Assembly: GCA_003577305.1 (NCBI GenBank) | Contig: QEVL01000003.1 | Span: forward strand, 124,001-188,000 | DNA from: Burkholderiales bacterium | GTDB lineage: Bacteria; Pseudomonadota; Gammaproteobacteria; Burkholderiales; Burkholderiaceae_E | Length of the DNA stretch: 64,000 nt | Reading direction: 5' to 3' | Part shown: positions 1-64,000 of the stretch, piece by piece | Layout of the letters: every line of letters starts with the position of its first letter | How positions within the stretch are numbered: position 1 is the stretch's first letter | Notes under the pieces: generated by a model | The model's input: the letters and a program-made list of their open reading frames with translations, nothing else | What the model was told of the DNA's origin: nothing | Database searches by the model: none | Made by a program: the position numbers and the translations under genes

Positions 1-507
1 GTCGCGGCGCAGACGCAGCGGATCGGTGCGCCCGCCGGCGCCGCCACAGACGACGATCGGCTGGCGGCGCCGGCGCATGCATGCAATGAGCGCCGCCTTC
101 TCCCGCGGCGCATCGATCGCGTCGACGACCAGCGCGCCCCCGGGCACGAGGCGCTCGACGTTCTCGACCGTCACGTAGTCGTCGATCGCCCGCACCTGGC
201 AATCGGGCGAGATGTCGGCGATGCGCCCGCGCATCACCTCGACCTTGGCCGCGCCCAGCGTCGATCCGAGTGCATGCACCTGCCGGTTCACGTTCGATTC
301 GGCGACGTGGTCGAGGTCGATCAGCGTGAGCCGCCCAACGCCGGAGCGCGCCAGCGCCTCGGCGGCCCATGATCCGACCCCCCCGACGCCCACCACGCAG
401 ACATGCGCGCGCGCCAGCACAGGCAGGGCTTCGTCGCCGTACAGCCGCGCGATGCCGCCGAAACGGCGTGCCGGATCGGCCTGCGTGGCGGCCGTTCGCG
501 CGTGCAT
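1..507 (-). CDS. tcdA: tRNA threonylcarbamoyladenosine dehydratase (partial, C-terminus outside window)
   Basis: ThiF/MoeB-fold enzyme that cyclises t6A37 to ct6A in ANN-reading tRNAs, using ATP. The visible N-terminal 169 residues carry RFGGIARLYG, the nucleotide-binding glycine motif GVGGVGSWAAEALARSG, the LIDLDHVAESNVNRQ stretch with the family's Asp and Arg, and VVDAIDAPREKAALI. That order is typical of the TcdA/CsdL branch. The ATG at 507 shares one base with the TGA of the upstream quinone reductase, so the two genes are probably translationally coupled. The 3' end lies beyond base 1, so the C-terminal third cannot be judged. A generic ThiF-like E1 enzyme is the alternative, but the N-terminal signature favours TcdA. 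Confidence 0.88.
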   Translation of the reverse strand, partial: MHARTAATQADPARRFGGIARLYGDEALPVLARAHVCVVGVGGVGSWAAEALARSGVGRLTLIDLDHVAESNVNRQVHALGSTLGAAKVEVMRGRIADISPDCQVRAIDDYVTVENVERLVPGGALVVDAIDAPREKAALIACMRRRRQPIVVCGGAGGRTDPLRLRRD

Positions 508-1475
508 CAGGGCAACATGACCGACGATGCCACGGTCTTGCGCGACTCGAGCTCGCGATGCGCGTTCGCCGCGTCGGCAAGACGGTAGCGCTGGTCGATC
601 CCGATCTTCACTTTCCCGGAGCGAACCATCCGGAAGAGGTCGGCCGCCATCTCTTCGAGAGTCGCGCGATTGGCGGTGTGCGCCATCAGCGTCGGCCGCG
701 TGATGTACAGCGAGCCCTTCAACGCGGTGAGCGCAATCGGTGGCACCGGGCCCGACGCGTTGCCGAAGCTGACCATCAGGCCGAACGGCTGCAGGCAGTC
801 GATCGACGCCTGGAACGTGTCCTTGCCGACCGAATCGTAGACCACCGGCACCATCGCCCCGCCGGTGATCTCGCGCACGCGCTCGACGATGTTCTCGTGC
901 TTGTAGAGGATCGCGTGATCGCAGCCGAAGCGGCGCGCGAGCGCCGCCTTCTCCTCGGAGCCGACGGTGCCGATCACGGTGACGCCGAGCGCCCTGGCCC
1001 ACTGCATCGCGATCAGCCCCACGCCACCGGCTGCGGCGTGGAAGAGGATCGTCTGCCCCTTGCGCAGCCTGTAGGTGCGCCGGAACAGGTACTGCACCGT
1101 CATGCCCTTGAGCATCATCGCCGCCGCCGTCTCGAAATCGATGGAGCGCGGCAGCCTCACGAGCGACCTGGCCGGCAGGTTGCGCAACTCGGCGTACGAG
1201 CCGGGCGGAAGATCGCTGTAGGCGACGCGATCGCCGGGCCTCACGTGCGTCACGCCTTCGCCCACGGCGGTGACCACGCCCGCACCCTCCAGGCCGATGC
1301 CGCCGGGCAGCGGCTGCGGATACAGGCCCGTGCGGAAGTAGACGTCGATGAAGTTCAGGCCGATCGCGTGATGGCGCACCTGCGCCTCGCCGGGGCCGGG
1401 CGGACCGACCTCGACGTCGACGTACTGCATGACTTCGGGGCCGCCGGTCTGCTGGATGCGGATCGCTTTGGGCAT
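507..1475 (-). CDS. NADPH:quinone reductase, zeta-crystallin type
   Basis: Zinc-free MDR-family oxidoreductase of about 322 residues, expected to reduce quinones or other enones with NADPH in the cytoplasm. The N-terminal GroES-like domain has GGPEVMQYVDVEVGPPGPGE and LNFIDVYFRTGLYP. The Rossmann domain has HAAAGGVGLIAMQWARALG, the AxxGGVG cofactor motif. No structural-zinc cysteine cluster is seen, as expected for the Qor branch. I chose the ATG at 1475 (MPKAIRIQ) because it has a CCGGAG ribosome site about 7 bases upstream; an extension to 1514 in the same frame lacks support. It precedes tcdA with a one-base overlap. It points away from the TRAP operon, so the ~105-bp gap holds divergent promoters. 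Confidence 0.9.
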   Translation of the reverse strand: MPKAIRIQQTGGPEVMQYVDVEVGPPGPGEAQVRHHAIGLNFIDVYFRTGLYPQPLPGGIGLEGAGVVTAVGEGVTHVRPGDRVAYSDLPPGSYAELRNLPARSLVRLPRSIDFETAAAMMLKGMTVQYLFRRTYRLRKGQTILFHAAAGGVGLIAMQWARALGVTVIGTVGSEEKAALARRFGCDHAILYKHENIVERVREITGGAMVPVVYDSVGKDTFQASIDCLQPFGLMVSFGNASGPVPPIALTALKGSLYITRPTLMAHTANRATLEEMAADLFRMVRSGKVKIGIDQRYRLADAANAHRELESRKTVASSVMLP

Positions 1476-1558
1476 GCTCGCTCCGGGGAAAGGGGGTCGG
1501 GCGAGTATAGCCACGCGGCCTCGCGCATCCGGGCAAACACCAGTGTTCGCGAGAGCCT

Positions 1559-1571
1559 GATATCTGATATC
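1559..1571. promoter_or_regulatory. Candidate operator, GATATC-T-GATATC palindrome
   Basis: A 13-bp perfect palindrome (two GATATC half-sites around one T) lies 9 bases upstream of the dctQ start. Its position fits an operator for the FCD-family GntR regulator encoded at 6789-7475 at the end of the same gene set. The binding protein is inferred; no experimental or comparative evidence is available here. Confidence 0.4.
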
Positions 1572-1580
1572 TTAGATGTC

Positions 1581-2114
1581 ATGAACGCATCGCCCGACGC
1601 CGCAGTGCGCCGCCTCCCTTGGACCGAGGCGCTTCTGGTCGCAGCGAACCGGTGGGCGGTCATCGCGATGATGGGGACGATGGCGCTTCTCGTCTTCGCC
1701 AACGTAGTCTCGCGCTACCTCTTCAACCACTCGCTGGTCTGGGTCGAGGAACTCACTCAGTACCAGATGATATGGATCGCCTGGCTCGGCGCCGGACTGG
1801 CGCTGCGCGAGGGACGGCACGTCGCGGTCGACCTGCTCGAAGACGCCCTGCCCGAGGCCGCGCGACGCATGCTGCGCGGCGCGATCGCGCTGACGATGCT
1901 GGCCTTCCTGCTCGCGCTCGGCTGGTACGGCACGCAGATCGTCGCGTTCAGCTGGAACCAGGAGACGCCGATGCTGGGCATCCGCACGGGCATTCCTTAC
2001 CTCGGCATCCCGATCGGGGCGCTGCTGTGCGCACTGCACCTGGTGCTGTTCTTCCGCGGCTTCGTCGAGCGGCGCTTCGAGCACGACGAGCTGTCCGACA
2101 CGGAGGCGGGCTGA
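1581..2114 (+). CDS. TRAP transporter small membrane subunit (DctQ family)
   Basis: Four-helix membrane subunit of a tripartite ATP-independent periplasmic transporter, 177 residues. Helix 1 is near residues 24-48 (AVIAMMGTMALLVFANVVSRY). It is followed by the family segment LVWVEELTQYQMIWIAWLGAGLALREGRHVAVD and two further helices near 98-118 and 145-165. The frame stays open far upstream, but family homology begins only at the ATG at 1581, so that start is used. No strong ribosome site is visible. It is the first gene of dctQ-dctM-dctP-eda-rraA-kdgK-gntR, with dctM starting two bases after its stop. Confidence 0.9.
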   Translation: MNASPDAAVRRLPWTEALLVAANRWAVIAMMGTMALLVFANVVSRYLFNHSLVWVEELTQYQMIWIAWLGAGLALREGRHVAVDLLEDALPEAARRMLRGAIALTMLAFLLALGWYGTQIVAFSWNQETPMLGIRTGIPYLGIPIGALLCALHLVLFFRGFVERRFEHDELSDTEAG

Positions 2115-2115
2115 C

Positions 2116-3405
2116 GTGACCCCGATCCTGATCGGCGTGTTCGTCGTCGGCCTGGCGATCGGCCTGCCGATCGCGTTCGTGATGGGCGTCTCCAGCCTGG
2201 CCGCGCTCGCCTGGGAGGGCAAGCTCTCGATGCTGTCAGTCCCGCAGCGGGTGTTCGACGGCATCAACTCGTTCCCTCTGATGGCGGTGCCGTTCTTCAT
2301 CCTTGCCGCCGACCTGATGACCGCGAGTGGCATCACGACGGCGCTGCTGCGCTTCTCGCAGAGCATCGTCGGCCACATCCGCGGCGGGCTCGGCCACGTC
2401 AACGTGGTGACCTCGGTGCTGTTCGCCGGCATCAGCGGCTCGGCGCTCGCCGACGCCGCCGGGCCGGGCGCGATCGAGATGCGGATGATGGAGAAGGCCG
2501 GCTACGACCGCTACTACTCGGCGGCCTTGTCGGCGGCCACCGCCACGATCGGCCCGATCATCCCGCCGTCGATCATCATGGTCATCTACGCGCTGACCGA
2601 CAGTCGGGTCACGGTCGCCGGCCTGTTCCTGGCCGGCGTGGTGCCGGGGCTGCTGCTCGGTGCGGCGCTGATGGTGGCCAACCACGTGATCTCGGTGCGT
2701 CGCGGATACGGTGCCGCCGAACCGCGACGCGGATGGGGCGAACGACTGCAGGCGCTGTTGCGGGCAACGCCGATTCTCGCCATGCCGGCGATCATCATCG
2801 GCGGCATCCTCTCGGGCCTGTTCACGCCGACCGAGGCGTCGGCGGTCGCGGTCGTCTACGCGTTGCTGATCGGGCTCTTCGTCACCCGCACGCTGAACGC
2901 GCGGATCATCGCGAAGGTGCTGCTGCAGAGCGGACTGGTAACGTCGGCGGCGCTGATCATCGTCTCCACGGCCTCGCTGTTCGCGTGGCTGCTCACGCTG
3001 CTGCAGATCCCTCAGACGATCGCCGAATCGATCGGTCAGATGACGACGAGCCCGCTGCTGGTCATGATCATCGTCGCCGCCTTCGTGCTGGTCTGCGGGC
3101 TGTTCATCGACACGCTGCCGGCGGTGATCATCCTCGTTCCGGTGCTGGCGCCGCTGGCCGACCAGTTCGGCATCCCGCCGCTCCAGTTCGCGATGGCCAT
3201 CGTGCTGAACCTGACGATCGGGATGATCACGCCGCCGGTCGGCGCCGTGTTGTTCGTCATGGTGTCGGTCGCGCGGCTCAAGCTCGACCGGCTCGCGCGC
3301 GCCATTCTTCCGCTGCTGGCCGCCGAACTGGTCGTACTGCTGCTGGTCATCTTCTTTCCGTCGCTGAGCACCGCGGTGCCCGCACTTTTCGGCTACGCGA
3401 AGTAG
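2116..3405 (+). CDS. TRAP transporter large permease (DctM family)
   Basis: Large 12-helix permease of the TRAP transporter, 429 residues, which drives Na+- or H+-coupled uptake of an organic acid delivered by the DctP protein. Family hallmarks are FPLMAVPFFILAADLM near residue 53, LFAGISGSALADAAGPGAIEMRMMEKAGYD near 105, IGPIIPPSIIMVIYA near 145 and NLTIGMITPPVGAVLFV near 375. The start is GTG at 2116, one base after the dctQ stop. Its neighbours suggest the cargo is a sugar acid such as 2-keto-3-deoxygluconate or an aldonate; the sequence alone does not fix the substrate. Confidence 0.95.
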   Translation: MTPILIGVFVVGLAIGLPIAFVMGVSSLAALAWEGKLSMLSVPQRVFDGINSFPLMAVPFFILAADLMTASGITTALLRFSQSIVGHIRGGLGHVNVVTSVLFAGISGSALADAAGPGAIEMRMMEKAGYDRYYSAALSAATATIGPIIPPSIIMVIYALTDSRVTVAGLFLAGVVPGLLLGAALMVANHVISVRRGYGAAEPRRGWGERLQALLRATPILAMPAIIIGGILSGLFTPTEASAVAVVYALLIGLFVTRTLNARIIAKVLLQSGLVTSAALIIVSTASLFAWLLTLLQIPQTIAESIGQMTTSPLLVMIIVAAFVLVCGLFIDTLPAVIILVPVLAPLADQFGIPPLQFAMAIVLNLTIGMITPPVGAVLFVMVSVARLKLDRLARAILPLLAAELVVLLLVIFFPSLSTAVPALFGYAK

Positions 3406-3427
3406 TCAACGCCTACAAGGAGACGTC

Positions 3428-4435
3428 ATGAAGCCACGATTCCTGCTCGCCGCATTCGCGGCCGTGCTGATGGCCGCCACACCGGCTGCCCATGCGCAGA
3501 AGGTGCTGAAGTACGCGCACTTCCAGCCCGCCAAGGACGACCAGCCCAAGCACGTCGCGGCGCTCGCCTTCAAGGAGCACGTCGAGAAGGCCACCAATGG
3601 CTCGATCAAGGTCGAGATCTTTCCGGCAGGCCAGTTCGGCAAGGATCAGCCGACGATGGAGGCCGTCAAGCTCGGAACCCTCGAGATGGCTGTCGCGCAC
3701 GACGGCGCGATCGCCACGGTCTACAAGCCGATCGGCATCCTCGGCATCCCGTTCCTTTACCAGGACCACGCGCACGCCTGGCGCGTCTACGACAGCCCGT
3801 GGCTCAAGGAGTTCTCCGACGACATGATCAGGAAGCAGGGCATCCGCCTGCTCGGCCTGGCCGACAACGGCGTCCGCCACTTCACGAACAGCCTGCGCCC
3901 GATCCACACGCCGGCCGACATGAAGGGGATGAAGATCCGCATTCAGCCTTCGCCGGTGTACAAGGCGCTGGTCGAATCGCTCGGCGCATCGCCGTCGGCG
4001 ATCCCGTGGGCCGAGCTGCCGGCCGCGCTTCAGCAGAAGGTCGTCGACGGGCAGGAAAACGGCGTGACCAACATCCTGGCCGCCAGCCTGTACCAGCACC
4101 AGAAGTACATCACGCTCGACGGCCACGTCTGGAGCGTGCACGGCTACCTGATCAACGAGCGCTTCTACCAGTCGCTGACCCCGGTCGAGCGCAAGGCGGT
4201 CGACGAAGGCGTGCAGAAAGCCATCGCGATCCATCGCAAGATGACGGCCGACCAGGACCTCAACGCCAAGCCGATCCTCGAAAAGGTCGGCATGCAGGTC
4301 ACCGAGCTGTCGCCTGCCCAGATCGGCGAGTTCCGCAAGCTGGCGCAGCCGCCGGTGCGGGCCTGGGCCGAGCAGGAAATCGGCAAGAACTATGTCGACA
4401 GCCTGTTCAAGGCGATCGAGGCGACCAAGAAGTGA
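3428..4435 (+). CDS. TRAP transporter substrate-binding protein (DctP family)
   Basis: Periplasmic solute receptor of 335 residues. A signal peptide (KPRFLLAAFAAVLMAATPAAHA) is probably cut after Ala23. The mature part shows YAHFQPAKDDQPKHVAALAFKEHVE, GQFGKDQPTMEAVKLGTLEM, and GMKIRIQPSPVYKALVESLG, which carries the conserved carboxylate-binding arginine. AAGGAG sits 7 bases before the ATG. The stop overlaps the GTG start of the aldolase gene (GTGA), tying transport and catabolism into one transcript. The family is clear; the ligand is inferred only from the KDG-type enzymes downstream. Confidence 0.94.
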   Translation: MKPRFLLAAFAAVLMAATPAAHAQKVLKYAHFQPAKDDQPKHVAALAFKEHVEKATNGSIKVEIFPAGQFGKDQPTMEAVKLGTLEMAVAHDGAIATVYKPIGILGIPFLYQDHAHAWRVYDSPWLKEFSDDMIRKQGIRLLGLADNGVRHFTNSLRPIHTPADMKGMKIRIQPSPVYKALVESLGASPSAIPWAELPAALQQKVVDGQENGVTNILAASLYQHQKYITLDGHVWSVHGYLINERFYQSLTPVERKAVDEGVQKAIAIHRKMTADQDLNAKPILEKVGMQVTELSPAQIGEFRKLAQPPVRAWAEQEIGKNYVDSLFKAIEATKK

Positions 4436-5094
4436 CGGATGGGTCAACGGGGTCCACCGGCCGCGCGGCGCTGCTCGCGCGGCTGCGCGCGCAGCGCGTG
4501 CTGCCGGTATTGCGCCTGCCCGATGCCGCGACCACGCTCGCGGCCGTCGACTGCCTGCACGAGACGGGCTTTCGCGTCTTCGAGGTCACGATGACGACGC
4601 CCGGTGCCGAGGCCTTGATCGAGCAGGTCGTGCGCGAGCGCCCCGACAGCCTGGTGGGCGCGGGCACGGTTACCGACCTCGGCCGCGCCGATGCCTGCAT
4701 CGGCCGCGGCGCTTCGTTCGTCGTCTCGCCTTACCTCGTCGCCGGCCTGGCGAGGCGGTGTGCGCAAGCCGGCCGCCTCGCGGTGGTGGGCGCATTCACG
4801 CCTGGCGAAGTCGCGGCGGCCATCGACGAGGGCGCAGACGTCGTGAAGGTCTTTCCGGCATCGACCGGGGGACCGGCACACGTCGCTGCGCTCGCGTCGG
4901 TGTTCCCCGGCGTGCCGCTATGCCCGACCGGCGGGATCGACGACACGCAGGTCGCCGCATACCTGGGCGCGGGCGCAGCGCTGGTCGGCGCCGGCAGCCA
5001 ACTCGTCGATCGCGCGGCACTGTTGCGCGGCGACCGCTCGGCGGCGATCGAACGTGCGCGCAGGTACCTGCAACACGCATCGCATGGAGCATGA
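4432..5094 (+). CDS. eda: 2-dehydro-3-deoxy-phosphogluconate (KDPG) aldolase
   Basis: Class I aldolase of 220 residues that splits KDPG into pyruvate and glyceraldehyde-3-phosphate. Residues expected in the active site are Glu51 (FEVTMTTPGA) and the Schiff-base Lys139 in DVVKVFPAS; the phosphate-binding PTGGI follows. The GTG start overlaps the dctP stop by three bases. With the KDG kinase at 5797 it forms the last two steps of a 2-keto-3-deoxygluconate route: phosphorylation, then cleavage. A KDPGal or 4-hydroxy-2-oxoglutarate specificity cannot be excluded from sequence. The upstream dehydratase is not in this window. Confidence 0.9.
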   Translation: MTDGSTGSTGRAALLARLRAQRVLPVLRLPDAATTLAAVDCLHETGFRVFEVTMTTPGAEALIEQVVRERPDSLVGAGTVTDLGRADACIGRGASFVVSPYLVAGLARRCAQAGRLAVVGAFTPGEVAAAIDEGADVVKVFPASTGGPAHVAALASVFPGVPLCPTGGIDDTQVAAYLGAGAALVGAGSQLVDRAALLRGDRSAAIERARRYLQHASHGA

Positions 5095-5095
5095 G

Positions 5096-5746
5096 ATGAC
5101 ACTGGAAGAACTGGTCAAGGGATTCGGCGAGGTGGCGACCGCTTCGGTGGCCGACGCGGTCGACCGCCTCTGCGGTCGCCGCGGCTACATGGAACACGAA
5201 CTGAAGCCGCGCATCAACGAGCGGAGGATCGTCGGTCCGGCGGTCACCGTGCTCGAGGAGCCGACGACCGAGTCGGTGCCGCCCCAGCACGCGCTCGATT
5301 TGATCGACGAGGCCGCACCTGGCAGCGTCATCGTCATCGCGATCGGCGGCGACGCCGACGTCGCAGTCTGGGGCGGGCTGATGACCGCCGGCGCCTGGGC
5401 CCGCGGGATGGCGGGTGCGGTGCTTGACGGCGGCGTGCGCGACCTCGCCGAGATCCGCCGCGACTATGACTTCCCGGTCATCGCCCGCTCAGTCTCGCCG
5501 GGCACGACCGTCGGCCGCCACCGCACCGTCGCGTCGAACGTGCCAGTGGTCTGTGGCGGAATCGAGGTCAATCCTGGCGACATGATCGTCGGCGACATCG
5601 ACGGCGTGGTGGTCGTTCCGCGGGCGCGCTGTGCAGAGGTGCTGGAGATGGCGCGCGAGATCGACCGGCGCGAGCTCGAGCAGGCCCGGCTGATCGTCGA
5701 GGCGAAGTCGCTGCGCCAGGGTCTGGCCAGGTACGGCCGCATCTGA
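5096..5746 (+). CDS. RraA-family aldolase/decarboxylase
   Basis: RraA-fold protein of 216 residues, a class II (divalent-metal) aldolase or oxaloacetate decarboxylase family that also includes the RNase E inhibitor RraA. The catalytic signature DGGVRDLAEIR holds Arg115 and Asp116, and NPGDMIVGDIDGVVVVP near the C-terminus is characteristic. Of two in-frame ATGs (5084 and 5096) I prefer 5096: GGAG lies 6 bases upstream, inside the end of eda. In this operon it probably acts on a keto acid such as 4-hydroxy-4-methyl-2-oxoglutarate or a 2-keto-3-deoxy acid. The exact substrate is unknown. Confidence 0.85.
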   Translation: MTLEELVKGFGEVATASVADAVDRLCGRRGYMEHELKPRINERRIVGPAVTVLEEPTTESVPPQHALDLIDEAAPGSVIVIAIGGDADVAVWGGLMTAGAWARGMAGAVLDGGVRDLAEIRRDYDFPVIARSVSPGTTVGRHRTVASNVPVVCGGIEVNPGDMIVGDIDGVVVVPRARCAEVLEMAREIDRRELEQARLIVEAKSLRQGLARYGRI

Positions 5747-5796
5747 GCACCCGCCGCCCCCACCCCGCACCCGCGCACCCCGGCCGGACCCACACC

Positions 5797-6717
5797 ATGA
5801 AGCCGGACATCCTGGCGATCGGCGAACCGATGATCGAGTTCAACCGGGTGTCGCCCGACGAGCCGAACTACCTGCAGGGCTTCGGCGGCGACACCTCGAA
5901 CATGATCATCGCGGCGGCGCGCTCGGGCGCGCGCGCCGCCTACTTCACCCTGCTGGGCGACGACGCCTTCGGTCGCATGCTCGCCGACCTGTGGAGGCGC
6001 GAAGGCGTCGACGCGGACTCCGTCGGATTCGACCCGCAGGCGCACACCGCCGTGTACTTCGTCGCCCACGATCGAAACGGCCATTCGTTCAGCTACCTGC
6101 GCGCAGGCTCGGCCGCCAGCCGCATGCGTCCCGACGACCTCCCGGTCGCGCTGCTGCGCGAGACCCGCATCGTCCACGCCTCCGGGATCAGCGAAGCGAT
6201 CTCCAGCAGCGCCTGCGACACCGTGCTGCACGCGTTCGAGACCGCACGCACGGCCGGCGCGCGCGTCTCGTTCGACTCCAACCTGCGGCTGAAGCTGTGG
6301 CCGCTCGCCCGCGCCCGCGCGACGATCTCGGCGACCGCCGCGATGGCTGACTATTTCTTTCCCAGCCTCGAGGACGCCCGCGCGCTGTCCGGACTGGACG
6401 ACCCGGTTGCGATTCTCGACTGGTGCCATCGGCTGGGGGCGAAGACAGTGTTCCTGAAGCTGGGCGCCGACGGCGCGCTGGTGAGCGACGGGACGCGAAG
6501 CGAGCGCATCGACGGTCACCGCGTCGACGCGGTGGACGCGACCGGCGCCGGAGACTGCTTCTGCGGCGCGTGCCTGGCGCGAATCGCAGCCGGCGACTCG
6601 ATCTGGGACGCGGCGCGCTATGCCAATGCCGCTGCCGCGCTCTCCACCACCGGATTCGGCGCAGTCGCGCCGCTGCCGCGTGCTGACGCGGTGCGCCGGC
6701 TCCTCGCGTCGGGGTGA
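5797..6717 (+). CDS. kdgK: 2-dehydro-3-deoxygluconokinase (PfkB family)
   Basis: Ribokinase-fold sugar kinase of 306 residues. It starts with DILAIGEPMIEF, has the substrate-side GGDTSNMIIAAARSGA near residue 30, and ends with the ATP/anion-hole motif VDATGAGDCFCGACLA near 248, whose Asp is the catalytic base. It phosphorylates 2-keto-3-deoxygluconate (or a close relative) to the substrate of the aldolase encoded at 4432. It lies 50 bases after the rraA-like gene on the same strand, likely in the same operon. Another PfkB specificity is possible, but the neighbourhood favours KDG. Confidence 0.88.
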   Translation: MKPDILAIGEPMIEFNRVSPDEPNYLQGFGGDTSNMIIAAARSGARAAYFTLLGDDAFGRMLADLWRREGVDADSVGFDPQAHTAVYFVAHDRNGHSFSYLRAGSAASRMRPDDLPVALLRETRIVHASGISEAISSSACDTVLHAFETARTAGARVSFDSNLRLKLWPLARARATISATAAMADYFFPSLEDARALSGLDDPVAILDWCHRLGAKTVFLKLGADGALVSDGTRSERIDGHRVDAVDATGAGDCFCGACLARIAAGDSIWDAARYANAAAALSTTGFGAVAPLPRADAVRRLLASG

Positions 6718-6760
6718 CGCTTCGTGTCCGGCAACGGCCGAGCGCGGCGCGCGCCGCAGT

Positions 6761-6766
6761 TACAAT
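6761..6766 (+). promoter_or_regulatory. Candidate -10 element (TACAAT) for the GntR regulator gene
   Basis: TACAAT, five of six matches to the sigma-70 -10 consensus, lies 22 bases upstream of the regulator start, in the 71-bp gap after kdgK. No good -35 is seen in the GC-rich sequence upstream. It suggests the regulator can be transcribed separately from the operon. Confidence 0.35.
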
Positions 6767-6788
6767 CGCGCGAACGACGTGCAATGCC

Positions 6789-7475
6789 ATGGTGAACCGG
6801 GTCGAACGGCCGAAGACGCTGACCGAGATCGCGATCGAGCGGATCCGCGAAGCGATCGTCGACGGGCAGTACGCGTTTGGTGAGCAGCTCTCCGAGGCCT
6901 CGCTCGCCGCGCGCATGGGAATCAGCAAGACGCCGGTGCGCGAAGCCCTGCTGCGCCTGCAGACCGAGGGCCTGGTCGAGATCCACCCGCAGCGCGGCAC
7001 CTACGTGTTCAGCCTCGACGAGGCGGGGGTGGCCGAGGTCTGCCGGTTCCGCGAGATCATCGAGACTGCCGCGCTGGGCGAAGCGATGCGAGGCCACTGC
7101 GCCGAGCTTCTGGCTCGCCTCGATCGCAACGTCCGCGACATGGCCGATGCCCACGCGGCGCACGACTTGAAGGCACTCCCGCAGCTCGACCAGGCGTTCC
7201 ATGAAACCCTGCTCGCCTGCTGCGGCAATCCCTACCTGCAGGCCTCGTACGAGCTGGTCGCGCACAAGATCAGCGCGCTGCGCGCGCGCCTTCCCGAGGA
7301 GAACGAGCGCGTGGGCGAGTGCCAGGCGAACCACGCCCGAATCGTCCGCAGGATCCGTACCGCCGACGTCGCCCGGTCGCAGGAACTGCTCGCCGCCCAC
7401 ATCCGGGACACGCTCGACTCCTACCTGGCTGCGAGCCGCAATCGCGCGGCGCCGGCGCGCGAATTGCCGGCCTGA
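6789..7475 (+). CDS. GntR-family transcriptional regulator, FCD domain
   Basis: One-component DNA-binding regulator of 228 residues. The N-terminal winged helix (residues ~8-75) has ERIREAIVDGQYAFGEQLSEASLAARMGISKTPVREALLRLQTEGLVEIHPQRGTYV split over its usual helices. The all-helical FCD effector domain follows, with Asp/His metal-ligand candidates in LDQAFHETLLACCGNPYL and the later NHARIVRRI. The ATG at 6789 is used; an in-frame extension to 6714 runs into kdgK. Position at the end of the TRAP/KDG operon implies control of that operon, perhaps through the palindrome at 1559-1571, with a pathway intermediate as effector. Confidence 0.9.
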   Translation: MVNRVERPKTLTEIAIERIREAIVDGQYAFGEQLSEASLAARMGISKTPVREALLRLQTEGLVEIHPQRGTYVFSLDEAGVAEVCRFREIIETAALGEAMRGHCAELLARLDRNVRDMADAHAAHDLKALPQLDQAFHETLLACCGNPYLQASYELVAHKISALRARLPEENERVGECQANHARIVRRIRTADVARSQELLAAHIRDTLDSYLAASRNRAAPARELPA

Positions 7476-7502
7476 CTCCCGCGCGCGGCGCCCACGCCGC
7501 GC

Positions 7503-8282
7503 TCAGAAGGTGCCCGGGTACGCGCCGCCGTCGATCAGCAGGTTCTGCCCCGTGATCCATCCCGCCTGCGCGCTGCACAGGTAAGCGCAGGCCTGGCCGA
7601 ACTCCCATGGGTCGCCGATCCGTCCGGCGGGGATCGTTGCGATCCGCTGCCGGATGGCGTCCTCGTAGCTGATACCCTGCGCCTTCGCCTGCGCGCCGAT
7701 CACACTGCGCACGCGGTCGGTGTCGTGAAAGCCGGGCAGCAGGTTGTTGATCGTCACGTTGTGCGCGACCGTCGTTCTCGCGAGCCCGGCGACGAAGCCC
7801 GTGAGCCCCGAACGCGCGCCGTTGGACAGGCCGAGGATGTGCATCGGCGCCTTCACCGCGCCCGACGTGACGTTGACGATCCGCCCGAAGCGACGCTCGA
7901 TCATCGGGTCGACGGTGGCCTTGATCAGCTCGATCGGCGTGAGCATGTTCGCGTCGAGCGCGCGGATCCAGTCGTCGCGGGTGAACTTGCGGAAGTCGCC
8001 CGGGGGCGGGCCGCCGGCATTGGTCACCAGGATGTCCACCTGCGGGCAGGCCGACAGCGCCTCGTCGCGGCCGGACGGTGTCGTGATGTCGCAGGCCACG
8101 GCGACGACGGTCACGCCGGATTCGTCGCCGATGCGCTGCGCCGCCTCGGCAAGCGGCCCCGGCGTGCGCGCGTTGATCACCAGGTTGACGCCTTCGCGCG
8201 CCAGCGACAGCGCGCAGCCGTATCCGAGCCCCTTGCTGGCGCCGCAGACGAGCGCCCACTTGCCGGCAATGCCGAGGTCCAT
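7503..8282 (-). CDS. SDR-family oxidoreductase, atypical (BKR-like) active site
   Basis: Rossmann-fold short-chain dehydrogenase/reductase of 259 residues. GASKGLGYG near residue 14 binds the cofactor, with NAGG at 88-91 and a WITGQNLLIDGG C-terminal strand. Ser140 (NVTSG) is present, but the expected YxxxK is replaced by Asn154-Gly-Ala-Arg157 in GLSNGARSGL, so the catalytic Tyr and Lys are both missing. Some BKR-like SDR subgroups are known to lack a perfect tetrad. An AGGAG ribosome site precedes the ATG at 8282. It converges with the GntR gene, so it is not part of that operon. Confidence 0.88.
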   Translation of the reverse strand: MDLGIAGKWALVCGASKGLGYGCALSLAREGVNLVINARTPGPLAEAAQRIGDESGVTVVAVACDITTPSGRDEALSACPQVDILVTNAGGPPPGDFRKFTRDDWIRALDANMLTPIELIKATVDPMIERRFGRIVNVTSGAVKAPMHILGLSNGARSGLTGFVAGLARTTVAHNVTINNLLPGFHDTDRVRSVIGAQAKAQGISYEDAIRQRIATIPAGRIGDPWEFGQACAYLCSAQAGWITGQNLLIDGGAYPGTF

Positions 8283-8394
8283 CGTCGAACTCCTGAACGT
8301 GAAAGCACGGATGGTGCCACGCGCGCGCGGACGGCCGCCGCCGGGCTCGCCGCCGAACGCGCCCACGCGGCGCGCACCGCCGCCGCGGCCGGGA

Positions 8395-9900
8395 TCAGCG
8401 TCGCCGGCTGCCGCCCAGCAGCGTGCCCAGCACCCCGCGAATGATCTCGCGGCCCAGCGACGAGCCGATCGAGCGCGCCGCGCTCTTGGCCATCGCCTCG
8501 ATCGCGGAATCCTTGCGGCCGCTGCCGGTCATCACGCCGCCCAGCGCGTCCTTCAGCATGCCGCCGATGCCGCCGCCTTCCGCAGGCGCGCCGGCCGGCT
8601 GCGCGCCGCCCGCGGCGCTGCCCGCCGCGCGCCCCTTGAGCTTCTCGTAAGCCGACTCGCGGTCCTGCGGCGCGTCGTAGGTGCCCGCGACGACCGAGCG
8701 CCGGATGAGCGCCGCGCGCTCGGCATCGGTGATCGGGCCGATCCGCGAGGCGGGCGGCGCGATGAACGCGCGCTCGACGACGCGGGGGCGTCCCTTCTCG
8801 TCGAGCAGCGACACCAGCGCCTCGCCGACACCGAGCTCGGTGATCGCCTTCTCGGTGTCGAACTTCGGGTTGGCGCGCATCGTCTCGGCGGTGGCGCGCA
8901 CGGCCTTCTGGTCGCGCGCGGTGAACGCGCGCAGCGCGTGCTGGACGCGGTTGCCCAGCTGCCCGAGCACCGTGTCGGGCACGTCGATCGGGTTCTGCGT
9001 GACGAAGTAGACGCCGACGCCCTTCGAGCGGATCAGCCGCACCAGCTGCTCGACCTTGTCGAGCAGCGCCTTCGGCGCGTCGCTGAACAGCAGGTGCGCC
9101 TCGTCGAAGAAGAACACCAGCCGCGGCTTGTCGGGGTCGCCGACTTCGGGCAGCTTCTCGAACAGCTCCGACATCAGCCACAGCAGGAAAGTCGCGTAGA
9201 GCTTCGGCGCGTTGAGCAACTGGTCGGCCGCCAGGATGTTGACGACGCCGCGGCCCTGCGCGTCGGTCTGCATCAGGTCGTCGATGTTCAGCATCGGCTC
9301 GCCGAAGAAGCGGTCGGCGCCCTGCTGGTCGAGCGTGAGCAGCCCGCGCTGGATCGCGCCGATCGACGCGGTCGACACGTTGCCGTACTCGGTGGTGAAC
9401 TCGCGCGCGTTGTCGCCGACGAACTGCAGCATCGCCCGAAGGTCTTTCGCGTCGAGCAGCAGCAGTCCGCGCTCGTCGGCGATCTTGAACACGAGGTGCA
9501 GCACGCCTTCCTGCGTCTCGTTCAGGCCGAGCATCCGCGACAGCAGCAGCGGCCCCATGTCGGAGACCGTCGCGCGCAGCGGATGCCCCTTCTCGCCATA
9601 GACGTCCCACAGCGTGACCGGCGCGCCGGCGAAATCGGGCGCCGCGAACCCGAGCCGGTCGAGCCGCTCCTTCAGCTTCGGCGTCAGGGCGCCGGGCTGC
9701 GAGATGCCGGTGAGGTCGCCCTTCACGTCGGCCGCGAACACCGGCACGCCGATCAACGAGAAGCGCTCGGAGAGCACCTGCAGCGTCACCGTCTTGCCGG
9801 TGCCGGTGGCGCCGGTGATCAGGCCGTGGCGGTTGCCCATCGCCGGCAGCAGGCACAGCTCGGCGTGATCGTCGCGGGCTATCAGCAGGGGATCGGCCAT
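8395..9900 (-). CDS. HerA-like ATPase of the DUF853/YjgR type
   Basis: P-loop ATPase of 501 residues related to HerA/FtsK-fold helicases, like E. coli YjgR. Walker A is [14 protein letters not shown] near residue 28; Walker B is [12 protein letters not shown] near 255, followed by [30 protein letters not shown], which contains the sensor region. The C-terminus is Gly-rich ([21 protein letters not shown]). The cellular role of this family is not established. The ATG at 9900 starts at [11 protein letters not shown]; an upstream ATG at 9948 is in frame but unlikely. It is divergent from yebC. Confidence 0.88.
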
Positions 9901-9991
9901 GGTCGCGATGCTAGAATCCGGAGTTCGTCCATGCGGATATTCGAACACGGCCGCGCCCGCTCAGCAAGCGCGGCCGCCACGTGAGGGAGCG

Positions 9992-12944
<2,953 letters not shown>

Positions 12945-12965
12945 TCGCGCTCCGGGCGAGGCCGC

Positions 12966-13667
12966 GTGAACCCCGAGTCGAGGCGCCACGTCACCGGGAA
13001 CCGTGCCCGCGCGGCGCCCCGGCGGCGCATCGGACTGCTGGGCGGCACCTTCGACCCGATCCATGCGGGCCACCTCGCACTCGGGCACGCAGCGCGCGAA
13101 GCGCTGCGGCTCGACGAGTTGCGCTTCGTTCCCACGGGACAGTCGTGGCAGAAGACGGGATCCGGAGTCGACGCCGCAGTGCGCCTCGAACTGGTTCGGC
13201 TCGCGGTCGGCGCGACGCCGGGCTTCGCGGTCGACGATCGTGAAGTGCGGCGCGCGGGCCCCAGCTACACGATCGACACGCTGATCGAACTGCGCGCCGA
13301 ACTCGGGCCCGAGCCGGCGCTGGTGCTGGTGCTCGGCAGCGACCAGTTGCGCAACCTCGCCACCTGGCATCGCTATCGCGAACTGCTGCAGTACGCTCAC
13401 ATCGCCGCGACCCGGCGCGGTGCGCACCCGCTGAACGATCTCGAACCACGGGTGGAGGCGCTGCTCGCCGGACACGGACGCGAGGCGCTGCCCGATGCCC
13501 CGTCGGGTGCGATCGTCTGGTTCACGATGGCACCGGTGCCGGTCTCGGCCACTGCACTGCGCGCACGGCTCGCACGCGGCGAGCGGCCCGCCGAATTGTT
13601 GCCGGCCGCCGTTCTCGACTATATTGAACGGCATCGACTGTACCGAGCCGGCGCGGCGTCGCCCTGA
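12966..13667 (+). CDS. nadD: Nicotinate-nucleotide adenylyltransferase
   Basis: NAD biosynthesis enzyme of 233 residues that adenylates nicotinate mononucleotide. The nucleotidyltransferase signature GLLGGTFDPIHAGHLALG lies near residue 22. Later come RAGPSYTIDTLIELRAELG and VLGSDQLRNLATWHRY, then VPVSATALRARL, the ISSTxIR-type motif. The start is GTG at 12966, giving about 18 extra basic residues before the core; an internal start is possible. It precedes rsfS, rlmH and maf in the usual betaproteobacterial order. Confidence 0.94.
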   Translation: MNPESRRHVTGNRARAAPRRRIGLLGGTFDPIHAGHLALGHAAREALRLDELRFVPTGQSWQKTGSGVDAAVRLELVRLAVGATPGFAVDDREVRRAGPSYTIDTLIELRAELGPEPALVLVLGSDQLRNLATWHRYRELLQYAHIAATRRGAHPLNDLEPRVEALLAGHGREALPDAPSGAIVWFTMAPVPVSATALRARLARGERPAELLPAAVLDYIERHRLYRAGAASP

Positions 13668-13695
13668 GCGTCGCGCACCGATCCGAAGGAACCGG

Positions 13696-14196
13696 ATGGA
13701 TCTCAGAAAGCTGCAGCGCATCGTCGTCGATGCTCTCGACGACATCAAGGCCCAGGACATCAGGGTCTTCGACACCACCGGCCTGACCGAACTCTTCGAC
13801 CGGGTGATCATCGCCACCGGCACCTCGAACCGCCAGACCCGGGCGCTCGCGGCGCACGTGCGCGACAAGGTCAAGGAAGCGGGCGGAAAGACCGTCTCGA
13901 TGGAGGGCACCGACACCGGCGAGTGGGTACTCGTCGATCTCGGGGACGCGGTCGTGCACATCATGCAGCCGGCGATCCGGGCCTACTACAACCTCGAAGA
14001 ACTGTGGGGCGTGAGGCCCGTGCGCATGCGCATCGCACCGGCAACGCCCGCCGCTGCCCGGGCCGCGGCGAAGAAGCCTGCGGCGAAGAAACCTGCGGCG
14101 AAACGGATCGCGGCGAAGAGACCCGCCGCCGGCAAAGCCGCCGCGCCGGGAGGCGCGCCCGCACGCAAGCACAGTACCCGCGCCACGGCGAGTTGA
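13696..14196 (+). CDS. rsfS: Ribosomal silencing factor RsfS with Lys/Ala-rich tail
   Basis: RsfS/Iojap protein of 166 residues that binds L14 and blocks 30S-50S joining during starvation. The core (1-112) has KAQDIRVFDTTGLTELFDRVIIATGTSNRQ, EGTDTGEWVLVDLGDAVVHIM and YYNLEELWG. Unlike short RsfS proteins it carries a ~50-residue tail built from AAKKPAAK-like units, histone-H1-like and probably disordered. GAAGGA precedes the ATG at 13696. The same kind of low-complexity tract, much longer, is seen at the N-terminus of RpoD in this window. Confidence 0.93.
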   Translation: MDLRKLQRIVVDALDDIKAQDIRVFDTTGLTELFDRVIIATGTSNRQTRALAAHVRDKVKEAGGKTVSMEGTDTGEWVLVDLGDAVVHIMQPAIRAYYNLEELWGVRPVRMRIAPATPAAARAAAKKPAAKKPAAKRIAAKRPAAGKAAAPGGAPARKHSTRATAS

Positions 14197-14200
14197 GCAG

Positions 14201-14671
14201 GTGCTGATCCGCGTCGTCGCAGTCGGCACGAAAATGCCGGCCTGGGTCGGTGCGGCGGTCGAAGACTACGCTCGGCGCCTGCCGGCCGACTGGCGGATCG
14301 ACTGGCGCGAAGTGCGCGCGGAGTCTCGCGGCGCATCTGGCAACGTCCGGACATGGATGCAGCGCGAGGCCGCGCGCATTCGCGCCTGCCTGCCCGACGA
14401 TGCGCGCCTGGTCGTCCTCGACGAGCGCGGCCGCGATCTCGACACACGGCAGTTCGCGCAGCGGGTGGCAGAGTGGCGCGACGGGGCACGAGCGGTGGCC
14501 ATCGTGATCGGAGGGCCCGACGGTCTCGACCCGGAGCTCGCGCACGGTGCGCACGAGACGCTGCGCCTGTCGAGCCTCACGTTGCCGCACCCGCTGGTGC
14601 GCGTCCTGCTGGCCGAACAGCTGTTCCGCGCCTGGTCGATCCTCGCGGGGCACCCCTACCATCGCGAATGA
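14201..14671 (+). CDS. rlmH: 23S rRNA (pseudouridine1915-N3)-methyltransferase
   Basis: SPOUT methyltransferase of 156 residues that methylates pseudouridine 1915 in helix 69 of 23S rRNA. The C-terminal knot region reads [32 protein letters not shown] and [34 protein letters not shown], a classic RlmH ending. The start is GTG at 14201, four bases after the rsfS stop. The stop overlaps the next ATG at 14668. Confidence 0.96.
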
Positions 14672-15306
14672 CGCGGTTGCCGCGACCGCCCGAGCCCGTG
14701 ACCCAATCCTTCGTCTACCTCGCTTCGAAGAGTCCGCGCCGCCAGGAGTTGCTGCGCCAGATCGGCGTGCGCTTCGAACTGCTGCTTCCCGGCGAGGGCG
14801 AAGACCCCGAGGCGCTGGAAGCGGTGCGCGCCGGTGAATCACCCTCGGCCTACGTGCGGCGCGTCACGCTCGCGAAGGCTCAGGCCGCACGCGCGCGACT
14901 GGCAAGTCGCGCACTGCCTGCCGCGCCGATCGTGGTCAGCGACACGACGGTCGCGATCGGCGGGCGGATCCTCGGCAAGCCGGTCGACGCGGCCGACGCG
15001 ACCCGGATGCTGCGCATGCTCTCCGGACGCACGCACCGCGTGCTCAGCGCGGTGGCGGTGGTGCGCGGCACGCGCGTCGAATCGGCACTGAACGTCTCAC
15101 GGGTGGTCTTCGCGCGCCTGCCCGCCGCCTGGATCGACGCCTACGTGGCCAGCGGCGAGCCGATGGACAAGGCCGGCGCATATGCGATCCAGGGCGATGC
15201 GGCGCGCCACGTGCGCCGCATCGACGGCAGTCACTCCGGTATCATGGGTCTCCCGCTGTACGAGACGTCCCGGCTGCTGCGCGGGGCCGGCCAGAGCCCG
15301 CGATGA
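14668..15306 (+). CDS. Maf-family nucleoside triphosphate pyrophosphatase
   Basis: House-cleaning NTP pyrophosphatase of 212 residues (dTTP/UTP or modified nucleotides). The diagnostic start of the fold is [17 protein letters not shown] near residue 17. Later come [40 protein letters not shown], where the usual Asp of SADT is shifted by one, and [17 protein letters not shown] with [14 protein letters not shown]. The ATG overlapping the rlmH stop is used; GTG at 14698 ([11 protein letters not shown]) is an equally plausible start. It runs directly into rng with an ATGA overlap. Confidence 0.93.
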
Positions 15307-16763
15307 CCGAAGAGATCCTCGTCAACCACACCGCGCACGAGACGCGGGTCGCGGTGGTCCAGCAGGGCGCCACCCAGGAGCTGCACATCGAACGCGCCGC
15401 CGCCCGCGGGCTGGTGGGCAACGTCTACCTCGGCAAGGTCTCGCGCGTGCTGCCAGGCATGCAGTCGGCATTCATCGACATCGGCCTCGAGCGCGCTGCG
15501 TTCCTGCACGTCGCCGACCTGTGGCAGTCGCGCAGCGGAACGGCCACCGTCCATCCCGCGCCGATCGAGAGGCTCCTGTTCGAAGGCCAGCCGCTGCTGG
15601 TGCAGGTGATCAAGGATCCGCTCGGCACCAAGGGCGCGCGGCTGTCCACGCAGATCAGCATTGCCGGCCGGCTGCTGGTCTTTCTGCCGCAAGATCCGCA
15701 CATCGGCGTGTCGCAACGCATCGAGGACGAGACCGAGCGCCAGCTGCTGCGCAGCCGGCTGCAGAAGCTGCTGCCCGCCGACGAGAAGGGCGGCTTCATC
15801 GTCCGCACCTCGGCCGAGGGCGCCGGCGAGCCCGAGTTCGAGGCCGACATCGACTACCTGCGGCGGCGCTGGCGGCAGATCCTCGACGGCAGCCGACGCG
15901 AGACCGCGCCCGCGCTGCTCTACCAGGAGCTCAGCCTCGGACAGCGCGTACTGCGCGACATCGCCGGGGAGTCCACGCTGGCGATCCTGGTCGACTCGCC
16001 CGAGGCGCTGGCCGAGCTGTCGGAGTTCGCACGCACCTACATGCCGGCGATGGCGAGCCGCCTTCGCCAGTACATCGGCGAGCGTCCGCTGTTCGAGCTG
16101 CACGGCGTCGAAGGCGAGATCGCCAAGGCGCTGTCGCGCCGGGTCGACCTGAAGTCGGGCGGGTACCTGATCATCGATCAGACCGAGGCGATGACCACGA
16201 TCGACGTCAACACCGGCGGCTACATCGGCGGGCGCAACTTCGACGACACGATCTTCCGCACCAATCTCGAGGCGGCGCACGCGATCGCGCGCCAGCTGCG
16301 CGTGCGCAACCTCGGCGGCATCATCATCGTCGACTTCATCGACATGGCCAGCAGCGAGCACCGCGAGCAGGTGCTCCAGGAACTGCGCAAGGCGCTGGCG
16401 CGCGATCGCACCAGGTCGAGCGTGAGCGGCTTCACCTCGCTCGGGCTGGTCGAGATGACGCGCAAGCGCACCCGCGAATCGCTCGCGCACCTGCTGCTCG
16501 AACCCTGCCCCACCTGCGAAGGCAAGGGCCAGGTGAAGACCGCGCGCACCGTCTGCTACGAGATCCTGCGGGAGATCCAGCGCGAGGCGCGCCAGTTCGA
16601 CCCGAAGGAATTCCGCATCGTCGCCTCGCAGCAGGTGATCGACCTGTTCCTCGAGGAGGAGGCGCAGCCGCTCGCCACGCTCGGCGACCTCATCGGCAAG
16701 CGCATCGCGCTGCAGGTGGAGACGCTCTACCTGCAGGAGCAGTACGACATCGTGCTGATGTAG
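15303..16763 (+). CDS. rng: Ribonuclease G
   Basis: RNase E/G-family endoribonuclease of 486 residues for 16S rRNA 5' maturation and mRNA decay. The S1 domain lies near 35-120 ([23 protein letters not shown]). The DNase I-like catalytic part has [28 protein letters not shown] and IIIVDFIDM with the metal-binding Asp residues. The Zn-link motif CPTCEGKG is near residue 403. There is no long RNase E-type C-terminal scaffold, so Rng rather than Rne is called. It is the last gene of the plus-strand run; the next genes point the other way. Confidence 0.95.
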
Positions 16764-16792
16764 GCGCGCGGGCGGTATGCGCGAGCAGGCTC

Positions 16793-17149
16793 TCAGACGA
16801 GTCTGGACGCGTCCACCGGCTTGCCGTCGGCCAGCGCCAGCCAGCCCTTGACGATCCGGTAGATGACCCAGACGCCCACCGCCAGCAGCAGCGGAAAGCC
16901 GATCAGCACGAACATCAGCACCCACGAGACAACGGCGCCGGCCAGCCCGTACCAGAAAGTCTTGATCTGCCATTCGAAGTGGCTGGCCACCCAGGTGCCG
17001 GCCACGTCGTCGCGCTTCAGGTAGTTGACGATGATCGCCGCGATCGCGGTGACGCCCACCAGGCACGATGCCGCGTAGAGGGCATAGCAGATCGTCGCCA
17101 GGCGCTTCGCGTCGGCGACACGGACGTCTTCGGCAGCAGCAGGTTCCAT
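16793..17149 (-). CDS. Small predicted membrane protein (DUF4870-like)
   Basis: Conserved-looking membrane protein of 118 residues with no firm function. Three hydrophobic segments are visible: residues ~17-42 (ICYALYAASCLVGVTAIAAIIV), ~65-88, and a closely following one (FPLLLAVGVWVIYRIVKGWLAL). The VIYRIVKGW ending resembles a family of small betaproteobacterial membrane proteins related to DUF4870. AGGAGG sits 6 bases before the ATG at 17149, which decides this start over an in-frame GTG at 17170. It follows the AhpD-like gene by 21 bases and may share its transcript. Confidence 0.75.
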   Translation of the reverse strand: MEPAAAEDVRVADAKRLATICYALYAASCLVGVTAIAAIIVNYLKRDDVAGTWVASHFEWQIKTFWYGLAGAVVSWVLMFVLIGFPLLLAVGVWVIYRIVKGWLALADGKPVDASRLV

Positions 17150-17170
17150 CCTCGGCCTCCTCCTCTTCAC

Positions 17171-17755
17171 TCAGGGCTTGGACCTCGGCACGCGGCCGAG
17201 CAGGTAGAACTCGGGGTTCGGCATCATGTTCGACATGTTCGCCATGCGGTTCGACAGCGCGAAGAACGCCGCGATCGCGCCGATGTCCCAGGCGTCCTCG
17301 TCGCTGAAGCCGTGACGGTGCAACTCGGCGAAGTCGGCGTCGTCGATCTCGTCGGAGTGCAGCGAGACCTTCATCGCGAACGCGATCATCGCACGCTGGC
17401 GCGGCGTCAGGCCGGCCTTGCGCCAGTTGGTCGCGAGTTGATCGGCGATCAGCGGATTCTTCTCGTAGATGCGCAGGATCGCACCGTGCGCGACCACGCA
17501 GTACAGGCAGCCGTTGGCGCCGCTGGTCGCGACGACGATCATCTCCTTCTCGCCCTTCGAGAGGCCGTTCTCGCGCAGCATCAGCGCGTCATGGTAGGCG
17601 AAGAAGGCGCGGAACTCGTCGGGCCGGCGCGCGAGCTTCAGGAACACCGACGGAACGAAGCCCGACTTCTCCTGCACCATGACGATGCGCTCGCGGATGT
17701 CGTCGGGCAGTTCGGCCAGCGTAGCCACGGGGTAGCGATCGGCGGCATGTGCCAT
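17171..17755 (-). CDS. Peroxidase-related/AhpD-like protein (carboxymuconolactone decarboxylase fold)
   Basis: Protein of 194 residues in the AhpD/CMD family. The redox motif GCLYCVVAHG has CxxC followed by His three residues later, typical of AhpD-type peroxidases. Flanking blocks LSKGEKEMIVVATSGAN and LTPRQRAMIAFAMKVSLHSDEIDDADFAEL fit the peroxidase-related subfamily. AAGGAG precedes the ATG at 17755. It lies directly downstream of msbA on the same strand. A role in peroxide defence is inferred from family only. Confidence 0.85.
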   Translation of the reverse strand: MAHAADRYPVATLAELPDDIRERIVMVQEKSGFVPSVFLKLARRPDEFRAFFAYHDALMLRENGLSKGEKEMIVVATSGANGCLYCVVAHGAILRIYEKNPLIADQLATNWRKAGLTPRQRAMIAFAMKVSLHSDEIDDADFAELHRHGFSDEDAWDIGAIAAFFALSNRMANMSNMMPNPEFYLLGRVPRSKP

Positions 17756-17769
17756 CTCGGCAATCTCCT

Positions 17770-19539
17770 TCAGGACTGCGGGTTTCCGTACTGGATGCGG
17801 TACAGGCGTGCGTACAGCGAATCGGCCGCGAGCAGCCCGGCGTGCGTGCCCTGCTCGACGATGCGGCCCTGGTCGAACACCAGGATGCGGTCGGCACGCT
17901 CGATCGTGGAGAGCCGGTGCGCGATGACCAGCGTGGTGCGCCCGCGCATCGTGCGCTCGAGCGCGAGTTGCACCTCGCGCTCGGTCTCGGAATCGAGCGC
18001 CGAGGTCGCCTCGTCGAGCAGCAGGATCGGCGCGTCCTTGACGATCGCGCGCGCGAGCGCCAGCCGCTGGCGCTGCCCGCCCGACAAGCGCGTGCCGCGC
18101 TCGCCGACCGACGCATCCAGCCCTTCGGGCAGCGCACGCACCGCGGCGTCGAGCATCGCGGCCTCCAGCGCTGTCCAGATGCGGGCGTCGTCGACCTCGT
18201 CCTCGGCGCCGAAGGCGACGTTGGCGCGGATGCTGTCGTTGAAGAGCACCACCTCCTGGCTCACCAGCGCGAACTGGCGGCGCAGGTCGGCCAGCCGCAA
18301 TTCGGGCAGCGGCACGCCATCGAGGGTGATGCGCCCCGAGCCGGGCTCCATGAAACGCGGCAGCAGGTTGAGCAGCGTGGTCTTGCCGGCGCCCGAGGCG
18401 CCGACCAGCGCCACCACTTCTCCGGCGCGCACCTGCAGGTCGATCCCGCGCAGCGCATCGGATGCTGCCCCGGGATAGCGGAACGACACGCTCTCGAACC
18501 CGAGCTCGCCGCGGGCGCGGTCGAGCCGCCGCGTGCCGCTGTCGTCTTCGTCGCTCTTGTCGAGCAGCGCGAAGACCGACTCGGCCGCGGCCAATCCGCG
18601 TTGCAGTTGCGCGTTGACGTCGGCCAGGTGCTTGAGCGGCGCGAGCAGCATCAGCATCGCGGTGATGAACGAGACGAAGCCGCCCACCGTGGTCTGGTTG
18701 TCCATCGACTGCACCAGCGCGATCGTGACGACGATCGCCACCGCGATCGCGGCACACAACTGCGTGATCGGCACGGTGGCGCTGCCGGCCACGGTCATGC
18801 GCATCGCGAAGCCCCGCAATTTCTCGCTGGTGCGCTCGAACAGCCGGGCCTGCTCGTCGTAGCCGCCGAATACCTTGATGACCTTGTAGCCGTGCACCGC
18901 CTCTTCGACCACCCGGGTCAGCTCGCCGGTGTATTCGAGGTTGCGCCGGCTGAGCTGGCGCATGCGCCGGCTGTACAGCGCCACCACCAGCGCCACCACC
19001 GGAATCAGCGCCAGCGCGACCAGCGTCAGCTGCCAGTTCAGGTAGAGCAGCCAGCCGAGCAGGCCGACGATGACCAGCGAATCGCGCACCAGCACGGTGA
19101 TCGCGCGCGTGACCGCCACGGTGACGTTGGTCACCTCGAAGACGATGCGCGAGATCAGCAGGCCCGAAGCCTCGCGCTCGAACTCGGCCGAGGGCAGTCG
19201 CATCATGCGCGCGAACATCTCGCGCCTGAGGTCGACCAGCACGCGATTGGCCACCCAGGCCAGCGCGTAGCTGCTGCTGAAGGTGGCCACCCCACGAACC
19301 GCGAAGATGCCCACGAGGGCGACCGGCACGAACCACAGCGGGAAACCGGAGCGCGCGACGAAGCCCTGGTCGAGCAACGGCTTCATCAGCGCCGGAAAGA
19401 GCGGCTCGGTGGCCGCCGCGACGACCATCGCGAACAGCGCCACGGCGAACCCCCTGCGGTACGGCCGCGTGTACGCGAACAGGCGCCGATAGATCGCCCA
19501 GCTCGACGAGGCCTTCGCGCCCTTTGCAGGCGGGCTCAA
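17770..19539 (-). CDS. msbA: Lipid A export ATP-binding/permease protein
   Basis: ABC half-transporter of 589 residues that flips lipid A-core across the inner membrane. The exporter TM domain is at ~20-310. The ATPase domain has Walker A VALVGASGAGKTTLLNLL near 380, Q-loop LVSQEVVLFNDSI, signature TRLSGGQRQRLALARAI and Walker B ILLLDEATSALDSETE. It begins with TTG at 19539, which overlaps the dnaE stop (TTGA); no nearby in-frame ATG fits the first helix. Order is dnaE-msbA-AhpD-like-membrane protein on the minus strand. Confidence 0.93.
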   Translation of the reverse strand: MSPPAKGAKASSSWAIYRRLFAYTRPYRRGFAVALFAMVVAAATEPLFPALMKPLLDQGFVARSGFPLWFVPVALVGIFAVRGVATFSSSYALAWVANRVLVDLRREMFARMMRLPSAEFEREASGLLISRIVFEVTNVTVAVTRAITVLVRDSLVIVGLLGWLLYLNWQLTLVALALIPVVALVVALYSRRMRQLSRRNLEYTGELTRVVEEAVHGYKVIKVFGGYDEQARLFERTSEKLRGFAMRMTVAGSATVPITQLCAAIAVAIVVTIALVQSMDNQTTVGGFVSFITAMLMLLAPLKHLADVNAQLQRGLAAAESVFALLDKSDEDDSGTRRLDRARGELGFESVSFRYPGAASDALRGIDLQVRAGEVVALVGASGAGKTTLLNLLPRFMEPGSGRITLDGVPLPELRLADLRRQFALVSQEVVLFNDSIRANVAFGAEDEVDDARIWTALEAAMLDAAVRALPEGLDASVGERGTRLSGGQRQRLALARAIVKDAPILLLDEATSALDSETEREVQLALERTMRGRTTLVIAHRLSTIERADRILVFDQGRIVEQGTHAGLLAADSLYARLYRIQYGNPQS

Positions 19540-22500
19540 TACTCGACCTCCGCCGCCAGCGGATGCAGCGCCGTGCGGATCGCGCCGATCAGGTCGTCGT
19601 GCGGCTGCACGCGCCAGCGCGGCCCCAGTTCGATCGCGCAGGCGGCTTCGAGGTTGCCGTACTCGACCACCACTGGAATCGCCTGCACCGCCTCGCGGTC
19701 GCCGACCGCGAACGGCGCGATCGCGCCGCGCAGCGCGACGCCATCGGCCAGGCCGTTCAGGCGGATGCGCAGCCGCTTGCCGAACTCCTGGCGCGCGCCG
19801 ACGAGGTCGAGCAGGCGGTCGGCGACGATGCGCTGGCCGCCGGTGTAGTCATCGCGGCTCACCTTGCCGAGCACGACCAGCAGCTCGTCGTCGCGGATCA
19901 GCCGGCGCTGCGCGTCGTACAACTCGTTGTAGACCGCGACCTCGACCGCCGCGCTGCCGTCGTCGAGCGTGACGAAGACCATCTTGCCGCGGCGGGTCAT
20001 CTGCGGGCGCTGCGCGGCGACGATTCCGCAGATCCAGACCGGCTGCGCGCCGGGCTGGAGATCGGCGAGCCGCACGCGCGCGAAGCTGCGGACTTCGGCG
20101 GCATGCGCGTCGAACAGGTGGCCGCTCAGGAACAGCCCGAGCGCGGCTTTCTCCTCCTGCAGGCGCTGGCGCTCGCTCCAGGCCGGCGCGGGAATCCACT
20201 CGGGCGCGCTCGGCAGGCCGCCGGCCTCGTCGCCGAACAGGCTGACCTGGTCGACCGCCGCACCGGCGGCGTCGGCCGCATCGATCGCGCGCCCGACATT
20301 GGCGAGCAGCTTCGCGCGGTCGGCGTCGAGAGCGTCGAACGCGCCGGCACGCACCAGCGCCTCGATCGCCCGCCGGTTGACGAGCTTGCGGTCGATGCGC
20401 ATGCAGAAATCGAACAGGTCGGCGAACGGACGCTCGGCCCGCGCGCGAAGGATGTCGGCCACCGCCGACTCGCCGGTGCCCTTCACCGCGCCCAGCCCGT
20501 AGCGGATCGCGCGATCGCCCACCGGCTCGAAGCGCAAGGCCGATGCGTTGATGTCGGGCGGCGACACCTCGACACCGTTGGCGCGCGCATCGTCGACGAA
20601 CAGCTTCACCTTGTCGGTGTCGTCCATGTCGGAGGACAGCGTCGCGGCCATGAACTCGGCCGGAAAGCAGGCCTTCAGCCAGGCGGTGTGGTAAGTGAGC
20701 ACCGCGTAGGCCGCGGTGTGCGACTTGTTGAAGCCGTATTCGGCGAACATTGCCATGAGGTCGAACAGCTTGTTGGCCAGCTCGACCGGGTAGCCCTTCG
20801 CCTTCGCGCCGTCGACGAAGGTGCCGCGGTGCTGCGCCATCTCCTCGGGCTTCTTCTTGCCCATCGCCCGGCGCAGCAGGTCGGCTCCGCCGAGCGTGTA
20901 GCCGCCGACGATCTGCGCGATCTGCATCACCTGTTCCTGGTAGACGATCACGCCGTAGGTGGGCTCGAGGCAGGTCTTCAGGTCGGGGTGAAAGTAGTCG
21001 ATTCCCTGCTGGCCCTTCTTGCGCAGGATGAAGTCGTCGACCATGCCCGAGCCGAGCGGCCCGGGACGGTACAGCGCGAGCACCGCGATGATGTCCTCGA
21101 AGCGGTCGGGCTGCAGCTTCTTCAGCAGCTTCTTCATGCCCTCGCTCTCCAGCTGGAAGACCGCGGTGGTATTCGCGTCCTTCAGCACCTGGTAGGCCTT
21201 CGGGTCGTCGAAGCCCAGCTTGCTCAGGTCGAGGTGCAACTGCGGATGACGGCGGTTGATGTACGCGACCGCCAGGTCGATGATCGTGAGGTTGCGCAGG
21301 CCGAGGAAGTCGAACTTGACCAGGCCCACCGCCTCGACGTCGTCCTTGTCGAACTGGCTCACCACGCCGGCCTCGGCGCCGGGTTGCCTGTACAGGGGGC
21401 AGAAATCGGTGAGCCGGCCCGGCGCGATCAGCACGCCGCCGGCGTGCATGCCGACGTTTCGGGTCAGGTCTTCGAGCGGCTCGGCCAGCGCGAGCAGTTC
21501 GCGCACCTCGTCTTCCCTCTGCTCGCGCTCGGCCAGAAGCGGCTCGGCCTCGCGCGCCTTCGCGAGCGACAGCGGCTTGTTCTGCACGACCGGAACGAGC
21601 TTGGAGAGCTGGTCGCAGAAGTTGTAACCCATGTCGAGCACGCGGCCGACGTCGCGGATCACCGCCTTCGAGGCCATCGTGCCGAAAGTGACGATCTGCG
21701 AGACCGCCTGCTCGCCGTAACGGCTGCGCACGTATTCGATCACCCTGTAGCGCTGGTCCTGGCAGAAGTCGATGTCGAAGTCGGGCATCGACACCCGCTC
21801 GGGATTCAGGAAGCGCTCGAACAGCAGCGCGTACGGAATCGGGTCGAGGTCGGTGATGCCGAGGGCGTACGCCACCAGCGAACCGGCGCCCGAACCGCGG
21901 CCCGGGCCCACCGGCACGCCGTTGTTCTTCGCCCAGTTGATGAAGTCGGCGACGATCAGGAAGTAACCCGGGAAGCCCATCTGCACGATGGTGTCGCACT
22001 CGTATTCGAGGCGCTTGCGGTACTGTTCGCGGCGCGCCCCGACCTCGGCTGCACCGTCCTCGGGAAAGAGCTTCGCCATTCGCCGCCCGAGCCCCTCGCG
22101 CGCGAGCTGGCGCATGTAGTCGTCGAGCGTGACGCCGGGAGGAGTGGGGAACTGCGGCAGCTGCGGCTTGCCCAGCTCCATCGACAGGTTGCAGCGCCGC
22201 GCGATCTCGACGCTGTTGGCGAGCGCCTCGGGCAGGTCGGCGAACGCCTCGGCCATCGCGGCCTGCGACCTGAAGTGCTGCTCCTCGGTGAAGCGCCTCA
22301 CCCGGCGCGGATTGGCGAGGATCTCGCCCTCGGCGATGCACACCCTCGCCTCGTGCGCACGATGGTCCTCGCGTGCGATGAACTGCACCGGGTGCGTGGC
22401 GACGATCGGCAGGCCCAGCTCCGAGGCGAGTTGCGCGGCCGCCCGCGTCTGCAGTTCGTCTTCGTGGCGGCCCGCGCGCTGCACTTCGAGGAACCAGGCG

Positions 22501-23012
22501 TCGGGAAAGCGCCGCGCCCAGGCTTGCGCCAGCGTGCGCGCCGCATCGAGGTTGCCGGCGAGCAGCGCCTGGCCGACGTCGCCGTGCTGCGCGCCCGACA
22601 GTGCGATCAGCCCCTCGCCGACCGGGGCGCCGTCGGCGCGCGCCGCGTCGAACCACTCGGCGCGCATCTCGCCGCGCCCCCGGTATTCGTTTTCGAGCCA
22701 GGCGCGACTGACGAGCTCGCACAAGCGCAGGTAGCCGGCGCGATTGCGCGCGAGCAGCAGCATGCGCGACGGACGGTCGCGGTCGCTGTCATTGGTGATC
22801 CACGCATCGACGCCACAGATCGGCTTGAGCCCGCGGGCGCGCGCCGCCTTGTAGAACTTGACCCAGCCGAACAGGTTGGCGAGGTCGGTGAGCGCAACCG
22901 CAGGCTGCCCGTCGGCCAGTGCTGCGCCGATCAGCGCATCGAGGCGCACGATCGAGTCGCTGACCGAATACTCGGAGTGGACCCGAAGGTGGACGAAACG
23001 GAGTGCGCTCAT
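19536..23012 (-). CDS. dnaE: DNA polymerase III alpha subunit
   Basis: Replicative polymerase catalytic subunit of 1158 residues, normal DnaE1 length. The PHP domain starts at [23 protein letters not shown]. The polymerase core has [28 protein letters not shown] and the catalytic [20 protein letters not shown] with its acidic pair. Later come [13 protein letters not shown], the [30 protein letters not shown] block, and a C-terminal OB fold ([27 protein letters not shown]). The ATG at 23012 sits inside a symmetric inverted repeat shared with the divergent EamA gene. Confidence 0.97.
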   Translation of the reverse strand: [1158 protein letters not shown]

Positions 23013-23044
23013 GGGTAGAATCTCACCGGCAAATTCTACCCATG
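23010..23044. promoter_or_regulatory. Symmetric divergent promoter: 12-bp inverted repeat carrying two TAGAAT hexamers and both start codons
   Basis: Left arm CATGGGTAGAAT (23010-23021) and right arm ATTCTACCCATG (23033-23044) are perfect inverted repeats with an 11-base spacer. Each arm contains the ATG of one divergent gene (dnaE, minus; EamA gene, plus) and, on the opposite gene's strand, a TAGAAT -10-like hexamer placed about 20 bases before that gene's ATG. The layout implies two overlapping promoters with short (~14 nt) leaders. No clear -35 elements are seen. Confidence 0.5.
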
Positions 23045-23953
23045 TTCCCGACCCCACCGGCCACGCACCGGCGCGCTGCGCTGCTGCTCGCATTCTGCGC
23101 GCTTCTCTGGAGCATCGCAGGCGTCGTCACGCGCCGTCTCGACGCGGCCGGCGGCTTCGAGATCACGTTCTGGCGGGCGCTGTTCTGCGCGCTCACGGTG
23201 CTGGCGATCCTCGCCTGGCAGCGCCGCGGCGACCCGTTCGCGCCGGTGCGCGAGATGGGCTGGCCCGGCCTGTTCTCCGGCGCGATGTGGGGCGTGATGT
23301 TCACCTGCTTCATGCTCGCGCTCACGCGCACCAGCGTGGCCAACACGCTGGTGGTGATGAGCCTGGCACCGCTGCTCGCGGCGCTGCTGGGCCGTCTCGT
23401 GCTCGGCACCCGCGTCTCGGGCGCAACCGCGCTCGCGATCGTGGCGGCCGGGATCGGCATCTGGTGGATGGTGCGAGAAGGCGTGAGCGCCGACGGCGCC
23501 GTCGGGATGGCGATCGCGCTGGCGGTGCCGGTGGCTTCCGCGATCAACATCGTCACCCTCAAGCGGTTGCACGCGCAGGTCGACCTCGCGCCCGCGGTGC
23601 TGGTCGGCGCGATCCTCTGCGGGTTGGCGGTCGCGCCGCTCGCCTGGCCCTTCGGGGCGAGCGCCCGCGACCTGATGCTGCTCGCGCTGCTCGGCGCGGT
23701 GCAACTGGCGATTCCCTGCTTCCTGATGATCCGCGCGGTGCGCCATCTCGCCCCTCACGAGGTCGCGCTGATCGGCCTGCTCGAAGTGGTACTCGGCCCG
23801 ATCTGGGCCTGGCTGGGCGCCGGCGAGGCCATGCCGGCGACGACGATCCAGGGGGGCCTGGTCGTGCTCGCCGCGCTGGTCGGCGACACCTGGCTCGCAC
23901 GCCGCCCGCCGCCGGTCGCCGCGGCCGCGGCGCAGTCCGCAGGACTTCACTGA
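23042..23953 (+). CDS. EamA/DMT-family transporter
   Basis: Ten-helix drug/metabolite-superfamily permease of 303 residues. The first EamA repeat covers ~10-140 (LLLAFCALLWSIAGVVTRRLDAAGGFEITFWRALFC and TRTSVANTLVVMSLAPLLAALLG); the second covers ~150-290 (HEVALIGLLEVVLGPIWAWLGAGE). Substrate unknown; relatives export amino acids or other metabolites. The ATG at 23042 is chosen because family similarity starts just after it. It is divergent from dnaE across 29 bases. Confidence 0.9.
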   Translation: MFPTPPATHRRAALLLAFCALLWSIAGVVTRRLDAAGGFEITFWRALFCALTVLAILAWQRRGDPFAPVREMGWPGLFSGAMWGVMFTCFMLALTRTSVANTLVVMSLAPLLAALLGRLVLGTRVSGATALAIVAAGIGIWWMVREGVSADGAVGMAIALAVPVASAINIVTLKRLHAQVDLAPAVLVGAILCGLAVAPLAWPFGASARDLMLLALLGAVQLAIPCFLMIRAVRHLAPHEVALIGLLEVVLGPIWAWLGAGEAMPATTIQGGLVVLAALVGDTWLARRPPPVAAAAAQSAGLH

Positions 23954-23972
23954 CCCGCCCACGGGAGGGGCC

Positions 23973-24851
23973 ATGAACACCACACCCGAACCCTTCACGA
24001 TCGTACGGCCCGGCGGTGTCGTGTTGCGCGGCCTGTGCTGGCAGCCGCCAGACGCGGCGACGGCAACGCCGCGCACCGCGGTGATCGTGCACGGACTGGG
24101 TGAGCACGTCGGCCGCTACGCTGCGCTCGGCGAGTGGTTCGTGGCGCGCGGGTGGACGTTGCGCGGCCACGATCACCGCGGCCACGGTCGCTCGGACGGC
24201 GCGCGCGGCACGTTGTCCTCGTCGCACGACCTGATCGACGACCTGGCTGCGGCGATCGACGCACTCGGCGCGCCCGCGTCGGCGCCGCCGCTGCTCATCG
24301 GCCACAGCCTCGGTGGCCTGGTCGCGCTCGGCTTCGCGCTGCGCCACCCCGACCGGATTGCCGGCCTGGTGCTGTCTTCCCCCGCGCTCGCTCCCGGGCT
24401 GAGCGTGTTCCAGAAGGCGCTGCTGGCGGTGATGTCGCGTCTCGCGCCCGACGTCACGGTGAGCAACGGGCTCGATCCCGCAAAGCTGTCGCACGACCCG
24501 GCGGTCGTGCGCGCCTATCTCGACGACCCGCTGGTGCACGATCGCATCTCGGCGCGGCTCGCGCGCTTCATCGTCGACGGTGCGCGCGAGGCGCTCGATT
24601 CGGCGCCGGCGCTGGCAGTGCCCACGCTGCTGATCTACGCCGGCGACGACCGGCTGGTCGATCCCGAGGGCAGCCGCAGGTTGGCGCGGCACGCGCCGCC
24701 GTCGCTGCTGGCCGCGCACGAATATCCGGCGCTGTGGCACGAGATCCTGAACGAGACGCCTGCCGAGCGCGCCGCGGTGCTCGCCGATCTCGACGCGTGG
24801 CTCGCAGGCACGGGAAGGGAGAAGGCACAAGGGAGAACGGGTGGGCGGTGA
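23973..24851 (+). CDS. Alpha/beta hydrolase, monoacylglycerol-lipase-like
   Basis: Serine hydrolase of 292 residues. The oxyanion-hole region is VIVHGLGEHVGRYAALGEWF, and RGHDHRGHGRSDG follows. The nucleophile elbow is GHSLGG near residue 113; the likely acid is in YAGDDRLVDPEGS and the likely His in ALWHEILNE. This pattern matches the monoacylglycerol lipase/lysophospholipase branch (Hydrolase_4). GGGAGGGG precedes the ATG. The stop overlaps the GTG start of gluQ. Confidence 0.88.
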   Translation: MNTTPEPFTIVRPGGVVLRGLCWQPPDAATATPRTAVIVHGLGEHVGRYAALGEWFVARGWTLRGHDHRGHGRSDGARGTLSSSHDLIDDLAAAIDALGAPASAPPLLIGHSLGGLVALGFALRHPDRIAGLVLSSPALAPGLSVFQKALLAVMSRLAPDVTVSNGLDPAKLSHDPAVVRAYLDDPLVHDRISARLARFIVDGAREALDSAPALAVPTLLIYAGDDRLVDPEGSRRLARHAPPSLLAAHEYPALWHEILNETPAERAAVLADLDAWLAGTGREKAQGRTGGR

Positions 24852-25747
24852 GCCGCGCGTCGTATGTCGGGCGCTTCGCGCCTTCGCCCACGGGGCCGCT
24901 GCACGCCGGGTCGCTCGTCGCGGCGACGGCGAGTTATCTCGATGCGCGCGCGCACCGCGGCCGGTGGCTGCTGCGGATCGAAGACCTCGATCCGCCGCGC
25001 GAAGCGCGCGGTGCCAGCGCGGCGATCATCGCCACCCTGGCGCGATTCGGATTCGCGCACGATGGCGAAGTCATCCATCAGAGTGCGCGCGACGCCGCGT
25101 ATCGCGCGGCGTTCGAACGCCTGGCCGCGACCGGCCTCGTCTACCCCTGCGCGTGCACGCGCCGCGAGGTGGCCGACTCGGTGCTGCGCGGCAGCCGCGA
25201 GCGGGCGCGCACCGCGGAACTGATCTACCCCGGCAGTTGCCGCAACGGCATGCCCGTCGGCCGCGAGGCGCGCGCCTGGCGCGTGCGCGTCGACGCACGA
25301 CCGATCACCTGGCGCGACCGCCGCACCGGGGAGATGGTCGAGCGCCTCGACGAAACAGTGGGCGACTTCGTGCTGCGCCGCGCCGACGGCCTGTGGGCCT
25401 ACCAGCTCGCGGTGGTGGTCGACGACGCCTGGCAAGGCGTCACCGACGTGGTACGCGGTGCCGATCTGGGCGGCTCGACAGGTCGCCAGGTCTACCTGCA
25501 GCGCCTGCTGGGCCTGCCGACGCCGCGCTACCTCCACGTGCCGGTGCTGCTCGACGCGCGCGGCGAGAAACTGTCGAAGCAGACCGGCGCCGCACCGGTC
25601 GATGCGGGCGACGGCGTCGCACCGCTGAACGCTGCACTGCGGTTCCTGGGGCTCGGGGAGATCGCCGCGGTCGATCCGGCCGGCTTCTGGCCCGAAGCGA
25701 TCAGGCGCTGGGCAGGCTCGCCCTGGATGAGCCGCGCGGCGAGCTGA
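24848..25747 (+). CDS. gluQ: Glutamyl-Q tRNA(Asp) synthetase
   Basis: Truncated GluRS paralogue of 299 residues that attaches glutamate to the queuosine base of tRNA(Asp). It has the class I HIGH-like FAPSPTGPLHAGSLVAA, RIEDLDPPREARGA, Cys residues of the zinc site (YPCACTRREV and later PGSCRNG), and the KMSKS-like GEKLSKQTGA. It lacks a GluRS anticodon-binding domain, as expected for GluQRS. The GTG start overlaps the upstream hydrolase stop by three bases. Confidence 0.94.
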   Translation: MSRASYVGRFAPSPTGPLHAGSLVAATASYLDARAHRGRWLLRIEDLDPPREARGASAAIIATLARFGFAHDGEVIHQSARDAAYRAAFERLAATGLVYPCACTRREVADSVLRGSRERARTAELIYPGSCRNGMPVGREARAWRVRVDARPITWRDRRTGEMVERLDETVGDFVLRRADGLWAYQLAVVVDDAWQGVTDVVRGADLGGSTGRQVYLQRLLGLPTPRYLHVPVLLDARGEKLSKQTGAAPVDAGDGVAPLNAALRFLGLGEIAAVDPAGFWPEAIRRWAGSPWMSRAAS

Positions 25748-25776
25748 GGCTCGTCCCCGGCCGTCGCAGGCGTTGC

Positions 25777-27204
25777 TCAGCTCTTCCTGCCGCCGCCGAG
25801 CAGCGCCGCCAGCGGACGCGCCGGCTTGCGCGGCCCGGTAACCGAAGTCCGCGCCGGTGCCTCGGGCGCAGCATCGGCTTCGGCGGTCGCGGCGACCGCC
25901 TGCGGCACGTAAGGCTGCGAGAAGAACGGATCGGTCGAGTAGCCCACCGCAGCCGGCACGCGCGACCCGGTCTCGGGGCGCCGGCGTGCGGAAGCGCCGG
26001 CCCGCTCGCGGCGCCCCTCGGGCGCTTCGCGCCGCTCGCGACGCGGCCGCGCCTCGACCGGGCCGGCGTCGAGCGACTCGACCGGCAGCTTGCGCTTGAT
26101 CAGCTTCTCGATCTCGGCGAGCAGGCGCTCGTCGCCGCCCGTCATCAGCGACAGCGCAACGCCGCTGGCACCGGCGCGACCGGTGCGGCCGATCCGGTGC
26201 ACGTAATCTTCGGCGCTGTACGGCAGGTCGTAGTTGATCACCGCCGGCAACTCGGCGATGTCGAGTCCGCGCGCGGCGACGTCGGTGGCCACCAGTACGA
26301 CGATCTCGCCCTTCTTGAAAGCCTCGAGCGTGGCCAGCCGCTCCTGCTGGCTCTTGTCGCCGTGGATCGCGGCGGCGTTCAGCCCGTCGCGTTCGAGCAG
26401 CCGCGCCAGCCGGCCCGCACCGATCTTGGTATTGGTGAAGACGATCACCTGCTGCAGCTGCCGCTCGCGCACCAGTTGCGCGACCGCCGCGCGCTTGGCG
26501 TCGAGATCGGCCACGCGGAACACCAGCTGCTCGACGTTCTCGGCGGTGGCATTGCGCCGGGCCACTTCGATCAGGACCGGGTCGTTCAGGAAGCTCTCGG
26601 CGAGCTTGCGGATCTCGGTGGAGAAAGTGGCCGAGAACATCAGGTTCTGGCGCCGCGCCGGCAGCGCGTGGATGATCCGCTGGATGTCGGGCAGGAAGCC
26701 CATGTCGAGCATCCGGTCGGCCTCGTCGAGCACCAGCAGTTCGGCCTGCGCGAGCGTGACCGTCTTCTGGCCCATGTGGTCGAGCAGCCGTCCCGGCGTG
26801 GCGATCAGCACCTCGCAACCCTGGCGCAGCGTGGCGATCTGCGGCTTGATGTCGACGCCGCCGAACACGACCGCCGACTTCAGGCCGGTGTACTTGGCGT
26901 ACTCGCGCACGTTCTCGTAGATCTGGTCGGCCAGCTCGCGCGTGGGCGCGAGGATCAGCGCGCGCACCGGGTGGCGCGCCGGCGAGGCGCTGGTGTTGGC
27001 CAGCGGCATCAGCCGCTGCAGGATCGGCAGCGCGAAACCGGCAGTCTTGCCGGTGCCCGTCTGGGCGGCGCCCATCACGTCGCGTCCCTGCATGACCACA
27101 GGGATCGCCTGCGCCTGGATCGGGGTGGGTTCCCTGTAGCCGAGTTCGGTGACTGCTCGCAGGATGGGTTCGGCGAGGCCGAAGGAATCGAAAGTCGTGC
27201 TCAA
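25777..27204 (-). CDS. rhlE: DEAD-box RNA helicase, RhlE type
   Basis: ATP-dependent RNA helicase of about 475 residues. Motifs in order: Q motif [26 protein letters not shown] split over two helices, [57 protein letters not shown] and [11 protein letters not shown] basic, low-complexity C-terminal tail ([20 protein letters not shown]) is typical of RhlE RNA-binding tails. The start is uncertain: TTG at 27204 (STTFDSFG) matches the usual RhlE beginning, and another TTG at 27234 is in frame; neither has a clear ribosome site. Confidence 0.92.
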
Positions 27205-27328
27205 ATGAGGCCGTTCGGGTGTGCCGCCGCGCAACGATCGGAGCGGAGCATCGGGTAAAAATCGCTATTGTCCCCCTTTCGGGGGCGGATGCAACCGCGC
27301 CGCTGGAGCACTCCCTCGGGTCCGAGCC

Positions 27329-27946
27329 ATGTCGTCGATGCACTCCCAACCGATGCCCGATCGCCCGCGTGCGGGCGCCGCACGCCTGCGCGGGTTCCTC
27401 CTGATGCTCGCCGCGGCTTGCGCCGGAGGCTGCCAGGCGCTGCTGCCCGATGCGTCGGACGCGACGCAGGTCGAATGGCGCAGCTTCGACGAGGCCCGCG
27501 GGGCGCTAGAGGCGATCGAGCCGTTCCAGACCAGGAAGTCGACGCTCAACGAGAACGGCTTCGACCCGACGCGCAACCCGGCAGTGACGATTCTCACCTA
27601 CCCCGAGATCGTGCAGCGCTTCTCCGCCGGTAGCGCGCTGCGGCCCGACGAGTACGAGCCCGGCATCCGCACCTGCCTGGCCGCCGGCAAGGAGTGCTCG
27701 GGCTACGCGATCACGGCACGCAGGATCAAGCGCGACCGCATCGGGAACTTCTGGCTCGACTCGTTCGCGTTCCGCCGGGAGACCAACATCACCGGCTGGA
27801 CATTCAACGGCCTGATCCTGTTCGTCGACGACCTGGTGGTCTACACGGTGTTCGGCGGGCAACCCAACCTGCACGAACTGCAGATCATGCGCAACCCGCT
27901 CGGGCCGCTGCAGGGGTGGGGCGAGGCGCTGCGGCCGCGATTCTGA
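27329..27946 (+). CDS. Predicted lipoprotein of unknown function
   Basis: About 205 residues; family not recognised. A hydrophobic export signal (GFLLMLAAACAGGCQALLPD) ends in an AGGC lipobox-like site, so the mature protein is likely lipid-anchored in the envelope. The mature part has mixed alpha/beta character, with TWRSFDEARGALEAI-like and FAFRRETNITGWTFNGLILFVDDLVVYTVFGGQPN segments. Two cysteines (TCLAAGKECSGY) may pair. The exact start is unclear among ATGs at 27329, 27338 and 27353. It lies between divergent rhlE and co-directional prfC, 79 bases before the latter. Confidence 0.65.
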   Translation: MSSMHSQPMPDRPRAGAARLRGFLLMLAAACAGGCQALLPDASDATQVEWRSFDEARGALEAIEPFQTRKSTLNENGFDPTRNPAVTILTYPEIVQRFSAGSALRPDEYEPGIRTCLAAGKECSGYAITARRIKRDRIGNFWLDSFAFRRETNITGWTFNGLILFVDDLVVYTVFGGQPNLHELQIMRNPLGPLQGWGEALRPRF

Positions 27947-28025
27947 TCCTCCGGAAGGCCACGCTCGCCGGCAACCCGCCGGCGGGTCCGTTCGCATATA
28001 CTTCGGTGCCCCCGAGCGGCCCACG

Positions 28026-29633
28026 ATGCAAGAGCTCCCCGAGTACGCCCGGCGAAGAACCTTCGCCATCATCTCCCACCCCGACGCCGGCAAGACGACG
28101 CTCACCGAAAAGCTGCTGCTGTTCTCGGGCGCGATCCAGATTGCCGGCAGCGTCAAGGCGCGCAAGGCGAGCCGCCACGCGACCTCCGACTGGATGGAGA
28201 TCGAGAAGCAGCGCGGCATCTCGGTGGCCAGCTCGGTGATGCAGTTCGTGCATCGCGATTGCGTGATCAACCTGCTCGACACGCCGGGCCACCAGGACTT
28301 CTCCGAAGACACCTACCGGGTGCTCACCGCGGTCGACGCGGCGCTGATGGTGATCGACGCCGCCAACGGCATCGAGTCGCAGACGCTGCGGCTGCTCGAG
28401 ATCTGCCGCAGCCGCGACATCCCGATCCTCACTTTCGTCAACAAGCTCGACCGCGAGGTACGCGGTCCGCTCGACCTGCTCGACGAGATCGAGCGCGAGC
28501 TGGAGATGGCGCCGGTCCCGTTCACCTGGCCGATCGGCATGGGCAATCGCTTCCGCGGCGTCTACGATCTGCGCATCGACCGGGTGCGGCGTTTCCGCGC
28601 GGGCATGGACCGCGACCTCGGCGAAGGCGAACAGCTCGACGTCGCCGATCCGCGGCAGGCCGCAACGCTCGGGCAGGAATGGATCGATGCGGCTCCCGAG
28701 CTCGAGCTGGTGCGCGGCGCCTCGCCGGAGTTCGACCGCGAGCTGTTCCTCGCCGCGCGCCAGACGCCGGTTTTTTTCGGCTCGGCGATCAACAACTTCG
28801 GCGTGCGCGAGGTGCTCGAGGCGATCGTCGACCTGGTGCCGATGCCCGGTCCCAGGCACGCCGACGAGCGCATGGTGGCGCCCGACGAGCCGAAGTTCAG
28901 CGGCGTCGTGTTCAAGGTGCAGGCCAACATGGATCCGCAGCACCGCGACCGCGTTGCCTTCGTGCGCGTGTGCTCGGGCCGCTTCGTGCGCGGGATGGCG
29001 CTGCTCGACACGCGTACGAAGCGCCAGCTGCGCCCGCAAAACGTGGTCGCTTTCCTGTCGCAGCGCCGCGACCTGGTCGACGAGGCGTATCCGGGCGACA
29101 TCATCGGCATCCCGAACCACGGCACGCTGAGCCTCGGCGACACGCTCACCGAGGGCGAGATGCTGCACTTCAGCGGACTGCCGTTCTTCGCGCCGGAGTC
29201 GTTCCGCACGATCGAGGTGGTCGACCCGATGAAGATGAAGCAGTTGCGCGCGGCGCTCGCGCAACTCGGCGACGAAGGCGCGATCCAGGTGTTCCGGCAG
29301 GACGGCGGCAGCCGGCTGCTGCTCGGAGCGGTCGGCGAACTGCAGTTCGAGGTGGTCGCCCACAGGCTGCGCGTCGAATACAACGTGGAAGCGCGGATCG
29401 CGCCGGCGCCCTACGTCGCGGCGCGCTGGATCGACGGCGACGACGAAGTCGCGGTCGCGCGTTTCATGGAGCAGAACGCGGCCCGCGTCGCGCTCGACGC
29501 GGCCGACGCACCCACCTATCTGGTGCGTACGCCGCACGAGATCACGGTGGCACAGGAGCGCTGGCCACAACTGCGCTTCAGCGTCATGCGTGAGCGCGGC
29601 GGCGCCAGGTTCGTACTCCAACCACAGTCGTGA
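28026..29633 (+). CDS. prfC: Peptide chain release factor 3
   Basis: Translational GTPase of 535 residues that recycles RF1/RF2 after termination. GTPase motifs: IISHPDAGKTTLTEKLLLFSGAIQ (G1), RGISVASSVMQF (G2), LLDTPGHQDFSEDTYR (G3) and FVNKLDRE (G4). The RF3-specific SVKARKASRHATSDWMEIEKQRG precedes G2. The length is normal. A TATACT hexamer at 27997-28002 could be its -10. Transketolase follows after a 95-bp gap rich in inverted repeats. Confidence 0.97.
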   Translation: MQELPEYARRRTFAIISHPDAGKTTLTEKLLLFSGAIQIAGSVKARKASRHATSDWMEIEKQRGISVASSVMQFVHRDCVINLLDTPGHQDFSEDTYRVLTAVDAALMVIDAANGIESQTLRLLEICRSRDIPILTFVNKLDREVRGPLDLLDEIERELEMAPVPFTWPIGMGNRFRGVYDLRIDRVRRFRAGMDRDLGEGEQLDVADPRQAATLGQEWIDAAPELELVRGASPEFDRELFLAARQTPVFFGSAINNFGVREVLEAIVDLVPMPGPRHADERMVAPDEPKFSGVVFKVQANMDPQHRDRVAFVRVCSGRFVRGMALLDTRTKRQLRPQNVVAFLSQRRDLVDEAYPGDIIGIPNHGTLSLGDTLTEGEMLHFSGLPFFAPESFRTIEVVDPMKMKQLRAALAQLGDEGAIQVFRQDGGSRLLLGAVGELQFEVVAHRLRVEYNVEARIAPAPYVAARWIDGDDEVAVARFMEQNAARVALDAADAPTYLVRTPHEITVAQERWPQLRFSVMRERGGARFVLQPQS

Positions 29634-29697
29634 ATTCAGGTTCCCCTGAAGTCAAACCCAAGAATTTCTGACTTCAAATGAGTCGTTGCGGCTCCTA

Positions 29698-29725
29698 GAG
29701 TCCCCAGGTGGTTTCCTGGAGACTC
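29698..29725 (+). promoter_or_regulatory. Hairpin masking the tkt ribosome-binding site
   Basis: Arms GAGTCCCCAGG (29698-29708) and CCTGGAGACTC (29715-29725) pair over 11 positions with a single C-A mismatch and a 6-base loop. The right arm contains the TGGAG ribosome site of tkt, three bases from the ATG at 29729. A weaker repeat (TGAAGTCA 29647-29654 / TGACTTCA 29669-29676) lies just upstream. The structure could control translation of tkt or act as a weak prfC terminator; it lacks a T-run. Confidence 0.5.
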
Positions 29726-29728
29726 CCG

Positions 29729-31801
29729 ATGACCGCCGTGCTCGCCGCCGTTCCGACTCCGTCCGACCGCACTGGCTACGGTCGGCTGCGCACCCGTCGC
29801 ATGGCCGACTCGCTGCGGCTGCTGGCGGTGGACATCGTCGAGCGCGCCCGAAGCGGCCACCCCGGCGCCCCGATGGGCATGGCCGAGATGGCCGTGGCGC
29901 TCTGGGACGGCCACCTGAAGCACCATCCGGCGAACCCGAACTGGCCCGATCGCGACCGCTTCGTGCTGTCCAATGGCCACGCATCGGCGCTGCTCTACTC
30001 TCTGCTGCACCTCACCGGCTACGAGTTGCCGATCGCGGAATTGCAGAATTTCCGACAGCTGCACAGCAGGACGCCCGGCCACCCGGAAGTCGACGTCACA
30101 CCGGGAGTCGAGACGACCACCGGCCCGCTCGGCCAGGGGCTGGCCAACGCGGTCGGGATGGCACTGGCCGAGAAGCTGCTCGGCGACGAGTTCAATCGCG
30201 ACGGTCACACGATCGTCGACCATCGCACCTGGGTGTTCCTGGGCGACGGCTGCCTGATGGAGGGCCTCAGCCACGAGGCGTGCTCGCTCGCGGCAGCGTG
30301 GAAACTGAACAAGCTCGTCGCGCTGTACGACGACAACGGCATCTCGATCGACGGCCAGGTCGACCCCTGGTTCCCCGACGACACGCCGGCGCGCTTTCGG
30401 GCCTACGGCTGGAACGTGATCGGCCCGGTCGACGGCCACGACGTCGACGCGCTCGACGCGGCGCTGCGCCGTGCCCGCGCCTGCGACGACGCGCCGAGCC
30501 TCGTCGTCTGCCGCACGCAGATCGGCAAGGGGTCGCCGAACCGCGCAGGCAGCGCGAAGGTGCACGGCGAGGCGCTGGGCGCCGAGGAAGTGCGGCTCAC
30601 GCGCGAAGCGCTCGGCTGGCCGCACGCGCCGTTCGAGGTCCCGAAGGACGTCTACGAGGCCTGGGACGCCCGCGCCCGCGGCGAACACGCGTACCGCGAA
30701 TGGCAGCGCCGCTTCGCCGCTTACCAGTCCGGGTTTCCGGCGCTGGCCGCCGAGTTCGGCCGCCGCGTGCGCGGCGACCTGCCCGCCGACTTCCAGGAGA
30801 CGATGGTCGCGGTGATGGCCGCATTCGGCCAGTCGAGCGACACGATCGCCACCCGCAAGGCTTCGCAGAACGTGCTGGCGGCGATCGCGCCGAAGCTGCC
30901 CGAACTGATCGGCGGCTCGGCCGACCTCACCGGCTCGAACCTGACCGATTTCCCCGGCTGCGGCGCGGTGCGCGGCGGCCGCAAGGGCGGCCGCCACGTC
31001 AATTACGGCGTGCGCGAGTTCGGCATGGCCGCGGTGATGAACGGCATGGCGCTGCACGGCGGCTTCATCCCGTACGGCGGCACCTTCCTCACTTTCAGCG
31101 ACTACAGCCGCAATGCGATCCGCATGGCGGCGCTGATGAAGCGCCGGGTGGTGCACGTGTTCACGCACGACTCGATCGGTCTCGGCGAAGACGGCCCGAC
31201 GCACCAGGCCGTGGAGCACGCCGCGAGCCTGCGGCTGATCCCGAACCTCGACGTCTGGCGCCCCTGCGATGCGGCCGAGACCGCGATCGCCTGGCTCGGC
31301 GCCCTGGGCCAGCCGAGGCGCCCGAGCGCGCTGTTGCTGTCGCGCCAGAACCTGCCGGCCCAGCAGCGCTCGCCCGAGCAGGTGCTGGCGATCCGGCGCG
31401 GCGGCTACGTGCTCGGTGATCGCGACCGCGCCGTGGCGGTGCTGCTGGCCACCGGCTCGGAAGTTGCGCTGGCGGTCGAGGCGCAGAAGATCCTCGACGC
31501 GCGCGGTGTACCGGTGCGCGTCGTCTCGATGCCTTCGACGACCGTGTTCGACCGCCAGGACGCGGCCTGGCGCGAGGAAGTGCTTCCCGCGGGGTTGCCG
31601 CGCTTCGGCGTGGAGGCCGGCGTCACGCGCTGGTGGTCGCAGTACGGCTGCACCGCTGCGCTCGGCGTCGACACCTTCGGCGAGTCGGCGCCGGCCGCCG
31701 ATGTCTACGCGCATTTCGGCCTCACCGCGCAGGCGCTGGCCGACCTGGTGCTGATGCACGCCGGACGCGAGCGCGCGTGCAGCGCACCCAAAGCCCGGTG
31801 A
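29729..31801 (+). CDS. tkt: Transketolase (C-terminal end altered)
   Basis: TPP-dependent transketolase of 690 residues linking pentose and triose phosphates. It has [63 protein letters not shown], the TPP motif [32 protein letters not shown], and [19 protein letters not shown]. The ATG at 29729 has TGGAG eight bases upstream, inside a hairpin. After the usual last domain residues ([15 protein letters not shown]) it gains a 16-residue tail and ends inside remnants of an aldolase gene read in another frame. The native stop was probably lost in a deletion. Catalytic parts look intact. Confidence 0.94.
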
Positions 31802-32115
31802 TCCTGCAGGCCTCGGCCGGCGCGCGCAAGTATGCGGGCGAGCCCTGCCTGCGGCACATGGTGCTCGCGGCGGTCGAGGCGCACCCCGACATTCCGGTGG
31901 TGCTGCACCAGGACCACGGCGCGTCGCCGGCGGTGTGCCAGCAGGCGATCCACTCGGGTTTCACCAGCGTGATGATGGACGGCTCGCTGCTGGAAGACGC
32001 GAAGAATGCCGCGCGCGAGATCGTCGAGGCGCGCTTCGACGCGTTCGGCTGCGCCGGCCAGGCCGCCAGAATCAGGCCGGTGCCGCTGGAGGCGGTGATC
32101 CAGTGCTGTCGCTGA
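31792..32115 (+). pseudogene. Remnant of class II fructose-1,6-bisphosphate aldolase (N-terminal and internal deletion)
   Basis: The frame opens with [24 protein letters not shown] and continues through [37 protein letters not shown]. It then jumps to [30 protein letters not shown]. The first block matches residues ~30-105 of CbbA/Fba-type aldolases (including the metal-binding His of HQDHG), the second their last ~35 residues. Roughly 215 central residues, with the rest of the active site, are missing, and the first ~30 residues were lost into the tkt end. No start or promoter of its own remains. In many betaproteobacteria fba lies in the same cluster as tkt. Confidence 0.85.
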
Positions 32116-32268
32116 CGGGCTGCGGGCCCGGGACGTCGTCGCCTGCCGGTGCCTGTCGAGCGCGCCGCGCGACCGGCAAGCGTCTTCCCGGAGCGTCGCG
32201 TGCCGCGCATCGACCGGCGAGGCCGGAAGCCTCTAAGATGAGCCCCCGGCAGACGAACGGAGGCCCCG

Positions 32269-33126
32269 ATGCGCTGGCAGGGAGAACGCGAGAGCTCGAA
32301 CGTCGAGGACCGCCGCGGCATGAGCAGCGGCCGGGCCGGCCTGGGACTGGGCACGATCGTGATCGCGCTGATCGCCGCGTGGCTGTTCGGCGTCGATCCG
32401 CGAATGATCATGGGGGTGCTCGAAGGCGTCGACACGGTTTCCGGATCGTCGACGCAGCAGCGAGGCCCCGCCCCGGCGCCGACCGACGAGACCGGCCGTT
32501 TCGTCTCGGTGGTGCTCGCCAGCACCGAGGACGTCTGGTCGCAGATCTTCGTCCAGGCCGGCAAGACCTACGATCCGCCAAAGCTGGTGCTGTACAGCGA
32601 CCGGATCGGCACTGCCTGCGGACTGGGCGCCGCGGCCTCGGGGCCGTTCTACTGCCCCGGCGACCAGCGACTGTACCTCGACCTGGGTTTCTTCCAGCTG
32701 ATGCGCGACCGGCTGGGCGCACCCGGCGACTTCGCACAGGCCTATGTGATCGCGCACGAGGTCGGGCACCACGTGCAGAACCTGCTCGGCACGATGGACC
32801 AGATGCAGCGCGCCCGCCAGCGCGTCTCCGCGCAGCAGTACAACGCGCTGTCGGTGCGGCTCGAATTGCAGGCCGACTGCTACGCCGGCGTCTGGGCCAA
32901 CCACTCGCAGCAGGCGCGCAACTGGCTCGAGAAAGGCGATATCGAGGAAGGCATGAACGCCGCCTCCGCGGTCGGCGACGACCGGCTGCAGCGGCAATCC
33001 CAGGGGGTCGTGATACCGGACACCTTCACGCACGGATCGTCGGCGCAGCGCATGCGCTGGTTCCGTACCGGGCTCGAGAGCGGACGCGCGTCGCAGTGCG
33101 ACACGTTTTCCGCGCGAACGCCTTGA
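32269..33126 (+). CDS. Neutral zinc metallopeptidase, YpfJ family
   Basis: Membrane-anchored zincin of 285 residues. One N-terminal membrane helix lies at ~24-41 (GLGLGTIVIALIAAWLFGVDP). The metal site IAHEVGHHVQN has His163 and His167 with Glu164, and the likely third ligand is in LELQADCYAGVWA. PFYCPGDQRLYLDLGFF is a family block. Substrates are unknown for this family. A TAAGAT hexamer about 30 bases upstream may be its -10. It is intact although it sits between broken genes. Confidence 0.9.
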   Translation: MRWQGERESSNVEDRRGMSSGRAGLGLGTIVIALIAAWLFGVDPRMIMGVLEGVDTVSGSSTQQRGPAPAPTDETGRFVSVVLASTEDVWSQIFVQAGKTYDPPKLVLYSDRIGTACGLGAAASGPFYCPGDQRLYLDLGFFQLMRDRLGAPGDFAQAYVIAHEVGHHVQNLLGTMDQMQRARQRVSAQQYNALSVRLELQADCYAGVWANHSQQARNWLEKGDIEEGMNAASAVGDDRLQRQSQGVVIPDTFTHGSSAQRMRWFRTGLESGRASQCDTFSARTP

Positions 33127-33145
33127 CTACCGAAGGAGGAGCTCG

Positions 33146-33664
33146 ATGAGCCGCACCGCCCTGGCCGCCTCGCTGATCGCGATCGGCATCACTGCCCCCG
33201 CCTGGGGCGCACCCGTCATGATGTCCGGCGAATGGGCGAAAGCCGCCTGCGACGCCTGGAACAAAGACCCCGTGCTGACCGACAAGCTCGTCGAAAGCGG
33301 CTGGGTGGCGAACGACAAAGGCCGTGGCTACAAGATCATGCAGGTCTATCGCACCGACTGCGGCGACAAGCCGACCGCCGAATTGCGCGTCGCACTCGAG
33401 AACGGCAAGGCAACCTGCGTCTACGGCGGCGCGCCACAGGCCGACAGGCTCGATTCGGGCGCCGACTACGTGATGAAGGCCGAGACCGCGCGATGGATCG
33501 AAATGGGCCGCGGCGACTACGGCCCGATGCGGGCGATGTTCATGCAGCGGCTTGGTTTCGACGGACCGAAGCTCGAGGCAATGGGGAACATGGGGCCGTT
33601 CGAGAACTTCCTGCTCCTCGTCGGCAAGGTCGCGAGCGAGACCGGCACCTGTCCGGGCAAGTAG
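33146..33664 (+). CDS. Exported SCP2-like protein
   Basis: Protein of 172 residues with a cleavable signal (ALAASLIAIGITAPAWGA). The mature part reads MMSGEWAKAACDAWNKDPVLTDKLVESGWVANDKGRGY and ends with MQRLGFDGPKLEAMGNMGPFENFLLLVGKVASETGTCPG. The arrangement resembles secreted SCP2/sterol-carrier-like proteins of betaproteobacteria that may bind hydrophobic ligands. Three cysteines may form a disulfide. GAAGGAGGA precedes the ATG, 19 bases after the protease gene. The SCP2 assignment is from memory of the family. Confidence 0.65.
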   Translation: MSRTALAASLIAIGITAPAWGAPVMMSGEWAKAACDAWNKDPVLTDKLVESGWVANDKGRGYKIMQVYRTDCGDKPTAELRVALENGKATCVYGGAPQADRLDSGADYVMKAETARWIEMGRGDYGPMRAMFMQRLGFDGPKLEAMGNMGPFENFLLLVGKVASETGTCPGK

Positions 33665-33675
33665 TCGCCCGTCCC

Positions 33676-34285
33676 GCCACCCCGCCGCGCGGCAGCGCGC
33701 GGCGATCGCCTCGACCAGCACCGGCCACAGCGCCGGCGGCAGGTCGTGTCCCATCCCTCGATCGCCATCAGCCGTGCACCCGGGATCCACCTCGCCGTGT
33801 CGCACCCGGCCTCGAGCGGCACCAGCGGGTCGTCGACACCGTGGATCACGAGGGTCGGCGCCGAGATCCGCTTCAGCCGGGCGCGACGATCGGGCGTCGC
33901 GATGATCGCCAGCAACTGGCGCAGCGTGCCGGCCGGATCGTAGGCGCGGCGCACGCCCCGCTCGATGTGGCTGCGCAGCGCGGCCGGATCGGCCGGGAAG
34001 CCCGGACTGCCGATCACGCCGAACAGCGACACCAGCTGCTCGACCACGGCCTCGACGTCGCCCGGCCTGGGCACGGGGCGCAGCAGCGCGGTGCTGCCGT
34101 CGCCAGCCAGCAGGCCGGGGTAGACGATCACCGGTTGCCCGTCGCCGCGCGGGGCGAGCCGCAGCAGCGGCCGCGACCAGAAGCGCTGCGCCGAACTCCC
34201 GGGGCGCGCGCCACTCGAGCGCGAGCCGCACGACGCCCGGCGCGCGCATCGGGCCGGCCTCGTACCAGCGACGCGCGTTGTGCAT
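33676..34285 (-). pseudogene. Alpha/beta hydrolase remnant with frameshifts and internal deletion
   Basis: Three pieces of one hydrolase occur in different minus-strand frames. The N-terminal piece from ATG 34285 reads MHNARRWYEAGPMRAPGVV and WRAPREFGA. A middle piece has PLLRLAPRGDGQPVIVYPG and LLAGDGSTALLRP, then jumps to APTLVIHGVDDPLVPLEAG with WIPGARLMAIEG. A last piece, GMGHDLPPALWPVLVEAIAARC, is in yet another frame near 33760. The nucleophile elbow and lid are missing between the GDGST and VEAVVEQL parts, so the protein cannot work. No stop codon of the original gene can be recognised. Confidence 0.75.
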
Positions 34286-34329
34286 CGATCGGTCTTGCCC
34301 GCCCCTGGGCCCGGATCGTGCCGCCCGCC

Positions 34330-35211
34330 TCAGAGTTTCAGCGCGGACAGGTCGAGGCGGCCGTCGTGCACCGGCGGGCACCAATAATAGGCGCCGGTCT
34401 CGGGGCGCGTGAAGCGGAACAGCGCATCCTCGATGCCGTCTTCGAGTCCGGCCATCCGCTTCAATTGCGCGATGAACGCATCGAAGCTCTTGCCGAACGC
34501 GACGAACACCAGCCCGGCGCGCCGACCGTCGGACCAGGGCATCGAGCGACGTATGACGAAGGCTTCCGGATCGAAGCTCTCCTGGGCGGTACGCTTCACG
34601 TGCGCCGAGGGCGGCGCGTCGTCGATTTCCTCGTTGTCGTCGCGGCGCCGACCGATCGTCGCGTCCTGTTCCTGCGGCGACATGGCGTCGAACAGGTCGA
34701 AGCGGTGCACCCAGCGCTGCACCGCCACGAAGCTCGAACCCGCGGGCGCGGCGCCGCCCTGCGGCGCGATTGCGGCCGCGATCGCGTCCTCCCCCTTCGG
34801 GTTCTCGGTGCCGTCCTCGTAGCCGCTCAGGTCATCGCCGTCGCCGTGCCTGAAGGCCATCGTGAGATCGACCAGTTCGAACGCCGGTGCCAGCGCGTCC
34901 TGCATGTGCCGCGCGCGGTGGAACAGTTCTCCGGCGTCGTCACCGCGCAGCCACAGCCAGAGATCGGTCGGCGTCGATGGAATCGCGAGCCGCGTGGACT
35001 GCAGCGCGGGAAAGCTGTGCAGCCCCGCGATTCCGGCGCCCAGCGACGCGACCAGCGAAGCCCCGAGCCCGGCCACGCAGCGCTCGCCGTCGACCAGGGT
35101 CGCCAGCGTCTCGAGTGCATCGCGCAGGTCGGCGCCGGGCGTGGCGACGAAGGAGAGGTAGCGGGCCGATTGCGGAATCGGCATCAGGATGGCGGACTGG
35201 TATCCGGGCAT
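34330..35211 (-). CDS. Dyp-type peroxidase
   Basis: Dye-decolorising haem peroxidase of 293 residues. The GxxDG motif is GYEDGTENP with catalytic Asp133; the proximal haem ligand is probably His204 in PSAHVKRTAQ. The distal Arg is expected in FVIRRSMPWSDG. No signal peptide is present, so it is likely cytoplasmic or in a nanocompartment; no encapsulin gene is seen nearby. It is complete and divergent from the YbaK gene 118 bases away. Confidence 0.92.
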   Translation of the reverse strand: MPGYQSAILMPIPQSARYLSFVATPGADLRDALETLATLVDGERCVAGLGASLVASLGAGIAGLHSFPALQSTRLAIPSTPTDLWLWLRGDDAGELFHRARHMQDALAPAFELVDLTMAFRHGDGDDLSGYEDGTENPKGEDAIAAAIAPQGGAAPAGSSFVAVQRWVHRFDLFDAMSPQEQDATIGRRRDDNEEIDDAPPSAHVKRTAQESFDPEAFVIRRSMPWSDGRRAGLVFVAFGKSFDAFIAQLKRMAGLEDGIEDALFRFTRPETGAYYWCPPVHDGRLDLSALKL

Positions 35212-35329
35212 GCGTGCAATCTCCGATCGAGGGGCCGGCGAGCGGCCCGCCTTGAAACCCGGAGATTATCCGCCAGAAGCCCCGGTTCATCCTGCCCTAT
35301 GATCGAGGCCACGCCCGTTACCGACTCCG

Positions 35330-35830
35330 ATGAAACCCGCCCGGCACCCCACCGCACTGCGCACCGCGCAACTCCTGCGCGACGCCGGCATCGACGTTGC
35401 GGTCGTCGAGTTCGAACAAGCCACGCGCACCAGCGCCGAAGCGGCAGCGGCAATCGGCTGTACGGTCGCCGAGATCGCGAAGTCGGTCGTCTTCCGCGGC
35501 CGCGACAGCGGGCTGGCGATCGTCGTGGTCGCGAGCGGCGCCAATCGCGTCGACGAGGCCAGGGTGGCTGCCGCCGTGGGCGAGCCGCTCGCGCGCGCCG
35601 ACGCCGACTTCGTGCGCTCGGCCACCGGTTACGCGATCGGCGGCGTCGCACCGATCGGTTACCCGGGCACGGTGAAGCTCGTGCTCGACGAAGACCTGCG
35701 CCGCTTCGAGACGGTCTGGGCGGCCGCCGGAACGCCGTTCTCGGTGTTTGCGCTCACGCCCGCCCAGTTGCAGGAGATCACCGCAGCCGCGTGGGTGGCG
35801 GTCAGGCAGGAAGCGCGCGCCCGTTCGTGA
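35330..35830 (+). CDS. YbaK/EbsC-family aminoacyl-tRNA deacylase-like protein
   Basis: Trans-editing domain protein of 166 residues, related to those that clear mischarged Cys- or Ala-tRNA(Pro). Characteristic segments are EQATRTSAEAAAAIGCTVAEIAKSVVFRG (with the conserved Lys of IAKS), VVASGANRVDEARVAAAVGE and TGYAIGGVAPIGYPGTVKLVLDEDL. The family's precise tRNA substrate varies and cannot be fixed here. It is intact and has a short leader. Confidence 0.88.
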   Translation: MKPARHPTALRTAQLLRDAGIDVAVVEFEQATRTSAEAAAAIGCTVAEIAKSVVFRGRDSGLAIVVVASGANRVDEARVAAAVGEPLARADADFVRSATGYAIGGVAPIGYPGTVKLVLDEDLRRFETVWAAAGTPFSVFALTPAQLQEITAAAWVAVRQEARARS

Positions 35831-35839
35831 CGCGCCGCG

Positions 35840-36634
35840 TCACGACGCAGCGCCCGCGCCGGAGCGCTCCTGCAGCGTGCGTACGACTCGCACCGTATCG
35901 CGATCGTCGGCATCGGGCACGACGCGAAAGCCCAGTTGGCGGGCCAGCCCGAGCATTCTCCGGTTCGTGGCCAGCACGATCCCTTCCATCGTGGCGAGCC
36001 CGCGGCGCCGCGCGACGTCGATCAGCATGCGCATCAGAATCCCTGCCAGTCCGCTGCCGTGCCAGGCGTCGGCCAGCGCGATCGCGAATTCGCAGCCGGT
36101 GCGCGTCGCATCGACACCGTAGCGCGCGGCCCCGACGATCTGCTCGCGTCCATCGTGGCTCGTGGTTGCCGCCAGCGCGAGGTCACGCTGCTGGTCGACC
36201 TGCGTGAGCGCGCGCAATTTCGCCGAAGGTGCCTCGCGCACGACGGCCATGAAGCGCTGGTAGCGTGTCTCGTCGGAGAGACTGCGAATGAAATCGGCCT
36301 CGAGCGCAGCGTCGCCGGGACCGATCGGCCGCACCGTGACCCAGGTCGAGCCGATCAGGAAGCGCATCGGGCGCAGTTGGACCGGCACCCGGCCCGGCGC
36401 AGGCGTGGGCTGCGCGGATTGCGCGGCCCGCCGCCCGGCAAGGTACTCGACGACCGTCTCCAGCGTCTCGAGGTGATCGTAGTCGGACTCGGGCACCTCG
36501 ATCGACAATCGCTCGGCGAACGCGTCGAGCAGGTTCAGCCAGTCCATCGAATCGAGCCCGACCTGTTCGCGCAGCGGCCGGTCAGCCCTGATGCGTCGCG
36601 CCAGCACCGTTTCGCGGATCTCGTCGCGTTCCAA
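35840..36634 (-). CDS. Fusion of an acyl-carrier-protein-like domain with a GNAT acetyltransferase
   Basis: Residues ~1-65 form a small carrier domain with PLREQVGLDSMDWLNLLDAF, whose Ser in LDSM would carry phosphopantetheine, then PESDYDHLETLETVVEYLAGR. Residues ~90-264 form a GNAT fold: VTVRPIGPGDAALEADFIRSLSDETRYQRFM, the acyl-CoA loop ADAWHGSGLAGILMRMLI and GIVLATNRRMLGLARQLGFRV. In relatives I recall, carrier and GNAT are separate neighbouring genes. The carrier's first helix also looks about ten residues short, so the fusion may come from a deletion. Start is TTG at 36634 (ERDEIRETV); the frame is open further upstream, so the start is uncertain. Confidence 0.72.
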   Translation of the reverse strand: MERDEIRETVLARRIRADRPLREQVGLDSMDWLNLLDAFAERLSIEVPESDYDHLETLETVVEYLAGRRAAQSAQPTPAPGRVPVQLRPMRFLIGSTWVTVRPIGPGDAALEADFIRSLSDETRYQRFMAVVREAPSAKLRALTQVDQQRDLALAATTSHDGREQIVGAARYGVDATRTGCEFAIALADAWHGSGLAGILMRMLIDVARRRGLATMEGIVLATNRRMLGLARQLGFRVVPDADDRDTVRVVRTLQERSGAGAAS

Positions 36635-36734
36635 CGAAGGGTTCCCCGATGCACGAGCCTGCGCGCAAGCCACCGTCCGTAACGCCGTGGCGTCCGGGCC
36701 GACTTTACATCGGTTCGCAAACGAGGAGGCCATC

Positions 36735-37209
36735 ATGCTGCCGGATTCCGCATTGCCGGCACGCAACCTGCGTCCCGGAGTCTCGGTGGCACGGACCTTG
36801 CTCATCCCGACCGCGCCTGTCACGCCCGCCTCGCCTGCATCGGCGGTCATGATCGACCGCACCCAAGCGCGGGCGGTCACGGTCAATCCGACAACTGCGC
36901 TGCAACGGGCCGAGCAGTTCATGATCCACCAGCGCGTGCACATGCTCTTCGTCGTCAGCGAGATGCCCGAGTTGCAGGGTCTCGTCACCACGACCGACCT
37001 TCGCGGAGATCGCGCGATGCGCACCGTCCAGGAGCGCAACGTGCACTACGAGGATCTCTGCGTGGCCGACGCGATGACGCCGCTGTCGATGCTCGATGCG
37101 ATCGACGACCACCGGTTCGCGCGCGCAGGTCGAGCGACAACTGGGCACCGTGATCGAGGCGTCGGGCCCGACGTTCGACCTTGCCGAGCTCGGACAGGCC
37201 ATGTCCTGA
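36735..37209 (+). pseudogene. CBS-domain protein remnant (internal deletion and frameshift)
   Basis: A good start (GAGGAGG then ATG at 36735) opens PDSALPARNLRPGVSVAR and a first CBS domain: VNPTTALQRAEQFMIHQRVHMLFVVSE and LVTTTDLRGDRAM. After MTPLSMLDAIDDHRFARA the frame is lost. The original C-terminus is still readable in another frame as RAQVERQLGTVIEASGPTFDLAELGQAMS and its TGA at 37207-37209. Most of the second CBS domain (about 45 residues) is missing between them. The product, if made, would run on in the wrong frame. Confidence 0.75.
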
Positions 37210-37433
37210 TCATCCCCCCACGACCGTTTCGCGCGCTATCGCCACCGCGCCCCACTCACGCCCCTCGGCATCGTGCAGCACGCCGAGTTGCATCACGACG
37301 TACGGTCGCTCTCCGCTCCTGGGCACCGCGCGCGTGGTCAGCGGCTTCCCGGACTGCTTCGTCGCGCCGGCCGCAAGTGCCGCGCGGTAGCCCTTCCAGT
37401 GCGCCTCGCGCAGACCCCGCGCTTCATGCCGCC
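37210..37433 (-). pseudogene. PAS-domain protein C-terminal fragment
   Basis: A minus-strand frame reads HEARGLREAHWKGYRAALAAGATKQSG, then TTRAVPRSGERPYVVMQLGVLHDAEGREWGAVAIARETVVGG and a stop at 37210-37212. LREAHWKGYRAAL and LLxDAxGxxxGAVAIARE-like ends are typical of the second half of PAS sensor domains. Its N-terminal half is absent, and the sequence just upstream belongs to other remnants. Function is lost or unknown. Confidence 0.55.
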
Positions 37434-37559
37434 GGCAGGGCCTCGACCAGCGTGATCATCCGCTTGCGCATCGCTTCGTCGGGCAGCATGCCGACCGCGA
37501 CGCCCGTGTTGTCGGACATCTTCCCGGAACGGCTGGTGGCCGGCGTGATCGCGGTGACC

Positions 37560-37857
37560 GCCGATCTGCAGTCGCGTGAAGTAGATGAAGGTGGCCATCA
37601 CCGCGACGATCAGCGCGTAGGCGCAGATCGCGAGCAGATACGGTGATCGCGACACCGAGCGGCCCTCCCAGACACTACCCCCGATCACCGCGCGATCGAC
37701 CGCACTCGACGCGCCCCTGTCCTCGCCGGCTATCGCGCGCCGGCTACAGCACCATCAGCGCGGTAAGCACGAAGAAGAAGAACAGCGCGGCGACCAGAAC
37801 CCGTGCGAGCTCGTCGCGGCGGATGTTCGTGAATCGTTGCAGAAGCGCGGCAGCCAT
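37560..37857 (-). pseudogene. Major-facilitator/nucleotide-translocase-like protein remnants
   Basis: From ATG 37857 the minus strand encodes MAAALLQRFTNIRRDELARV, then LVAALFFFFVLTALMVL and an in-frame TAG (37744-37746). After the stop the frame still reads PARD, where relatives continue RPARD. A second piece (from GTG 37688) reads IGGSVWEGRSVSRSPYLL, AICAYALIVAVMATF and IYFTRLQ, resembling a middle segment of the same betaproteobacterial transporter family. About 200 residues are missing between the pieces. Family assignment is from remembered sequence patterns and is tentative. Confidence 0.55.
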
Positions 37858-37999
37858 GACGACATCACCGTGACGAGGACGTCATGATGGCGCAAGGGCC
37901 TCGGTCATTCGTGCCCGGTCCCGCTGTCGGAGGGCACCGTCGCGTGCTACCATTCTCCGACACAAGGCGGTCGAAGATACGCTACAGGGGGAGGAGTTC

Positions 38000-39145
38000 A
38001 TGCGCCATGCTGCCAAGGGCCGTTACATGGGCCAGATCTCGAGGCGCGACCTGCTCAGGAGCGGCGCCGCAGTCGGTCTGCTGGGCACGGCACTCGGCAC
38101 GGCGCCGCGGCCGGCGCGCGCGCAGGCCCTGTCGGGCGCGGTGCCCGAGGTCGATTCGGTCGCGGTGCGCGTCGTCACCGACTCGTATCACCATGCGTTC
38201 GAGCCGACGCGCAAGATGGGTGACCTGACGGTGCAGCGTTTCGCGTTCGCGCTCGCGAAGGATCGGCCGCCGCGCAAGGCACTCCAGAACGAGTGGGGAC
38301 TGGCGCTGCACCTGGAATCGCGCCGGGGACAGGACACCCGGCAGTTACTCATCGACTTCGGCTACACGCCGGAGACACTGAACAACAACCTCGAGCTGCT
38401 GGGCATCGATCCGGCCAGGCTGGACGCGCTTGTGCTCAGCCACGGGCACTACGATCACTTCGGCGGTATGGTGGGTTTCCTTGCCCAGCACAAGGGGCGT
38501 CTGAAGAAGGAACTGCCGTTCTACCTCGGCGGCGAGGAGTGTTTCTGCACCCGCGAGGCGGGCGTCGGCGATGCCGCGGGCGACTTCGGCACCCTCGATC
38601 GGCAGGCGATCGCCGACGCGGGGCTCAAAGTGCTCTACGCGGACCGGCCCTCGGTCATCGCGGGTCATGCGTTCTCCACGGGTCAGATCGGCCAGGTGTC
38701 GTTCGAACGCGTACTCGCGCCGACCCGGATGAAGCCTGGCTTCGCCAACGGTGTCGGATGCCGCCCCGAGGGTCTCGCCGAATCCAAGCGAAACGTCGCA
38801 ATCATCCCGGATGACTTCAGCCATGAGCAGGCCACCTGCTTCAACCTCAAGGGCAAGGGACTGATCGTGATCACCTCCTGCGGCCACCGCGGCGTGGTCA
38901 ACTCGGTGCGCCGCGCGATGACCCTATCAGGTATCGACAAGGTTCACGCGGTCATGGGTGGCTTCCATCTCGCGCCCCATCAGCCGGAGTATCTGCGACA
39001 GACGGTTGCCGAATTGAAGGCGATCAATCCCGACTGGCTGATCCCGATGCACTGCTCGGGCGAAGCCTTCATCGCCGTCGCGATGCAGGAGATGGCGGCC
39101 AAGGTGCTGCGCTCGTCGACTGGCACACGCTACGTGTTCGCGTAG
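38000..39145 (+). CDS. Tat-exported metallo-beta-lactamase-fold hydrolase
   Basis: MBL-fold protein of 381 residues with a twin-arginine signal (ISRRDLLRSGAAVGLLGTALG, cut near ARA). The metal site SHGHYDHFGG has His148, His150, Asp152 and His153; later ligands are in TSCGHRGVVN and PMHCSGE. The layout resembles dihydropteridine/RFAP-synthase-like MBL proteins of unknown substrate. GGGGGAGGAG precedes the ATG. It is intact although flanked by broken genes on both sides. Confidence 0.88.
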   Translation: MRHAAKGRYMGQISRRDLLRSGAAVGLLGTALGTAPRPARAQALSGAVPEVDSVAVRVVTDSYHHAFEPTRKMGDLTVQRFAFALAKDRPPRKALQNEWGLALHLESRRGQDTRQLLIDFGYTPETLNNNLELLGIDPARLDALVLSHGHYDHFGGMVGFLAQHKGRLKKELPFYLGGEECFCTREAGVGDAAGDFGTLDRQAIADAGLKVLYADRPSVIAGHAFSTGQIGQVSFERVLAPTRMKPGFANGVGCRPEGLAESKRNVAIIPDDFSHEQATCFNLKGKGLIVITSCGHRGVVNSVRRAMTLSGIDKVHAVMGGFHLAPHQPEYLRQTVAELKAINPDWLIPMHCSGEAFIAVAMQEMAAKVLRSSTGTRYVFA

Positions 39146-39210
39146 TTCGGAGCGGGCGGCCGCAGCCGGCAGTTGCACCACCACGACATCGTGCGCCACG
39201 CGCCGACGCC

Positions 39211-39830
39211 CTACGCGCTGCAGGACGACCGACGCCAGTCGCCGGCCCGAATCCGACGTGCGTGAATCCGGAACCTGACCGCCAACCACCGCGAACGCAC
39301 CCCCGGGAATCGACAACGGGCCGATCCCGAAGCGGGATTGCTCCAGCGAGAACGACCGGCGCACCGCGAACTCGTCGGCGCCCCGATCGACCCCTGCGTC
39401 GACATCCACAGGCGCTGTCGTTCCATGCAGGGTGATCTCGGCCCGCAGCGGTCGTGCGTCGCCCACGACACCGATTCCGCGCACCGCCACCAGCATCTCG
39501 GCGGATGCCGGTCGGCTTCCAGAACCTTCCCGAGCATGTTCCGACGCGTACCGGCGACGTCGGGCGCCGCGAGGCCTGAGACGTCGCGACTCGAGACCAC
39601 GTGATCGTGCCCGAACTGCGCAAGCGTGCCCGACGACGAATTCGCCGCGCATCCTCGCGCCGCCGGCGTCTTCCGACCAGCTGAACGGGACTTCGATCGT
39701 CTGCTGCACGCCCTTCAGCGTCAACGTCCCGCGCGCAAGGCAGCGACCGGGTCGGCGCTGCGGATGTCCGTCGCCCGGAACGTCGCCTGGGGATGCCGCG
39801 CGAAGTCGAACTACTGGGTGCCGTGATCCC
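39211..39830 (-). pseudogene. YceI-family protein remnants (several frameshifts)
   Basis: Minus-strand pieces in changing frames resemble YceI lipocalin-like domains. The first gives FDFARHPQATFRATDIRSAD, then GTLTLKGVQQTIEVPFSWSED and ARMRGEFVVG. The second gives FGHDHVVSSRDVSGLA, RRNMLGKVLEADRHP, then ASAEMLVAVRGIGVVGD and EITLHGTTAPVDV, SLEQSRFGIGPLSIPGGAFAVVGG, and VRFRIHARRI with a stop at 39211. The first half ends where the second begins, so two YceI-type genes may have been joined by a deletion. At least three frame changes make it non-functional. Confidence 0.7.
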
Positions 39831-39924
39831 GGGCGTTCGCGCGCCACGGGCGGCAAGACCGGCGAGGACCTTCGACAACCACGTCATCCGGACCGTGCCT
39901 GGCCGGAAGAGAAAGGTCCTCCAC

Positions 39925-40965
39925 ATGCTCTCCGTCGGCACGCCACTTCTATGGTCCCTCTTCGCAGCCCTGGTGCTCGTCGCGCTCGCGATCGATCTCC
40001 TCGCCATGAACCGCCAGGGCGCGCACGCGGTCACGATGCGCGAGGCAGGCCTGTGGTCACTGGTCTGGGTGGGTGTATTGCTCGCCTTCGCCGGCTGGCT
40101 GTGGTGGCAGCCGGGCGGCGCGCCAGGCGACGAAACCGCTCGCGCACTGGCCGACGCGAAGGCGCTCGAATTCGTCACCGGCTATCTGGTCGAGAAGGCG
40201 CTGGCGGTCGACAACGTCTTCGTATTCCTGATGCTGTTCACCTACTTCACCGTTCCGGCGGAGTTCCAGAAGCGGGTGCTGATGTTCGGCATCCTCGGCG
40301 CGCTGGCATTGCGCGCGGTGATGATCCTGATCGGGGCCTGGCCCGTCGTGCAGTTCCACTGGGTGATGTACCTGTTTGGCGCCTTCCTCGCCTTCACCGG
40401 CATCAAGATGTGGTGGGCGGCCGGACAGGAGCCCGACCTGGGCTCGAACCCCGCGCTGCGCTGGATCGAGCGGCGCATGAGGGTCTCACCAGGCTACGAC
40501 GGCGAACGCTTCTTCACGACCGCGAACGGCGTGCGGATGGCCACGCCGCTGCTCGTGGTGATCCTGCGGATTGGCATCGTCGACGTGGTATTCGCGGTCG
40601 ACTCGATTCCGGCGATCTTCGCGATCACCACCGACCCGTTCATCGTGCTCACCTCGAACGTATTCACGATCCTCGGGCTGCGCGCGATGTACTTCCTGCT
40701 CGCCGGCATGCACGAGCGCTTCCGCCTGCTGTCGTACGGCCTGGCCGTGGTGCTCGGGTTCATCGGCGCGAAGATGCTGCTGATCGACCTCTGCAAGATC
40801 CCGATCGCGTGGTCGCTCGGCTTCACCGTGACGGTGCTGGGTCTGTCGATGCTGCTGTCGCTGCGGATTCCGGCGCGGCCGGGCGAAGCCTGCAGCGCCA
40901 ATCCGTTCGGCGCGAAAAAAAAGTGGGAGGGGCGCCCGAAGCCCGGCGAGCATGTCGAGGCCTGA
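39925..40965 (+). CDS. TerC/Alx-family membrane protein
   Basis: Multi-helix membrane protein of 346 residues. Hallmarks are FVTGYLVEKALAVDNVFVFLMLFTYFTVP with acidic residues inside a helix, GILGALALRAVMILIGAW, IKMWW, and RIGIVDVVFAVDSIPAIFAITTDPFIVLTSNVFTILGLRAMYFLLAGM. Relatives export or regulate manganese and are linked to tellurite or pH stress. I looked for a yybP-ykoY-type Mn riboswitch in the leader and did not see one. The ATG at 39925 starts just before helix 1; the upstream in-frame stretch overlaps YceI remnants. Confidence 0.92.
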   Translation: MLSVGTPLLWSLFAALVLVALAIDLLAMNRQGAHAVTMREAGLWSLVWVGVLLAFAGWLWWQPGGAPGDETARALADAKALEFVTGYLVEKALAVDNVFVFLMLFTYFTVPAEFQKRVLMFGILGALALRAVMILIGAWPVVQFHWVMYLFGAFLAFTGIKMWWAAGQEPDLGSNPALRWIERRMRVSPGYDGERFFTTANGVRMATPLLVVILRIGIVDVVFAVDSIPAIFAITTDPFIVLTSNVFTILGLRAMYFLLAGMHERFRLLSYGLAVVLGFIGAKMLLIDLCKIPIAWSLGFTVTVLGLSMLLSLRIPARPGEACSANPFGAKKKWEGRPKPGEHVEA

Positions 40966-40987
40966 TCGTGGGATCGCGACAGAACGG

Positions 40988-41689
40988 TCAGGGAGCGAGG
41001 TCGAACACCAGCACCTCGGCATCGGACCCGTTGGCGAGCACGATCCGGTTCTCGCCTTCCAGCAACACCGCATCGCCGCCGCTCAACGCGTGTCCGTTCA
41101 CCTCGAGCGATCCGCGCACCAGATGCACGTAGCCCTTGCGTGCCGGGTCGAGCGCGAGTTCCGCACGTTCGCCGCCGTCGAACAGACCCGCGTACAGCAT
41201 CGCGTCCGCGTGAATCGTAACCGAGCCTTGCGCCCCATCGGGCGATGCCACGAGGCGCAGCACGCCGCGCTTCTCGGCGGCCGGGATCGTCTTCTGCTCG
41301 TAGCCCGGCGCAATCCCGGTCGCATCCGGCTCGATCCAGATCTGCAGGAAGTGGGTCGTCCGGCCTTCGGCGTGGTTGAACTCGCTGTGCCGCACGCCGG
41401 TGCCCGCGCTCATGCGCTGCACGTCACCCGGTGGAATGCCGACGACGTTGCCCATGCTGTCGCGATGGGCCAGCTCGCCCGACAGCACGTAGCTGACGAT
41501 CTCCATGTCGCGGTGGCCGTGCTCGCCGAAGCCTGTGCCCGGGGCCACCCGGTCTTCGTTGATCACGCGCAGGTTGCCCCAGCCCATGTGCGCCGGATCG
41601 TGGTAGCCGGCGAACGAGAATGAGTGGTAGCTCTTCAGCCAGCCGTGATCGGCGTAGCCGCGGTCCCGTGACTTGCGAATCGTGAGCAT
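40988..41689 (-). CDS. Pirin-family (bicupin) protein
   Basis: Pirin/YhaK-type protein of 233 residues, possibly a quercetinase or redox-linked regulator. The N-terminal cupin has WLKSYHSFSFAGYHDPAHMGWGNLRVINEDRV, FGEHGHRDMEIVSYVLSGEL with the metal-binding His residues, and RMSAGTGVRHSEFNH. The C-terminal half ends LEGENRIVLANGSDAEVLVFDL. GGAG precedes the ATG at 41689 by 8 bases, favouring it over an in-frame start at 41725. It converges with terC. Confidence 0.92.
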   Translation of the reverse strand: MLTIRKSRDRGYADHGWLKSYHSFSFAGYHDPAHMGWGNLRVINEDRVAPGTGFGEHGHRDMEIVSYVLSGELAHRDSMGNVVGIPPGDVQRMSAGTGVRHSEFNHAEGRTTHFLQIWIEPDATGIAPGYEQKTIPAAEKRGVLRLVASPDGAQGSVTIHADAMLYAGLFDGGERAELALDPARKGYVHLVRGSLEVNGHALSGGDAVLLEGENRIVLANGSDAEVLVFDLAP

Positions 41690-41891
41690 GGCCGGAGCTC
41701 CTTGTCGACAGCGTCGATTCTGCAACGATCCGGCCGCTTCGTGGGCCGGGCGCCGGTTTCCTGCCGATCCGCCTGACGCAGCCGCGCGCCGGCACCGCGC
41801 CGTTGCTTCATCGAGCGCGGGCGCTGCCGAGGCTCATGGGACAATCCCGAAAGACCGCGCCTCGACGGCGCGTCCGGCGCTCCATCGAACG

Positions 41892-43001
41892 ATGAACACA
41901 GACAACTCGCGATCGAAGAAGAAGCGCCTCCTGACGCGCGGCATCATGACCGCGCTGGCCGTGCTGGCCGCGACCGCGGCAGCGGCCTGGTGGTGGCGCC
42001 TGCAGCCCGAGCCACCGCCGGACTGGCTCGTTCGAGGCAACGGCCGCATCGAGGCGACCGACATCGACGTCGCCACCCGCCACCCCGGGCGCGTGCGCGA
42101 AGTGCTGGCCCGCGAGGGCGATTTCGTCGAGGCAGGGCAGGTGCTGGCGCGGATGGACACCGATTCGCTCGAAGCCGAGCTGGCCGCGGCGCAGGCGCAG
42201 CTGCGCCGCGCGCAAAGTGCGAAGTCGACCGCGCAATCGATCGTCGCGCAGCGCGAGAGCGGAATCGCGCAGGCGAACGCGCTGCTCGCGCAGCGACGCA
42301 GCCAGCTCGCGCTGGCCGAACGCTCGCTGCAGCGCTCGCGCGAACTCGTCGCCCGCGGATTCGTCTCGCCGTCGCGGCTCGATGCCGACGAGGCAGCGGT
42401 CGAGGGCGCACGCGCCGCGCTGGCTGCGGCCGAAGCGCAGGTCCACGAAGCCCGCGCCGCAGTAACGGTGGCGCGTGCCCAGGCGACCGAAACCGATTCG
42501 GCGATCGCAGCCGCAGCGGCCCTGGTCGCGCGGCTCGAAACCGAGATCGCCGACGCGACGCTGAAGGCTCCGCGCAGTGGCCGGGTGCAGTACCGGCTCG
42601 CGCAGCCGGGCGAAGTCGTGGCGGCCGGCGGCAAGATCCTGTCGCTGATCGATCTCGACGAGGTCTACATGACGATCTTCGTGCCCGAGGTCCAGGTCGG
42701 GCGCGTCGCGATCGGCTCGCCGGCGCGGGTCGTCCTCGATGCCGCGCCACAGTTCCCGATTCCCGCAACCGTCAGCTTCGTTGCGAGCGAGGCGCAGTTC
42801 ACGCCGAGGACGGTGGAGACGCAGTCGGAGCGCCAGAAACTGATGTTCCGCGTGAAAGTGCAAATCGACGAGGACCTGCTGCGCAGGTACCGGACGCAGG
42901 TCAAGACCGGCCTGCCCGGCGTCGCCTGGGTGCGGCTCGGCAACGTCGACGAGCCCTGGCCCGGGTTCCTGCGCAACCCGGCACTCGACGGTGAGCGCTG
43001 A
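41892..43001 (+). CDS. HlyD-family membrane fusion protein (YhiI-like)
   Basis: Periplasmic adaptor of 369 residues with one N-terminal membrane helix (~16-36). The biotinyl-lipoyl half-motif is [24 protein letters not shown] long alpha-hairpin rich in Ala/Gln ([19 protein letters not shown]... to ~240) follows, then [38 protein letters not shown]. With the two following genes it reproduces the yhiI-rbbA-yhhJ arrangement of E. coli, an ABC-2 exporter of unknown cargo. The end overlaps the next gene by 11 bases. Confidence 0.9.
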
Positions 43002-45720
43002 GCATTTCGCGCGACTCGCCGGGGTCGGGCACCGCTACGGCCGGCGCGACGCGCTGGTCGAAATCGACCTGGCGCTGCCGCGCGGCGGCATCGTCGGCGT
43101 GATCGGACCCGACGGCGTGGGCAAGTCCACGCTGCTGTCGCTGGTGGCCGGCGCGACACGGCTGCAGCAAGGACACATCGAGACACTGGGCTCGGACATG
43201 GCGCGGGCGTCCGGGCGCCGACGGGCCTGCACACGCATCGCCTACATGCCGCAGGGGCTCGGCCGCAACCTGTACCGCACGCTGTCGGTGCGCGAGAACG
43301 TCGAATTCTTCGGGCGGCTCTTCGAGCACGACCGCGCCGAGCGCGACGCACGCATGCACCTCGTGCTGTCGGCGACCGGCCTGCTGCCCTTCACCGAACG
43401 CGCGGCCGGCAAGCTCTCGGGCGGAATGAAGCAGAAGCTCGGGCTGTGCTGCGCGCTGATCCACGAACCCGACCTGCTGATCCTCGACGAACCGACGACC
43501 GGCATCGACCCGCTTTCGCGCCGCCAGTTCTGGGCGCTGATCGACGACATCCGCGCGCGGCGTCCCGAGGTCTGCGTGCTGGTCGCGAGCTCCTACATGG
43601 AGGAAGCGGAGCGCTTCGCGTGGCTCGTCGCGTTGGACGACGGTCGCGTGCTCGCCACCGGCACCCCGGCCGCGATCAAGGCAGGCGTCGGCGCGTCGAC
43701 GCTCGAACAGGCGTTCATCGGCCTGCTGCCGCCGGCGCGGCGGCGCGATCACCGTCCCGTGTCGATCCCGCCGCGGATCCGTTCGGACGGAGTCGCCATC
43801 GAAGCCCATGCACTGACGCGCCGCTTCGGCGATTTCGTCGCGGTGGACGAGGTCGGCTTCCGGATCGAGCGCGGCGAGATCTTCGGTTTCCTCGGCTCCA
43901 ACGGCTGCGGCAAGACGACGACAATGAAGATGCTGACCGGGCTGCTGCAGGCTTCCTCGGGCAGCGCCCGACTGCTCGGTCACCCGGTCGACGCGACCGA
44001 CCCGGCAACGCGGCGGCGCGTCGGCTACATGACGCAGGGCTTCTCGCTCTACGGCGAACTCACCGTACGGCAGAACCTGGTGCTGCACGCCCGACTGTTC
44101 CACCTGCCCGCCGCGTCGATTGCGGATCGCGTGCACGAGATGCTCGCCCGGTTCGGCCTGGTCGACGTCGCCGACGTATTGCCGGAGGCGCTGCCGCTCG
44201 GCCAGCGCCGGCGCCTGTCGCTGGCGGTCGCGACGATCCACGCTCCCGAGGTGCTGATTCTCGACGAACCGACTTCCGGGGTCGACCCGATCGCGCGCGA
44301 CCTGTTCTGGCAGCTGATGATCGACCTGTCGCGGCGCGACGGCGTCACGATCTTCGTCTCGACGCACTTCATGAGCGAGGCCGAACGCTGCGACCGCGTC
44401 GCGCTGATGCACGCCGGCCGGGTGCTGGTGGAGGGCGTGCCAGCGGAGCTGATGGCGCGCCGCAATGCGGCCACGCTCGACGAAGCCTTCGTCGCCTGGC
44501 TCGAGGAAGCGGACGGGCAGCAGGCAGCGCGCCCGCAGGCCCCCGAGGCCGGGCGCGCGCGACGGCGCATCGCGTCCGGCCCCCGACGCCGCATCGCGTT
44601 CAGCCCGCGCAGGATGCTCGCCTACGCGTGGCGCGAAACGCTGGAACTCGTGCGCGATCCGGTGCGGGTGACGCTCGCATTGGCCGGGGCGGCGCTCCTG
44701 ATGTTCATCATGGGGTACGGCATCAGCGCCGACGTGAGCGATCTGCCGTTCGCGGTGCTCGACCGCGACGACAGCCCGGCGAGCCGCGACTACGCGGCCG
44801 GCCTGGCCGCCTCGGCGTACTTCGTCGAACGACCTGCGGTGCGCGACTACGGCGAGCTCGACCGCCGGATGCGAAGCGGGGAGCTGTCGGTCGTGATCGA
44901 GTTTCCCCCGGGCTTCGGACGCGACCTGGCGGGCGGGCGCGCCACGCAGATCGGCGCGTGGATCGACGGGTCGATGCCGATGCGCGCCGAGACCGTCGAC
45001 GGCTACGTGCAGGCGATGCACGCGGGGTGGCTGCGCGATCTGGCGACGCGAAGCGCCGCGCGATCCGGCGCCGAGCCCGCGCGCATCGAGGTGCGCTTTC
45101 GCTACAACCCCGACGTGAAGAGCATCGTCTCGATGGTGCCGGCAGTGATTCCGCTGCTGCTGATGTTCCTGCCGGCAATGCTGAGCGCGCTGGGCGTGGT
45201 ACGCGAGAAGGAGCTGGGTTCGATCGTGAACCTCTACGTGACGCCGGTGACGCGGCTGGAATTCCTGCTCGGCAAGCAACTGCCCTACGTCGGCATGGCG
45301 ATGGCGAGCTTCTTGCTGCTGACCGCGCTCGCGGTCACGGTCTTCGGCGTGCCGCTGAAGGGCAGCTTCGCGGCACTGACGATCGGCGCCCTCCTCTATG
45401 TCGTCGCCGCGACCGCGATGGGGCTGCTGATCTCGGCCTTCACGCGAAGCCAGATCGCCGCGATCTTCGGCGCCTCGCTCGCGACGATGCTGCCCGCGGT
45501 GCAGTTCTCGGGCGTGATCGATCCGGTGTCTTCGCTCACCGGCATCGGCGCGGCGATCGGCCACGTCTATCCGACGACCCACTTCCTGACGATCAGCCGC
45601 GGCACCTTCGCGAAGGCGCTCGAACTCGCCGACGTATGGCCGAACCTGCTGCCGCTGGCGCTGGCCGACGTCGTGCTGCTCGTGGCCGCCCTCGCGCTGC
45701 TGCGCAAGCAGGCGAAGTGA
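42991..45720 (+). CDS. ABC transporter, two ATPase domains fused to ABC-2 permease (RbbA-like)
   Basis: Protein of 909 residues. First ATPase: Walker [16 protein letters not shown] (~38-52), signature [13 protein letters not shown], Walker [14 protein letters not shown]. Second ATPase: Walker [15 protein letters not shown] (~306), a degenerate signature [12 protein letters not shown], Walker [14 protein letters not shown]. From ~545 an ABC-2 permease has six helices ([20 protein letters not shown] to [16 protein letters not shown]). The fusion of two ATPases with a permease is the RbbA/YhiH architecture; ribosome-linked ATPase activity was reported for E. coli RbbA. Start GTG 42991. Confidence 0.9.
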
Positions 45721-45745
45721 CTGCCGAGCCGAAGGCGCGACTGCG

Positions 45746-46876
45746 ATGAACGGCGCAACGAACGTCCTGTACCTCGGACTCAAGGAATTGCGCAGCCTGC
45801 TGCGCGACCGGATCCTGCTCGCGCTGGTCCTCTACTCGTTCACGCTGAACCTGTACGTGATCGGCCAGAGCGTGCTCGAGACGCTGAACAACGCCCCGAT
45901 CGCGGTCGTCGACGAAGACCGCTCGCAGCTGTCCGGCCGGATCGCCGACGCTTTCCTGCCGCCGCACTTCATGCCGCCGGTGCAGATCGGGCTGGCCGAC
46001 GTCGACCCCGGGCTCGATTCCGCCCGCTTCACTTTCGCGCTGATCGTGCCGTCGGGCTTCGAGCGCGACCTGCTCGCCGGGCGAAGCCCGGCGATCCAGC
46101 TCAACGTCGACGCGACGCAGATGACGCAGGCGTGGCTGGGCGCCGCATACATCCAGGCCATCGTCACGACCGAGGTCAGCGGCTTCCTCGGGCGCTACGG
46201 ACGACCGTCCGCGGCGCCGCCGCCGGTCGAGCTGGCGATGCGGATGCGCTTCAACCCGGCTCTGACTTCCTCGTGGTTCATGGTGATGACCGAGCTGATC
46301 GGCAACATCACGATGCTCTCGATCATCCTGACCGGCGCCGCGCTGATCCGCGAGCGCGAACGCGGCACGATCGAGCACCTGCTCGCGATGCCGCTCACGC
46401 CGCTGCAGATCATGACGGCCAAGGTGTGGTCGATGGCACTCGTCGTGCTCGTGTGCTCGGGCTTCGCACTGAAGGTCGTGATCGGCACCGTGCTCGGCGT
46501 GCCGGTGGCCGGCTCGGTGCCGCTGTTCGTCGCCGGTACCGCGCTGCACCTGTTCGCGACCACCTCGATGGGCATTTTTCTCGGTACGGTGGCACGCTCG
46601 ATGCCCCAGCTCGGGCTGCTGGTGATCCTCGTGCTGGTGCCGCTGCAGATGCTCTCGGGCGGCATGACGCCGCGCGAGAGCATGCCCGAACTCGTGCGCA
46701 CGGTGATGCTCGCCGCCCCGACGACGCATTTCACCAGCCTGGGGCAGGCGATCCTGTTTCGCGGCGCCGGGCTCGACGTGGTGTGGCCGCAGTTCGCCGC
46801 GATCACGGCGATCGGTGCGGCGTTCTTCGTTGCGACGCTGGCGCGATTCAGGCGCGCGGAGTTCAGCGGGCAGTGA
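45746..46876 (+). CDS. ABC-2 type permease (YhhJ-like)
   Basis: Permease of 376 residues pairing with the upstream fused transporter. One helix lies near 20-42, then a large periplasmic domain (~45-185) with AIAVVDEDRSQLSGRIADAFLPPHFM, then five or six helices from ~190. The family motif RERERGTIEHLLAMPLTPLQIMTAKVWSM sits near 200, followed by LGLLVILVLVPLQMLSGGMTPRESMPELVRTVMLAAPTTHFTSLGQAILFRGAG, typical of ABC-2 proteins. It is the last gene of the export cluster and converges with the MocR gene. Confidence 0.92.
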   Translation: MNGATNVLYLGLKELRSLLRDRILLALVLYSFTLNLYVIGQSVLETLNNAPIAVVDEDRSQLSGRIADAFLPPHFMPPVQIGLADVDPGLDSARFTFALIVPSGFERDLLAGRSPAIQLNVDATQMTQAWLGAAYIQAIVTTEVSGFLGRYGRPSAAPPPVELAMRMRFNPALTSSWFMVMTELIGNITMLSIILTGAALIRERERGTIEHLLAMPLTPLQIMTAKVWSMALVVLVCSGFALKVVIGTVLGVPVAGSVPLFVAGTALHLFATTSMGIFLGTVARSMPQLGLLVILVLVPLQMLSGGMTPRESMPELVRTVMLAAPTTHFTSLGQAILFRGAGLDVVWPQFAAITAIGAAFFVATLARFRRAEFSGQ

Positions 46877-46914
46877 TGAGCCTGCAACCGGAAGTCCGGA
46901 AAGCCCGTCGCCGA

Positions 46915-48435
46915 CTACCGGTCGGCGCAGGTGCGCGCCGGGCGCGCGCTGGTGCAGCGCGTGCGCTTCCACTCGCGTAATGCGTCGGCGACGCGCTCGA
47001 TTCCGGCCCGGATGCGAGCCTCGTCGAGGGAGGAGTAGCCAAAAAGGAGGGTCTTGTCGCTGTAGGCGCAATCGCCGAAATCATGTGCCGCGCCCGATCG
47101 GAGCGAATAGACGCCGACAGCCCGTTCGGCCGCGAGAGCCTGCAGTTCCGCCGCGCTCGGGAAGCCGGCAGGGAGGTGCCACGCGAGGTGCATGCCTGAG
47201 TCGGTTCCGGTCAACATCACATTGCCGAAGTGATTGCGCAGGCTGTCGATCAGGCAGTCGCGGCGCTCGAGATAGGTTCGCCGGATCCTGCGCAGGTGGG
47301 TGTCGTAGGCGCCACTCGCGATGAATTCGGCCAGCACCGCCTGATCGAGCCAGGCATGTCCGTTGTCGAGCAAGGCCTTGGCCGTGCGCGCGGGCTCGAT
47401 GAGGTGGCGGGGCAGCACCAGATAGCCCACTCGCAGGCCGGTGCCGACCGACTTGGAGAAGGTTCCGAGATAGATCACGCTTTCGGCCTGATCGAGCCCC
47501 ATCAGTGCCATGAGCGGCGATCCGCGATAGCGGAAATCGCTGTCGTAGTCGTCCTCCACGACATACGCGCCGGTCTGCCGCGCCCAATCGAGCAGCCTCA
47601 TCCGGCGTTCGAGCGACAGCGTGAAGCCCATCGGATACTGATGCGATGGGGTCAGGTGGACGAGTGCCGCACCGGCGGGCGGCAACGCATCGACGCACAG
47701 GCCGTTTTCGTCTACCGGTACCGGTATCACCTCCGCCCTGTAGCTCTCGAACAGGTAGGCCGCGCCCTGGTACGAGGGGTTCTCGGTCACCACGCGCGTT
47801 CCTTCCCGCAGCAAGAGGCGTGCGATGAGGTTCAGCCCTTGCTGCGCGCCGGCGACCACGATGATCTGGTCGGACTCGACCTTCATGCCGCGTGCCGGCC
47901 GCAAGTGATCGGCGATCGCAGCGCGCAACTCGAACAGGCCAGTGGGATCGCGATATTCGGTGAAGCCGGAGTCGGCCCTCTCGAGCACCTGATTGACGAG
48001 GCGACGCCACGTGCTCAGCGGAAACAGGGTCGGGTCGAGGCGCCCGAGCCAGAAATCGAATTCCAGCTTGCCCGGACTCACTACCGCCTGCGCTCGACCC
48101 CGGAACGCAAGGCTCGACCGGGGGAATCGCCTGCCGGCCGACATGCGATCCGCAATCCCGTCGGCATCGACCCTCAACGAGGAGTCGGGCAGATCGTGGC
48201 TCACGTAAGTACCGAGCGCTGACCGCGTCTGCAGGTAGCCCTCGGCGCTCAGACGCTCGTAAGCCAGCACAACCGTATTGCGGGAAACGCCGAGCTGGCG
48301 TGCCAGCAAGCGGCTCGGCGGAACCGGTGTTCCGGGTCTGAGCCCTGCGCCGAGGATCAGGCCACGCAGCTGCTCGAACAGCTGTCGCTGAAGCGATTGG
48401 CGCCCCGATGGGTCGAGCGAAACCGGAAGCTCCAT
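46915..48435 (-). CDS. MocR/PdxR-type regulator (GntR HTH fused to aminotransferase fold)
   Basis: Transcription factor of 506 residues. The N-terminal winged helix has LRGLILGAGLRPGTPVPPSRLLARQLGVSRNTVVLAYERLSAEGYL. The fold-type I aminotransferase-like domain carries YRDPTGLFELRAAIADHL, the pyridine-ring region VVAGAQQGLNLIARLL, EDDYDSDFRYRGSP and TFSKSVGTGLRVGYL with the PLP lysine. MocR proteins sense PLP or an amino compound. ATG 48435 is used (a GTG lies one codon upstream). It follows cycB of the hao cluster on the same strand after 142 bases and might regulate that cluster; this is inference. Confidence 0.9.
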   Translation of the reverse strand: MELPVSLDPSGRQSLQRQLFEQLRGLILGAGLRPGTPVPPSRLLARQLGVSRNTVVLAYERLSAEGYLQTRSALGTYVSHDLPDSSLRVDADGIADRMSAGRRFPRSSLAFRGRAQAVVSPGKLEFDFWLGRLDPTLFPLSTWRRLVNQVLERADSGFTEYRDPTGLFELRAAIADHLRPARGMKVESDQIIVVAGAQQGLNLIARLLLREGTRVVTENPSYQGAAYLFESYRAEVIPVPVDENGLCVDALPPAGAALVHLTPSHQYPMGFTLSLERRMRLLDWARQTGAYVVEDDYDSDFRYRGSPLMALMGLDQAESVIYLGTFSKSVGTGLRVGYLVLPRHLIEPARTAKALLDNGHAWLDQAVLAEFIASGAYDTHLRRIRRTYLERRDCLIDSLRNHFGNVMLTGTDSGMHLAWHLPAGFPSAAELQALAAERAVGVYSLRSGAAHDFGDCAYSDKTLLFGYSSLDEARIRAGIERVADALREWKRTRCTSARPARTCADR

Positions 48436-48577
48436 CACGACTCGGCTCCGGTGGTCTACCTTCCGGCTTTAAGCTTATCGTGATTTGCGGCTGCTTTGCC
48501 AGGACCAGCAGCCCGGAGGACGATGGTGCCAGCGCTACCATCGCTGCGGCACCCCGCGGCACACATCGCATCGTCAG

Positions 48578-49153
48578 TCAGTCTTCCTTCAGCACCATTT
48601 CGCCCGCGACCAGGCTCTTGTCGAGGTCGGTTTCGGGGACTTCCTTGTGGACGAGATTCTGGTGACAGTCGATGCAGGTGGCACCGGCCGACCCGAGGCT
48701 GCGGTGGGCCAGCTTGCCCTCCGGCGTGACGGGCCGCGGGTCGCGATGACAGCGCCGGCAGGTCAGGCTGTCGAGGCGCTTCATCTGCATGCGCGCCTCG
48801 TGGGCCATCTGCAGGCGTCGCTCGTCGAAGAGGCCGATGTCCGAGTAGTCGTTGGTCATCTCGCGCCACAGATCGCGCGCACCGTCGACCACGTGGGCCC
48901 GGACCGCGAGGTGAAAGTTCTCGATTCCCTGGGGAATGTGACAATCCTTGCACTGCGGATCGGCGCCCAGACGACCGAAGTGCGCGGACCTGGCCAACTC
49001 CTTTGCGGGGTAGGTCATCGAGTGGCAACTGGTGCAGAACCCCTGGGTCGAGAGCGCCGCCTCGCCGCCCACGGCCAGAACCGCCACTGCGAGCCCGATC
49101 ACTACACAGAACAGCGTCGCCGACAGCCCCCTCTTGACGAACCATGCGCACAT
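48578..49153 (-). CDS. cycB: Tetrahaem cytochrome cM552, NapC/NirT-type quinone reductase
   Basis: Membrane-anchored tetrahaem cytochrome of 191 residues. An uncleaved helix lies at ~11-33, then CxxCH motifs at C40-H44, C68-H72, C132-H136 and C160-H164. The blocks GGEAALSTQGFCTSCHSMTYP, CKDCHIPQGIENFHLAV and GATCIDCHQNLVHKEVP match cytochrome cM552 of ammonia oxidisers as I recall it. Expected role: pass electrons from cytochrome c554 to ubiquinone. The ATG shares one base with the cycA stop (TAATG). A generic NapC/NrfH would fit the fold, but the context makes CycB far more likely. Confidence 0.92.
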   Translation of the reverse strand: MCAWFVKRGLSATLFCVVIGLAVAVLAVGGEAALSTQGFCTSCHSMTYPAKELARSAHFGRLGADPQCKDCHIPQGIENFHLAVRAHVVDGARDLWREMTNDYSDIGLFDERRLQMAHEARMQMKRLDSLTCRRCHRDPRPVTPEGKLAHRSLGSAGATCIDCHQNLVHKEVPETDLDKSLVAGEMVLKED

Positions 49154-49881
49154 TACCGGCGCTCGTCCTTTCCGATCGGCCTGGCCTTGGCCTGCAACTC
49201 CTCGTGAAACGGAGGCAGCGGCGGCCCGGTGAACGTCCCCTCGAGCTTGAAATGCTCGTGCATCGCCTTGGCGTCACGCACCGCTTTGTCGAATTCGAAC
49301 CGGTATTTCGCATCGAGTTCCGGCGCAAAGGGGTTGTAGGGCGCCTGCGCCCCCTTCCAGGACGAACCGCGGTAATTCAGGTGGCAAGCGTTGCAGCGCT
49401 CGACGAATCCGAAGTCCTGGCCGGCATCGGCCAGACTCTGCCGCGGCGAAGTCAGCTTGTTCTTGTCGAAGCGTTCGGCTGCCTCCCGGTGCAGGTTCTG
49501 GTAGCGCCCACCGGGCCCGTGACAGGACTCGCAACTGACCCCGACAAGGTAGATCGCGGGGTCTCCGGGGTCATACCCACCCTCCCTGCCGAGTCCGGTG
49601 ACATGGCAGCCGAGACAATCCTTGTCCTTCGAGTAATCCTTCGCCGGATCGAGCCTTGCCCGGCGCTTGGCGTCCGGGCGCACACCCGGCTTGAGCAGGT
49701 CGAGCGCCTTGGCGTGGCCGGTCTTCCTCCACGACTGGCTCTGGCTCTTGTGGCACGACGCACATCTCCTGAATCCCTCGTAGGCCGGCTCGGCAGCCGG
49801 CACAACCGTCGTCCACGTCAGGAGGGTCAGCACCAGGGCGGCGATGCGCGCTGCGCACGAAAACGGATGCGTCTGCGTCAT
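49153..49881 (-). CDS. cycA: Tetrahaem cytochrome c554
   Basis: Periplasmic electron acceptor of hydroxylamine dehydrogenase, 242 residues. A signal peptide (~10-30, ending VVPAA) is followed by CxxCH motifs at C40-H44, C89-H93, C117-H121 and C163-H167. GRYQNLHREAAERFDKNK and CNACHLNYRGSSWKGAQAPYNPF, AKAMHEHFKLEG match c554 of Nitrosomonas almost block by block in memory. GGGAGGAGG lies 7 bases before the ATG at 49881, deciding the start. Gene order haoA-haoB-cycA-cycB confirms the assignment. Some c554 proteins also reduce NO. Confidence 0.95.
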   Translation of the reverse strand: MTQTHPFSCAARIAALVLTLLTWTTVVPAAEPAYEGFRRCASCHKSQSQSWRKTGHAKALDLLKPGVRPDAKRRARLDPAKDYSKDKDCLGCHVTGLGREGGYDPGDPAIYLVGVSCESCHGPGGRYQNLHREAAERFDKNKLTSPRQSLADAGQDFGFVERCNACHLNYRGSSWKGAQAPYNPFAPELDAKYRFEFDKAVRDAKAMHEHFKLEGTFTGPPLPPFHEELQAKARPIGKDERR

Positions 49882-49906
49882 CGAAAACCTCCTCCCCATT
49901 GCTCCG

Positions 49907-50980
49907 TCACGAGGCGGCGGGCGCGGAACCCTCGGGTCGGGGTTGCGCGGAAAGCCTGAAGACCCAGTACGGGCCCTGTTGGTGAACGATCCGGGGAGCG
50001 TCGAGCGTGAACGGATTCGAGGTGCTGAACGGAAGCAACCGGGCAATCAGCGTTTTCTTCGACTCGGGCGTCGTCAGGAAAAAGACCCGCAGGACCGCCG
50101 GATCGCGTGCGTCGATCGTGTACGATTCGTGGCCCTGTTCCCGAAGCCAGGCCTTGACGGTCGCGATCGTGCCGTGAAGCCCGGCGCTGCGCGGGAAGTC
50201 TCGATAACCGATCCCCAGGCGATCGGGCCGCAGCATCCCCGCACGGTAGGCGTCGACGATCTGCACGATCAGGTACGTCTCACCGGAACCCGCGAGCGCG
50301 CGCAGGGCGGCCAACCCATCCGATTCCTCGGAGACGAGCGCGTCCACGTAACGCTCGAAACGCGCGGCTGCTTCGCTCCCGCGCGCGGCCTGCCAGAACT
50401 GCTCCTCGGCGCTCTCGATCACGCTGCGTACGCGGCGCCACTGCGCCGGCAGCAGCAAGGGTTGCGCCAGATTCGTGTCGTTCACGGGCGTCATGCCGGC
50501 GAGCAACCCGAGTTGGCGCGACGTGTCCCACCACGACAGTACGGTGGCTCCCGCGGGCGCATGCCGGGCCACTGCGCGTGCGAGCGCCGTCACGTCAGTT
50601 GCGCGCGTGTCGAAGGCCAGCGTCGGTTCGGCAGTGCGGTTCTCCCAGCCCAGCAGCACGGGAGCCCTGCCAGGCATGGTTGCCGCGTAGCCAACTGCCA
50701 CCGCTTGCTCCACGCCGTCAGCCATGAGTTCAAGCTTGCGCACCGGCAGGGCCGGAGTGTCCTCGAGATCGAGTTCACGAAAGCTCGCAGCCTCGCCTTC
50801 GGCGACGACCTGGTAGCGATATGGCATCTGCGGCAGATCGGACAGCCCGGCGGCGAGCAGGCTCCATAGCGCGAACCCGGCGAGGACAAGGGCGAACCCG
50901 GCCGCGAGCGCCCAGCGGCGGCGCCCTGCCGGGGCCCGGACAGGTGCTGCGGATACGCGATCAGCGGTTGTCGCGTCCAC
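49907..50980 (-). CDS. haoB: Hydroxylamine oxidation protein HaoB
   Basis: Membrane-anchored periplasmic protein of 357 residues; one helix lies at ~22-45 ([24 protein letters not shown]). The rest has [40 protein letters not shown] and [32 protein letters not shown], in line with HaoB of ammonia oxidisers and methanotrophs. It has no CxxCH motif. Its biochemical role is not established; it is found next to haoA and may assist HAO assembly or membrane attachment. Its start lies inside the last 20 bases of haoA. Confidence 0.92.
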
Positions 50981-52688
50981 GGCGGGAACGCCAGATCAGT
51001 GCACCGCCGCCCAGCACCAGAACACCGCCCAACCCTACGAACCAGATGCTGTCGGATCCAGTCGGAGCGAGCAGCGCCAGAGCCGCACGCGACCCGACAC
51101 CCGATCCCTTGGGTTGCGTCGTGGCCGCTCGCTCCCGGATCTGCGTATCGAAGTCCATGATCTTCGAGTAGGAGCGAATCAGCGGTTCCCAGCCCTCGGT
51201 GTAGGTCCACCCGCCAGGATTGACGTGAGCGACGCCGACGAAGAGCTTCGGCAGGTCGTTCTCGCCCATCGCCTTCGCTTCGAACTCGATGTTCGTCGGG
51301 TTGTTACCCTTGCTCCACATGAGCTGGAAGAACTCCATCGGCGCATCTTTCTCCGGTGCCGGTGGCGCCGGACGGTTGGTCTTCTGACCGGGCAACAGGC
51401 CATCCGCGTGCAGCCTGCTCACGACAGCCTGGGCTTCCTTGACCTTCTCCAGGCCCTGCAGCGTCGCCTTGTCCATCAGGTCCAGATAGGCGCGCGAGAA
51501 GCGCTCGGAGTGGCACTGCGTGCAGGTCTTCACCCAGGCGTCGAGCCGCTGCTTCGACCATTCGGAATTGACCACCGCTTCGGCGATGCCCGGCACGAGC
51601 GGGTAGTTCGCCCAGCGCACCTTGCGCACCACGTTGTGGCCGTACTTGCCCTTGTACTCCATGTGGCAGCTCTGGCAGGTGGGCGCAGTCTGCCCACCTT
51701 TGGCGATTGCATCCTTGAGCGGCACGTTCCAGTTCCAGTTCGAGCCGAGCATGGTGTACTGGGTACCGTGCTTGGAGAGCAGGTAGGCTTCGATGTTGTT
51801 GTGGTCGATGCCGCTGTGGCAAGTGCCGCAGGCTTCGGGCTTGCGCGCTTCGATGAGCGAGAACGAATGTCGCGTGTGACACGTGTCGCACTTGTTCTGG
51901 TTCATGTGGCACGCGGTGCAGCCCTCGGCGATCTCCCTTTGCGGCATGCCGGCCCAGATTCCCGTCTCCACGTTGTCCTGGTAGTCGAGCGCGTGCGAAG
52001 GCCGGCCCCTGGTTCTCTCGACGCCCTGGGGCCATACGGCGGTATCGCGCTCGCTTTCGCGTTCGGCGAACTCGGTCAGGTGACAGCTCGCGCAGACATC
52101 GGCGGTGGGCATGCGCAGATCCTTGCGGTGATCTGCCTTGGCACTCCGATTGATGTCGACGTGACAGTCGATGCAGCCGACCTCTTTCAGGCTGTCGTTT
52201 GCGGCAAGCTTGCCGAGCGAACGCAGATTGCGCTCGACCTCTTCGAGTCTTGCCTTCTGGTAATAGCGCGCGTCGGATGGCTTGAGTGTGCGGATCTTGC
52301 CGAGGTTGGCGTGCGCGCTCTGCCTCCATTGATGCACCCAGCCCGGAGATTCCTTCTCGTGGCAATCGACGCAATCCTTGCGCCCCGCGATCTCGGCCAC
52401 CGAGCTCGGAGGTGAGTAGAAGCTGGCCGGATCGAAATACTTGCTGAACGGAATCGGTTGCCACAGGTCGGCGAACTTGCCCTTGCCCGCCCCCTGCGCC
52501 GGATCCCGATACCGCTTGACCAGTGCGTCGTACAGTTCCTTCGGCGGCGCGTCGGATCGGATCCCGAGAGCGTCGTAGAGTTCCTTGGGGATGTCGGCTG
52601 CGGCGCTGCCGGCGAGCGTCGCCCCGAAGACGAACAGGAACGCCCGCAGCAACTGCTGCAGGCGCCTGCGACAGTGAACTCGATGCAT
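50961..52688 (-). CDS. haoA: Hydroxylamine dehydrogenase (HAO), octahaem P460 enzyme
   Basis: Octahaem enzyme of 575 residues that oxidises hydroxylamine in the periplasm (to NO or nitrite). A signal peptide ends near SAAA30. CxxCH motifs are at C106, C172, C199, C257, C267, C287, C338 and C389. The haem P460 cross-link tyrosine is expected at Tyr496 in [11 protein letters not shown], intact. Asp295-His296 (SGIDHNN) and Tyr362 (WANYPLVPG) line up with catalytic residues I recall from Nitrosomonas. A C-terminal helix ([19 protein letters not shown]) followed by RSRRGRDNR would anchor it. GGGGGAG precedes the ATG at 52688. The cross-link Tyr distinguishes it from reductive HAO/epsilon-type relatives. 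Confidence 0.97.
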
Positions 52689-53097
52689 GTCGATCTCCCC
52701 CCACCGTTCGACCGCAGCACTCGAACACCCGCGCCACCCTCGAGCGGCCGTGTCACGCTCGGCCCTTCCATCGGGCCTTCGCACGACATGGACATGTTTG
52801 TCTGTCCGCGTGGCAAGGTAAAGTGCCGGGCGGGCCGTGAATCGTGGTGCCATTGGTACCGCGGACAGACTGCAGATGAGGCCGAGAGTCGGCAGCCATC
52901 GCCGATCTCGCGCGTCGCGGCCGGGCCGCCGGGCGATACGGTGGCTGGCCACGCCCGTGCACGCGTGGAACCCGATGCGCTTCCTGGCCGGGTCGCCCCG
53001 GCATCGGGTACAGCACCGGCATGCCAGGCCAGGTTCTAGAAGGTATACTTTCCGTCGATCTTTCCTGACCCCCATCACCACCGGAGAATCCGCAATC
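52689..53097. promoter_or_regulatory. 409-bp divergent regulatory region between haoA and the DUF2249-nnrS pair
   Basis: No gene is seen. It contains a near-palindrome ACATG-GA-CATGT (near 52789-52800) and a perfect 11-bp inverted repeat, GTCTGTCCGCG (52800-52810) and CGCGGACAGAC (52860-52870). On the plus strand TATACT (53044-53049) is a good -10 for the DUF2249 gene, about 49 bases before its ATG, with a weak -35. No convincing sigma-70 or sigma-54 promoter for haoA, and no FNR/NnrR or NsrR consensus, could be identified by eye. Confidence 0.45.
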
Positions 53098-53400
53098 ATG
53101 AGAGAAGTCATCCGCCCGCGAGCAGAGCCCGTAACGATCGGCGAGCCAGCTCCCGCGAAAATCGACGTCCGCAGCATCGCCCCGCACGAGCGTCACGAGC
53201 TGATCTTCTCCTCCTTCAACGGCCTGCCGCAGGGGGGCGCGCTGGAGCTGGTCAACGATCACGATCCCGTGCCGCTGTACCGCCAGTTCAAGTCGAATTT
53301 CCACGGCCTCTTCACCTGGGACTACCTCGAGCAGGGCCCGGAACTCTGGCGCGTGCGCATCGGCAAGGCTCCGGGCAACTGCTGCGGCAGCTGCAGTTGA
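53098..53400 (+). CDS. DUF2249-domain protein
   Basis: Small protein of 100 residues. The DUF2249 core (TusA/SirA-like fold) has [44 protein letters not shown] and WRVRIGKAP. It ends in the cysteine cluster GNCCGSCS, a metal- or redox-active candidate. Such genes often lie beside nnrS and nitric-oxide genes in denitrifiers; their function is not settled. GGAG lies 11-12 bases before the ATG, rather far. Its stop overlaps the TTG start of nnrS, so the two are translationally coupled. Confidence 0.85.
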
Positions 53401-54560
53401 CGCGCGGGCACGGCTTCGCGCTCTGGCAACTGGGCTTTCGTCCTTTCTACCTGCTGGCAGCGATCTTCGCTGCACTGTCGGTCGGTAGCTGGACGGCCCG
53501 GTTTGCCGGCTACCTGCCGCACGGCGGGTACCCCAGCCCCCACGTCGACCCCTTCTGGCACGCACACGAACTGATCTTCGGCTACACGTTCGCGGTCGCC
53601 GCCGGTTTCCTCTTCGCGATCGTCCGCAGCTGGACCCATCGGCCCACACCGACGGGGCCGGCACTGGCCGCGATCGCCGCGCTGTGGCTCGCGGCGCGCG
53701 TGCTCGTGTTCACGCCGTGGAGCGCAGCCGTTGCCGCGACGAACCTGGCGTTCTCGCTCGCGGTCGCCGCCGGCATTGGCGTGCCCCTGTGGCAGGCGCG
53801 CGATCGGCACAACTATTTCTTCATCGGACTCGTGCTGCTGATTTCGACCGCACTGGTCCTCTTCCATCTCGCCACGCTCGATCTCGTCGCGCTCCCGGCC
53901 TGGGCAGGCGTGCAGCTCGGCATCGACGTCGTCCTGCTCCTGATTGCTGCGGTGGCCGGCCGGGTCGTGCCGATCTACACCAACAAGGCCGTACCGGGCG
54001 CGCGCGCGCGTCGCTCGCAGAACGTCGAGCGGCTGGCGATGGGCGGCCTCGCCGTGTTGCTGGCTGCCGACCTCTTTCGACTTTCGGGCCTGGCGCAGAT
54101 CGTTCTCACTGCTGCGCTCGCGATCGTGCACGCCTGGCGGCTCTACAAGTGGGATTTCCGCAGCGCCCTGCGCGTACCGCTGCTGTGGGTGCTCTACATT
54201 GCGTATGCGTGGATTCCCGTGCACCTGGCATTGCGCGCCACGTACGAAGCCGGCTGGACCGCGCGCCCGCTCGCAATCCACGCCTTCACCGTCGGTGCGA
54301 TCGGCGGTTTGACGATGGCCATGATGATTCGCACCGCCCGCGCCCACACCGGTCGTGCGCTCGAAGCGGACGGCTACGACATCGCAAGTTGCGTGCTGCT
54401 CGCCGCAGCGGCAGTGATCCGCGTGTTCTGGCCGCTGATCCAGCCCGGGTACCACGTGCAGGCCACCGTGTATTCGGGAGCGCTGTGGTCGGCCGCATTC
54501 GTGGTCTTCGTATTGCGCCACGGGCCGGCGCTCGTGCGACCATCCCGTTCGGCTCCCTGA
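53397..54560 (+). CDS. nnrS: NnrS family protein (NO-responsive haem/copper membrane protein)
   Basis: Polytopic membrane protein of 387 residues with about twelve helices. Family blocks are LWQLGFRPFYLLAAIFAALSV, PFWHAHELIFGYTFAVAAGFLF with conserved His, GRVVPIYTNKAVPG, and HAFTVGAIGGLTMAMMIRTARAHTGR. NnrS proteins contain haem and copper in denitrifiers and protect against NO-related stress. Start is TTG at 53397, overlapping the DUF2249 stop (TTGA). Placement opposite the hao operon fits a role in coping with NO made by hydroxylamine oxidation. Confidence 0.93.
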   Translation: MTRGHGFALWQLGFRPFYLLAAIFAALSVGSWTARFAGYLPHGGYPSPHVDPFWHAHELIFGYTFAVAAGFLFAIVRSWTHRPTPTGPALAAIAALWLAARVLVFTPWSAAVAATNLAFSLAVAAGIGVPLWQARDRHNYFFIGLVLLISTALVLFHLATLDLVALPAWAGVQLGIDVVLLLIAAVAGRVVPIYTNKAVPGARARRSQNVERLAMGGLAVLLAADLFRLSGLAQIVLTAALAIVHAWRLYKWDFRSALRVPLLWVLYIAYAWIPVHLALRATYEAGWTARPLAIHAFTVGAIGGLTMAMMIRTARAHTGRALEADGYDIASCVLLAAAAVIRVFWPLIQPGYHVQATVYSGALWSAAFVVFVLRHGPALVRPSRSAP

Positions 54561-54581
54561 GGGCGGCCATCACCCCCGCGG

Positions 54582-54710
54582 ATCGACGTCTGTCATCACG
54601 TCGACGACCGCGTCGATGATTTGCGGCGACTGCGCGAAGCGCCGAAGCCGGGCGCACGCGTTGCGACCATCGACTTCGTGCCGGAATGCCACTCGAGCGT
54701 TTTCGGCTAG
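54582..54710 (+). pseudogene. Class I methyltransferase fragment
   Basis: A 42-codon plus-strand frame reads IDVCHHVDDRVDDLRRLREA then PKPGARVATIDFVPECHSSVFG and a TAG at 54708-54710. DVxHHxxDRxxxLRRLxxAxxPGxRVAxxDF is the end-of-Rossmann pattern of SAM-dependent methyltransferases. No start or N-terminal half is found; nnrS ends 22 bases before. It is best read as a small leftover of a lost gene. Confidence 0.45.
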
Positions 54711-55138
54711 ACCGTGGCCAGATGCGCCTGCACTTGCCGCTTTCCGACGTGACGCAGTGAAGCAAGCTTCGCCTGCTGATCGGCACGAGGGTTCGTCGCG
54801 CCGCGCTCCCAGTTGTAGACCGTCTGTGCCGACACGCCCATCATCTTCGCCAGATCGGCAGCCGACAGCCCCAGACGTTTACGCGTGGATACGAGCCCCT
54901 TCGGCACGAACCGCACCTGTTTCGTGGCCGCCTCGGGTTCGGATACTGCGCCTGCCTTCTTCAGCTCTCTCTTCAGCGTCGTCACCTGCCCCTGCAAGGA
55001 AGCGACCTGGCTTTTGAGGTTCGCGATCTCGCGTCGCTGCTGCGCCGTCGCGCTAGTCGTTTTCACTTGTGCTGCCCTGACTTCCTTGCGGGCAAGACGG
55101 GTAATCTCTTGTTTCAGTATTTTGGCGATATTGGACAT
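54707..55138 (-). CDS. XRE-type DNA-binding protein with N-terminal coiled coil
   Basis: Protein of 143 residues. Residues 1-65 are charged and heptad-like (ILKQEITRLARKEVRAAQ, QRREIANLKSQVASLQGQVTTLKRELKK), a likely coiled-coil dimeriser. Residues ~85-130 form a helix-turn-helix: TRKRLGLSAADLAKMMGVSAQTVYNWERGATNP. The ATG at 55138 is used because similarity to such proteins starts at SNIAKILKQE; an in-frame extension to 55270 is unlikely. Target unknown; it may be a small regulator of the accessory zone. Confidence 0.85.
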   Translation of the reverse strand: MSNIAKILKQEITRLARKEVRAAQVKTTSATAQQRREIANLKSQVASLQGQVTTLKRELKKAGAVSEPEAATKQVRFVPKGLVSTRKRLGLSAADLAKMMGVSAQTVYNWERGATNPRADQQAKLASLRHVGKRQVQAHLATV

Positions 55139-55563
55139 CGAACTCTCTGTGGCGTCATGTCGAACGATTATGTCCGTCGGCAAGGGTACGGCGCAATAGA
55201 AGGCTGCACCATATAGCAGATTGCACGACAGGTGCCGAACTGCCTGATTGCCGTTTTTGTGCGACTCCAAATCCCTTCGCTATTCGCTCCGGCCGCAACG
55301 CTCTTCATCGGACGCGAAAAATGCGCTCCCGAAGAGGAGCGCTTTCAAGACAAATGTTCCGTAAGCTCCCCTGACCGGTTGACATTCGAAATTGAACTCT
55401 TCTGGGATTGGCTGTCGGCGGAAGCCCGATGAAGACCAAGTTCAGTGACTCGCCAAGCGTGGCGCTTCTGCATCAGGGCGACGCGGGCATGCTAGCTGCG
55501 TCTGCTCGGGTCAAAGGTTAAGCGTCCAACATGCCGTCGCCTTCGAGCGTCACTGCGGCGTGG
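55139..55563. other. Intergenic stretch, less GC-rich, no convincing gene
   Basis: This 425-bp gap between the XRE gene and the TPR-like gene is visibly richer in A/T than its surroundings. A 66-codon open frame at 55232-55432 has no recognisable domain and no ribosome site. The only structure I can support is the terminator at 55316-55342. Lower GC is compatible with transferred DNA, but no ends or mobile genes are seen. Confidence 0.5.
55316..55342 (-). terminator. Rho-independent terminator of the TPR-like gene
   Basis: On the minus strand GCGCTCC, loop TCTTCG, GGAGCGC is followed directly by ATTTTT: a 7-bp perfect GC-rich stem with a T-run. It lies about 220 bases beyond the stop of the minus-strand gene at 55564, in the correct orientation. 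Confidence 0.65.
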
Positions 55564-56766
55564 CTATTGTTCGTTCGCAGACTCGGTAATGGCGCCGCGG
55601 ATTGCCGACCGAGCTGCCTTCCCCGCCCACGCGTAACGGACTGGATCGTCGGCCAGCAAGAATGCTCGCAGCGCTGCCTGTCGCTCGGGGTCGGCGCGGA
55701 AGTAGATGCGTCTCAGATCCTGATCGACATCGTCGACCGTCGCGCCTCGCTCCACGGCCTTGCGGTACCAGTCTCGACCGACGTCGTGGTCGCCGTTCTC
55801 CATGTGGATCGCTCCCAGCAGAGTGCAGGGCCGAAAGTCATGGGGCGTGAGCGCATGCGCCCTTTCCCCCAGGCGAAGCGCTTCTTCCCGACGTTCGAGG
55901 TCGCGCTTGACCCCGCCCCAGGTGGTAGCAAACGCCGACCTGAGCTTGCACGATTTCAGCAACTTCGTTTCGACGGTCGAGAGCAGCGCATCGGCCTCCT
56001 GCGCCTTGCCGCACTTCCGCAGCTGGCTGCTGGCATTGATTGCCATCCATGGGTCACGCGTGCGCTCGTACTCGGTGCGGAAGAACTTCGCCTCCAGGCG
56101 ATGGTAAGCGGCCTTCAGTTCCTTCGAGAAGTAGGCTGCTCCTCCCTTCACCAGCCAGGCGTAGTCCTCTGCGCAGATGCGTCGCCCCGCATCCACGCTG
56201 TTCAATATCGCCATCAGGTGGCCGAAGCGGTCGGGTTCGACGAAGTCGTGGATTCCATACCTGGCTCGCAGCTCACGGTTCCTGACTTTGGCGATGTACC
56301 TTGGATCGCTTTCCCGGGCCAGACGCTCTGCCTCACGCCTCTTGAAAAACAGGTCCGCCTTCGCCTGCATCGCGGCGGCGCGTTCGCGATCCGCTGTTTC
56401 TCGGGCCTGGCTGGCGGCCATCGCCGCTTCGATTCGGAGCGACTGCTCGGCGAGCGCCAACTGCCTGAAGCGCTCATAGGACAACTCGCCGATCGCAAAG
56501 CTATGCAGAGCGGCCAGCCCGTGCTTCTTCAGAAACTCCAGCGACAGCCGGGTCACCGGTTTGGCTTGTCGAAGCGTTTCGAGAATCTTCTGGAGGCTCG
56601 CACAGGGGATCGTCGCGCCTGGCAGGTCCTGCACGCAGAAATGCAGTGCGGTCTCGAGATGCGATCGGGCGGCTTCAGGCACCCCGCTTCCCGGCGAAGA
56701 ACGACCCGGAGCCGGCCGGACGTTCGGGTCTAGGTGCCTGCCGGGTTTCGGCGATACTGGTGGCAT
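55564..56766 (-). CDS. Conserved-looking TPR-like protein of unknown function
   Basis: About 400 residues; no named family recognised. The N-terminal third has VQDLPGATIPCASLQKILETLRQ. A charged helical stretch (RIEAAMAASQARETADRERAAAMQAKADLFFKRREAERLARESDPRYIAKVRNRELRARYGI) looks like a coiled coil. The C-terminal half has TPR-like helix pairs (AINASSQLRKCGKAQEADALLS; EALRLGERAHALTPHDFRPCTLLGAIHMENGDHDVGRDWYRKAVERG). Similar proteins occur scattered in proteobacterial accessory regions, as I recall. Start is uncertain: ATG 56766 or GTG 56682. It lies beside the 3' end of the tRNA gene at 56927. Confidence 0.65.
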   Translation of the reverse strand: MPPVSPKPGRHLDPNVRPAPGRSSPGSGVPEAARSHLETALHFCVQDLPGATIPCASLQKILETLRQAKPVTRLSLEFLKKHGLAALHSFAIGELSYERFRQLALAEQSLRIEAAMAASQARETADRERAAAMQAKADLFFKRREAERLARESDPRYIAKVRNRELRARYGIHDFVEPDRFGHLMAILNSVDAGRRICAEDYAWLVKGGAAYFSKELKAAYHRLEAKFFRTEYERTRDPWMAINASSQLRKCGKAQEADALLSTVETKLLKSCKLRSAFATTWGGVKRDLERREEALRLGERAHALTPHDFRPCTLLGAIHMENGDHDVGRDWYRKAVERGATVDDVDQDLRRIYFRADPERQAALRAFLLADDPVRYAWAGKAARSAIRGAITESANEQ

Positions 56767-56926
56767 CCCCGAACCCCACAGCAAGCGACGGCCCTGGACA
56801 ACTCCGGTCCGATGGATGGCGCGATTCTGAAGACTGCCGCCGCTGGCCCCAGTTCGACAGACCGCTGGCGAGCCAAAGAAACCCAGAGGGGGGATCCGCC
56901 CATCCGGCGTGCCCACCCCGCAAGAC

Positions 56927-57004
56927 TGGTGGGCCCCCCGGGAGTCGAACCCGGCACCAACGGATTATGAGTCCGCTGCTCTGACCATCATGAGCTAGAG
57001 GCCC
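56927..57004 (-). tRNA. tRNA with CAU anticodon, probably tRNA-Ile2 (lysidine-modified)
   Basis: A full cloverleaf reads on the minus strand with encoded CCA. Acceptor stem GGGCCTC/GGGGCCC has one T-G pair; the D arm is GCTC/GAGC; the anticodon arm GCGGA-CTCATAA-TCCGT; the T arm CCGGG-TTCGACT-CCCGG. The CAU anticodon with this anticodon stem and TTGGTG variable region resembles tRNA-Ile2, read after TilS modification, rather than initiator or elongator Met. Gene identity as tRNA is certain; the isotype is a judgement. Confidence 0.93.
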
Positions 57005-57048
57005 TTCGGAAGCGGCTATCCTACCCGACTGCGTTGGAATCCGAAGCC

Positions 57049-57681
57049 ATGATCGAAGCCGCCTGGTTGCTGTTCGTCGCCACGTCGCTGCTGGTGATCG
57101 CGACGCCGGGCCAGGACATGATACTGGTGATGTCGCGCTCGGTGGCACAGGGACCGGCGGCCGGCGTGCTCACTGCCGCCGGCGTGAGTACCGGGCTGAT
57201 GGGGCACACGGTGCTGGCCGCGTTGGGCCTGGGCGCGATCCTGCGCACGTCGGAGCTGCTCTTCGTCGCGCTGAAGCTGGTCGGCGCGGCCTACCTCGCC
57301 TGGATTGGCATCGGCCTGCTGCGCACGCGTGCCGCCGAGCTGGTCCTACAGGGCGCCGTGCCGCGCTCGCGCGGCCGGCTGTTCTTCGACGGCGCATTCT
57401 CGAACCTGTCGAACCCGAAGATCGCGATCTTCTATTTCGCTTTCCCTCCGCAGTTCGTATCACAGGGCGCTGCTCATCCGACGCTGTCGGTGTTCGCGCT
57501 GGGCTTGGCGTTCGCAGGGCTCACCTTCGTGGTCAAGGGGCCGGTGGGGCTGTTCGCCGGACTGCTGTCCGGATGGCTGCGCGTGCGACCGCGGGTATTG
57601 GTCGGGCTGCATCGAACGAGCGGCACGGTGCTCGTCGGGCTGGGGCTGAAGCTGGCGTTCGAACCGTCGCATTCGTCGTAG
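57049..57681 (+). CDS. LysE/RhtB-family amino-acid exporter
   Basis: Six-helix translocator of 210 residues. The family start LLFVATSLLVIATPGQDMILVMSRSVAQG has the PGP-like motif as PGQD. It is followed by AAGVSTGLMGHTVLAALGLGAIL, KLVGAAYLAWIGIGLLR, and FFDGAFSNLSNPKIAIFYFAFPPQFV. It probably exports amino acids or their analogues; cargo unknown. ATG 57049 is chosen over an in-frame TTG at 57034. It starts 45 bases after the tRNA gene and reads the other way. Confidence 0.9.
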   Translation: MIEAAWLLFVATSLLVIATPGQDMILVMSRSVAQGPAAGVLTAAGVSTGLMGHTVLAALGLGAILRTSELLFVALKLVGAAYLAWIGIGLLRTRAAELVLQGAVPRSRGRLFFDGAFSNLSNPKIAIFYFAFPPQFVSQGAAHPTLSVFALGLAFAGLTFVVKGPVGLFAGLLSGWLRVRPRVLVGLHRTSGTVLVGLGLKLAFEPSHSS

Positions 57682-57891
57682 CGAACTGGCGGAACGCCGC
57701 CGAGCGCGTCGCCGACAAGGCCCGGGAGCGCAGAACTTGCGCTTGCGCAAGGGCATTGCACCCTGCCTCGCCAGGATCGAGGTGACGCACCGGATGAGGG
57801 GGCATCGTGAAGCCTTCCCTCTGGCGAATATGGGTCTCGCGAGCGCCGTCGCATGGCCGGCGCTCGCGGGCCATGCGCTCGCCAGCGGCGC

Positions 57892-57920
57892 TTGACATAT
57901 TGATGTCAGGTAGCGATGCT
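57892..57920 (+). promoter_or_regulatory. vapB1 promoter with overlapping palindromic operator
   Basis: A perfect -35 TTGACA (57892-57897) is followed 17 bases later by GATGCT (57915-57920), a weak -10. The palindrome TGACAT-ATTG-ATGTCA (57893-57908) overlaps the -35. This fits autorepression by the ribbon-helix-helix antitoxin encoded 8 bases downstream. Confidence 0.6.
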
Positions 57921-57927
57921 TTGATGC

Positions 57928-58164
57928 ATGCGCACCACTGTCCGCCTCGATGAGCACCTGTTGGCCCAGGCCAGGCAATACGCCGCAGCCTCGGGGAAAA
58001 CGCTGACCGCCGTGATCGAGGACGCGCTTCGCGAAGCGCTCGCGCGTCGCAACACGAAGATGCGGCGCAAGCCCGTTCGCCTGCGCACCTGCGGTGGGGG
58101 CGGAGTCCTTCCAGGCGTGGACATCGACGATTCGGCATCCCTGCTCGAGTTGATGGAGTCCTGA
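57928..58164 (+). CDS. Type II antitoxin, VapB-like ribbon-helix-helix protein
   Basis: Antitoxin of 78 residues. The N-terminal RHH DNA-binding fold is MRTTVRLDEHLLAQARQYAA with TLTAVIEDALREALARR; the C-terminal toxin-binding tail is PGVDIDDSASLLELME. It is expected to neutralise the PIN toxin encoded two bases later and to repress their shared promoter through the palindrome at 57893-57908. Gene order antitoxin-toxin and tight spacing are typical. Confidence 0.9.
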   Translation: MRTTVRLDEHLLAQARQYAAASGKTLTAVIEDALREALARRNTKMRRKPVRLRTCGGGGVLPGVDIDDSASLLELMES

Positions 58165-58166
58165 GG

Positions 58167-58595
58167 GTGCTGCTCTGCGACGTCAACGTCCTCGTGTACG
58201 CGCATCGCAAGGACAGCACGGCGCACGTCGCCTGCCGCGCGTGGCTCGAGGCGCTGGTCAACGGCGACGAGGCCTACGGGGTCTCGGAACTCGTCCTGAG
58301 CGGATTCGTCCGGATCGTCACTCACCCGAAGGTCTTTTCCAGGCCAAGCCCGCTCCCGGACGCGCTGGCCTTCGCGGGGCAACTGCGCGACCAGCCAAAC
58401 GCCGTGCCGATCGGCCCGGGTCCGCGCCACTGGGAGATCTTCCAGGCCTTGTGCCTGGCGCACGCGGTGCGCGGCAACCTGGTCCCCGATGCCTACCTCG
58501 CCGCGATGGCGATCGAATCGGGCTGCGAGTGGGTGACGACGGACCGGGATTTCTCCCGGTTCGAAGGCCTGCGTACGCGAAGCCCCGTGTCCTGA
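58167..58595 (+). CDS. Type II toxin, VapC-like PIN-domain ribonuclease
   Basis: PIN-domain RNase of 142 residues. Likely catalytic acids are Asp5 (LLCDVNVLVYAH), Glu41 (GVSELVLSGFVRI), Asp108 (NLVPDAYLAAMAIESG) and Asp126 (TTDRDFSRF). This is the subfamily with VRIVTHPKVFSRP after the second acid. It begins with GTG at 58167, two bases after the antitoxin stop. VapC toxins usually cut tRNA or rRNA; the target here is unknown. Confidence 0.9.
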   Translation: MLLCDVNVLVYAHRKDSTAHVACRAWLEALVNGDEAYGVSELVLSGFVRIVTHPKVFSRPSPLPDALAFAGQLRDQPNAVPIGPGPRHWEIFQALCLAHAVRGNLVPDAYLAAMAIESGCEWVTTDRDFSRFEGLRTRSPVS

Positions 58596-58688
58596 GCCGC
58601 GCGCGCCCGACCGCTACCTATCCCGTCACCGCGCCGAAAGCCGCCGCGACGCCTCGGGCGAAGCCGGGATGCGCGGCTGCGGCGCGGG

Positions 58689-58826
58689 TCACAGGCCGAG
58701 AATCTTCTGGATGATCGACTTCGCGATGAAGCCGAGCATGCCGAAAGCAGGCACGAAGAACAGTACGAAAGTGCCCCGGCGGCCGGCCTTCGATTCGCGC
58801 GCCAGCTGCCAGATGATGAACGGCAT
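58689..58826 (-). CDS. Small predicted membrane protein, 45 residues
   Basis: A short minus-strand frame between the two toxin-antitoxin modules starts MPFIIWQLARESKAGRRGTF and continues VLFFVPAFGMLGFIAKSIIQ to KILGL and a TGA. It has one or two hydrophobic helices and positively charged inner loops, unlike random shadow frames in this GC-rich DNA. Function unknown. It does not belong to any family I can name, and the ribosome site (GGACGG) is only fair. Confidence 0.45.
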   Translation of the reverse strand: MPFIIWQLARESKAGRRGTFVLFFVPAFGMLGFIAKSIIQKILGL

Positions 58827-58933
58827 GACCGTCCGTTCAGTGAGCCGCGGACGCCGCGCCCCGGAGCGGCGCGCCGCGCGCGGGCCCGATCGCGCCGGCG
58901 TGACCGGTCATCCGGGGCCTCGGCGCAGGAATC

Positions 58934-59362
58934 TCACGGGCGCAGGCGCTCGAACTTCAATCCGCCGAAGCGCTCGAAGTCGCTATCGAAGGACGCGAGG
59001 GTTGCCCCATGTTCGATGGCGAGCGCCGCCAGATGCGCGTCGGTCACGAAGTTCCCGGCAGTGCCGGATCTCGACAGCAGATTCTCCAGGACTTCGGGGT
59101 GCCGGTCGGTGGGATGCAGGACGCGCACCCTTGGTTGCTCCAGCCAGAAGTTCATGGTGCGCAGGGCGTCGTGCAGGCCAAGAGGCCGCTGCAGGATGCG
59201 CGGATGCGTTGCGATGCGGACGAATCCCAGCAGGCCGGCCCAGGAAAGGCCTACCCCCGCAGGCGACGCAAAAGCGTCGCGCAGCCACGAAATCGCCGTG
59301 GCGTGCTGCGGCGCTGCCGAGTTCACTGCATAGAGCAGGACGCTGGTGTCGGGCTGCTTCAT
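58934..59362 (-). CDS. Second VapC-like PIN-domain toxin
   Basis: PIN-domain protein of 142 residues, same length and subfamily as the toxin at 58167: PDTSVLLYAVN (Asp5), LLGFVRIATHPRILQRP, NFVTDAHLAALAIEHGATLASFDSDFERF with the C-terminal Asp residues. At the second acid position the usual Glu is Trp (GLSWAGLLGF against GVSELVLSGF in the first toxin). This is seen in some subfamily members I recall, so it need not be inactive. Its ATG overlaps the antitoxin stop (ATGA). Confidence 0.9.
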   Translation of the reverse strand: MKQPDTSVLLYAVNSAAPQHATAISWLRDAFASPAGVGLSWAGLLGFVRIATHPRILQRPLGLHDALRTMNFWLEQPRVRVLHPTDRHPEVLENLLSRSGTAGNFVTDAHLAALAIEHGATLASFDSDFERFGGLKFERLRP

Positions 59363-59628
59363 CGGCCGCGACGCAACTTCTCGATCAACTCGACGTCCTC
59401 GAGTTCGCCGGCGAGCACGGTGGCCCTGGTGAGATCCATCGCAGCCGCGCCCATGTCGAAGACGGGTTGCCTGTATGGCCGGCCGGCCTTCTTCGACTTG
59501 CCCGGGGACGCCCGCAGCCCCTCGCGGACCGCGTCGTTGAGTACCTGCTTGAACGGCGCGCCCGTTTCACGCATGGCGCGCTCGATGAGCACCTCTACGT
59601 CGGGATCGATGGTGACCGTGGTACGCAT
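59359..59628 (-). CDS. Second VapB-like antitoxin
   Basis: Antitoxin of 89 residues: N-terminal RHH stretch MRTTVTIDPDVEVLIERAMRE with PFKQVLNDAVREGLRA, then a basic linker (GKSKKAGRPYRQP), and a toxin-binding C-terminus (AMDLTRATVLAGELEDVELIEKL). It overlaps the second toxin by four bases. Directly before its ATG lies a 16-bp-arm inverted repeat at 59628-59666, the likely operator. Confidence 0.9.
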   Translation of the reverse strand: MRTTVTIDPDVEVLIERAMRETGAPFKQVLNDAVREGLRASPGKSKKAGRPYRQPVFDMGAAAMDLTRATVLAGELEDVELIEKLRRGR

Positions 59629-59666
59629 GGCATCATGACAGCAACTAGCATGCTGTCATGATGCCA
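59628..59666 (-). promoter_or_regulatory. vapB2 operator: 16-bp-arm perfect inverted repeat overlapping its promoter
   Basis: Arms TGGCATCATGACAGCA (59628-59643) and TGCTGTCATGATGCCA (59651-59666) are perfect, with a 7-base spacer. On the minus strand a -35 TTGACC (59686-59681) and, after exactly 17 bases, CATCAT (59663-59658) form a promoter whose -10 lies inside the outer arm. Binding by the antitoxin or toxin-antitoxin complex would block transcription start. Confidence 0.65.
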
Positions 59667-59708
59667 GACCGATGCCGGTGGGTCAATCGGAACCGGCCGG
59701 CGCGCCGC

Positions 59709-62557
<2,849 letters not shown>

Positions 62558-62652
62558 GTTTGCCTCGCTGTCAGGAATCCGGGGGCGACCGCCCGGGCGC
62601 GGTCGGCAATGAGCCGGCAGTGCCGGTGTCAGTGAAGATCGGGGAACCGCGC

Positions 62653-62658
62653 ATTATA
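62653..62658 (-). promoter_or_regulatory. rpoD promoter, consensus -10 TATAAT with extended TGn
   Basis: The minus strand reads TTGATATAATG: a perfect TATAAT preceded by TGA (extended -10). A -35 match (TGGCGA at 17-bp spacing) is poor. It overlaps the end of dnaG and lies about 95 bases before the rpoD start, so rpoD can be transcribed independently of dnaG. Confidence 0.65.
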
Positions 62659-64000
62659 TCAAGTGCGCCTTCGCATCGCCATAAGCGATTGATAACGCTG
62701 GCGTTCTTCCGGCGAGTTGATGCCCCCGGCAACCAGATCGTCGATCAGGCGCGACAGATGGCGTTCGCGCAACTGGGCGAGCGCCGCCTCGACCTCGACG
62801 CGGGCCTCCTCGAACGTCAGTGCGGCCGCGGCCGACGCGTCGGTGCCGACTTCGCGCTCGACCCGGGCCACCGCTTCGGGCAAATCGGGGCGCAGCGCCT
62901 CGCACACGCCGGCAAATGCGCTATCGGGCGGCAACGCCGCCAGGGTGTCGAGCCACGTGGCGAGCGGCCCGGGTAGCCACTCGCCGCGCTCGCCGGCCGC
63001 GAGCTCGGGATGCAGCGCGGTGAGCAGCCGGATCCGCGCCTCGAGGTCGGGCTTGCCCACCGGCACCCGCGGCACGAAGCGGCTGCGCTCGCGCCAGCGA
63101 CCGCGGCCGTCGTCGGTCCACGCCGCGGCCGACCGCGTGCGCCCGCCCCGTGCGGACATGGGTTCGTCCGGTGTGCCGGGCGCCGAGCCGAAGCCGCCGC
63201 TGCCGGCCTGCGGCGCACGCGATGCCGCCGCGTCGCGGCGCCCGGGCGCTTCGACCGGCCCGAGGTAGCGCTCGACTTCGCCGGCACCCACGCCGGCGAG
63301 TTCCGCCAACCGGTGGATCAGCTGCATCCGCAGCGCCTGCGCCGCCAGCGGCTGCAGCAGCGGCCGCGCCTCTGCGAGCAGCCGGGCACGGCCTTCGGGA
63401 GTCGCGAGGTCGACGCGCTCGGCGAGCCCGCGCAGCAGCAGTTCGGACAGCGGCAGCGCGCCGGCCAGCGCTTCGCGAAAGCCTTCTGCGCCATGCTCGC
63501 GCACGAAGCTGTCGGGATCGTGCTCGGGCGGCAGGAAGAGGAAATCGATGCGCCGGGTGTCGCTCGCCTGCGCGAGCGAGGCCTCGAGCGCCCGCCAGGC
63601 GGCCTTGCGCCCGGCCGCGTCGCCGTCGAAAGCGAACACGACGCGATCGACCAGCCTGAGCAGCTTGCGCAGGTGATCGCCGGTGGTGGCCGTGCCGAGC
63701 GTCGCCACCACGTTGGCCACGCCGTGCTGCGCCAGCATCACCACGTCCATGTAGCCTTCGACCACGATCACGCAGTCTTCTGCTCGCATCGCGTCGCGAG
63801 CTTCGTACAAGCCGTAGAGCTCGCGACCCTTCGAGAACACCGGGGTCTCGGGCGAGTTGAGGTACTTGGGCTCGCCGCGTTCGAGCACCCGTCCGCCAAA
63901 ACCGATGACCTGGCCGCGCGGGTTGCGAATCGGAAACATGATCCGGTCGCGGAAACGGTCGTACCGCTTGCGCCGGCCGTCTTCGCTGTCGGCCTCGACG
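62659..64000 (-). CDS. dnaG: DNA primase (partial, N-terminus outside window)
   Basis: The visible part has the end of the primase core (RRKRYDRFRDRIMFPIRNPRGQVIGFGGRVL), then the TOPRIM domain with VIVVEGYMDVVMLAQHGVANVVATLGTA (catalytic Glu) and VVFAFDGDAAGRKAAWRALE (acidic DxD-type pair). The C-terminal helicase-binding domain ends with RLIDDLVAGGINSPEERQRYQSLM. The zinc-finger N-terminus lies beyond base 64000. A low-complexity linker (PGRRDAAASRAPQAGSGGFG) separates core and C-domain. It precedes rpoD in the classic macromolecular-synthesis order. Confidence 0.96.
   Translation of the reverse strand, partial: VEADSEDGRRKRYDRFRDRIMFPIRNPRGQVIGFGGRVLERGEPKYLNSPETPVFSKGRELYGLYEARDAMRAEDCVIVVEGYMDVVMLAQHGVANVVATLGTATTGDHLRKLLRLVDRVVFAFDGDAAGRKAAWRALEASLAQASDTRRIDFLFLPPEHDPDSFVREHGAEGFREALAGALPLSELLLRGLAERVDLATPEGRARLLAEARPLLQPLAAQALRMQLIHRLAELAGVGAGEVERYLGPVEAPGRRDAAASRAPQAGSGGFGSAPGTPDEPMSARGGRTRSAAAWTDDGRGRWRERSRFVPRVPVGKPDLEARIRLLTALHPELAAGERGEWLPGPLATWLDTLAALPPDSAFAGVCEALRPDLPEAVARVEREVGTDASAAAALTFEEARVEVEAALAQLRERHLSRLIDDLVAGGINSPEERQRYQSLMAMRRRT

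What the first reader, a model, noticed from the sequence alone, without database searches (positions are those of the whole stretch)
48578..52688. Complete haoA-haoB-cycA-cycB hydroxylamine oxidation cluster in a Burkholderiales-like genome
Four overlapping or closely spaced minus-strand genes reproduce the core energy module of ammonia-oxidising bacteria in its classic order. HaoA has eight CxxCH motifs, the GGWTYTEGW motif with the P460 cross-link Tyr (496), and the DH and Tyr residues of the active site, so an oxidative enzyme is expected. CycA and CycB have four haem motifs each. The surrounding genes look like a heterotrophic betaproteobacterium with TRAP/KDG catabolism, not a classical Nitrosomonas-type genome. 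Either this is a new ammonia oxidiser or a heterotroph that gains energy from, or detoxifies, hydroxylamine.
Basis: partly seen in the sequence, partly recalled or inferred. Interest (0 to 1): 0.95.

Follow-up and report, generated by a model that had tools for sequence, protein, structure and literature searches.

The report
Hydroxylamine oxidation operon without ammonia oxidation
A bacterium that appears unable to oxidise ammonia carries the full nitrifier enzyme set for burning hydroxylamine, next to a vitamin-B6-dependent gene switch that travels with it, and it also has carbon-fixation genes, so it may live partly on a toxic by-product of nitrifiers.

Summary
In detail: haoA-haoB-cycA-cycB at 48578-52688 (-), with 8, 4 and 4 haem motifs and the P460 tyrosine. 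It is probably not a new ammonia oxidiser: AMO subunit A was not found in any of 18 held genomes of its genus, this one included, while 7 of 9 nitrifier-family genomes ring. Nor is it a plain heterotroph: it has form I RuBisCO, phosphoribulokinase and cbbX.

Where enough flank was fetched, it sits beside hao in 15 of 16 AMO-negative loci and in 1 of 11 AMO/PMO-positive loci; Ruegeria pomeroyi has it too. Hydroxylamine is a classic PLP poison, so I propose that the regulator senses it directly (inferred).

Beta-AOB and comammox HaoA are nested among AMO-less HaoA (one alternative is only marginally rejected). A four-gene hao cluster in another betaproteobacterium is in print (PMC8402940); no held paper names both MocR and haoA. 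HaoB's predicted fold weakly resembles the soluble domain of STT3/PglB oligosaccharyltransferases.

The parts
50961..52688 (-). haoA, octahaem hydroxylamine dehydrogenase (575 aa; 8 CxxCH, P460 tyrosine Y496; signal peptide and C-terminal hydrophobic anchor judged by eye)
   Evidence: (PF13447 467.7 bits)
49907..50980 (-). haoB, membrane-anchored protein (one predicted N-terminal helix plus soluble domain with conserved WWD)
   Evidence: (TIGR04392 298.1 bits, cut-off 200)
49153..49881 (-). cycA, tetrahaem cytochrome, c554-like
   Evidence: below the NCBIfam CycA equivalog cut-off (330.1 against 400)
48578..49153 (-). cycB, NapC/NirT-family tetrahaem cytochrome (cM552-like quinone reductase); overlaps the end of cycA by 1 base
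   Evidence: (PF03264)
46915..48438 (-). MocR-type regulator (GntR winged helix plus PLP aminotransferase-fold domain, PLP lysine K329), about 140 bases after cycB
53098..53400 (+). DUF2249 protein, divergent from haoA (context; not found next to hao in the other loci)
53397..54560 (+). NnrS-family protein (context; not found next to hao in the other loci)
   Evidence: (PF05940 316.8 bits)
46905..52884 (.). extent of the block shared with congener G411 at 85.8% DNA identity; no other match over 150 bases in the 20 kb of G411 compared

Best explanation
This is a horizontally moving hydroxylamine-oxidation module of five genes (haoA-haoB-cycA-cycB-mocR) in a facultatively autotrophic betaproteobacterium that cannot itself make hydroxylamine from ammonia. 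HaoA oxidises periplasmic hydroxylamine that comes from outside, for example leaked by neighbouring ammonia oxidisers. CycA takes the electrons and CycB hands them to the quinone pool, so hydroxylamine is removed and yields energy that the Calvin cycle could use. The linked MocR protein is the module's own switch and probably senses hydroxylamine through its pyridoxal phosphate (oxime formation). Shown by sequence: the genes and their key residues, no AMO subunit A found, presence of RuBisCO and phosphoribulokinase, and linkage of MocR with hao. Inferred: substrate, direction, electron path, source of hydroxylamine, and the sensing chemistry.
For: HaoA matches N. europaea HAO structures over nearly its full length with the P460 tyrosine and the D-H pair. 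HaoB, c554-like CycA and NapC-type CycB are all present. A published account ties use of hydroxylamine electrons to CycB, employed by AOB and not by nitritating methanotrophs (PMC3772326, passages). AMO subunit A: 0 of 18 genomes of the genus, 0 of 16 other hao-bearing genomes (one of them, L102, is congener G355 again) against 5 of 5 genomes put in as nitrifier controls; 7 of 9 nitrifier-family genomes ring. Calvin-cycle enzymes on contig C25. In the genus, 4 of 4 genomes with haoAB-cycAB have RuBisCO better than E 1e-100, against 3 of 14 others (Fisher 0.011, groups chosen after seeing the data). MocR is beside hao in 15 of 16 AMO-negative loci with at least 3 kb upstream and 6 kb downstream of haoA, and in 6 of 13 with less. 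In the genus, each of 8 hao loci has an adjacent MocR, and no HaoA-negative genome has a MocR above 40% identity at E <= 1e-40. R. pomeroyi has haoA-haoB-MocR. Another MocR regulator, DnfR, governs the dnf cluster of Alcaligenes (PMC12575085, passages).
Against: No activity, expression or growth data. The genome is 90.7% complete in 46 contigs, and 2 of 9 nitrifier-family genomes that carry HaoA gave no AMO hit, so one negative is weak. Only AMO subunit A was searched. The MocR scores above the NCBIfam PdxR cut-off (442.9 against 320), so it could sense PLP instead. The PLP lysine is R or N in 2 of 23 hao-linked MocRs. Six distinct MocR genes in the same tree part are not beside hao. L082 has hao and no MocR within 7.8 kb. 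One of three hao copies of the ammonia oxidiser Nitrosovibrio Nv4 has the MocR, and a GntR gene lies beside haoA of Nitrosococcus oceani, so the link is not limited to AMO-less organisms. In Ca. [quoted passage not shown]
Confidence: 0.6

Rival explanations
1. Detoxification only: the module removes hydroxylamine (own or foreign) and its electrons are not used for growth, as described for methanotrophs.
For: hao comes and goes within the genus (7 of 18 genomes); NnrS lies next to it; the two methanotroph-like genomes have haoAB without cycAB in the DNA fetched, in line with PMC3772326 (passages).
Against: cycA and cycB are found with hao in 18 of 29 AMO-negative loci, several of the rest being cut by contig ends, and RuBisCO goes with the full cluster in the genus (post hoc). 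The type-2 hao loci of the genus and R. pomeroyi lack cycAB in the DNA fetched or annotated and fit detoxification better than this one does.
Confidence: 0.2
2. The organism is an ammonia oxidiser whose amo genes are missing from the draft assembly.
For: The four-gene order equals that of ammonia oxidisers; it has Calvin-cycle enzymes; 2 of 9 nitrifier-family genomes with HaoA gave no AMO hit.
Against: 0 of 18 genomes of the genus have AMO subunit A, including G411 in 4 contigs; no nirK above cut-off; HaoA is outside the AOB clade.
Confidence: 0.04
3. HAO works in reverse here, reducing NO or nitrite to hydroxylamine or ammonium with electrons from the quinol pool through CycB.
For: CycB is of the NapC/NirT family, which also holds quinol dehydrogenases such as NrfH; the reverse reaction is discussed for HAO of Ca. 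Desulfobacillus denitrificans (PMC8402940 passages).
Against: The P460 tyrosine, linked to oxidative HAO (recalled), is invariant in 14 of 14 aligned HaoA, and HaoA sits in one clade with AOB enzymes.
Confidence: 0.12
4. The adjacent MocR gene regulates something other than hao (it is an ordinary PdxR) and its place is incidental.
For: NCBIfam PdxR equivalog cut-off is passed; six other MocR genes in the same part of the tree are not beside hao.
Against: Adjacency holds in three arrangements (downstream same strand, upstream same strand, upstream opposite strand) and in an alphaproteobacterium. HaoA-negative genomes of the genus have no MocR above 40% identity to it at E <= 1e-40.
Confidence: 0.15
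5. Chimeric assembly or contamination put the cluster into this contig.
For: GC is 64-67% over the cluster, at the low end of a window that runs from 62 to 74%.
Against: Same block in a 3.7-Mb contig of another assembly of the genus; same flank genes beside a related cluster in G400.
Confidence: 0.02

Closest known systems
haoA-haoB-cycA-cycB operon of Nitrosomonas, Nitrosospira and comammox Nitrospira
   Same: Same four genes in the same order where the contigs are long enough; HaoA 56-66% identical
   Different: No AMO found in this genome; a MocR gene follows cycB (1 of 11 AMO/PMO-positive loci with full flanks has it); HaoA branches outside the AOB/comammox clade
hao cluster of Candidatus Desulfobacillus denitrificans (Okubo and Takami 2021, PMC8402940; abstract, outline and passages seen)
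   Same: haoA, haoB, c554 and a cytochrome c gene in a denitrifier placed in Rhodocyclales, with an irregular Calvin cycle
   Different: The passages searched mention no linked regulator and do not name amo; I did not have its sequence to compare
haoA-haoB locus of Ruegeria pomeroyi DSS-3 megaplasmid
   Same: haoA (56%), haoB and a MocR gene (43%) together
   Different: No cycAB in the 15.5 kb shown; cytochrome-maturation genes follow instead; AMO was not searched in this organism
DnfR, MocR regulator of the dnf (dirammox) cluster of Alcaligenes
   Same: A MocR-family regulator of genes of hydroxylamine metabolism (PMC12575085 passages)
GntR gene Noc0891 beside haoA of Nitrosococcus oceani (table row in PMC3772326)
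   Same: A GntR-type regulator numbered directly before haoA, the side on which L049, L179, L181 and L182 have a MocR
   Different: Listed only as GntR; whether it is a MocR was not testable here; N. oceani has amo

Membership tests
Oxidative hydroxylamine dehydrogenase (HAO) | Eight CxxCH haem motifs | tested here: met
   8 found
Oxidative hydroxylamine dehydrogenase (HAO) | Tyrosine for the P460 cross-link, and the D-H active-site pair | tested here: met
   Y496, D295 and H296 align with the N. europaea structure (counted by hand); all three invariant in 14 sequences
Oxidative hydroxylamine dehydrogenase (HAO) | Falls in the clade with AOB HAO | tested here: met
   Node 100/100 with AOB, comammox and AMO-less HaoA
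Oxidative hydroxylamine dehydrogenase (HAO) | Oxidises hydroxylamine | not testable with these tools
   needs enzyme
Hydrazine dehydrogenase | NCBIfam NF052343 cut-off | tested here: not met
   115.7 against 900 bits; no NCBIfam model passes its cut-off for HaoA
HaoB | NCBIfam TIGR04392 above cut-off | tested here: met
   298.1 against 200 bits
Cytochrome c554 (CycA) | NCBIfam NF043010 equivalog cut-off | tested here: not met
   330.1 against 400 bits; but E 3.3e-85 to c554 structure 1bvb and Pfam PF13435 above cut-off. I call it c554-like
NapC/NirT family (CycB, cM552) | Pfam PF03264 above cut-off, four CxxCH | tested here: met
   141.8 against 24.1 bits; 4 motifs
Ammonia-oxidising bacterium | Ammonia monooxygenase (PF02461, subunit A) | tested here: not met
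   0 matches in the own genome and 0 of 18 in the genus; 7 of 9 nitrifier-family genomes ring. The own genome is 90.7% complete
Calvin-cycle autotroph | RuBisCO large subunit and phosphoribulokinase | tested here: met
   790 against 438 and 500.6 against 362 bits
Calvin-cycle autotroph | Grows on CO2 | not testable with these tools
   needs an isolate
MocR regulators | GntR winged helix fused to a PLP aminotransferase-fold domain | tested here: met
   PF00392 and PF00155 above cut-off; aligns with GabR 4mgr over both domains
MocR regulators | PLP lysine | tested here: met
   K329 in the window protein; K in 21 of 23 hao-linked rows
PdxR (PLP synthesis regulator) | NCBIfam PdxR cut-off | tested here: met
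   442.9 against 320 bits
PdxR (PLP synthesis regulator) | Controls PLP synthesis genes | not tested
   the regulon was not examined and no pdx search was made
STT3/PglB soluble domain (for HaoB) | Fold similarity | tested here: inconclusive
   3aag E 2.2e-4, but TM-score 0.35 by query and 0.50 by target, rmsd 7.6; only 2 hits at E <= 0.001; the best 14 hits are all from entries with an oligosaccharyltransferase
STT3/PglB soluble domain (for HaoB) | Significant sequence profile match | tested here: not met
   STT3A at E 0.18, aligned on the WWD motif; an unrelated protein scores better (E 0.085); no Pfam STT3 hit
STT3/PglB soluble domain (for HaoB) | Membrane catalytic domain of the transferase | tested here: not met
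   only one predicted N-terminal helix before the soluble domain

The most novel reading that the evidence does not exclude
A widespread, horizontally moving way of life: AMO-less autotrophs that respire hydroxylamine supplied by other microbes, with expression set by a dedicated pyridoxal-phosphate regulator that senses hydroxylamine by oxime formation; and the HAO of beta-proteobacterial ammonia oxidisers and comammox bacteria descends from this AMO-less stock, so hydroxylamine oxidation would predate its pairing with AMO in these lineages.
Probability: 0.25. Interest if true: 0.85.

Novelty: new variant of a known kind. Interest (0 to 1): 0.62.

Why it matters
Hydroxylamine is treated as an intermediate that nitrifiers keep to themselves. 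A regulated hydroxylamine-oxidation module in organisms without AMO that can probably fix CO2 would mean cross-feeding on it, with consequences for NO and N2O budgets and for how hao genes are read in metagenomes. A PLP regulator as a hydroxylamine sensor is directly testable, in Ruegeria pomeroyi for one. The nested tree bears on where the HAO of nitrifiers came from.

Tried and rejected
New ammonia oxidiser: rejected on AMO searches. Chimera: rejected on other genomes of the genus. Plain heterotroph: rejected after RuBisCO and phosphoribulokinase were found. NnrS and DUF2249 as parts of the module: not found beside hao in the other loci. Loss of the GabR carboxylate-binding arginine as a sign of a small ligand: absent in 22 of 22 hao-linked rows that have the column, but also in 18 of 21 other rows, so not specific. 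AlphaFold model of MocR: too weak to use (mean pLDDT 64.3). Promoter and terminator scan: one promoter-like site (0.4 expected) and 4 terminator-like sites (3.8 expected), so nothing above chance to speak of. Search for hao genes beside the second MocR copy of this genome: none there. The Jannaschia plasmid MocR: no hao among its annotated neighbours. MocRs of G026, G025, G078 and G158: no HaoA match in the DNA fetched around them. First count of MocR linkage (21 of 22 against 1 of 9) was uneven: it took every 'yes' whatever the flank, and left two MocR-less copies of Nitrosovibrio Nv4 among the untested loci; one search replaces it (15 of 16 against 1 of 11).

Not done: cytochrome P460, AMO subunits B and C, nirS, nor and nos searches; Nitrosococcus sequences; 16S placement.
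Full report
WHAT IS THERE. On the minus strand of 46915-52688 lie haoA (50961-52688), haoB (49907-50980), cycA (49153-49881), cycB (48578-49153) and, about 140 bases further, a MocR-type regulator (46915-48438). Haem motifs number 8, 4 and 4. HaoA matches solved N. europaea HAO over residues 9-570 at E 2.1e-235; the P460 tyrosine Y496 and the D295-H296 pair are invariant in 14 aligned HaoA. No NCBIfam model passes its cut-off for HaoA; the nearest, hydrazine dehydrogenase, scores 115.7 against 900. HaoB passes its NCBIfam cut-off. CycA is c554-like: it fails the NCBIfam CycA equivalog cut-off (330.1 against 400) but matches c554 structure 1bvb over residues 32-239. CycB is of the NapC/NirT family. 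On the other strand upstream are DUF2249 and NnrS genes, not found next to hao in the other loci.

AMMONIA OXIDATION. The window is part of a 3.12-Mb, 46-contig genome, 90.7% complete. Pfam AMO (subunit A) has no match in it or in any of the 18 held genomes of its genus, this one included, among them G411 in 4 contigs with a 92% identical HaoA. Controls: 7 of 9 genomes of the nitrifier family ring; the other two carry HaoA but gave no hit, which shows how a draft can lose amo. In one search, 5 of 5 genomes put in as nitrifier controls ring and 0 of 16 other hao-bearing genomes do (one further locus, L112, was not held). Of those 16, one (L102) is the congener G355 again, and three (L086, L106, L115) group with nitrifiers in the HaoA tree and may simply be incomplete. 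In one search, of 10 genomes, only the methanotroph-like G680 and G568 and the nitrifier G015 ring. The copper nitrite reductase model gives only matches below cut-off in the own genome, while two of three AOB and one Steroidobacteraceae genome (G414) pass it; 18 of 20 genomes have some weak match.

CARBON FIXATION. RuBisCO large domain scores E 1e-133 on contig C25. The stretch around it holds form I RuBisCO large subunit, a small subunit by position (no NCBIfam RuBisCO hit of its own), CbbX, class 1 fructose-bisphosphatase, phosphoribulokinase and a CbbR-like LysR gene that is below the CbbR equivalog cut-off. G411 and G400 have the same neighbourhood, judged by eye. 16 of 18 genomes of the genus have some RuBisCO-family match, but only 7 (G000, G411, G400, G355, G404, G405, G409) have one better than E 1e-100: 4 of 4 with haoAB-cycAB against 3 of 14 others (Fisher 0.011), or 5 of 7 with any HaoA against 2 of 11 without (0.039). 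These groupings were made after seeing the data and ignore kinship.

DISTRIBUTION AND MOVEMENT. HaoA occurs in 12 of 399 genomes of the order, in 3 of 158 genera, in 7 of 18 of the genus, and in 11 of 369 of the class at a stricter limit. One scan of named genomes kept the best 80 of 228 loci: many are Nitrosomonas, Nitrosospira and Nitrospira, the rest are mostly beta- and gammaproteobacterial assemblies such as Rubrivivax SJ592, Steroidobacteraceae Bin_2 and Rhodocyclaceae SB9. The genus holds three kinds of HaoA: the window kind (G000, G411), a second (G400, G355) and a type-2 kind (G355, G403, G404, G412). Holding the window kind (with SJ592) in one clade with the seven rows of the second kind's clade is rejected (p-AU 1.9e-6, group named after the tree was seen). 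Only the block 46905-52884 is shared with G411, at 85.8% DNA identity, in the 20 kb compared. In G400 the other kind of cluster sits beside the same flank genes (window 39624-41609, 82-90% DNA identity) although HaoA is only 62% identical. For all five genes, among the ten loci compared, G411 is closest and SJ592 second by identity; third place varies. Inference: the unit moves horizontally, with exchange of clusters at one site.

THE REGULATOR. It has a GntR winged helix and an aminotransferase-fold domain with the PLP lysine K329. Among 29 AMO-negative hao loci, 16 have at least 3 kb upstream and 6 kb downstream of haoA, and 15 of these have the MocR (L082 lacks it); of the 13 with less DNA, 6 have it. 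Among 16 AMO/PMO-positive loci, 11 have full flanks and 1 of these has it (one of three copies of Nitrosovibrio Nv4); of 5 with less, none (Fisher 1e-5 on full flanks, not corrected for kinship; several loci share a genome or genus). Arrangements: downstream on the same strand, upstream of haoA on the same strand, or upstream on the opposite strand. In the genus, each of 8 hao loci has one adjacent and no HaoA-negative genome has a MocR above 40% identity at E <= 1e-40. At order level (399 genomes, E <= 1e-95) 7 genomes match: three with HaoA, four without; no nitrifier-family genome is among them. Among 1,525 plasmid records with a match, Ruegeria pomeroyi has the highest bit score of the 15 listed, and its megaplasmid is the only one of 3 plasmid records with a HaoA match that covers over 80% of the query; there the order is haoA, haoB, MocR gene, cytochrome-maturation genes, a TPR gene, hemA. 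In the MocR tree (quick method) all 20 hao-linked rows fall in one strongly supported part with 10 of the 26 other rows (6 distinct genes; several rows are duplicates). Against a PLP mechanism: 2 of 23 hao-linked rows have R or N for the lysine, and NCBI's PdxR model fits above cut-off. For it: hydroxylamine attacks PLP to an oxime (general knowledge, not from a call); DnfR, a MocR regulator, governs the dnf genes of Alcaligenes (PMC12575085, passages) and its ligand was still to be identified (PMC11440038, passage). Its primary papers are not held. A search for papers holding both MocR and haoA found none. A table in PMC3772326 lists a GntR gene, Noc0891, next to haoA of Nitrosococcus oceani, so linkage to a GntR gene is in print as a table row and may not be limited to AMO-less organisms.

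EVOLUTION. With methanotroph-like, alpha, type-2 and G649 HaoA as outgroup, AOB and comammox HaoA sit together (93/91) inside a set of AMO-less HaoA; the node that joins them to the beta AMO-less clade has 99/97 support, while the order of the deeper AMO-less branches is unresolved. Holding all 17 AMO-less rows together is rejected (p-AU 2.8e-8); leaving out L182 the rejection is marginal (0.045). Nitrosococcus is missing from the tree and gain against loss was not compared, so descent of nitrifier HAO from an AMO-less ancestor is a possibility, not a result.

HOW IT MOST LIKELY WORKS. Hydroxylamine from outside is oxidised by HaoA in the periplasm; electrons pass through CycA and CycB to quinone. 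PMC3772326 (passages) says that AOB, unlike nitritating methanotrophs, use CycB for this. With RuBisCO and phosphoribulokinase the cell could use this energy for CO2 fixation. The regulator would switch the operon on with hydroxylamine. Every step of function is inferred.

PRIOR ART. Okubo and Takami 2021 (PMC8402940; abstract, outline and passages) describe haoA, haoB, c554 and cytochrome c genes in Ca. Desulfobacillus denitrificans (Rhodocyclales), with CO2-fixation potential and, of these four genes, expression of haoA and haoB only. So such hao clusters outside the known AOB are in print. In PMC6824324 (passages) a gammaproteobacterium has amo and hao but no known CO2-fixation genes, a different case. 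What seems new here is the conserved regulator, the horizontal unit, the AMO test over a genus, and the tree. Ten paper searches were made; most subscription papers are not held.

HAOB. The AlphaFold model (mean pLDDT 91.7, 48 sequences) has one N-terminal helix and a soluble domain. In PDB, the best 14 Foldseek hits are all from entries that hold an oligosaccharyltransferase (9n9j is listed with STT3A), but similarity is weak: best 3aag, E 2.2e-4, TM 0.35 by query and 0.50 by target, rmsd 7.6, and only 2 hits at E <= 0.001. W150 and D152 are in 48 of 48 and W151 in 47 of 48 aligned HaoB; WWD is in 123 of 129 matched stretches, missing from four short ones and from those of SJ592 and R. pomeroyi. 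A sequence profile puts STT3A on the same WWD stretch, but at E 0.18, below an unrelated protein, and Pfam gives no STT3 hit. I read this as a possible distant relation to the acceptor-binding domain of STT3/PglB (that role of the domain is recalled). That it helps HaoA maturation is a guess.

Noticed in passing
window 49907-50980 (-): HaoB, called of unknown role in the papers seen, has a predicted fold weakly like the soluble domain of STT3/PglB oligosaccharyltransferases, with a conserved WWD motif; sequence support alone is not significant.
   Followed up: partly
L148 9620-10696 (G000:C1:147619-148698, -): A second hao-type MocR in this genome matches P0005 only over about residues 128-487, so the DNA-binding part is not found; it has no hao genes beside it and groups with the regulator of G400; perhaps a relic of another hao cluster.
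   Followed up: partly
L034, L037, L038, L039: A divergent type-2 HaoA (49-51% identical) in the same genus, with MocR directly upstream; haoB is seen in L037 and L039 and no cycAB in the DNA fetched.
   Followed up: partly
L155 (Ruegeria pomeroyi DSS-3 megaplasmid 205801-221291): haoA-haoB-MocR followed by its own cytochrome-maturation genes and hemA.
   Followed up: partly
L191 9783-15824 (G000:C25): Form I RuBisCO operon with CbbX, fructose-bisphosphatase, phosphoribulokinase and a CbbR-like gene.
   Followed up: yes
window 57928-59628: Two pairs of small genes that look by eye like VapBC toxin-antitoxin pairs; no family search was made.
   Followed up: no
window 54707-57004: GC drops to about 62%, with a helix-turn-helix gene, a gene without an NCBIfam match and tRNA-Met; may be an island edge.
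   Followed up: no
L159 (G078:C99) 1-1970: A related MocR lies next to a cytochrome that looks by eye like NapC/NrfH, cut by the contig end.
   Followed up: no
L050 and L112: HaoA on contigs filed under Ca. Anammoxibacter and an alphaproteobacterium groups with gammaproteobacterial and Nitrosomonadaceae HaoA, which suggests mis-binned contigs.
   Followed up: no
L061 12637-14160: Nitrosovibrio sp. Nv4, a true ammonia oxidiser, has a hao-type MocR after one of its three hao copies only.
   Followed up: no
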